Origin: a virus
Length of the DNA stretch: 26,446 nucleotides
Virus record (IMG/VR): IMGVR_UViG_3300045136_000191
Location: 1-26,446 of that record
Reading direction: 5' to 3' (one strand)
Positions within the stretch are counted from its first letter, which is position 1, and each line of letters opens with the position of its first letter. Made by a program: the position numbers and the translations under genes. Positions 1-26,446 of this stretch are shown here, piece after piece. A model generated the notes under the pieces. That model saw only the letters and a list, made by a program, of their open reading frames with translations, had not been told where the DNA came from and did not search any database.

Positions 1-335
1 GTCAACAGATAATCGGCGGACGTTTCGTTTAGGCGAGTATGCAATGTATTCAATACATTTGTGACATCGTTGTCGGAGATTGTGCCGGATGGCATAGCGG
101 TCGCGTCGGTTATAAGCATGCATATTCCTTTACCTTCGATGGCGGTAATCGCTAATTCTCGACAGCATGCCCAATCGGGATCACGCCAGGTCTGGCCGGT
201 GAAGGGATCAACAATCCAACCGCAATCCTCAAGTGCGACGATAGCTTGCGGAGAAAGCGCCAGCGGCAATCCCTCCTCGCTCGCCAGTTGCAAGATTTCA
301 GATATTCGATTGTCGGTATCTTGTGCCGTGCTCAT
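1..335 (-). CDS. Hypothetical protein, 3' end cut by window edge
   Basis: An open frame runs leftward from an ATG at 333-335 and leaves the window without a stop, giving at least 111 residues that begin MSTAQDTDNRISEILQLASE. The product looks soluble and acidic, with a tryptophan-containing patch (FTGQTWRDPDW) around residues 44-54 and no membrane segment. I recognise no family. The start is chosen as the first ATG; its Shine-Dalgarno is weak (GTGAG about 6 nt upstream). A weak promoter could lie upstream on the minus strand (TTGAAT at 392-387, 17-nt spacer, TACACG at 369-364); its -35 would fall inside the long palindrome at 384-430, which could act as operator. The gene has the same direction as the sigma/FtsK/ParB block at the other end of the window. 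Confidence 0.55.
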   Translation of the reverse strand, partial: MSTAQDTDNRISEILQLASEEGLPLALSPQAIVALEDCGWIVDPFTGQTWRDPDWACCRELAITAIEGKGICMLITDATAMPSGTISDNDVTNVLNTLHTRLNETSADYLL

Positions 336-383
336 AAAGTCTCACTTTCTAAAAACGTCGATGCGTGTACCACCCTACGCCTG

Positions 384-430
384 GCCATTCAACTTTCACT
401 GTCATCGGATGACAGTGAAAGTTGAATGGC
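384..430. repeat. Perfect 23-bp-arm palindrome (copy 1 of shared palindromic element)
   Basis: Arms 384-406 and 408-430 are exact reverse complements around a single G at 407. The inner core, 396-418 (TCACTGTCATC, G, GATGACAGTGA), occurs again at 26071-26093, but the outer parts of the arms differ completely between the copies while staying self-complementary. It lies between the minus-strand gene at 1-335 and the structured RNA region at 431-550. It could be an operator, a partition-type site or an inserted palindromic element; sequence alone does not decide. Confidence 0.9.
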
Positions 431-550
431 TCCGGTCTGCGCCGCAGCGGAGGAAAAAGGGGAAATAGAGAAGTGTAGCGCTCAGAATTAGGAGGATGCT
501 GCGACGCAGACCGGAATGATGAGCGACTGCGTTAAACAGTCGCTCTTTTT
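431..550 (+). ncRNA. Candidate structured small RNA ending in a terminator
   Basis: A 17-bp long-range stem pairs 431-447 with 499-515 with one mismatch. It encloses about 50 nt of purine-rich, apparently unpaired sequence, and is followed at once by the terminator hairpin at 521-550. No convincing gene fits inside; an 8-codon frame after an AGGAGG at 490-495 is very short. The loop contains AGCGGAGGAAAA (446-457), which recurs in the second short-RNA candidate at 5941-5952. I see no good plus-strand promoter upstream, so this may instead be the 3' end of a transcript entering from the left. The structure is seen; the RNA itself is inferred. Confidence 0.45.
521..550 (+). terminator. Rho-independent terminator upstream of int
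   Basis: A 9-bp perfect stem (GAGCGACTG, 521-529, with CAGTCGCTC, 537-545) has a 7-nt loop and is followed by five T at 546-550. It insulates the integrase gene from plus-strand transcription from the left. The int promoter begins immediately after it. Confidence 0.85.
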
Positions 551-551
551 G

Positions 552-560
552 TGCTACACT
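552..560 (+). promoter_or_regulatory. Extended -10 promoter for integrase
   Basis: TG at 552-553 followed by C and TACACT at 555-560 makes an extended -10 element. The -35 region (TTAAAC, 532-537, 17-nt spacing) is poor and lies within the preceding terminator hairpin. The layout TG-C-TANNNT recurs at 2622, 5880, 13252 and, on the minus strand, 13201. Confidence 0.5.
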
Positions 561-634
561 GGAGTTGCGATGACATCAGTGCGGACACCTGTACAAGAAG
601 TTTTCCATTTCACAACTACAACAGGAGTCCGATC

Positions 635-1522
635 ATGCTGTATAGTGAAGCAATTTCGTTATATCGCACGTATTTACGTTCACGTCGTCGCGCAACCAAG
701 ACGCTGGCGTGGTACGCAGAGCAATTTGCAGCGTTTGCGTCCTGGCGTGGCAAGGATGGCGATCTGCCAGATGTCGAGGAAATCGAGCGATTTCTCGCCG
801 ATTGCCACGACGCCGGCCTGTCGCCGTCCACCGTCCACGCCCGCTATCGTGCGCTCAAGGCGCTGTTCCGGTTTCTGGAAAAGCGCCGGAAGATCGACCG
901 TGACGCCAATCCGATCTTGATGCTGGAAGCGCCGTCTGTGCCGAAGACGGTACGCCCATACGTCACGTTGCCGGAGCTGCGCCAGTTGCTGGCGACGTGC
1001 GGTGATGACTGGATCGGGCAACGAGATCGGCTGATCCTGTTGTTGCTGTTTTTCAGTGGGCTGCGATTGAGTGAGATTGCCGCGCTCCAGGTTGGTGATC
1101 TCGATGCGGCGGCGCTGGAGGTGGTGGTGCGACGTGGTAAAGGCGACAAGGCGCGCGTGGTGCCAATGTCGCCGGAAGTGCGCCCGGCATTGACGGCGTA
1201 CCTGTTCCAGCGGCCGGAGCATCGTGATGAGTTGTGGCTCGCTTCCGATGGCTACGGCGGCGTGACCGGTGCGCTCAAGCCTGAAGGCATCCGCCAGATG
1301 ATCTTCCGCCGGTGCAAGCGTGCCGGGTTGCCGAAATTCGGGCCACATCGCTTCCGTCATGGCTTTGCGATGTGGATGCTCAATAACGGCGCGCGGCTGA
1401 CGACGGTCGCCACGGCGATGGGTCACAGCGACCCGGCGATCACGGCGTCCGTCTATGCGCACACGACGGCGAGCACAGTGCGCAGCGAGTACGATGCGGC
1501 GCTGGCGACCCTGACCAGATGA
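635..1522 (+). CDS. int: Tyrosine-family site-specific integrase
   Basis: This 295-residue protein is a phage integrase that catalyses recombination between attP and the host att site. Residues 1-95 form a SAM-like core-binding domain (YRTYLRSRRRATKTLAWY, then SPSTVHARYRALKALFRFL). The catalytic domain shows the family's residues: R144 (SGLRLSEIAAL), a lysine near 169 (RRGKGDK), H238 and R241 (HRFRH), H264 (MGHSDP) and the nucleophile Y274 (SVYAH). I chose ATG 635 because AGGAG at 623-627 precedes it at good spacing; an upstream GTG at 551 in the same frame lies inside the promoter. It reads toward the attachment site 65 nt downstream, the usual int-attP arrangement. Length and motifs are complete, so it should be active. 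Confidence 0.96.
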   Translation: MLYSEAISLYRTYLRSRRRATKTLAWYAEQFAAFASWRGKDGDLPDVEEIERFLADCHDAGLSPSTVHARYRALKALFRFLEKRRKIDRDANPILMLEAPSVPKTVRPYVTLPELRQLLATCGDDWIGQRDRLILLLLFFSGLRLSEIAALQVGDLDAAALEVVVRRGKGDKARVVPMSPEVRPALTAYLFQRPEHRDELWLASDGYGGVTGALKPEGIRQMIFRRCKRAGLPKFGPHRFRHGFAMWMLNNGARLTTVATAMGHSDPAITASVYAHTTASTVRSEYDAALATLTR

Positions 1523-1587
1523 TTGTAGATCAGGTGTTCTCCAGAGAGAAAAACGGCTGATCTGCACCCTGTCAACGGTTTGATCCG

Positions 1588-1634
<47 letters not shown>

Positions 1635-1635
1635 T

Positions 1636-1717
1636 CACCTTACAGCCCTTATGCGGTTGTAAAGGTGCGTTTCTAGGGCGTCCGATCCGTCGTTGTTCAG
1701 GTGGGCGGGTCGGACGC
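1636..1717. repeat. Inverted repeats beside the att core
   Basis: Two hairpins follow the tRNA fragment. 1636-1667 pairs CACCTTACAGCC with GGTTGTAAAGGTG with one bulge and one wobble. 1678-1689 pairs with 1706-1717 over 12 bp with one wobble. A further 7-bp repeat (AGATCAG 1527-1533, CTGATCT 1557-1563) lies between int and the core. They may be arm-type integrase or excisionase sites, or the int terminator, although no T-run follows. The rest of 1523-1723 shows no gene. Confidence 0.5.
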
Positions 1718-1723
1718 TCGGAA

Positions 1724-1921
1724 TCACGATTGCAATACAGTCCAGTCCAGCTTGATGCCCTTGCGGTTGGCATAGTCGATCACATGTTGCTTCTCGACTC
1801 TGCGCCAGCCGTCGTCGGTGATTCGCACACTCGGCAATTCACCATTATCGATCAGGCGTCTGACTGTATCTGGACTCACGCCGAAAAGCTTTGCTATTTC
1901 GGGTGGTGTCAGATACTCCAT
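1724..1921 (-). CDS. xis: Excisionase-like helix-turn-helix protein
   Basis: This 65-residue protein is almost all one MerR/excisionase-type winged helix: LTPPEIAKLFGVSPDTVRRL at residues 4-23, then the wing (ELPSVRITDDGWRRVEKQHV). It matches the HTH_17 family of small excisionases and DNA-binding regulators in size and pattern. An AAGGAG stands about 7 nt before the ATG. It is transcribed leftward toward attP and convergently with int, the common layout for an integration-excision switch. A strong promoter at 1966-1994 drives it. It could instead be a simple transcription regulator; location favours an excisionase role. Confidence 0.72.
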   Translation of the reverse strand: MEYLTPPEIAKLFGVSPDTVRRLIDNGELPSVRITDDGWRRVEKQHVIDYANRKGIKLDWTVLQS

Positions 1922-1965
1922 TGTGATCTCCTTATGTGTACCACATTTGCTAATTTTACGAGATT

Positions 1966-1994
1966 AGATTACACCCGATCAGGGCGATTGTCAA
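1966..1994 (-). promoter_or_regulatory. Sigma-70 promoter for xis-like gene
   Basis: On the minus strand, TTGACA (1994-1989), a 17-nt spacer and TAATCT (1971-1966) make a near-consensus promoter. The expected start near 1959 gives a leader of about 38 nt to the ATG at 1921. It is one of only two promoters here with a full TTGACA. Confidence 0.8.
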
Positions 1995-2028
1995 TCCTCA
2001 ATTGCCCGATTGCGAAAGGAATTGATCC

Positions 2029-2433
2029 ATGCCCAAACAGCAGATGATCATCCTGGAAGGCGATGGCACGTATCAGATCGAGGTCGTTGGTGAATCTCGT
2101 TACTGGGACAACCTACGCAAGCTGGCCGGTTCGTGCGAAAACAACGCTGTCGAAGTGATCAAAACCGCGTACTTGGTGCCGGAACCGCGCAATCCCAACG
2201 ATCCCAATGCCGTGCGTGTGGAGATTGACCGTCTGACTGTCGGCTATCTGCCCAGATCGGTCGCTGCTAAGCTATCGCCGCTGCTACGTGCGCGCCAGAT
2301 AGTCGCCGTGCAAGCGACAGCGCGAATTACTGCGTTCGAGGGCGCCAACAATTACAGCGTGTGGGTAGATGGCGACATTGACGAAATTCTGCATAGGTTT
2401 TCGCCAGCGCGTCCGTGGTGGCGCGTCTGGTGA
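2029..2433 (+). CDS. Stand-alone HIRAN-domain protein
   Basis: The 134-residue product has the HIRAN pattern. VVGESRYWDNLRKLAG (residues 19-34) starts the domain; LVPEPRNPNDPNAVRVEI (49-66) holds the conserved N-P-x-D-x-N-A-V stretch; VGYLPRSVAAKLSPLL (71-86) follows. HIRAN domains bind DNA, in the eukaryotic HLTF helicase single-stranded 3' ends, and stand-alone bacterial and phage forms are thought to recognise damaged or unusual DNA. The ATG has AAGGAA upstream. The last residues (SPARPWWRVW) are encoded by the left arm of a 19-bp perfect inverted repeat whose loop holds the stop codon. It lies divergent from xis, in the lysogeny and att region. Its function in this phage is unknown. Confidence 0.75.
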   Translation: MPKQQMIILEGDGTYQIEVVGESRYWDNLRKLAGSCENNAVEVIKTAYLVPEPRNPNDPNAVRVEIDRLTVGYLPRSVAAKLSPLLRARQIVAVQATARITAFEGANNYSVWVDGDIDEILHRFSPARPWWRVW

Positions 2434-2453
2434 GGCGCCACCACGGACGCGCT
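2406..2453. repeat. 19-bp perfect inverted repeat spanning the HIRAN stop codon
   Basis: Arms 2406-2424 and 2435-2453 are exact reverse complements around a 10-nt loop (2425-2434) containing the TGA at 2431-2433. As RNA this is a very stable, GC-rich hairpin, but it lacks a T-run. It may stabilise the 3' end of the mRNA or add to the two terminators that follow immediately. Confidence 0.9.
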
Positions 2454-2488
2454 CTTGGACCCGGGTCGATTGACTAGGCTTTTTTGTT
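2452..2488 (+). terminator. Terminator repeat R1
   Basis: An imperfect 7-bp stem (CCGGGTC, GATT loop, GACTAGG) is followed by six T. The 37-nt unit starting CTCTTGGACCC is repeated almost exactly at 2531-2568, 79 bp downstream. Confidence 0.65.
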
Positions 2489-2530
2489 CGATAGCCCTCA
2501 AAGCCCCACGACCACTCACCCATAACGAAA
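2488..2530 (+). other. 43-nt antisense copy of tail gene segment 18909-18951
   Basis: The reverse complement of 2488-2530 matches 18909-18951 at 42 of 43 positions; the one difference is G for C at the eleventh base. That segment encodes FVMREWSWGFEGYR in the tail-tip protein at 18367-19137. A plus-strand transcript reading through R1 would therefore carry 43 nt complementary to that tail mRNA, enclosed by two terminator hairpins. Position and identity are seen directly; an antisense role is inferred. It could equally be a recombination scar. Confidence 0.85.
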
Positions 2531-2568
2531 CTCTTGGACCCGAGTCGATTGACCCGGCTTTTTTTGTT
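2531..2568 (+). terminator. Terminator repeat R2
   Basis: This is the second copy of the R1 unit, with three substitutions and one extra T. The stem is CCGAGTC, GATT loop, GACCCGG, with one A-C mismatch and a seven-T tail. It closes the HIRAN transcription unit before the next promoter. Confidence 0.75.
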
Positions 2569-2621
2569 GCCGCAGCGCGGGAATTCCTGTCCTGCTGACG
2601 ATTCCGTAAGCAGCACATTTA

Positions 2622-2630
2622 TGCTATGAT
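2622..2630 (+). promoter_or_regulatory. Extended -10 promoter for the terminase region
   Basis: TG at 2622-2623, C, then TATGAT at 2625-2630. The -35 region (TTCCGT at 2602-2607) is poor. A start near 2637 gives a leader of about 37 nt with a strong AGGAGG before the ATG at 2674. It follows the tandem terminators, so it is probably the start of the unit running through TerL. Confidence 0.6.
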
Positions 2631-2673
2631 GTTATTGTACATAGAATCATTCGGTATGGAATGAGGAGGATCG

Positions 2674-2955
2674 ATGTCTACGAACGCGTTGCCTGGCGTG
2701 GTGTGGGTGGTTCTGATTTTGGCGCTGATCCCCGGCGTGCAGGGTGTCCTGGAGCGATTTTTCCCATCTGCGGAGTATTGGTATAGCGCTCTAATCGTGG
2801 CGGTGCTGGGAGCGATTGCGAAGGCGATTGAGGTGTGGGCGCGCCAGCAGGGGATGCAGATCGAGGTGAGCGATGGTGCTCCCACGCCGCTGGCGGCGCT
2901 GGCGGCGAGCGAGGTAGCGCCGCCGGGAAAACTATGGCGCTGGTTGTTTGGCTAA
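2674..2955 (+). CDS. Small two-helix membrane protein, holin-like
   Basis: The 93-residue product has hydrophobic segments at about residues 8-26 (GVVWVVLILALIPGVQGVL) and 37-53 (YSALIVAVLGAIAKAIE), then a polar tail. An ideal AGGAGG lies 5 nt before the ATG. Size and two membrane segments fit a holin or superinfection-exclusion protein, but no specific family is recognised. It is the first gene after the promoter at 2622 and precedes the HNH and terminase genes, an unusual site for a holin, since no endolysin is nearby. Confidence 0.6.
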   Translation: MSTNALPGVVWVVLILALIPGVQGVLERFFPSAEYWYSALIVAVLGAIAKAIEVWARQQGMQIEVSDGAPTPLAALAASEVAPPGKLWRWLFG

Positions 2956-2986
2956 TTACCTGAGCTAATGGTAGGAGTTGAATCGT

Positions 2987-3337
2987 ATGCCGACCAAAGC
3001 GCCGACGGCGTGTGTGCGACCTGGCTGCGCCGGGTTGGTACGCGCTGGCGTATGTTCGGTGTGTGGCAATCTACGCAGGCGCACGGTTGCCGAGCATGAT
3101 AAGCGGCGCGGTAGCCGCCACGAGCGCGGCTACGATGCACGATGGGAGCGGGTGCGCCGAATGCACCTGGCCAAAGAGCCGCTATGCCGAATGTGTGGTA
3201 GACCTGCCGTCCTGGTCGATCACATCACGCCGATACGCGACAACGGCGCAGTGCTCGACGATGACAACCTGCAATCCTTGTGCAGGCGATGCCATGATGC
3301 GAAGACTGCCAATGATTTGCGCAAGCGTGCCGGGTAG
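2987..3337 (+). CDS. HNH endonuclease
   Basis: The 116-residue product has an N-terminal cysteine cluster (CVRPGC then CSVCG) and a C-terminal HNH domain: CRMCG at about 68-72, LVDHITPI (the DH of the motif), DDDNLQSLCRRCHDAKT with N and the final H, and CxxC zinc ligands. Such nucleases sit directly before terminase in many HK97-like phages and work with the packaging motor in making cohesive ends. The start is ATG 2987 with GTAGGAG at 2971-2977; a TTG at 2978 in frame is less likely. A gap of about 100 nt with no recognisable feature separates it from TerS. The neighbouring terminase genes support a packaging role rather than a homing endonuclease. Confidence 0.88.
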   Translation: MPTKAPTACVRPGCAGLVRAGVCSVCGNLRRRTVAEHDKRRGSRHERGYDARWERVRRMHLAKEPLCRMCGRPAVLVDHITPIRDNGAVLDDDNLQSLCRRCHDAKTANDLRKRAG

Positions 3338-3439
3338 GGGGTGCAAATGTTGGGGAGATTGGCGCACAGTACCGGCGCCGCAGCACTGCGCACGCAAAAC
3401 CGAGTTTTCGACCAAAAGTGCATGGGAGGGAATTAGCGC

Positions 3440-3892
3440 ATGGGCGCACGTGGCCCACTACCGAGAAAGCGAACAACAGGGCAAGCTGCTACGGGTACGG
3501 GCAAACGGCGGCTGCGCAGGCTGCCGGACGATGTCGACGCAATCTTTCGGCGGCTGGTGCGAGACATTGAAAATCTGAACGCGGGGGACGCGGCGCTGAT
3601 CGAGGATATGGCGCGGTGGCTGGCGATTGCGAAGCGAGCATATGCTGACCTGCACGTCGGCGGGAAGATGGCGCTGACGGTGACGGACACGGCGCACGGC
3701 AACAAAGAGGAGAGCCGGAAAAATCCGCTCCTGATCGTGCTGCGGACGGCGAGCGAACAGCTACGCGCCAACGCCCAGCAGCTCGGCGCGTCACCAATGG
3801 CGCGCGCGCGGCTGCCTGAACGCGAACAGGAACAGCTAAGCATAGCCGATATTCTGTTCGCAGATGTCAATGCTGATCACGATGGGTTGTGA
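3440..3892 (+). CDS. terS: Terminase small subunit, P27-like
   Basis: The 150-residue protein begins MGARGPLPRKRTTGQAATG, the N-terminal signature of the P27 family of small terminase subunits. A helical region with LNAGDAALIEDMARWLAIAKRAY (about 46-68) and a conserved middle NPLLIVLRTASEQLRANAQQLG (about 95-116) follow. It recognises phage DNA and recruits the large subunit to start packaging. GGGAGGG lies about 10 nt before the ATG. Its stop overlaps the GTG start of TerL by 4 nt, indicating translational coupling. Confidence 0.88.
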   Translation: MGARGPLPRKRTTGQAATGTGKRRLRRLPDDVDAIFRRLVRDIENLNAGDAALIEDMARWLAIAKRAYADLHVGGKMALTVTDTAHGNKEESRKNPLLIVLRTASEQLRANAQQLGASPMARARLPEREQEQLSIADILFADVNADHDGL

Positions 3893-5433
3893 ATTGGTTT
3901 GACGAACGCGCCGCAACGGTGGCTGAACGATTCTTTGACCGAATGCTGGTGCACATAGAAGGCCCACTAGCCGGTAAGCCGTTCGTGTTGGAACCATGGC
4001 AGCGGGCGATCGTGCGTGAATTGTTCGGGCGGAAGGTGGGCAAGCTGCGTCAGTATCGCAAGCTCTATTTGGAAGTGCCGCGCGGAAACGGCAAAAGCAC
4101 CTTTGCGGCAGGGCTGGCGCTTTATTTGTTGTCGGTGGATGGAGAGCAATCGGCGAAGATATACAGCGCAGCGGCTGACCGGGAGCAGGCGAGCATCGTT
4201 TTTGAAACGGCGGAGAAGATGGTTAAGGCGTCGCCGTTTTTGTCAAGCCGGATCAGGACGTATCGCAATAGGACGATGGTTTACGAGGCAACGGGCAGCA
4301 AATATATTGCGCTGAGTTCCGACGCTTACACAAAGCATGGCCTTAACCCACACGGCATCGTATTTGATGAGCTACACGCACAGCCAAATCGGGAGTTGTA
4401 CGACGTGCTCAACACGGCGATGGGCAAGCGCAGCCAGCCGTTGATGATCATGATCACGACGGCTGGCTATGATCGAAATTCAATTTGCTGGCAACAGCAC
4501 GAGTACGCCCGTCAGGTGGCGGCGGGCATTATCGATGATCCGACATTCTATTCGGTGATTTATGCAGCGCCAGAAGACGCCGACTGGACCGACCCGGCTA
4601 CCTGGCGCATGGCAAATCCAAACTACGGCGTCAGCGTGCATGAGGAATTTCTGCGCCAAGAATGCGAGGTGGCAAAGGCAATACCCGCTTATCAAAACAC
4701 GTTTCGGCGTCTTTATCTGAATCAGTGGACGCAACAGGAGAGTCGCTGGATCGACATGCAGGCGTGGGATAAGTGTGCGACGGCACTGCCGGACTTGAGC
4801 GGTCGGGTATGCTATGGCGGGCTTGATTTGGCTTCGACAACGGATATTGCGGCGCTGGCGCTGGCGTTTCCTCCAAATGCGGAAGGGGAGCCGTTTTACT
4901 TGCTGCCCTTGTTCTGGATTCCTGAGGAGCGCATGATTGAACGTGAACGCCGGGATCGGGTTCCTTACTCGACCTGGGTGCGCCAGGGGCTGGTGACGGC
5001 GACGCCGGGCAATGTGATCGATTACGCCTATATCCGCCAGCAGATCAACGAGTTGGCGAAGGTGTACGACCTGCGAGAGGTGGCGTTCGATCCGTGGAAT
5101 GCTACGCAGTTGTCGGTTCAACTCCAGGACGATGGGATCAATATGATTGAGATGCGTCAGGGGTTTGCAAGCCTGAGCGGGCCGTCCAAGGAGTTTCTGC
5201 GGCTGGTGCTGGCGGGCTTGGTGGCGCATGGCGGCAACCCGGTGTTGCGCTGGATGGCGGACAATGTGGTGACGCGCCAAGACCCGGCAGGCAACGTGAA
5301 GCCGGATAAAAGCAAGAGCATGAACCGGATCGATGGGATCGTGGCGAGTGTGATGGCAATCGGGCGGGCGATGCTGGCGAACCCGAAGGCGGGACGGTCG
5401 ATCTATGAAGACCGCGGCATAATGCTGATATGA
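3889..5433 (+). CDS. terL: Terminase large subunit (packaging ATPase and nuclease)
   Basis: The 514-residue product is a full-length Terminase_1-type motor. The ATPase domain shows Walker A PRGNGKST at 64-71, Walker B GIVFDE at 156-161 and a coupling motif (MIMITTAGYD, about 186-195). The RNase H-like nuclease domain begins with GGLDLASTTD (D313) and includes FDPWNATQL and a late acidic residue in NRIDGIVASVMA (about 484). It translocates DNA into the prohead through the portal and cuts it. The GTG start overlaps the TerS stop. In typical order the portal follows directly downstream on the same strand; here two small ORFs, a promoter-RNA-terminator unit and then a reversed head module follow. 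Confidence 0.96.
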   Translation: MNWFDERAATVAERFFDRMLVHIEGPLAGKPFVLEPWQRAIVRELFGRKVGKLRQYRKLYLEVPRGNGKSTFAAGLALYLLSVDGEQSAKIYSAAADREQASIVFETAEKMVKASPFLSSRIRTYRNRTMVYEATGSKYIALSSDAYTKHGLNPHGIVFDELHAQPNRELYDVLNTAMGKRSQPLMIMITTAGYDRNSICWQQHEYARQVAAGIIDDPTFYSVIYAAPEDADWTDPATWRMANPNYGVSVHEEFLRQECEVAKAIPAYQNTFRRLYLNQWTQQESRWIDMQAWDKCATALPDLSGRVCYGGLDLASTTDIAALALAFPPNAEGEPFYLLPLFWIPEERMIERERRDRVPYSTWVRQGLVTATPGNVIDYAYIRQQINELAKVYDLREVAFDPWNATQLSVQLQDDGINMIEMRQGFASLSGPSKEFLRLVLAGLVAHGGNPVLRWMADNVVTRQDPAGNVKPDKSKSMNRIDGIVASVMAIGRAMLANPKAGRSIYEDRGIMLI

Positions 5434-5442
5434 GGTTGTGCT

Positions 5443-5733
5443 GTGTCAAGAGAGATGCTGCCGACGGAGCGGGTGGCGCTGGCAACGTGGTTGCTGGTGC
5501 AAGGACAGGCGATTACTGTGCGCCAACTTGCAAAAAGGCTGGAGATTACGCCGCGCGGGGCAAGGATGATGTTGGAGAAAATGAGCGGTGTGCTGCCGTT
5601 GACGGTGGAAGAGGGTGATGACGGCGGACTGTGGCAGATTTGTGGAAGAAATTGGGTAGATGAGCCGTGGGAAGTGGAAGTATGGCAAAATGGCGAAGAG
5701 GTGGCAGGCGGCGGTCGGCGCGGTGGGTGGTGA
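5443..5733 (+). CDS. Winged-helix DNA-binding protein
   Basis: The 96-residue product has a helix-turn-helix pattern at about residues 9-45: VALATWLLVQGQAITVRQLAKRLEI, then TPRGARMMLEKMS, which looks like a small winged helix of the kind used by transcription regulators. A variable, tryptophan-rich tail follows (GLWQICGRNW, EPWEVEVW). The GTG start is 9 nt after the terL stop, so the gene is co-transcribed. A regulator placed directly after terminase and before the 5860 promoter might control that promoter or the reversed head operon; this is inference. Confidence 0.6.
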   Translation: MSREMLPTERVALATWLLVQGQAITVRQLAKRLEITPRGARMMLEKMSGVLPLTVEEGDDGGLWQICGRNWVDEPWEVEVWQNGEEVAGGGRRGGW

Positions 5734-5739
5734 TCTGGT

Positions 5740-5874
5740 ATGATCGTGGGCCACAGGGTGACGATTCAGGGGCGGCTGTTATCGGACCCGGGCTGGCGTC
5801 GGCTGGGGTCGCAGACGATCACGGCGGAGCAGGCATTGACCAGGCTGATGGCGAGGGACTTGACAAAGCTCTGA
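5740..5874 (+). CDS. Small ORF, unknown function
   Basis: A 44-codon frame starts at an ATG 6 nt after the previous stop and ends in the middle of the 5860 promoter. The product begins MIVGHRVTIQGRLLSDPGW and ends ALTRLMARDLTKL. No family is recognised. The close spacing and continuous strand suggest a real gene; its short length keeps confidence low. The promoter's -35 element is coding sequence for its last residues. Confidence 0.42.
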   Translation: MIVGHRVTIQGRLLSDPGWRRLGSQTITAEQALTRLMARDLTKL

Positions 5875-5888
5875 TCGTTTGCTATACT
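5860..5888 (+). promoter_or_regulatory. Near-consensus sigma-70 promoter
   Basis: TTGACA at 5860-5865, a 17-nt spacer and TATACT at 5883-5888, with TG at 5880-5881 as an extended -10. This is the best plus-strand promoter in the window. It drives only about 130 nt before a strong terminator, which points to a short RNA. Confidence 0.85.
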
Positions 5889-5894
5889 ATACGC

Positions 5895-6028
5895 TGGATC
5901 AGCGTTCCGTGCATTGTGGCGCCATGCCAGCGCCCGCAGAAGCGGAGGAAAATCGGGACGCTTTGTAAAAAGGATGCCGTTTTTTTATTTGTTTAGCGCC
6001 GTGGGGTAAATCCCTGCGGCGCTTTTTT
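5895..6028 (+). ncRNA. Candidate small RNA between promoter and terminator
   Basis: The interval between the strong promoter and a strong terminator is about 134 nt. AGCGTTCCG (5901-5909) pairs with CGGGACGCT (5954-5962) with one wobble. Inside it GGCGC and GCGCC (about 5919-5935) can form a small hairpin, and AGCGGAGGAAAA at 5941-5952 repeats the loop sequence of the RNA candidate at 431-550. A possible 11-codon hydrophobic peptide (MPFFYLFSAVG) starts at 5974, so it could be a leader-peptide or small-protein mRNA instead. It lies exactly at the left border of the reversed head module. Promoter and terminator are seen; the RNA is inferred. Confidence 0.6.
5996..6028 (+). terminator. Strong Rho-independent terminator
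   Basis: An 11-bp stem (5996-6006 with 6012-6022, two G-U wobbles) closes a TAAAT loop and is followed by six T (6023-6028). It stops plus-strand transcription before the convergent minus-strand head operon. The TAA stop of the gene at 6027-6341 overlaps its T-run. Confidence 0.93.
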
Positions 6029-6341
6029 AGTCGCATTCGAGGATGGTGAAGATGTTGATGTCTGCGGCGATGTAGTGATAGAGGATAGTCGCGGCGCGGC
6101 TCAGCACGGCGATGGTCATGATGACGATCACGCCAGTGTTGATGTAGAAGAACGGCAATAATTGGCGGAAATATACCCCCAGGCTGAGATTGAAGAGCAT
6201 GAAGGCAAAGAAAACTGAGAGGCTGAAATAGAACAATGCGATAATGCGCTCACGGCGATTGTAGGCGATCAGGCCGAAGTAAAAATACGCCGGGAACATG
6301 AGGAAGTAACAGATTGCATGGATGGTTTCATCGATGCTCAT
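6027..6341 (-). CDS. Multi-spanning membrane protein, possible holin partner
   Basis: The 104-residue product has about three hydrophobic segments: 9-26 (AICYFLMFPAYFYFGLIA), 33-54 (IIALFYFSLSVFFAFMLFNLSL) and 62-82 (LPFFYINTGVIVIMTIAVLS). It overlaps the coiled-coil membrane protein upstream by 4 nt (ATGA) and is the last gene of the minus-strand head operon. No specific family is recognised. A pair consisting of a coiled-coil single-span protein and a multi-span protein resembles some phage lysis cassettes, so a holin role is possible. Confidence 0.58.
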   Translation of the reverse strand: MSIDETIHAICYFLMFPAYFYFGLIAYNRRERIIALFYFSLSVFFAFMLFNLSLGVYFRQLLPFFYINTGVIVIMTIAVLSRAATILYHYIAADINIFTILECD

Positions 6342-6631
6342 TTAATTCGCTCCAGTATATACAATCCCAGCATGAGCGCGCTGAGCGCAAAGCTGGTCAG
6401 AAATAGCCACATCTGCATTTTATTCAATGCGCCGTTCGTGTGGCGCTGATAGAAGCGCAGAAGGTATTCGAGCTGCTGTAATTCACGGCTGGCTTGCTCC
6501 ATGCGGTAGATGGCGGCCTGTGTTTCTGCATCAGGTCTCGCCAGGCTGAGCATGCGTTCGATGTCGCTGATCTGCGTTTCCAGAAAGTGGATTCTGCGCC
6601 GCACATCTGGAAAATCGTAATCGACGGCCAT
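6338..6631 (-). CDS. Coiled-coil protein with C-terminal membrane helix, XhlA-like
   Basis: From the ATG at 6631 the protein has 97 residues. Residues about 10-60 are a heptad-rich coiled coil (IHFLETQISDIERML, then MEQASRELQQLEYLLRF), and about 74-93 form one membrane helix (MWLFLTSFALSALMLGLYIL) followed by a short basic end. This layout matches the XhlA type of phage haemolysin/holin helper. The ATG at 6631 begins 7 nt after the stop of the upstream gene; a longer in-frame start at 6730 would overlap that gene heavily and is unlikely. Family assignment rests on architecture, not on sequence motifs. Confidence 0.6.
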   Translation of the reverse strand: MAVDYDFPDVRRRIHFLETQISDIERMLSLARPDAETQAAIYRMEQASRELQQLEYLLRFYQRHTNGALNKMQMWLFLTSFALSALMLGLYILERIK

Positions 6632-6638
6632 TTTGCTG

Positions 6639-6998
6639 TCAAGTGACGCGGCTTTCGCCCACCAGTTCCTCGCAGGTGAGGGTAACGAGGCGACGTCGGT
6701 TGTCGGGTTCGCCGATGGCGAGGATGGCAAAGTAGCGGCTGGCGCCTTCGATCAGCCAACGCAGTCGGCTTTTGGTGGTGAGGCTGACGCCCGCGGGCAG
6801 TGGCCAGCGCAGCGTGACTTCGTGGGCGGCGACGGGGATGACCAGCTCCTGGCGCTGGCGTTCGTTGCCGGAGATGGTGCGCACGCGGGCGCGTAGCTGA
6901 GGCGAGTCCGTCCAGGTGATGGTTTCGGCGCCGCGGTCGCTGCGTGAGGTGGTGGGCGTCTGGATGTAGACGGTATGGCGCAATTCGGCGATCTTCAT
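6639..6998 (-). CDS. Head closure / head-tail joining protein
   Basis: The 119-residue product begins MKIAELRHTVYIQTPTTSRS and contains the hallmark SPQLRARVRTISGNERQRQ and LRWLIEGASRYFAILAIGEPDNRRRLVTLTCEEL of the SPP1 gp16 / Phage_H_T_join group. It seals the head after packaging and forms the surface to which the tail attaches. Its start overlaps the upstream connector gene by 4 nt. In most siphoviruses the gp10-like gene follows directly; here that gene is at 13267 on the other strand. Confidence 0.82.
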   Translation of the reverse strand: MKIAELRHTVYIQTPTTSRSDRGAETITWTDSPQLRARVRTISGNERQRQELVIPVAAHEVTLRWPLPAGVSLTTKSRLRWLIEGASRYFAILAIGEPDNRRRLVTLTCEELVGESRVT

Positions 6999-7567
6999 GT
7001 GGCGTAGCCCCAGTGCATTTTGAGCGCATTTTGCAGGCGGCTGCGCTGCTGGTTGGCGGTGGTGGAAATTGCCTCACGATTCTCGTAGTCAACGGCGACC
7101 AGCCCCAGGATCAGGCGCTTGTAATCGGAGGGTACGTCGTCGGCAAGACCGTAGCCTGCGACGTAGCGCACTCGGATCGGGGCGTGGCTGCGCAGTGCGA
7201 CGTCGGGCCAGCTTTTGCCCTGTGCGGACGTGAGAATGGGCGGCGTGAGGTCGGCGATCAACTGGTAGTCGGTGTCGGGAATGGTGACGGTCGTTCCGTC
7301 GTCGGTGACGTAAGTGACGCTGATGATCGATTGCACCGGCGGATATTCCAGGCGGATGACGCCATCGGCGGGCCAAACCGAAAGTACCATTTCCCGGGTC
7401 TGGGTGATGAAGCTGCGCGCGGCCAGCATCTGCGCTTCGAGCGTGGCAGCCTCGATCAATTGAGTGATCAGTGCGTCGTCGGCGCTGTGGTCAATCAGCA
7501 GTGTGCTCTTGGCTTCGGCAAGCGTGACCGGCGTGACGGCGGGCGGCGTAATGATGTTGCTTGGCAT
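6995..7567 (-). CDS. Head-tail connector, gp6/gp15-like adaptor
   Basis: The 190-residue product has the pattern of the HK97 gp6-like connector: an N-terminal helical part (VTLAEAKSTLLIDHSADDALITQLIEAATLEAQ, about 15-47), a beta-rich middle (LEYPPVQSIISVTYVTDDGTTV, then Y-Q-L) and a C-terminal RVRYVAGYGLADDVPSDYKRLILGLVAVDYENRE. These form a ring under the portal. It lies 21 nt after the glycosyltransferase-like gene and overlaps the head-closure gene. Confidence 0.88.
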   Translation of the reverse strand: MPSNIITPPAVTPVTLAEAKSTLLIDHSADDALITQLIEAATLEAQMLAARSFITQTREMVLSVWPADGVIRLEYPPVQSIISVTYVTDDGTTVTIPDTDYQLIADLTPPILTSAQGKSWPDVALRSHAPIRVRYVAGYGLADDVPSDYKRLILGLVAVDYENREAISTTANQQRSRLQNALKMHWGYAT

Positions 7568-7588
7568 ATGTCCATTCCTTTGGGTCGA

Positions 7589-8458
7589 TCATTTGGTGCG
7601 CTTCCTCCGCTGCGCCGGGACGGTTGCCTGTTCGGGCGATTCGATGACGGCGCGCTCGACGGCGGGTTCTGGTTCGGGTTCGGTAGGGCGGATGCGCACG
7701 TAGCCAGCGCGTTCCAGATCATAGGCTTCGGCCATTGTGACGGTGTAGCGCATTCCAGCCGTGAGCCGCATCGGTTTGCCGTCGATGAAGACGGTGACGT
7801 CTTCGAGCGCCTCGACGCGCATCATGGTGGTTGTGTCGTCGTAGGGCATGAGCAATTGTCCTTCTGTGTTGAAATGCCCGCAGGGAATGTCGAAGCGGCC
7901 GTAGGCGATGACGCCAGCGCGCAGACAATCCATTGCGAATTGAATATCGCCAGTCGGATTGCTGCCGTTGCCGCTGTGGAGCGGGATGCGCTCCAGCACA
8001 TTGCGATGGATGAGCGTGCAACCCCAGCCGCAGCCGGAGATGCGTCCGACGCCAGCCTGCCGATAGCGGGCCAGCTCACGCGGATAGAGTGTGAGCGACA
8101 TGCCAAGGCTGTTTTCGCCGCAGTACTGCCAGGTGCTGAGCGAATAGTTGCCGTGGCGCAGCACGTATGGTGCATAGACCACGCCGGCGCCTGTGGTGTC
8201 GGCGAGCTTCTGTAGAGCGTCGGGCGGGAGCACCATGTCATGCTCGACGGTGACGAGTGCGTCGTAGCCGCCGGCAAGCGCAAGGCGTTGGGCGCGCTGA
8301 TATTTCGCCAGCACGTTGCGATGGTCTGGCGGTGGGAATGGGTCATCGGCATCGATGACCCATTCCCACTCGTGCGTGGTCTGCTGCGCTTCGATGGACG
8401 CTCTGCACTGTGGGTGCAGGGCGTCATCGTACGTTGGCGTGTAGACCAAAATCTTCAT
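7589..8458 (-). CDS. Glycosyltransferase-like protein inside the head operon
   Basis: The 289-residue product begins MKILVYTPTYDDALHPQC, like family 2-type GT-A folds. It has DADDPFPPPDHRN near 37-49, VEHDMVLPPDAL near 70-81 (EHD in the place of the metal-binding DxD), VGRISGCGWGCTLIHR near 139-154 and GDIQFAMDCLRAG near 169-181. Residues 200-289 add a small beta-rich part (TVFIDGKPMRLTAGMRYTV) and a polar, glutamate-proline-rich tail. Its start overlaps the capsid stop by 1 nt. The site between capsid and connector suggests that it modifies capsid or another virion protein, but donor and acceptor are unknown. Confidence 0.72.
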   Translation of the reverse strand: MKILVYTPTYDDALHPQCRASIEAQQTTHEWEWVIDADDPFPPPDHRNVLAKYQRAQRLALAGGYDALVTVEHDMVLPPDALQKLADTTGAGVVYAPYVLRHGNYSLSTWQYCGENSLGMSLTLYPRELARYRQAGVGRISGCGWGCTLIHRNVLERIPLHSGNGSNPTGDIQFAMDCLRAGVIAYGRFDIPCGHFNTEGQLLMPYDDTTTMMRVEALEDVTVFIDGKPMRLTAGMRYTVTMAEAYDLERAGYVRIRPTEPEPEPAVERAVIESPEQATVPAQRRKRTK

Positions 8459-9681
8459 CAGGCAGTCGGATGGCGGCCGTACAGGATCGCTTCTGGCTGC
8501 AGCACCTTGTACGCGATGCGCGTGTAGTAGTGCAGCACGACTTGGCCGTAGCGTGCGCGGCTGTATGGATCGCGCAGGAAGGTCAGCGCGGTCGAGCGAC
8601 GCCCCATGTAGCCAAAATTGCCGAAGAGAATCGATTTGTTACCGGCGCCAACGGCAGGCATGGTTTCGTCCTCGTTCCAAAGCGGATATTTCCACAACGT
8701 GGCGCCGGTGGGGCCGACGACTGGGGCGCCCGCTGGCGTTTCGGCGAAGAGGAAATCACTGCCCTGCAGTTTGCGGATGGCGCCTTCTGTGGCGCGGCGC
8801 ATGACCCATTGCGCAGACGGCGAATGGCGTCCCTTCAGCGCGTAGACAAGCGTCGGCACATCGGCGGCGCTGACAGTAGCAGCGGCGGCCAGCGTGACGC
8901 TGGTGCCATTGGTAAGCGCCTCGGTGATGAGCGCATTGTTATGCGTCAGGCCGAGGGCCTCGCCGACGTAGAAGTTGAGGAAGGTCATCAGATTTGATCC
9001 TTCGTCGTACATCAGTTCGTCGGACAGTTCAATGGCTTTGGTGAATTTGACCAGCGTCATCTGCGCGCGGCCAATTTCAGGCGCATCGCGGTCAGACAGA
9101 GAGGCCTCGTTGGTTGACACGAAAACATTGGTTGTTCCGGCTTGCACGGGTACGTTGAGCGTAGTGCCGCCTTCGGGTGCGAAGGGCATGACACCCAGTC
9201 GTTCGGCCAGCGCGATGCTGTTGGCTTTGGCGATGATGCCAGTGTAGTGCGCGGTGGGTACCAGATAGCCGCCGTCGGCTGGCGTGGTGATGTTCATGTC
9301 GGTATCGTTACTGGCGCGCAGTTCGGCGCGCATCTGCGCATCCATCTCACGGATAGCGCCCTCGTCGCCCCGCACGTAGAGGCGCACGGCTCGCAGTTCT
9401 GCCTGTTTGCGGTCGTCGCCAGCGTAGCGCAGCACTACGGGCGCCTGTGGCTGTGGCTGTGGCGCTGGCTGTGTACCTGGTTGCGAGCGCAGATCAATTG
9501 TGAGGCGGTCGATCTCTTCTTGCCGGTCAATCTGCGTTTTGAGCGCCTCGATTTGTGCTTTGAGCGCATCGTAGGCAGCCTGCTGTGTTTCGTCTAGCTG
9601 CGCGTCGCCAAAGCTGTCGTTGAGTTTTCGCAACTCATCAATCAGTTCGGCGCGTTTGCGGCGAAGTTCAAGAATGTCCAT
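8458..9681 (-). CDS. HK97-fold major capsid protein
   Basis: The 407-residue product has an N-terminal coiled-coil scaffold (delta) domain at about 1-65 (RRKRAELIDELRKLND, then a long helix to IDRLTIDLRS) and a proline/glutamine-rich linker, probably removed by the protease. The HK97 fold follows from about 115: GGYLVPTAHYTGIIAKANS (N-arm and start of E-loop), VSTNEASLSDRDAPEIGRAQM, a P-domain helix SDELMYDEGSNLMTFLNFYVGEAL, and an A-domain ending in YYTRIAYKVLQPEAIL. It assembles the icosahedral head. Residues 1-112 are encoded by the duplicated segment and are identical to the N-terminus of the chimeric ORF at 10278-10871. The protein itself is intact. Confidence 0.95.
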   Translation of the reverse strand: MDILELRRKRAELIDELRKLNDSFGDAQLDETQQAAYDALKAQIEALKTQIDRQEEIDRLTIDLRSQPGTQPAPQPQPQAPVVLRYAGDDRKQAELRAVRLYVRGDEGAIREMDAQMRAELRASNDTDMNITTPADGGYLVPTAHYTGIIAKANSIALAERLGVMPFAPEGGTTLNVPVQAGTTNVFVSTNEASLSDRDAPEIGRAQMTLVKFTKAIELSDELMYDEGSNLMTFLNFYVGEALGLTHNNALITEALTNGTSVTLAAAATVSAADVPTLVYALKGRHSPSAQWVMRRATEGAIRKLQGSDFLFAETPAGAPVVGPTGATLWKYPLWNEDETMPAVGAGNKSILFGNFGYMGRRSTALTFLRDPYSRARYGQVVLHYYTRIAYKVLQPEAILYGRHPTA

Positions 9682-9682
9682 G

Positions 9683-10294
9683 TCAATCCTCCATTGACAA
9701 AATTTCGATTGTGCGATGGCGCGCAGCCGCCCGGCTCCGCGCCTGTATCTCAGCAGCCTCCTGGCTGTCTAATTCTTTCTGACGTGCCATCTCCAGGGTG
9801 CGAGCAGCGACGATGGTGGCCTGATATGCAGGAAACGTGACGACGCTCACGTCGTAGAGCGAAAGGTTGCGCAGACGACGTAGACGCTGACCGTTTTCGG
9901 TGGTCCAGGTCTCGCCGCCCTTGCGCGTGCGGAAGGCGAAGCTCATCTGGTTCACGTCGCCGCGCTCGACCAGCATGTATACGTCGTTGGCGTAGGTGGT
10001 TGGCGGCAGAATGACAGCCATGCGCAACCCGTGCGCGTCTTCGGTCAGGGTGAGCGTGCCGTTGGTGGTGCGCCCCAGCACTAGGTTGGGATCGTGGTTG
10101 AACAGTGCGCGCACGTCGGGCGTCTCGGCGAGGGCTTCGCTGAATGCGCCAGGCTCGATCACCTCACGAAAGCCGCCGAGGTCCTCGGATAGGCTGTTAA
10201 AGACAACGGCGTAGCCCTCAAGCGTGCGCACTTCGCCATCGGCGGCGGCGCGCAGATTGACGGTGACGCAGCGGCGTTCAATTTCGTTGTTCAT
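9683..10294 (-). CDS. Prohead protease, copy A (next to capsid)
   Basis: The 203-residue product is an HK97 gp4 / peptidase U35-type protease that cleaves the capsid delta domain during maturation. Family features are TLEGYAVVFNSLSEDLGGFRE (about 24-44), VIEPGAF (45-51), ALFNHDPNLVLGR with the likely catalytic H67 (63-75), QMSFAF with the likely nucleophile S118, and LYDVSVVTFPAY (146-157). Its C-terminal tail is charged and helical. It ends 1 nt before the capsid start. Because of the duplication its upstream neighbour is the chimeric ORF, whose 3' end overlaps its start by 17 nt, exactly as portal overlaps copy B. Confidence 0.93.
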   Translation of the reverse strand: MNNEIERRCVTVNLRAAADGEVRTLEGYAVVFNSLSEDLGGFREVIEPGAFSEALAETPDVRALFNHDPNLVLGRTTNGTLTLTEDAHGLRMAVILPPTTYANDVYMLVERGDVNQMSFAFRTRKGGETWTTENGQRLRRLRNLSLYDVSVVTFPAYQATIVAARTLEMARQKELDSQEAAEIQARSRAAARHRTIEILSMED

Positions 10295-10871
10295 CGATCA
10301 ACTCCTTGACGGCTAACTGGCAGGCGGTGGCTACCCACTCGTTGACGTTCAGTTCGGTTGGTTGTACGGCGCGCAGTGGCGACAGCATGGCGTCGCCAGC
10401 TTGCCGCCATTCGTGCATCTGTTCTGCGCACCACTCGGACAGCCGTTGGCGACCGCCGGTGCGCAGGGCTTTAGCGCCGCCCTGCCGGACATCATTGGCG
10501 ATGCGGGCGTGCAGGCGGTTGCGCACGTCGGCGATCTCACGGATAGCGCCCTCGTCGCCCCGCACGTAGAGGCGCACGGCTCGCAGTTCTGCCTGTTTGC
10601 GGTCGTCGCCAGCGTAGCGCAGCACTACGGGCGCCTGTGGCTGTGGCTGTGGCGCTGGCTGTGTACCTGGTTGCGAGCGCAGATCAATTGTGAGGCGGTC
10701 GATCTCTTCTTGCCGGTCAATCTGCGTTTTGAGCGCCTCGATTTGTGCTTTGAGCGCATCGTAGGCAGCCTGCTGTGTTTCGTCTAGCTGCGCGTCGCCA
10801 AAGCTGTCGTTGAGTTTTCGCAACTCATCAATCAGTTCGGCGCGTTTGCGGCGAAGTTCAAGAATGTCCAT
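10278..10871 (-). CDS. Chimeric ORF: capsid N-terminus fused to portal C-terminus
   Basis: This 197-codon frame is a by-product of the tandem duplication. Residues 1-112 are identical to the capsid scaffold domain plus linker (MDILELRRKRAELIDEL to GAIRE), and about residues 113-197 are identical to portal from about residue 427 (ADVRNRLHARIAND to KELIDEQRN). The join falls at 10534-10536 and happens to stay in frame. It keeps the capsid start signals, so it could be translated. It could make a free scaffold domain carrying a portal tail, or simply be junk. It is not a recognised gene type. Confidence 0.8.
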   Translation of the reverse strand: MDILELRRKRAELIDELRKLNDSFGDAQLDETQQAAYDALKAQIEALKTQIDRQEEIDRLTIDLRSQPGTQPAPQPQPQAPVVLRYAGDDRKQAELRAVRLYVRGDEGAIREIADVRNRLHARIANDVRQGGAKALRTGGRQRLSEWCAEQMHEWRQAGDAMLSPLRAVQPTELNVNEWVATACQLAVKELIDEQRN

Positions 10872-10872
10872 G

Positions 10873-11484
10873 TCAATCCTCCATTGACAAAATTTCGATT
10901 GTGCGATGGCGCGCAGCCGCCCGGCTCCGCGCCTGTATCTCAGCAGCCTCCTGGCTGTCTAATTCTTTCTGACGTGCCATCTCCAGGGTGCGAGCAGCGA
11001 CGATGGTGGCCTGATATGCAGGAAACGTGACGACGCTCACGTCGTAGAGCGAAAGGTTGCGCAGACGACGTAGACGCTGACCGTTTTCGGTGGTCCAGGT
11101 CTCGCCGCCCTTGCGCGTGCGGAAGGCGAAGCTCATCTGGTTCACGTCGCCGCGCTCGACCAGCATGTATACGTCGTTGGCGTAGGTGGTTGGCGGCAGA
11201 ATGACAGCCATGCGCAACCCGTGCGCGTCTTCGGTCAGGGTGAGCGTGCCGTTGGTGGTGCGCCCCAGCACTAGGTTGGGATCGTGGTTGAACAGTGCGC
11301 GCACGTCGGGCGTCTCGGCGAGGGCTTCGCTGAATGCGCCAGGCTCGATCACCTCACGAAAGCCGCCGAGGTCCTCGGATAGGCTGTTAAAGACAACGGC
11401 GTAGCCCTCAAGCGTGCGCACTTCGCCATCGGCGGCGGCGCGCAGATTGACGGTGACGCAGCGGCGTTCAATTTCGTTGTTCAT
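10873..11484 (-). CDS. Prohead protease, copy B (next to portal)
   Basis: This copy is identical at the amino-acid level to copy A over all 203 residues, with the same H67 and S118 motifs. It overlaps the 3' end of portal by 17 nt, the arrangement expected in the ancestral operon. It is followed by the chimeric ORF instead of by full capsid. Both copies look functional, so gene dosage of the maturation protease would be doubled. Confidence 0.93.
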   Translation of the reverse strand: MNNEIERRCVTVNLRAAADGEVRTLEGYAVVFNSLSEDLGGFREVIEPGAFSEALAETPDVRALFNHDPNLVLGRTTNGTLTLTEDAHGLRMAVILPPTTYANDVYMLVERGDVNQMSFAFRTRKGGETWTTENGQRLRRLRNLSLYDVSVVTFPAYQATIVAARTLEMARQKELDSQEAAEIQARSRAAARHRTIEILSMED

Positions 11485-13000
11485 CGATCAACTCCTTGAC
11501 GGCTAACTGGCAGGCGGTGGCTACCCACTCGTTGACGTTCAGTTCGGTTGGTTGTACGGCGCGCAGTGGCGACAGCATGGCGTCGCCAGCTTGCCGCCAT
11601 TCGTGCATCTGTTCTGCGCACCACTCGGACAGCCGTTGGCGACCGCCGGTGCGCAGGGCTTTAGCGCCGCCCTGCCGGACATCATTGGCGATGCGGGCGT
11701 GCAGGCGGTTGCGCACGTCGGCGATCCAGGCGTCGAGCAGACGGTTGCGTTCGGCTTCGGCGCCTGGTTCGGGCGTTGGCTGCGGCTTCGGCTTCGGTCG
11801 TAGCGGCTCGCCGTCGTCAGCCTTTGCCATGTTGAGCGGGATCAGCAGGTCATCGCCGCCGGGCAGCGGGTTCAGATTTTCGCGTTCTCTGACTTCGTTG
11901 CGCGTCATTACGCCTGAATGAATGGCAGTGGCGTATGCCTGGAAGCGTTCGCTTGTCTGGGTGATAATCAGGCTGTCACGAACGAACTCTGGCAGGAACA
12001 TCTGGCGCTCCTTGCCGACAAGACATCGCAGCTTGATCTGCGACTCGAATCGGCGCAGCCACTGACCAAGACTGAAGACCACGTAATCACGGCTGATCTG
12101 TTCGCTGCTGGCATAGGTTGCGTGCTCGATGTCGCCGATCATTTGCGGCGGCACGCGGAACCATCCAGCGATCTCGCGCCTGGAGAACTGGCGACTCTGT
12201 AAAAACTGGGCTTCTTCGGGCGGCACACCGATTCTCTCGATTTTCATGCCCTCTTCGAGAATGGCGGTGCGGTGCGCGTTGCTCAATCCGGCGTGGCTGG
12301 CATTCCACGACTCACGCAATCGGTTGGCGGCGTCGGCGCTCAGTTTGCCGGGATGGGTGAGCACCACGCCCGGGCGTGCGCCGTTGGCGAAGAAGCGCCA
12401 GCCATATTCAGCCTGCGCCCGCTCGCCGCCGAGGGAATCCATTTGAAGGCGCACAGGGCTGTAGCCAACTACGCCGTCGTAGGATAAACCGGGGATGTGC
12501 AGCACACGCCAGTATGGTAGCACGATTGGTTTGCCTGTTCCGTCGGGACGGTATTCGTAGCGCAGCTCGCCGTCAACACGCGTCACCTCCATGCGATCTG
12601 GCAGCAGCGGCCAGAGTGCCCTCACCTGCCCGCGGTCATCCCAGTCGATTTCGGCGTAGGCATTGCCCCATAGCAAACAATGCGCCATGAGGGTCTCATA
12701 GAAGATCATGGCGCTCATTTCTGGGTTTGGTGCGTCGTGCAGCAGGGTATAGAGGGGATGATCTACGGCTGGCTCTTTGCCGCGTTCCAGGCGGCGATAG
12801 AGTTTGAGCGGGACTTGCCCGACATCACTGGATAGCACGCGCACGCAGGCGTAGACAACGCTGATGTTCAGCGCGTTGGCCGGGCTGACGGCGGGGCCGG
12901 CGACGCTGCGACCGCCGAGCATCATTTCGATGACGGCAGGATCGGTGAGGCTGGAACGCTGCTCGACGCCGCGCAATGCGTTGATCATGGTGCGGATCAT
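11468..13000 (-). CDS. HK97-family portal protein
   Basis: The 510-residue product is a full-length portal, the dodecameric ring through which DNA enters. Recognisable parts are SVVYACVRVLSSDVGQVPLKLYRR (about 46-70), HPLYTLLHDAPNPEMSAMIFYETLMAHCLLWGNAY (about 80-114), an HIPGLSYDGVVGYSP segment, QFSRREIAGWFRVPPQMIGDIEHATYASSEQISRDYV (stem/clip area) and GVMTRNEVRERENLNPLPGGDDLLIPLNM. A proline-rich linker (KPKPQPTPEPGAE) leads to a helical tail from about 415. I chose ATG 13000 for its AAGGAA upstream and 4-nt overlap with the small membrane protein gene; the frame remains open further upstream. Residues from about 427 are duplicated in the chimeric ORF. Confidence 0.94.
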   Translation of the reverse strand: MIRTMINALRGVEQRSSLTDPAVIEMMLGGRSVAGPAVSPANALNISVVYACVRVLSSDVGQVPLKLYRRLERGKEPAVDHPLYTLLHDAPNPEMSAMIFYETLMAHCLLWGNAYAEIDWDDRGQVRALWPLLPDRMEVTRVDGELRYEYRPDGTGKPIVLPYWRVLHIPGLSYDGVVGYSPVRLQMDSLGGERAQAEYGWRFFANGARPGVVLTHPGKLSADAANRLRESWNASHAGLSNAHRTAILEEGMKIERIGVPPEEAQFLQSRQFSRREIAGWFRVPPQMIGDIEHATYASSEQISRDYVVFSLGQWLRRFESQIKLRCLVGKERQMFLPEFVRDSLIITQTSERFQAYATAIHSGVMTRNEVRERENLNPLPGGDDLLIPLNMAKADDGEPLRPKPKPQPTPEPGAEAERNRLLDAWIADVRNRLHARIANDVRQGGAKALRTGGRQRLSEWCAEQMHEWRQAGDAMLSPLRAVQPTELNVNEWVATACQLAVKELIDEQRN

Positions 13001-13185
13001 GGACGTTCCTTGCGTGTGAGCGCAGGCGCGGCGAGGGCTACAAAGACGCCAGTGAGCAGCAGCACCATGCCCATGTATGTGAGCAACGCAGGCAGGCCGA
13101 AGGCGATCCAGATGGCGACGCCGATCAGGATCAAGCCGGTCAGGATCAGGGTGTTGCTTAGTTGATCCACGGTGCGTGTGTTCAT
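12997..13185 (-). CDS. Small two-helix membrane protein heading the head operon
   Basis: The 62-residue product has membrane segments at about 12-30 (LILTGLILIGVAIWIAFGL) and 34-53 (LLTYMGMVLLLTGVFVALAA), with a basic C-terminus (LTRKERP). Its stop overlaps the portal start (ATGA). No clear Shine-Dalgarno precedes the ATG; an extended -10 ends 7 nt upstream, so the mRNA may be leaderless. Function is unknown; comparable tiny membrane proteins sit near portal in some phages. Confidence 0.6.
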   Translation of the reverse strand: MNTRTVDQLSNTLILTGLILIGVAIWIAFGLPALLTYMGMVLLLTGVFVALAAPALTRKERP

Positions 13186-13192
13186 GGCTTCC

Positions 13193-13201
13193 AGGATAGC
13201 A
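13193..13201 (-). promoter_or_regulatory. Extended -10 promoter of the reversed head operon
   Basis: On the minus strand TGC (13201-13199) precedes TATCCT (13198-13193), and the ATG at 13185 begins 7 nt later. No good -35 is visible. It mirrors the plus-strand promoter at 13252-13260 across a shared palindrome. Confidence 0.55.
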
Positions 13202-13209
13202 GTCGGCGG

Positions 13210-13243
13210 GGAATAGTCTGATCACCGGTGATCGGACTGTTCC
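13210..13243. promoter_or_regulatory. 34-bp palindrome between divergent operons, candidate operator
   Basis: Arms 13210-13226 and 13227-13243 are complementary at 15 of 17 positions; the central 14 bp (GATCACCGGTGATC) are perfect. The palindrome is nearly centred between the two divergent ATGs (13185 and 13267), with each -10 element just outside it and the -35 positions inside it. A dimeric regulator bound here could control head and tail operons together. Confidence 0.7.
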
Positions 13244-13251
13244 TTGCGCGT

Positions 13252-13260
13252 TGCTATGCT
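13252..13260 (+). promoter_or_regulatory. Extended -10 promoter of the tail operon
   Basis: TG at 13252-13253, C, then TATGCT at 13255-13260. The ATG at 13267 starts 6 nt later, about where transcription should begin, and no Shine-Dalgarno is present, so a leaderless transcript is likely. Confidence 0.58.
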
Positions 13261-13266
13261 GGTGTC

Positions 13267-13782
13267 ATGGCAAAACGACGCGGAGCACGGCGCAGAGTGC
13301 AGCGATTTCAGATCGAATGGTACGGCGAGGAGTTCGTCGAGATTCTGCGCGAGCACGGGCCGGAGGCGCTGTTTGAGGCGGCGAAGGTGGTCGAGGACGA
13401 AGCGGTGCGGCGTGCGCCGGTGGGCAAGACGGGCAACCTGCGCAAGTCGAGTTATGTGGCCGTTGAGGGTAAAAGCACCTACGTGCGCCGGCGGTACTGG
13501 CGGCGTGAGCGCAAGGTGCGCAGCGGCGAGGCGGTGATTGCGTTCACGGCGCCGCACGCACATTTGATTGAGTCCGGGCGGCGGCGGGCCGGAAAGATTG
13601 CACCAAAGCGCAAACGGGCGCTTGTGATCGATGGGCAGTTTCGTTCTGCCAGCCGGTTCAGGCGCATGAGCGGCCGTCCCTTCCTGGGGCCTGCGCTGGA
13701 AGCCAGCCGGGAGAGCGTGCCGAGGGAGATCGCCAAAGTGTACGGGTCGTGGCTGGACAAGCTGCTGGGGGGGCGACCGTGA
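13267..13782 (+). CDS. HK97 gp10-like head-tail component
   Basis: The 171-residue basic protein matches the HK97-gp10_like family. An N-terminal helix (EEFVEILREHGPEALFEAAKVVEDEAVRRAP) leads to VGKTGNLRKSSYV, a beta region ending AVIAFTAPHAHLIESGRRRAG and the C-terminal GRPFLGPALEASRESVPREI. It acts in head completion or tail attachment. The first plus-strand gene after the reversed head module, it is the gene that normally follows the head-closure protein (here 6639-6998). The ATG has no Shine-Dalgarno and sits 6 nt after a -10 element. Confidence 0.88.
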   Translation: MAKRRGARRRVQRFQIEWYGEEFVEILREHGPEALFEAAKVVEDEAVRRAPVGKTGNLRKSSYVAVEGKSTYVRRRYWRRERKVRSGEAVIAFTAPHAHLIESGRRRAGKIAPKRKRALVIDGQFRSASRFRRMSGRPFLGPALEASRESVPREIAKVYGSWLDKLLGGRP

Positions 13783-14159
13783 TCGGGGCAATTGTCTATC
13801 AAGCGCTTGCCAGCAGCACAGCGGTGTCGGCGCTCGTGGGAACACGCATCTACCCGGAGATCGCACCGGATGAAGCCGATCTTCCGCTGATTGTGTACAC
13901 GGTGCGGGCGCAGGATGAGGTAGCCGGAAACGCACCAATGACACGCTGCACGGTGACGGCGAACTGCTATGCGGCAACGGATGTCGAGGCGGAGAGCGTC
14001 GGTGCGGCAGTGCGGGCGGTGCTGGATGGGTTCGATGGCAACGGTACGGGCGTTCAGGTTCGTCAGTTGTCGCTGTCGGATTATTCGGAAGTTCGTGACC
14101 CGGAGATGGCGCTGTGGGGTCGCCTGGCGTCATTTACGGGATGGATTGTGAAAGGATAG
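13779..14159 (+). CDS. Tail completion / terminator protein (DUF3168-like)
   Basis: From a GTG overlapping the previous stop (GTGA, 13779-13782) the product has 126 residues. It shows the pattern IYQALASSTAVSALVGTRIYPEIAPDEADLPLIVYTV, cysteine-containing beta strands, then DVEAESVGAAVRAVLDGF and a beta-rich end. This matches the tail terminator family that caps the tail tube and joins it to the head. The upstream gene ends in a G-run that can serve as ribosome binding site. Longer in-frame starts (13749) would overlap gp10 more deeply. Confidence 0.82.
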   Translation: MIGAIVYQALASSTAVSALVGTRIYPEIAPDEADLPLIVYTVRAQDEVAGNAPMTRCTVTANCYAATDVEAESVGAAVRAVLDGFDGNGTGVQVRQLSLSDYSEVRDPEMALWGRLASFTGWIVKG

Positions 14160-14169
14160 GAGAAGGAAC

Positions 14170-14772
14170 ATGGCTGTAACAGATATTCTGGTGACGCCTG
14201 CGACGATTTATCGGGCGCCGGTAGGAGAGCCATTGCCGGATGAGACAAGCATCGCTTATGGCATGCCCTGGGGTGGCAATTGGGTGAATTTGGGGTATAC
14301 CCTCGAACCCGTCAGTTTGAGTTATGAATCGGAAACGTTCAAGTTGATGGTAGAGCAACTGACTGCGCCGGTGCGCAGCGTGCGCCAGGAGGAGAGCGTC
14401 ACTATCGAAACGGTGTTGGCCGAAATCACGGGCAGCAATTTGGCGCTCGCCATGGATGGCACGATGACATCCACGCCAGCAGGCGTCAATCAGGTGGCGT
14501 ATGATCTGGTTGAGGCGGGCGGCAATGTGAGCATCAGAGAATATGCATGGGGATTTGAAGGCTACCGGCTGGCGTCGAACAATGCGAGGCTACCAGTGCG
14601 CATTTTCATATTTCGCGGCGTGGCAACCCTCAACGGTCAGCTCACGTTTGCTAAATCGTCGGGGGTTGGCATCCCACTGCGCATTGAAGCTCTGCCGGAC
14701 ACGTCTAAACCGGCAGGTAAACAGTTGCTTGTAATTCACAATGTGACATCATCTCCGACCAGCACAACATGA
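14170..14772 (+). CDS. Major tail tube protein
   Basis: The 200-residue product is in the major tail protein position, before the frameshifted chaperones. It is beta-rich: ATIYRAPVGEPLPDETSIAYG, WGGNWVNLGYTLEPVSLSYES, SNLALAMDGTMTS, EYAWGFEGYRLAS and GIPLRIEALPDTSKPAGKQL. AGGAGAAGGAA precedes the ATG. A clear paralogue forms the C-terminal part of the protein at 18367-19137. It polymerises around the tape measure to form the tail tube. The 4-nt overlap with the chaperone gene shows coupling. Confidence 0.88.
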   Translation: MAVTDILVTPATIYRAPVGEPLPDETSIAYGMPWGGNWVNLGYTLEPVSLSYESETFKLMVEQLTAPVRSVRQEESVTIETVLAEITGSNLALAMDGTMTSTPAGVNQVAYDLVEAGGNVSIREYAWGFEGYRLASNNARLPVRIFIFRGVATLNGQLTFAKSSGVGIPLRIEALPDTSKPAGKQLLVIHNVTSSPTSTT

Positions 14773-15176
14773 AAACCGTAACGATCACTTTGGGGGGCAA
14801 ACAATACGAAATCTCCGAGGCGCCTCTGCGAAAGAATGCCGCCTGGCGGTCCAGTTTCACGCGGTTGCTGACGGATGTGGGCGGGCTGATGGAGTCGGCA
14901 AGCAACGTCGAGTTGAACAATGTCGGCGATCTGATCGGAGTAGTGCGCCAGATTCAAGACGTTTTGTTGGCGGCGCCGGATCGGTTGACGGCGATGTTGT
15001 TTGACTATTCGCCGGTGTTGGCGGCAGACCGGGCGCGCATCGAGGCGGAGGTGTATGAAAGCGAGTTGATCGGCGCCTTCATGGAGGTTCTGAAGCTGGC
15101 CTACCCTTTCGGCGATTTGCTCGTGTTGGCGACTGGTTTGACGCCGAAAACCGGCGAATCGACGCTGAGGAACTGA
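14769..15176 (+). CDS. Tail assembly chaperone, short form (gpG-like)
   Basis: The 135-residue product lies between major tail protein and tape measure, the place of lambda gpG. It is mostly helical (FTRLLTDVGGLMESASNVE, IGVVRQIQDVLLAAPDRLTAML, EAEVYESELIGAFMEVLKLAYPF). A slippery heptamer at codons 112-114 allows a -1 shift into a second open frame, giving a longer fusion form. The short form ends soon after the slip site at 15174-15176. Chaperones of this type bind the tape measure during tail assembly and are absent from the virion. Confidence 0.88.
   Translation: MKTVTITLGGKQYEISEAPLRKNAAWRSSFTRLLTDVGGLMESASNVELNNVGDLIGVVRQIQDVLLAAPDRLTAMLFDYSPVLAADRARIEAEVYESELIGAFMEVLKLAYPFGDLLVLATGLTPKTGESTLRN
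15104..15110 (+). promoter_or_regulatory. -1 ribosomal frameshift heptamer
   Basis: C CCT TTC fits the X_XXY_YYZ slippery form exactly in the reading frame of the chaperone gene (15104 is the third base of a codon). Re-pairing gives CCC TTT, then reading continues as CGG at 15110 in the -1 frame, which is open for 89 more codons. Confidence 0.82.
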
Positions 15177-15379
15177 TTGCGGCGGAATATGGCGGCGCCG
15201 AGTGGATCGATGACGTAGCCGCTGCCGATTTGCTGCTGTCCTACGTGCGGCGTAAACGGTTCGAGGCAAAATTGATCGCTATCGAAATCGCCCAGCTATT
15301 TACCGTAGACGATATACAGCGAATGCAACGAGTCCCACCGGACGAGTTGTTAAAGATGATGGGGATCGATGGCAGTTAA
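15110..15379 (+). CDS. -1 frame extension of the tail chaperone (gpT-like part)
   Basis: This frame has no good start of its own and no stop between the slip site and 15377-15379. Joined to the first 114 residues of the chaperone it makes a fusion of about 203 residues. The added part begins RRFARVGDWFDAENRRID and continues with helices (AEELIAAEYGGAEWI, AAADLLLSYVRRKRFEAKL, FTVDDIQRMQRV, DELLKMMG). It ends inside the start of the tape measure gene (overlap 15369-15379), the usual gpG-gpGT/tape-measure arrangement. Sequence unlike typical intergenic DNA and exact framing support it. Confidence 0.85.
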   Translation, partial: RRFARVGDWFDAENRRIDAEELIAAEYGGAEWIDDVAAADLLLSYVRRKRFEAKLIAIEIAQLFTVDDIQRMQRVPPDELLKMMGIDGS

Positions 15380-17369
15380 ACTGGCCGACGTAGTCGCATA
15401 TCTGCGAACTGACGACAAAGAACTGAAAAGTGGCCTCGGTGCTGCGGATGCTGAGATAACCGGTTGGGCAGGCAAACTGTCTGGCGCTATTGGCAGTGCG
15501 GCGATTGGGATCGCGGCTGCCACAGGCGCGGCTGTCGTGGGAGCAACGATCGCCATAGGTAAGGCTGCCTGGGATATGGGGCAGGAATACGACGCAGCGC
15601 TCGATGCGATCATCAATGGCACGGGCGCCAGCGGCGAGGCGCTCGAAGCCATGGGAAGGAGCGTGCGCAACCTGAAAACGTCGGCAGCGGGTCTGGGCGT
15701 CAGCATGGAGCAGATCGGCGCAACTCTCGCCGAGGTGAACACCCGCACGGGGGCGACCGGCAGCGAGCTTGAAAAGCTGACCGGCGCCATTCTCCAGTTT
15801 TCCAGATTGACCGGAACCGACAGCGTGAAGAATGTCCAGTTGCTCACCAGAACGATGGGCGACTGGGGCGTGAGCATGGAGGACTCCGGGGATCTGCTTG
15901 ACATGATGTATGGCGCCGGGCAGGCGTTCGGCATTTCGGTCGATTCACTGGCCGGGAAACTGGTGCAGTTCGGCGCGCCGCTCAGGCAGATGGGGTTCAG
16001 TCTCGAAGAGTCGGCGGCCATGCTCGGCAAGTGGGAGAAGGAGGGCGTCAACACGGAACTTGTCATCGGCTCGTTGCGCATCGCCGCCGGGAAATTTGCG
16101 AAAGACAATATCCCATTGAGGGATGGCCTCAACGATACAATGGCGGCAATCAAGAACGCAGCCAGCGAGTCGGAGGCGCTTGCGATTGCGATGGCAACGT
16201 TCGGCGCCAAAGCCGGGCCGGATATGGCTGCGGCAATTCGGGAGGGGCGCTTTGAGCTGGACGGCGCAATTGAAGCATTGCGGGGCACGCAGGGAGGGCT
16301 GGCCGACGCCGCTGCGCGCACGATCGGCTTCCAGGAGTCGTGGGACATCGCCATGGCGAAGCTGGCCGACGCGCTGATTCCGCTTGGCTCGAAAATGGAA
16401 GAGCTTGGCGTCAAACTTATGCCGCTGCTCGTGGCGGCTATTGAAGCGGTGATCGCCGTAATCACGCCGCTGATCGGCTGGATCGTGGATGGAATCGATG
16501 CGCTGTTCGGCATGGCGGAGGCAAACGGTGAATTGACCGGCAGTTTCGGAGAGGTGGCTAACTCGCTCGGCGCTATCTTCGGGCCTGCGCTGGAGCGTGC
16601 GCAGCAACTGTTTGGTGTGGTCGGCGATGCGGTGCGCCAGTTTGTGGATCAGAACCTGAACTATTTCAGCGGCTGGATTGCGCAGAATATGCCGCGCATT
16701 CAGGAGATTGTCAGCAACGTGCTGACGGCGATCACCGGCTTCTGGAACACGCACGGCGCGGCGATTGTGGCGACGGTGCAGCAGTATTTAGGCTGGATGA
16801 TGGATTTCTGGAGCCTCGTGTTTCGCACACTGCTCAACATTGTGCAGGTTTTCCTGCAAGTGCTGACCGGCGATTGGGAAGGCGCAGGGAAGACGCTACA
16901 AGCCATCGTGCAGGACTGGTGGACGACCCTGCGCCGCATTTTCAGCGATATGATCGCCTCGATTGTGGCGCTTTGGCGATCGGTTGATTGGGGCGGCATC
17001 GGGCGGGCGATTGTAGACGGCATTTGGAGCGGTCTGCGTGCGGCGTGGGATGGTTTGCAGTCATGGTTCAGCGACCGACTCCAGGAGTGGCGCAATATGC
17101 TGCCCTTCAGCGAGCCAAAAGACCCATCCTCGCCATTGCGAGGATTGGCCGACGCAGGAGAGGCGATTGTTGACCAGGTGCGCAGCGGCATCCAGCGCGC
17201 GGCGGATTTGTCGCTGCCTGATCTGCGCATGCCGCAGGTGGACGGTTTGACAGCGGGTGCGCCAATTTCGATTACGATCAACATTTCCGGCGTGCACGAT
17301 GCGCCGACGGCGGGTCTTGCCAGCAAAGACGGTGTGTTGTCCGCTCTGCGCGCGGCGGGGTATCGGTAG
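15369..17369 (+). CDS. Tape measure protein
   Basis: The 666-residue product sets tail length and later leaves the tube at infection. Residues 1-20 (MAVKLADVVAYLRTDDKELK) and the TP901-1-like region EYDAALDAIINGTGASGEALEAMGRSVRNL (about 76-105) are typical. Hydrophobic stretches occur at about 33-62 (GAIGSAAIGIAAATGAAVVG and on) and 352-372 (LLVAAIEAVIAVITPLIGWIV). The C-terminal third is rich in amphipathic, tryptophan-containing repeats (GDWEGAGKTLQAIVQDWW; DWGGIGRAIVDGIWSGLRAAW). At roughly 0.15 nm per residue this predicts a tail near 100 nm. The start codon overlaps the chaperone extension. Confidence 0.93.
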   Translation: MAVKLADVVAYLRTDDKELKSGLGAADAEITGWAGKLSGAIGSAAIGIAAATGAAVVGATIAIGKAAWDMGQEYDAALDAIINGTGASGEALEAMGRSVRNLKTSAAGLGVSMEQIGATLAEVNTRTGATGSELEKLTGAILQFSRLTGTDSVKNVQLLTRTMGDWGVSMEDSGDLLDMMYGAGQAFGISVDSLAGKLVQFGAPLRQMGFSLEESAAMLGKWEKEGVNTELVIGSLRIAAGKFAKDNIPLRDGLNDTMAAIKNAASESEALAIAMATFGAKAGPDMAAAIREGRFELDGAIEALRGTQGGLADAAARTIGFQESWDIAMAKLADALIPLGSKMEELGVKLMPLLVAAIEAVIAVITPLIGWIVDGIDALFGMAEANGELTGSFGEVANSLGAIFGPALERAQQLFGVVGDAVRQFVDQNLNYFSGWIAQNMPRIQEIVSNVLTAITGFWNTHGAAIVATVQQYLGWMMDFWSLVFRTLLNIVQVFLQVLTGDWEGAGKTLQAIVQDWWTTLRRIFSDMIASIVALWRSVDWGGIGRAIVDGIWSGLRAAWDGLQSWFSDRLQEWRNMLPFSEPKDPSSPLRGLADAGEAIVDQVRSGIQRAADLSLPDLRMPQVDGLTAGAPISITINISGVHDAPTAGLASKDGVLSALRAAGYR

Positions 17370-17377
17370 GTAGCGAT

Positions 17378-18367
17378 ATGATTCCACTTGGACAGATTAC
17401 GGGTGAGGTGCGCGACGTTCGAGAATGGACGTCGCAGATCGGAAGCACGGCGCCGACGATCAGCAACACAAAGGCGATGACAGGGGAGTATTCAGTAAGA
17501 TTTGCAGCAAACACAGCGTCGATCGGATTATCATTTCCATCTCAGAGCGGGTTGCGCTGTGGGACGTGGCTGAATCATGCCATGCCATCAGGGTCGTTTA
17601 CGGCACATTTGTTTCGATTGCGCATAGGCGTCACTGAAATTGTCCGGGTCCAGTGGGTCGGCAACGGTAATCTGCAATTGCTGATCAACGGTTCGGTCGT
17701 AGCAGAGATATCACCTCAAGCGACGGCAATTTCACAAACCAACACGTGGATTGCTTTGGGGCTAAGTTATATAGCCAATGAAACGGTGACGTTCTATGTC
17801 AACGGCCTGGCGCAGTTGAGATATGCTGCGCCCAATACGCCAATCAATGAGGCGTATATAGGCGGAGGTGTTTGGGGAAACTACGCCTACTTCGATGATT
17901 TCTACGTGGATGGCAACATCAGCGTAGATGAAGCGCCGCCGCCGGATCGATTTTTATTTAAGCTGGTGAATGATGTAGGAGCATCGTCGCAGTGGACGCC
18001 CGTTGGTGCGAGCAACAATTACCAGTGTGTGAATGATGCCGTGCCAAACAACGATACAAATTATGTGGTTGCGAATACGGCTAATCTGACCGATTTGTAC
18101 AAAACCACGAATGTCACGCTGCCGACGGACTACAAAGTATCGGCGGTGCTGCCGATTGCGCTGGCGCGTGCGATGGCGGCAGGCCCGACATTGCGGTTTG
18201 TGGCGAGTGATGGATCGAATACGACGATTAGGAATGAGCGTGCACCCGGTATGGCTTACACGTATCTTTGGGAATCGTTGAGCCAGGCGCCGGATGGCGG
18301 GGAGTGGACGGAGAGCAAAATCAACGCTACGCAGTTCGGCTATAGATCTGCTGGGATATTCAGCTAA
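17378..18367 (+). CDS. Tail-tip protein with LamG-like fold
   Basis: The 329-residue product follows the tape measure. Residues about 30-185 have the beta pattern of a laminin-G/concanavalin jelly roll: EYSVRFAANTASIGLSFPS, VTEIVRVQWVGNGNLQLLINGSVV, NTWIALGLSYIANETVTFYVNGLA and a closing YFDDFYVDG. Residues 190-329 form a second domain (WTPVGASNNYQCVNDAVPNN, TLRFVASDGSNTTIRNERAP) typical of phage surface proteins. It probably binds carbohydrate on the host or decorates the tail tip. It shares one base with the next gene (TAATG). No enzymatic motif is seen. Confidence 0.72.
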   Translation: MIPLGQITGEVRDVREWTSQIGSTAPTISNTKAMTGEYSVRFAANTASIGLSFPSQSGLRCGTWLNHAMPSGSFTAHLFRLRIGVTEIVRVQWVGNGNLQLLINGSVVAEISPQATAISQTNTWIALGLSYIANETVTFYVNGLAQLRYAAPNTPINEAYIGGGVWGNYAYFDDFYVDGNISVDEAPPPDRFLFKLVNDVGASSQWTPVGASNNYQCVNDAVPNNDTNYVVANTANLTDLYKTTNVTLPTDYKVSAVLPIALARAMAAGPTLRFVASDGSNTTIRNERAPGMAYTYLWESLSQAPDGGEWTESKINATQFGYRSAGIFS

Positions 18368-19137
18368 TGTCGATACGCGTAACGCAGGCCGGGGCGCTGG
18401 TGCGTCTGGTGGCCAATCGGAAGCTCATGGTCACGCAGGCGGGCGTGCTGGTGCGCGTCAGCCTGGTGCAGATTCGGGTGACGCAGGTGGGCGTGCTGGT
18501 GCGCGTCAGCCTGGTGCAGATTCGGGTGACGCAGGCGGGCGTGCTGGTGCGCTGCGCGCCAAAACTACCAACGCCGACCGAAAAAAGCTTGCTGATAACG
18601 GCTGCCACGCTCTACCGGGCGCCGCTTGGGGAGCCGGTGCCGGACGAGAATATTGGGTATGGCGAGGCGTGGGGCGGCAACTGGGTGCAACTGGGATATA
18701 CGCTGGAGCCGCTGCGCTTCTCGCTGGAGAGTGACCTGGTGCGGGTGCGAGTGGAGCAACTGCTGTCGGCGGTGCGCATTTTCCGCAGACAGGAAGGGCT
18801 TGTCATCCGCACGACGTTGGCGGAACTGACCAGCGACAATCTGGCGCTGGCGCTCGACGGTGCAATCACGGTCTTCGACAATTGTCAGATCATCGAAGCG
18901 GGCGGCGATTTCGTTATGCGTGAGTGGTCGTGGGGCTTTGAGGGCTATCGATTGAATAGCCGGGGCGATAAAGTGGCCGTGCGCGTTTTCGTGCATCGGG
19001 GAGTGGCGGTGCTGGATCAAACAATCACAATGGGCAGGGCGACGGCGACGGGCATACCGCTGCGCATTGAGGCGATTGCCGACATCACCAGGCCGCCGGG
19101 CAAACAGTTGATGGAAAGTCACATCGTAAGGACATAA
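18367..19137 (+). CDS. Repeat domain fused to a major-tail-protein paralogue
   Basis: Residues 1-68 hold short beta repeats of 16 residues (VTQAGVLVRVSLVQIR) with nearly identical DNA copies. Residues about 74-256 are clearly paralogous to the tail tube protein at 14170-14772, sharing ATLYRAPLGEPVPDE, WGGNWVQLGYTLEPL, NLALALDGAIT, WSWGFEGYR, GIPLRIEAI and PPGKQL; about half the residues match by eye. It may form a ring continuing the tube toward the tip, with the repeats projecting outward. The codons for FVMREWSWGFEGYR (18909-18951) are copied in antisense at 2488-2530. The gene is linked to both neighbours by TAATG overlaps. Confidence 0.82.
   Translation: MSIRVTQAGALVRLVANRKLMVTQAGVLVRVSLVQIRVTQVGVLVRVSLVQIRVTQAGVLVRCAPKLPTPTEKSLLITAATLYRAPLGEPVPDENIGYGEAWGGNWVQLGYTLEPLRFSLESDLVRVRVEQLLSAVRIFRRQEGLVIRTTLAELTSDNLALALDGAITVFDNCQIIEAGGDFVMREWSWGFEGYRLNSRGDKVAVRVFVHRGVAVLDQTITMGRATATGIPLRIEAIADITRPPGKQLMESHIVRT
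18430..18556 (+). repeat. In-frame 48-bp direct repeats
   Basis: Two full units (18430-18477 and 18478-18525) and a partial third (18526-18556) differ at only a few positions. A diverged unit starts at 18379. Each full unit encodes VTQ[AV]GVLVRVSLVQIR. The repeat number could vary between strains. Confidence 0.9.
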
Positions 19138-20003
19138 TGGCATACATCTACACCACTTTCGGCGAAATCACGTTGCCGATTTACAACCGGGAAAGCGATC
19201 TATCACCAGCGCCGGCAATGACCCGCTTTGTGCAGACGGCAAACGGGGTTTTTGATGCAGATGGCAACGGGCGCTCGCTGCGCAGGTATCCACACATGCT
19301 GACGATTGACGCCGTTGTCAGTGAGAACACACCGACCGCGCAACGCGCGGCAATTGATGCGCTGCGCGCGGCCGTAGGTACGCGCGCGCTGTTGACGCGC
19401 AAAGCGGATAGCGATGGCGCTGAACATGTAGCGTCGTGCCGATTGATTCAGATGACGCAGATGCGCAGCTACGGCCAGCGCGGCTATCAGCCGGTTCGTT
19501 TGCAGTTTGCGCAGCTCACGCCGTGGCGAGCAACGCTGCCGACGACGTATGTGTTTCAGGTGCCACAATCGCTTAGTCCAGTTGAAGTGACAGGTACAAT
19601 CATCAACAGCGGCAATTTGCCGGTGACGGCGGTCACGATGCGGATTGACATCGGAATGGGCATGGAATATGGTGGGTTCATTTCCAACCCGCGATGGTCA
19701 AACGCGACACACGATATCAAAATAGATGGTGTCACGTTTGACAGTGTTTTTCCGTTTTTTGTGATCGTCGATGGCGAGACATACAGTGTGATGTATGAGC
19801 GTCCGTCGCGTCCTCCAGACGTACCGACGTATCGCATCAGTTATCGCAACTATCTGAAAATAAACGCCGGCCATGCGATTGATTCCTGGTTCCGGCTGGA
19901 ACCGGGCAGCCAGACGATGACGTTAAGCGCGTCTTTGGCGCACGCCTATGGGACAAATCATTCGGTGACGTGGACAGTGTCTTTTTATGCGGAGTACGCA
20001 TGA
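19137..20003 (+). CDS. Distal tail (Dit-like) protein
   Basis: The 288-residue product occupies the Dit position, between tube-like and hub-like proteins. Residues 1-120 resemble the N-terminal ring domain: MAYIYTTFGEITLPIYNRES, FDADGNGRSLRRYPHMLTIDAVV, a helix AQRAAIDALRAAVGTRALL and ARVRLQF-like YQPVRLQFAQLTPWRA. The C-terminal half is beta-rich with a hydrophobic loop (DSVFPFFVIVDGETYSVMYER) and ends in strands (TMTLSASLAHAYGT). Dit hexamers join the tube to the receptor-binding hub. It overlaps the next gene by 4 nt (ATGA). Confidence 0.7.
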   Translation: MAYIYTTFGEITLPIYNRESDLSPAPAMTRFVQTANGVFDADGNGRSLRRYPHMLTIDAVVSENTPTAQRAAIDALRAAVGTRALLTRKADSDGAEHVASCRLIQMTQMRSYGQRGYQPVRLQFAQLTPWRATLPTTYVFQVPQSLSPVEVTGTIINSGNLPVTAVTMRIDIGMGMEYGGFISNPRWSNATHDIKIDGVTFDSVFPFFVIVDGETYSVMYERPSRPPDVPTYRISYRNYLKINAGHAIDSWFRLEPGSQTMTLSASLAHAYGTNHSVTWTVSFYAEYA

Positions 20004-22009
20004 CCCAACTGCGAATCTGGCTGGATGTGCAGAGCAACGGGACGACGATCGGCGAGGGGCCGATCATCAAACTGGAGAGTTTTACGAGCCGTGCACGGCT
20101 GAACCGGGCGGGCGATTGGACAGCGACGCTGCCTGCGCTGGAACCGCGAGCGGCTGAACTGTTGACGCCGCGTCGCTCGGTGCTGGCGTATGCGATGATC
20201 GGCACGACGCCGACTTTGATCGGCGGAGGCGTGATCGATTCGATTCAGGTGCAGGTGCGCGACGACGCCGAAAAGCTAATCGTGTCAGGACGTGATTTGC
20301 TTGAAGAACTGAGCAGGCTGATAGTCGGCGACGTGACGGTGATCGAAACCAATTTCAATAATTTTTTGAATAACAACATTCCGGCGAATTGGGAGTATAC
20401 GGTCACGGGCACGGTGCCGCCGTTTATGGCAAGGTTTAGCTATGAAAATATGCTGGGCTGCCTGACGGCGCTGACCGACAAGCTGCCGCTATGGTTTCGA
20501 CGACGCACCACCGTGTCCGGCAATGCACGCCATGTCGATATTCTGGCGACGCTGCCGAGCACGGTCAGCCTGACGGCCAGCGCCAATATCGATCCGATGG
20601 CGATGGAGGCGAACACGGCGATCTGCGCAGTGCGGGAGATCACCGAGACGCGCCAGGCAGCCGACGTGATCAGCCGAGTTTATGCATTTGGGGCTGGCAA
20701 TGCGTCTGCACGGCTGTCGATGTCAGCGGCAACGGTGTGGCCAGACGGCTCGACGCTGGCTAACCAGTATGTCTTGGACGGCGACATATTCATATTTGAC
20801 CGACAGAACAATGTGATTATCAATCAAACCGTCGAGACCAATTATGGCCGCATCGAGCGTGCGGTGGCGTGGAAGGATATTTCCCCGTTGTCAAATACCG
20901 ATGCCGATGTAATCGGAGCGGCCAATACGTTGGTAGCGGCAGCGGTGGAATATCTGCGCCGCAACCGGGCGCCGGCATACGAATATGCGTTAAGCGTGGT
21001 TGGCGTGCGCAGCCAATTGTTGGTTGGCGATCTGATTCATCTATCGGCGCGGCGCATACGCGACGGGATGACGCCAATTGCGATTGACGCCGACGTGCGC
21101 GTGTTAGAAGTCGCAACCACAATTGATGCAGATGGGATACGGATTGACGGCTTGACAGTGGCGACTGTCGATCACTGGCCTATCACGGACACGGAGATGA
21201 TTGTTGCCGAAATGCGCCAGTCGATGGTGATGGAGCGCCTACCGCAACAGGGTCCGTCGATCGATACAATCACCTACAGCGAACCGATTGACGACGACGC
21301 CAACGCCAATTTGTATTTCTGGCTGGGCAACGAGACGACACTCGTCAATCAGATTCTGTTGCGCTTCAAAACCAACCCGTTTCGCAGTACCGCCAAAACG
21401 ATTGGCGGCACGGCATCGGCGACGGTGGACATTCCGGATCATACGCACAGTGTGAGCATCGGCAATCACACGCACTACGTGCCTGATCATCAGCATTACA
21501 TCACGATCAGCGGCGGTACGGAGCCGATATATAATATCGGATTCTCGGCGGCGGGCACGGCGGGCGGACTGTATCACAACGCCAGCAGCAGCGATTTCAA
21601 CCTGCCGACGAACGCCAATAGCGGAAGCACGACGACCGCCAGCGGTGGCAGCACCACCACGACAACCGCCAGTGGTGGTGGGCAAACTGGTTTAGAGGTA
21701 AATCTGCAAAATGCATTGACGCTTCAGTACGGCATCCATGAGGATTCCAGCCAAAACACGTATGCGGCGACCGACCTGGAATTTTTGGTCAATGGCACGT
21801 TGGTGTCTGAGTCAGCAACGCCACAAACTGACGGCTGGTATGTGCTTGATTTGACCAGCTATGTGGTCAATACACAGAATCTGCGTCCTGCGCGAGCGAC
21901 CAACACGGTGGTGGTTCGTGTTAAGGCAGGCGCAAAAACAGGCAAACGATGCCAAATTGCGGCGCAGATCGAGCGCCGCACCGTAATACAGGCGATTGTT
22001 TATTCTTGA
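20000..22009 (+). CDS. Tail hub/spike protein with HxH metal-binding motifs
   Basis: The 669-residue product begins MTQLRIWLDVQSNGTTIGEG. Residues 1-110 (ARLNRAGDWTATLPALEPRA, GGGVIDSIQVQVRDDAEKL, VSGRDLLEELSRL) match the N-terminal hub domain of Tal/gp27-like tail proteins. A glycoprotein-like beta region follows to about 400. Near 480-500 stand three HxH motifs (H481/H483, H490/H492, H497/H499), which in phage fibres and spikes coordinate metal along a trimer axis. A glycine/serine/threonine-rich stretch (about 525-560) and a C-terminal beta domain (DGWYVLDLTSYVV) follow. It likely serves in host binding and in opening the tail. ATG 20000 is chosen for the ATGA overlap with the Dit gene. 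Confidence 0.8.
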   Translation: MTQLRIWLDVQSNGTTIGEGPIIKLESFTSRARLNRAGDWTATLPALEPRAAELLTPRRSVLAYAMIGTTPTLIGGGVIDSIQVQVRDDAEKLIVSGRDLLEELSRLIVGDVTVIETNFNNFLNNNIPANWEYTVTGTVPPFMARFSYENMLGCLTALTDKLPLWFRRRTTVSGNARHVDILATLPSTVSLTASANIDPMAMEANTAICAVREITETRQAADVISRVYAFGAGNASARLSMSAATVWPDGSTLANQYVLDGDIFIFDRQNNVIINQTVETNYGRIERAVAWKDISPLSNTDADVIGAANTLVAAAVEYLRRNRAPAYEYALSVVGVRSQLLVGDLIHLSARRIRDGMTPIAIDADVRVLEVATTIDADGIRIDGLTVATVDHWPITDTEMIVAEMRQSMVMERLPQQGPSIDTITYSEPIDDDANANLYFWLGNETTLVNQILLRFKTNPFRSTAKTIGGTASATVDIPDHTHSVSIGNHTHYVPDHQHYITISGGTEPIYNIGFSAAGTAGGLYHNASSSDFNLPTNANSGSTTTASGGSTTTTTASGGGQTGLEVNLQNALTLQYGIHEDSSQNTYAATDLEFLVNGTLVSESATPQTDGWYVLDLTSYVVNTQNLRPARATNTVVVRVKAGAKTGKRCQIAAQIERRTVIQAIVYS

Positions 22010-22015
22010 AAGCAA

Positions 22016-22046
22016 AGCGCCCGATCTGTGGTGTGGATCGGGCGCT
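22016..22046. terminator. Hairpin terminator between convergent units
   Basis: An 11-bp perfect stem (22016-22026 with 22036-22046) encloses a 9-nt loop, 7 nt after the tail spike stop. On the minus strand it is followed by a T-rich stretch (TTGCTTTC), and on the plus strand only by CTCTGTCC. It probably ends both the tail operon and the minus-strand block. Confidence 0.75.
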
Positions 22047-22084
22047 CTCTGTCCGACAACTTACCCGGGCTCACGTTTGCCCAT

Positions 22085-22330
22085 TTACTCCACCCGCCGA
22101 AACGACGACTCGACCGGCTCCTCCTCCATAGTCGTCCGCGCGTTGGAAATCAACGATCCCACGAAGCACATTGTTGTGATGCGCCATCGCCTGCTGCCCA
22201 TAGGTCGATAGCCAACACCAGCAACACGATTCCCACCAACTCGCCACGTCTTTAACACAATTCGTTGCTGCTCTGCGCTGAGCGTGGCGCTGTTGCTGAT
22301 GCAGCGAAACAATTTTTCGCTCGTGTCCAT
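22085..22330 (-). CDS. Small ORF related to the ParB-like protein's C-terminal part, possibly decayed
   Basis: The 81-codon frame begins MDTSEKLFRCISNSATLSAEQQ. Residues 6-29 match LFQCINHSATFNAEQQRTILK of the ParB-like protein at 25431-26446, and the DNA is also similar. After about residue 30 the similarity stops; another frame there encodes a hydrophobic GELVGIVLLVLAIDLWAAG, so a frameshift is possible. A strong AGGAGG precedes the ATG, and the gene is 19 nt after the sigma factor stop. It may be a small functional protein sharing an interaction segment or a remnant of a duplicated gene. The rest of 22047-22349 shows nothing else. Confidence 0.5.
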   Translation of the reverse strand: MDTSEKLFRCISNSATLSAEQQRIVLKTWRVGGNRVAGVGYRPMGSRRWRITTMCFVGSLISNARTTMEEEPVESSFRRVE

Positions 22331-22349
22331 TGATCCTCCTATTCATGAT

Positions 22350-23339
<990 letters not shown>

Positions 23340-23377
23340 TACTCCTCTTCCTCTAATTTCCATTGTGATCTCTTGAT

Positions 23378-25054
23378 CTACGGGCGTCGAGAATTCATTC
23401 GCAATTGCTTGGCGACCTCACTGGCTACGCCTTTCATCGCCTCATATTGCCCTGCATCTCCTCGTCCGTGCGCCGCCATTGCCTCTGCGAGCGCACGGAT
23501 GCCGATGCCGCGTCCCTGCGCATCCACTTGCAACAACTCAGGATGAGACGGCAGATAATTCGTCAGCGTCCACTCGTACCAGCCCTCCAGCGTAGACGGT
23601 GCGTTCGCAATGTCGTTCGTTGGTGCGTTCATGGACTGTTCGCCAGAGGTAGCCCCCCCTCCATCTTGCTGTGAACGAACGGTGAACTCGCCATCGATGA
23701 CACGCGACGTGCTCGCCGGCACAAACGACAGTATCTTTTCCAGATACGGCGCAGCAAACCATGCGTTGTATTCTCGCTCACGCACAATAAAACGCCCATA
23801 GTCCGGCAACCGGTCGGCGTTGTACTGTCGCACCTTTGCGCCCTGGTTCGGCCCAAGGCGGAAAGTCGCCAGCCACTTGGTGTTGCCGATCACCTGCTGC
23901 GACCACTCCTCCGGATACTGGTCAATCATTAGCAGGTGAATGCCGCTGGCACGACTGAGGCGCATGAGCCGGTCGAGCAGGTTGTCGGTGGCGTCGGCGG
24001 TGCGTCTGTCACCACGGCGCAACTGGCTGATGAGGTCGCCGTACTCCTCGATTACGACGATGACATGCGGAACGCCGCCGATGTCGTCGATAGTGCGCAC
24101 GTTCGCTTCGCGCACCAGACGCATCCGGCGCTCGTGTTCTGCCCAAAGCGCCTCGACCTGAAGCGGAAACACATCCGGCGTCGACTCATGCCACTCTACA
24201 TGCTGTGACCACGGCGACCAGTCGACGCCGCCTTTGGGATCGATGATGACGACGTGGTAACCAGTGCGCAACGCCTGCGCTACCAGGCTGTATCCGACGC
24301 TGGTCGTTTTGCCCGTGCCGGTTGCACCGATAATGCCGCCGTGAATGCTGGAGAGCGGATTGAAAATCGCCAGCGCTCCATCGTCAGCCTGCCCGGCGAT
24401 GAGCTGCGTTTGAATGCAGCGTTTCATGGCATCGCTCAGGCGGATGCGCTGCATGGCTGGCGCTTCCGGCGACGGTGCCGGCGCTGCTGCTGGCGGCTGC
24501 GGCAACTGGCGCTGCACTCGCTCATACGCATTCGCCAGGTAACGACCGGTAGCGTTGTTGAAAACAGCACCGGGTCGGTACATCGAACCGTAACGACTCT
24601 CGATTGCGGCATCGCCTGGCGCAAGCGCCTGCATCTGTGCGACTTTGGCGCGTTCGATGGCGTGACGCAGATGCGTTTCGGCGTCGGCGGTGAAAATTTC
24701 TGCAACGCCTCGATCGCTGACGACAATCGCCGGTGCTACGATTTTATTTGGATCGATGTAGATGTAGCCACCAGACACGCGCACGCGCTGAAGCGGGAAG
24801 CTGCCGTCCCGCTGGCGCATGTTCTCCGAGCGGCGTTTGTTGATAAATGCCCAGAGAAAAATCAAACCGGCGACGGCGGAGAAAATGATGATGAAAAGCA
24901 GGCAATACAGCGTCAATTGCAGGGCGTCGGCGACGAAACGCTCAATATGTATACCAATGCGCACAGCGCTGTCATGGTTGAGCAGCAGCAACATGCCGAA
25001 CGTTGTTGCGGCGATGGCGACAGTAATGGTGAGTAGTTTGTCGATCAGACTCAT
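23378..25054 (-). CDS. FtsK/SpoIIIE-like membrane-anchored DNA translocase
   Basis: From ATG 25054 the protein has 558 residues. Two membrane helices lie at about 8-26 ([17 protein letters not shown]) and 45-71 ([23 protein letters not shown]). A linker region follows with [22 protein letters not shown] and a proline-alanine stretch ([17 protein letters not shown], about 214-230). The motor domain has Walker [11 protein letters not shown] (about 272-281) and Walker [13 protein letters not shown] (about 354-365), plus [17 protein letters not shown], where FtsK proteins have their R-A-x-G-I-H-L motif. No gamma (KOPS-reading) domain is evident. It could move DNA at septa or during conjugation-like transfer. 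No Shine-Dalgarno is clear at 25054; an in-frame start at 25186 would run through a terminator hairpin. Confidence 0.85.
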
Positions 25055-25072
25055 TGGTATTCTGTTAATAAA

Positions 25073-25102
25073 CAAAAAACGGATTGCTGTCGCTGCAATC
25101 CG
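25073..25102 (-). terminator. Terminator/attenuator before the FtsK-like gene
   Basis: On the minus strand CGGATTGC (25102-25095) pairs with GCAATCCG (25087-25080) over 8 bp with a 7-nt loop, followed by six T (25079-25074). It lies about 20 nt before the FtsK-like ATG and inside the ParB-to-FtsK transcription unit, so it could attenuate expression of the downstream genes. Confidence 0.75.
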
Positions 25103-25178
25103 CCTTGTATAATAAGCGTCGGATGCGGCGACATCGCATCCGTGTGCTCCGGCTGGTGCGCAGACCATCAGCCGGAGC
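25073..25178 (-). ncRNA. Three-hairpin RNA element (leader or small RNA)
   Basis: Three perfect hairpins stand in a row on the minus strand: 25178-25146 (10 bp), 25142-25120 (8 bp) and the terminator hairpin 25102-25080 (8 bp) with its T-run. The 25055-25218 gap has no good gene. The layout resembles a small RNA or a regulated leader that ends in a terminator; neither a riboswitch class nor a promoter is recognised. The alternative is that the region is coding for a longer FtsK-like N-terminus. Confidence 0.45.
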
Positions 25179-25218
25179 GTCTTCATTTTGCCACTAGCTA
25201 AAACTCAATCGGCATCGC

Positions 25219-25434
25219 TCAAAAGCCCGGGTCATTCCACCACCCCCAGATATGATTGAACAGCACGATCCCGATTTCGCCGCCAGCATTCGGCCAGCAG
25301 ACATCGTCCGCCGGATAGTTTGGCTTCCAGAGCACTCCGAGCAGTACGACGCCACGGATCAGAATGCCGGTGATGTGCCAGTAGTCGGCCATATCCAGGC
25401 TGCCAAGGCGGTAGTGATAGTGTTTCCAGCTCAT
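25219..25434 (-). CDS. Small hypothetical protein, tryptophan-rich
   Basis: The 71-residue product begins MSWKHYHYRLGSLDMADYW and contains a hydrophobic segment at about 21-36 (ITGILIRGVVLLGVLW) and an aromatic C-terminus (IVLFNHIWGWWNDPGF). Its ATG overlaps the stop of the ParB-like gene by 4 nt, which supports real translation. No family is recognised; a membrane-associated role is possible. Confidence 0.55.
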   Translation of the reverse strand: MSWKHYHYRLGSLDMADYWHITGILIRGVVLLGVLWKPNYPADDVCWPNAGGEIGIVLFNHIWGWWNDPGF

Positions 25435-26446
25435 GCGAATGTCTCCGAAACTGCCTCGCCGTTGAGCAAGCTGATCTCTCGCCGCAAATGCCGGATTAGC
25501 TTCTCCAGTTCGCGCTTTGCTGGCAGCACCTCAACAAAACAGCCTGTCAATGCGCTGTACTCGTCAAAGGTTGCAATTGTTTGACTGTATATGTTGATCA
25601 GCCTGCTCATCTGCGCTATGCGCGTGTCAGATTGCTGTGTCGGCTTCATATCCGCCGATCGCATTTGCGCATCGAGCAGCCGCATGTACGCTCTCCGCGC
25701 TGCGACGCGCAACTCGTCTGGTTCTATTTCATCGATATCCAGCCACGGTGCCAGCATCTGTCGATATAGCTCACACCGCCCAAGCATCATCTCTTTTAGT
25801 ATGGTTCGCTGCTGCTCAGCGTTAAACGTCGCACTGTGATTGATGCACTGGAACAATTGTTCGGCGACATCTTGCTGCGGCACCGGTGCTGGTATATTTG
25901 GTGCATCTGTTTCTGTTGCTCTTTTTTGCTTCTGTATTTCCCATATCTGTGCATATGGTTTGTCGCCCCATGTCGCCGCTTTAATATCATCCTTGTTCGC
26001 AGTACGTGACGTGCCAATCCTGGCGGTATTCATGATCGCCGTTGTGCCGTGTTTGGTTGTGTATCGTCGCTCACTGTCATCGGATGACAGTGAGCGACGT
26101 ATCTCATTAACGAAATTGTGGCTTACGTGGCAACGTCGTGCGATTTCACGATCTGACCATTGTCGCCACTCTTCGTCCTGTAACAATGTTTCAACTGCGC
26201 GACGTTTATCGGCATTCGTTCGTCGCAAACCGTGAGTTGCATTGGCGCCTGCTGCATAAAGAATCGCATCCCGACGCGTGCCGGCGCGTACATCTGCTGG
26301 TATTTTGGTATCCTGTAGCCCTAATTCGGCGGTAACACGACGGAATGCCTCGACGCGATGAAAGCCATCCGCCAGCCAGTATGATTCGCCATCGTGATAA
26401 ACGATCACGGGCGGAAATTTCGACCAGCCCACCGGCGCCATCGCTT
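25431..26446 (-). CDS. ParB/Spo0J-like DNA-binding protein, N-terminus beyond window
   Basis: The frame enters from the right edge and is open for at least 337 residues. It starts inside the ParB N-terminal domain: FPPVIVYHDGESYWLADGFHRVEAFRR, then the arginine-rich GTRRDAILYAAGANATHGLRRTNADKRRAV. A helix-turn-helix follows (WSDREIARRCHVSHNFVNEIRRS), then the family's YTTKHGTTAIMNT segment and a charged linker. The C-terminal part includes LFQCINHSATFNAEQQR (paralogous to 22085-22330) and a helical region. ParB-like proteins bind palindromic DNA in partition or gene control. Its HTH-linker codons contain the second copy of the 23-bp palindrome. An ATG at 26441 is probably internal, since the domain clearly begins earlier. 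Confidence 0.85.
   Translation of the reverse strand, partial: AMAPVGWSKFPPVIVYHDGESYWLADGFHRVEAFRRVTAELGLQDTKIPADVRAGTRRDAILYAAGANATHGLRRTNADKRRAVETLLQDEEWRQWSDREIARRCHVSHNFVNEIRRSLSSDDSERRYTTKHGTTAIMNTARIGTSRTANKDDIKAATWGDKPYAQIWEIQKQKRATETDAPNIPAPVPQQDVAEQLFQCINHSATFNAEQQRTILKEMMLGRCELYRQMLAPWLDIDEIEPDELRVAARRAYMRLLDAQMRSADMKPTQQSDTRIAQMSRLINIYSQTIATFDEYSALTGCFVEVLPAKRELEKLIRHLRREISLLNGEAVSETFA
26065..26099. repeat. Palindrome copy 2, inside the ParB-like gene
   Basis: Arms 26065-26081 and 26083-26099 are exact reverse complements around G26082. The core 26071-26093 is identical to 396-418. The flanks (CGTCGC and GCGACG) differ from those of copy 1 but also pair. Read as coding sequence it gives RRSLSSDDSERR, between the HTH and the YTTKHG motif of the protein. 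Confidence 0.92.

Follow-up and report, generated by a model that had tools for sequence, protein, structure and literature searches.

A palindrome within a phage ParB/StrR-like gene as the probable operator of the protein that the gene encodes

A palindrome carried inside a ParB/StrR-like gene of a phage is very probably the cognate double-stranded DNA operator, of a parS-like kind, of the ParB/KorB/StrR-type protein which that gene encodes; this reading comes from comparison of the site and the protein across relatives. With less assurance, we also think it rather likely that this protein belongs to a large family of winged ParB/StrR-like proteins, in phages and plasmids, whose operator lies within the gene for the protein itself, in the linker that separates the codons of helix and wing, with inner arms that correspond to the helix and outer hexamers that correspond to the wing. 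The stretch of DNA analysed, referred to here as the window, is the whole of positions 1 to 26,446 of the IMG/VR virus record IMGVR_UViG_3300045136_000191 (26,446 nt).

The 23-bp near-palindrome, TCACTGTCATC-G-GATGACAGTGA, is common to positions 384-430 and 26065-26099 of the window, and its core, TCACTGTCATCGGATGACAGTGA, is the same letter for letter at 396-418 and 26071-26093. No such core match arose in 100 dinucleotide shuffles of the window, with up to three mismatches permitted. In copy 1 (384-430) the arms 384-406 and 408-430 pair perfectly over 23 bp, and in copy 2 (26065-26099) the arms 26065-26081 and 26083-26099 pair perfectly over 17 bp, in both cases around one unpaired base. Copy 1 is intergenic, with a small leftward ORF (335-3) on one side and the integrase gene (635-1522) on the other; its core hexamers are TCACTG (396-401) and CAGTGA (413-418). 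Copy 2 is intragenic. It lies inside the ParB-like gene (25431-26444, minus strand), where its core encodes SLSSDDSE on the minus strand, and it falls in linker codons with the HTH on one side and a predicted beta-hairpin wing on the other. A sequence-only reading of the window had described the identical cores, the perfectly paired arms of 23 and 17 bp and the position of the second copy within a ParB-like gene, all of which are borne out here. It had also drawn attention to flanks that differ between the copies and are nevertheless self-complementary. These flanks are real, but the outer 12 bp of copy 1 and 6 bp of copy 2 are not the general signal; judged from the relatives described below, that signal is the inner arms together with the outer hexamers of the core, which vary among relatives and remain palindromic. 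The 6-bp outer arms of copy 2 are also found in the parB gene of the related phage contig L008, and may be inherited.

The window has other repeated sequences. Two more strong palindromes, at 2406-2453 (22-bp arms, 95%) and 8332-8369 (17-bp perfect arms), are unrelated in sequence to the core, and a 43-bp dispersed repeat with 98% identity occurs at 2488-2530 and at 18909-18951, the latter in a tail gene. Long identical blocks are found among the neighbouring capsid, protease and portal ORFs (8458-11484), where 9683-10294 and 10873-11484 encode the same 203-aa protein and 10278-10871 starts like 8458-9681; these blocks represent either a tandem duplication or an assembly fault. A full sigma-70-type factor gene (22350-23363) adjoins an FtsK/SpoIIIE-like gene (23378-25186).

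The ParB/StrR-like gene, whose 5' end lies beyond the window, matches PHROG 1033, 'ParB-like partition protein'. A ParB N-terminal NTP-binding fold followed by an HTH is indicated by this match, by an AlphaFold model of residues 1-239 of the L008 protein (mean pLDDT 83; a ParB-type N domain and then the HTH) and by structure comparison of that model with KorB (Z 12.7) and Noc (Z 9.9), both over model residues 11-168. The ParB-parS structure 6t1f gave a Z of 8.9, and weak profile matches were obtained to ParB (7o0n, 8e-6) and Spo0J (1vz0, 3e-5). No Pfam family scored above its cut-off for either the window or the L008 protein. In the L008 model a recognition helix at 153-163 is followed by a beta-hairpin of strands 169-173 and 179-183 with KHG at the turn, that is, a winged HTH (pLDDT 75, 87 and 71 for the blocks spanning 161-190), and the palindrome codons lie between the recognition helix and the wing. 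In the window gene, by alignment, the predicted recognition helix corresponds to the codons of SHNFVNEIRR (26094-26123, minus strand), and the predicted wing to the codons of RRYTTKHGTTAIMNT and its neighbours (26019-26069, minus strand). The F of SHNFVNEIRR and the KHG at the turn of the predicted wing are, respectively, the residue that tracks the inner arm and the motif that tracks the outer pentamer in the comparisons that follow.

The position of the palindrome is held across relatives while its sequence is not. Two genes on two Candidatus Chlorohelix plasmids were seen by eye to have different 11-1-11 palindromes, TATCTGGAAAC-G-GTTTCCAGATA and TATCTTCGACA-A-TGTCGAAGATA, in the same codons. 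Relatives were gathered from the viral_contigs collection and near-identical genes were removed at 90% identity for a set of 80 genes or at 85% for sets of 114 and 151. In the 80 non-redundant genes the palindromes fell in two linker bins, and no other 30-nt bin in any of these genes had at least 10 of 11 pairs. Among 114 genes, 92 had at least 9, 67 at least 10 and 32 all 11 of 11 pairs. The corresponding numbers for 151 genes, after a fresh set was added, were 115, 86 and 42, counts that retain L027, whose score of 9 reflects GC-rich low complexity. Synonymous shuffles (n=3020) that preserved the amino acids and each gene's codon usage reached these levels in 5.5%, 0.76% and 0.07% of cases. 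The hexamer starts in codon frame 1, 0 or 2 in 46, 29 and 10 of 85 genes, and because all three frames are used, the palindrome belongs to the DNA and not to the peptide. The spacer between the hexamers is N11 in 59 of the 85, N10 in 20 and N12-N15 in 6, a variation looser than would be expected of a rigid dimer. It also counts against an operator reading that the linker palindrome is absent in 36 of the 151 relatives, among them all three anchorable Pseudomonadota chromosomal relatives, and in all four actinobacterial StrR-family genes examined.

The site also changes with the protein. The outer pentamer tracks the wing motif, with KHG accompanied by ..ACT in 44 cases, RNG by.ATCT in 34 and no discordant case, in a code that was first spotted by eye and with outer classes that were defined after looking. 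In a stricter automatic register the wing/outer counts were 41, 3, 1 and 26 (Fisher 5e-15), where the four apparent exceptions (L102, L106, L185 and L202) show the expected hexamer by eye. On a tree built from the N-terminal part of the protein, with HTH and linker excluded, 22 switches were inferred for the wing class and 22 for the outer class, and independent pairs on supported branches were concordant in seven of seven cases (p = 0.016). The inner triplet tracks residue 3 of the predicted recognition helix, with AAC accompanying F in 35 of 78 arms and GAA accompanying T in 29 of 54, an association that is not significant after tree correction. When classes were counted, F never occurred with GAA nor T with AC, and all four combinations of wing and helix were present with the expected mosaic.

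These rules were written down before they were applied to a fresh set of relatives from the same database, in which 126 of 164 loci were duplicates and were removed, and one (L248) was unanchorable, leaving 37 genes. At least 9 of 11 pairs were present in 23 of the 37, nine of these 23 being without a wing class under the rules. The outer rule held in four of four genes for KHG-ACT, in five of five classifiable genes for RNG-TCT (one more was unclassifiable) and in four of four for ADGR-ACT. For the inner rule, T was found with GAA in four genes, with another triplet in two and with AC in none, and F with AC in five and with GAA in none. An additional wing class, F(I/T)H(H/P)KTG with outer ATACT, was noticed afterwards in L188, L365, L374 and L381. 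This covariation of the site with the parts of the protein predicted to read DNA suggests a protein-DNA code. The sequence-only reading had proposed a dimer-binding site for the ParB-like protein, acting in autoregulation or partition, and the comparison across 151 relatives strongly supports this proposal.

The nearest likeness in the form of the site is to the StrR regulators. The operator of these regulators, known for StrR of Streptomyces griseus and also for CmlR, is given for StrR as GTTCGActG(N)11CagTcGAAc in PMC8306873 and as GTTCGACTGN11CAGTCGAAC in PMC8406272. In this form, GTTCGACTG-N11-CAGTCGAAC, it has the same hexamer-N11-hexamer layout and ACTG-N11-CAGT frame as the window core (TCACTG-N11-CAGTGA). 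The proteins are alike in having a ParB-like N domain plus an HTH, and tblastn found similarity to genes annotated as streptomycin biosynthesis regulator in NZ_CP071720 (5e-45) and in Streptomyces NZ_CP107901 (6e-4), so that both the protein and the site resemble those of this family. Among the StrR-family genes fetched the wing is GRDGR or SDGR, and the StrR operator reads CGACTG; the ADGR-wing phage genes L053, L110 and L258 have outer CGACT. There are also differences. The operators described for StrR sit in the promoters of other genes, whereas the phage site is inside the gene, the N11 of the phage site is itself palindromic, and the four actinobacterial relatives lack the linker palindrome. 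The best structural match is KorB of plasmid RK2, a ParB-like repressor, matched over the NTP fold plus HTH; the hairpin after the HTH lies outside the aligned range.

The integrase gene downstream of copy 1 (635-1522, plus strand) encodes a tyrosine recombinase (PF00589). The related phage contig L008 (also G006) has a ParB-like gene 95% identical to that of the window over 512 nt. L008 has five sites, one in parB, with one arm changed, and four around the contig ends upstream of int, with matching changes in the two arms (TCACTGTAATC-C-GATTACAGTGA). Variant-core copies in the region matching copy 1 number four in this contig and three in L036. The array units of L008 include GAAGTTCGTCGC, which in its own parB stands before the core; this suggests that copying took place from one of these locations to the other. 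Sites upstream of int are unusual, being those of the window, with two sites in all, and of L008, with five. Because copy 1 is near int and has perfect arms, we considered that it might be a telomere or an integrase attachment site. This seems unlikely, since int relatives at 83% and 55% identity are without the palindrome, so that integrase family can do without it. Between copy 1 and int lies an inverted repeat with the left arm TCCGGTCTGCGCCGCAGC (431-448) and the right arm GCTGCGACGCAGACCGGA (498-515), which has corresponding arms in L008 and is kept, as TCCGGTCTGCG.../...CGCAGACCGGA, in these palindrome-free int relatives (L041 and L042); it is a candidate for the integrase arm or attachment sites. 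In a scan of 300-700 a terminator-like hairpin was found at 521-545, along with a single weak promoter-like site, about as many as expected. In phage G399, whose int is 83% identical and has no palindrome upstream, a gene matches the L008 ParB in its C-terminal part only and has another N-terminal part. This would be a natural swap, and it agrees with the pairing of site and protein.

As we see the operator working, a homodimer would bind the palindrome, its two recognition helices contacting the inner arms and its two wings the outer hexamers. Since the site is in linker codons of the protein's own gene, the gene would carry its own operator, and the protein may load or form a roadblock there, giving self-limitation. 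In lineages with ParA, such as L008, a partition complex may nucleate on the in-gene site. A second cognate site would be copy 1, which lies upstream of int, with the four-site array as its counterpart in the L008 contig. Across 24 phage contigs, most of them fetched nearly whole, every one had its own site inside the gene. Further cognate sites that could form a regulon were essentially absent from these nearly whole or partly fetched contigs, the only extra sites being a tandem copy in the gene of L126 and two weak matches in L075. A scan of 8-kb loci for copies of their own site likewise found an exact second copy only in L126. In most genomes the ParB-like gene thus appears to be the sole strong target, consistent with either a loading site (parS) or self-limitation.

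What the protein does at this site could be explained in two ways, each of which we hold tentatively. The first is that the site is a partition centromere, an intragenic parS on which the ParB-like protein loads as a clamp and, with ParA, segregates the phage as a plasmid, the int-side sites enlarging the centromere. The fold is closest to KorB, Noc and ParB, the L008 contig (parB of 573 aa) has a ParA-family ATPase gene overlapping the start of parB together with five sites, four of them around its ends, and an in-gene site that is usually the only one is what a single parS could be. In Bacillus subtilis, parS is found inside the ParB-like gene spo0J. An intragenic parS also has a precedent in SCP2 parT, the nearest one, where PMC12260392 places parS within the coding sequence of its binding protein, a ParT without a CTPase domain. 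The likeness is thus a centromere-type site in the coding sequence of the binding protein; the difference is that here a whole family keeps the site in one place and varies its sequence along with the protein. However, ParA relatives turned up within 4 kb of only three of 114 genes, and in the window itself the expected position of parA lies past the end. The second explanation, to which we give about the same tentative weight, is that the site is an autoregulatory operator through which the protein blocks transcription of its own gene, with no role in partition. The mostly missing ParA and the in-gene sites of the 24 contigs, with extras only in L126 and L075, are consistent with this, although intragenic operators are less direct blocks to transcription than promoter operators, and the extra sites in the window and L008 are near int and not at the parB promoter. 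A survey of the ParB fold in phages (PMC12704722) does not use the word palindrome in its main text, and in a search of open journal papers no description emerged of an intragenic site that is shared by a family and tracks the protein.

It is improbable that a structured nucleic acid (an mRNA hairpin, or a single-stranded DNA hairpin or cruciform) has been selected instead of a protein site. Such an element would account for inner arms that vary with pairing kept and for spacers of 10 to 15, but a hairpin would not tie the outer class to the wing or the inner class to the helix residue. On the sense strand there are 9 G-T against 24 A-C mismatches among 1012 pairs, and this lack of a G-T excess disfavours the sense-strand mRNA hairpin that the earlier reading had allowed for.

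That reading had also named, as evidence that would count against it, numerous copies without any relation to ParB-like genes, and this is not what we saw. Three stretches of genome_contigs, from a Zoogloeaceae MAG, Aminobacter sp. J41 and a Phycisphaerales MAG, contain the exact core, as do two of viral_contigs, one of which (L007) is the window's own phage, matching window 1-9119 at 100%. The Aminobacter copy occupies the corresponding codons of a decayed member of the ParB-like family. The exact cores outside ParB-like genes, which do speak against the operator reading, are those of the Zoogloeaceae MAG (L003), the Phycisphaerales MAG (L005) and the second viral stretch (L006), for none of which an accompanying ParB-like gene was found. 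Within two mismatches, one of 392 Planctomycetota genomes had the core, and this was one already found with it. These few stretches led us to reject a host repeat family. BLAST of copy 1 gave no match among phages and, among plasmids, only weak matches at the E limit.

Some of these places have features of their own. The Zoogloeaceae contig has two sites about 20 nt apart at 513-580, TCACTGTCATCTGATGACAGTGA and TCACTTGCAACGATTACAAGTGA, and in L006 (1270-1390) the exact core is flanked by copies of another hairpin repeat, ATGTTCCCGAAAGGAACAA. In L005 (1783-1829) the core is near the start of an ORF reading MSKPHVRSSLSSDDSE, which resembles a fragment of the ParB-like linker. In L037 a near-identical core, ACACTGTCATCGGATGACAGTGT, lies in the portal gene (10313-10335), and the contig's own ParB-like gene has a different inner arm, which likewise speaks against that reading.

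Rickettsia palindromic elements are mobile palindromic repeats that insert into tolerant loops, and a repeat of this kind, suggested by exact or near-identical cores at unrelated places such as the phage portal-gene loop, is the least probable explanation here, because dispersed copies were not found (usually one per genome in the 24 contigs and two in the window), a single Planctomycetota genome carried the core within two mismatches, and the sequence of the site varies among genes along with the protein. The earlier proposal of an element that copies its own flanks in inverted form is likewise not supported as a general explanation.

If the palindrome is the operator of the protein that its gene encodes, the match of inner arms to helix and of outer hexamers to wing would make protein and site one transferable lock-and-key cassette. 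Specificity, and hence phage incompatibility or immunity, could then diversify without loss of self-recognition, and the recognition code would be legible from sequence alone. To find the target of an uncharacterised DNA-binding protein normally takes an experiment. If a gene names its target itself, as appears to be the case here, the operators of many phage ParB/StrR-like proteins may be readable at once. The helix-wing code is testable by exchange of one residue or motif, and it offers a testable account of divergence in partition or immunity specificity. It would also connect the StrR regulators of antibiotic clusters with the ParB-like proteins of phages, for which 'partition protein' is often the sole annotation.

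Follow-up and report, generated by a model that had tools for sequence, protein, structure and literature searches.

A phage terminator probably duplicated by replicative strand switching around an inverted fragment of the phage's own tail gene

Introduction

Downstream of a HIRAN-domain gene in a phage genome, 43 nt that are almost perfectly complementary to the phage's own tail gene are held between two direct repeats. The layout is that of a repeat-spacer-repeat unit, and it raises the question of how a piece of a late gene came to lie there in inverted orientation and whether it does anything at that place. The window analyzed here is an entire IMG/VR virus record of 26,446 bases. An initial annotation of this DNA had called the repeats terminators and had offered three readings of the locus, namely, an antisense regulator of late genes, a device against related phages, or a relic of strand switching during replication. 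Our comparisons with related phages favor the last of these and suggest that the fragment probably has no function beyond termination.

Results

The two direct repeats around the 43 nt, referred to here as R1 and R2, proved to be as first described (Table 1). They are 91% identical over 34 nt, differing at 3 of the 34 positions and by one T in length, and their 3' ends consist of six or seven T's followed by a GTT common to both. The enclosed fragment agrees with the reverse complement of part of ttp2, a tail-tube-like protein gene, at 42 of 43 positions, the longest uninterrupted match being 32 nt; base 2488 (T) can be assigned either to R1 or to the fragment. The initial annotation held that a chance match of this length was not credible, and this is borne out. 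In 60 Markov-1 simulations of the record, which have the same dinucleotide content, the longest exact inverted self-match ranged from 13 to 22 nt, and BLAST self-comparison gave an E value of 1.5e-14. The match far exceeds chance.

Table 1. Positions of the repeats, the inverted fragment, its source, and the neighboring features in the record.
Feature	Position	Strand	Remarks
HIRAN-domain gene, upstream of the site	2029..2433	+	Pfam HIRAN, 4.6e-11; homologue (65% aa) at the same place in G017
Inverted repeat	2406..2453	.	2432-2453 is a reverse-complement copy of the HIRAN gene end (2406-2427); 95% complementary, 4-nt loop
R1, first terminator copy	2452..2488	+	Right stem arm altered (CC to TA); local hairpin, -5.7 kcal/mol
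Inverted copy (43 nt) of tail-tube gene 2 (18909-18951)	2488..2530	-	42/43 match
R2, second terminator copy	2531..2568	+	Left stem arm altered (G to A); T7 tail; local hairpin, -6.6 kcal/mol
Leader of the downstream gene	2569..2673	+	Conserved in G017 by alignment, including the ATGCTATGATGTT block
Membrane-like gene (93 aa), downstream	2674..2955	+	Homologue (78% aa) at the same place in G017
ttp2, tail-tube-like protein gene from which the fragment derives	18367..19137	+	Phage_TTP_17, 6.9e-5; homologue (61-62%) in G011
Source stretch of the 43-nt fragment	18909..18951	+	Codes FVMREWSWGFEGYR; 42/43 match

The Pfam match of ttp2 falls just under the gathering score, and the gene has a paralogue at 14170-14772. 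At the single base that distinguishes fragment and gene, the ttp2 homologue of the related phage G011 has the same base as the gene; therefore, the change most likely occurred in the copy. The source stretch lies in the middle of ttp2, away from the start site. We considered whether the fragment might be aimed at an exceptionally conserved stretch of ttp2 and rejected this idea, as it ranked only 141 of 726 windows in the comparison with G011. As a separate observation, the N-terminal part of ttp2 contains 48-nt tandem repeats (18429-18572), and the G011 homologue has repeats of its own in this part, in which a short motif resembles that of the record (ISQAAALVE in G011 and VTQAGVLVR in the record).

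The state of the site without the fragment is found in a relative, G017 (contig L061; 33,177 bp with a 127-nt terminal repeat), which has homologues of both flanking genes (Table 1). Between them lies a single terminator, GCCGGGTC-GATT-GACCCGGC-TTTTTTGTTGCC, and no insert. This terminator, R0, has a perfect 8-bp stem followed by T6, with a folding energy of -20.2 kcal/mol, and its stem corresponds to the unmutated left arm of R1 joined to the unmutated right arm of R2. In R0, a GC-rich hairpin directly precedes the T-run, and R1 and R2 have the same layout with imperfect stems. The predicted terminator is placed directly after the stop codon of the HIRAN gene and before the leader of the next gene in both the record and G017. 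The similarity extends downstream, where 2544-2679 aligns at 88% with G017; the ATGCTATGATGTT block in the leader is a possible promoter, and the membrane-like protein that follows appears to be holin-like.

Because G017 has one perfect hairpin and no insert between the same genes, the repeat reads as an ordinary intrinsic (Rho-independent) terminator and not as a CRISPR repeat. A pattern scan of IMG/VR points the same way: the core GTCGATTGAC-NN-GGCTTTTTT forms terminator-like hairpins in four more contigs, with GTC-GATT-GAC at L076:1668-1688, L078:1997-2017, L079:2211-2231, and L080:595-615, and terminators of relatives that have other stems share the same TTTTTTGTTG tail. Apart from a weak integrase match in L078, we detected no similarity between these four contigs and this phage, and the recurrence of the GTC-GATT-GAC core in otherwise dissimilar contigs suggests a favored terminator hairpin. 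A two-pattern scan of IMG/VR for the repeats returned only this virus, the empty relative, the terminators of the four other phages, and one contig (L005) in which the match is a coincidence in a coding region. Scans of IMG/VR with the fragment and with the HIRAN protein each matched only this virus, and a search with 2380-2680 against phages and plasmids returned nothing relevant. The description of the locus as two terminators therefore needs qualification: it suits the origin of the repeats better than their present strength, because the local hairpins of R1 and R2 are now weak compared with that of R0 (Table 1). In another genome of the group, G001, we observed a 78-nt terminator-plus-leader cassette in two copies with 97% identity (L042:383-460 and 8180-8257), a hint that terminator cassettes are copied around within this group.

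The 43-nt fragment is not the only inverted copy at this site. The end of the HIRAN gene is repeated in inverted orientation over 22 nt immediately next to R1, and the stop codon of that gene falls in the loop of the resulting hairpin. Thus, inverted copies flank R1 on both sides, and a hairpin lies at the breakpoint. By alignment, the 22-nt copy is not in G017, which has a different short hairpin there.

Larger rearrangements are present elsewhere in the record. From about 5750 to 13228, a 7.5-kb block of head genes (portal, protease, major head protein, glycosyltransferase-like, and adaptor) lies on the minus strand, inverted relative to the terminase and tail genes; in the relatives that cover it (G004, G011, and G017), this block is on the same strand as those genes. 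The left junction of the inversion is spanned by the contig L004 and the right junction by L032, and we found no inverted repeat at the junctions. Within the block, 9344-11726 is an exact tandem duplication (1,193 nt identical, with a spacing of 1,190) that covers the end of the portal gene, the protease gene, and the start of the head protein gene and yields a fused head-protein/portal reading frame (10278-10871). This duplication may be a matter of assembly, because both sister contigs either stop before or start after the region.

R1 and R2 can also pair with each other. Their long-range pairing produces 15 bp of stem around the fragment, with the T7 run immediately beyond it (-32 kcal/mol; z, -2.2; 4 of 200 shuffles were as good). 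At one position of this stem, both sides have changed in a compensatory manner, C-G to T-A, which would occur with a probability of ~0.6% under three random substitutions, although this was noticed post hoc. Any palindrome that is copied in direct orientation will yield two copies able to pair with each other. For these two reasons, we take the pairing only as a hint, either that R1 and R2 now form one composite terminator or that the copies have been partly corrected against each other.

Discussion

We consider it likely that a terminator was duplicated around an inverted tail fragment by replicative strand switching and that the fragment itself serves no function. Ancestrally, the HIRAN gene would have been separated from the late-side genes by a single Rho-independent terminator. 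One local rearrangement in this lineage, most likely a switch of strands by the polymerase at the hairpin during replication, would then have copied 43 nt from the opposite strand of the tail-tube gene and afterward the terminator a second time. The product would have been a terminator, an inverted tail fragment, and a terminator again, in which a few point changes arose later. Because the arms of the two copies pair with each other around the fragment, the copies may now act jointly as one larger terminator.

Among the three readings of the initial annotation, the relic of strand switching is thus the best supported. It agrees with the empty site in G017, and the record contains other rearrangements, namely, the neighboring 22-nt inverted copy, the 7.5-kb inversion, and the 1.19-kb tandem duplication. 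The insert is itself a copy of sequence present elsewhere in the same genome, in inverted orientation. The mutation load is also similar throughout the locus, with 1 change in the 43 nt of the fragment, compared with 3 substitutions and 1 indel for R1 and R2 taken together. In mutational terms, the locus is a templated inverted insertion of the template-switch type. It resembles MMBIR/FoSTeS-type insertions in that a short inverted copy of a distant stretch lies at a hairpin, local sequence is duplicated, and another inverted copy is adjacent; it differs from typical cases in having little or no microhomology at the junctions, in its location in a phage terminator, and in being polarized by one relative.

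Some observations count against this interpretation. Microhomology amounts to 1 nt at the first junction and 0 nt at the second, which is below what strand switching often leaves. The direction of the event, which we infer to be an insertion, is taken from a single relative, because G017 would also have a single copy had it lost the stretch between R1 and R2 by deletion; however, G017 does not have ttp2, and such a deletion is therefore less likely. Finally, the compensatory change in the paired repeats may be a sign of selection on the composite stem or of continued correction by strand switching. Overall, the locus illustrates a route to a repeat-spacer-repeat layout that involves no CRISPR system, and it provides a case of a short inverted self-copy in a phage terminator that is cleanly anatomized and for which the empty site is identified.

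The first alternative is that a host Cas1-Cas2 complex integrated a phage fragment off target at the terminator hairpin of the phage itself and thereby doubled 37 nt of target sequence, as happens to a repeat when a spacer is acquired. In size, 37 nt of duplicated sequence and 43 nt between the copies suit CRISPR repeats and spacers, and the near absence of microhomology at the junctions also counts in favor of this reading. Non-canonical spacer integration has reportedly been observed by Nivala et al. 2018. The present locus resembles an event of this type in its ~37-nt duplication, which was made at a palindrome and encloses ~43 nt, and differs from it in the second inverted copy that is adjacent. 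When Cas1-Cas2 integrates outside CRISPR loci, it prefers the vicinity of inverted repeats that can fold into cruciforms (PMC9180970), and for this reason we regard off-target integration as a live minority reading. We nevertheless judge it unlikely, since it leaves the adjoining 22-nt inverted copy unexplained and only one case was found. We also considered whether the flush joining of fragment and repeats speaks for an integrase, but this was dropped because one event of duplication and insertion necessarily produces such borders. Slightly less probable again is the fuller proposal that spontaneous integration of the tail fragment into the terminator palindrome by host Cas1-Cas2 created a new-born CRISPR-like unit, possibly kept for its fragment-displaying stem. 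If Cas1-Cas2 were responsible, the locus would show how virus-borne mini-arrays could start.

Antisense regulation is, in our estimate, similarly improbable. Read-through of R1 would put the 43 nt into the 3' end of the HIRAN transcript, R2 would end that transcript, and pairing with the tail mRNA, inside the coding region, would lower early tail expression; the stem formed by R1 and R2 would display the fragment in its loop. The 42/43 complementarity to the tail mRNA, the energy of that stem (-32 kcal/mol; z, -2.2), and the compensatory change (~0.006, post hoc) are what this proposal can draw on, and near-perfect complementarity to a late mRNA is indeed found in antisense RNA regulators of phage late genes. 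Unlike such regulators, however, the fragment is directed against the middle of a gene and not its start site, and we found no promoter for it: a scan of 1500-4000 for sigma-70-type promoters gave no match, and plus-strand transcription of the fragment would need read-through of R1. The pairing of the repeats is given by construction in copies of a palindrome, and the fragment has changed at about the rate of its flanks. Nor is the antisense pairing conserved: self-comparison of 18 other related records revealed no similar insert, and the site in G017 is empty. Beyond the hint from the pairing of the repeats, the proposal of an antisense regulator of late genes gained no positive support, since no promoter match was found, the target is not exceptionally conserved, and the insert has changed about as much as its flanks. 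If the fragment were expressed, it would amount to early-to-late antisense control acquired by accident.

A chimera of assembly or amplification is very unlikely. Inverted joins are a known artifact, the record is a metagenome contig, and an inversion and an exact tandem duplication are found elsewhere in it. However, the contig L004 (IMGVR_UViG_3300045922_001018) is identical to positions 1-9119, including the insert site, and 12594-23833 is covered by a sister contig of the same sample, L032, which departs from it only at two SNPs (17781 and 17871), although the reads of either contig are perhaps not independent of those of the record. The SNPs indicate that the contigs are not mere duplicates. 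Moreover, a fresh chimera would not show the divergence that is seen among the copies and between them and the source.

Least probable of all is a single-spacer mini-CRISPR array carried by the phage and directed at related phages, since the layout it shares with virus-borne mini-arrays (PMC6858448), in which two repeats flank one spacer-size, virus-derived, intergenic fragment without cas genes, is here made of diverged terminators (different at 3 of 34 positions plus an indel) that recur in phages without detected close kinship, with no leader recognized, a spacer that matches the carrier's own ttp2 at 42 of 43 positions, and no Cas1 found in the record (of the cas genes, Cas1 alone was looked for). 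A device against related phages likewise found no positive support: the search of related phages for the same repeats with other fragments gave none, and G017 has its single terminator and no insert.

Other features of the phage

The phage carries a full-length sigma-70 family gene (22350-23363; regions 1.2, 2, 3, and 4), which was not found in the relatives examined. At 384-430 lies a perfect palindrome of 47 nt; its 23-nt core, TCACTGTCATCGGATGACAGTGA, is found again within a ParB-like gene (26071-26093), and in the related genomes G019 and G020 a similar site of ~30 nt is present in three tandem copies upstream of the integrase gene. The palindrome is possibly a partition site or the binding site of a regulator.
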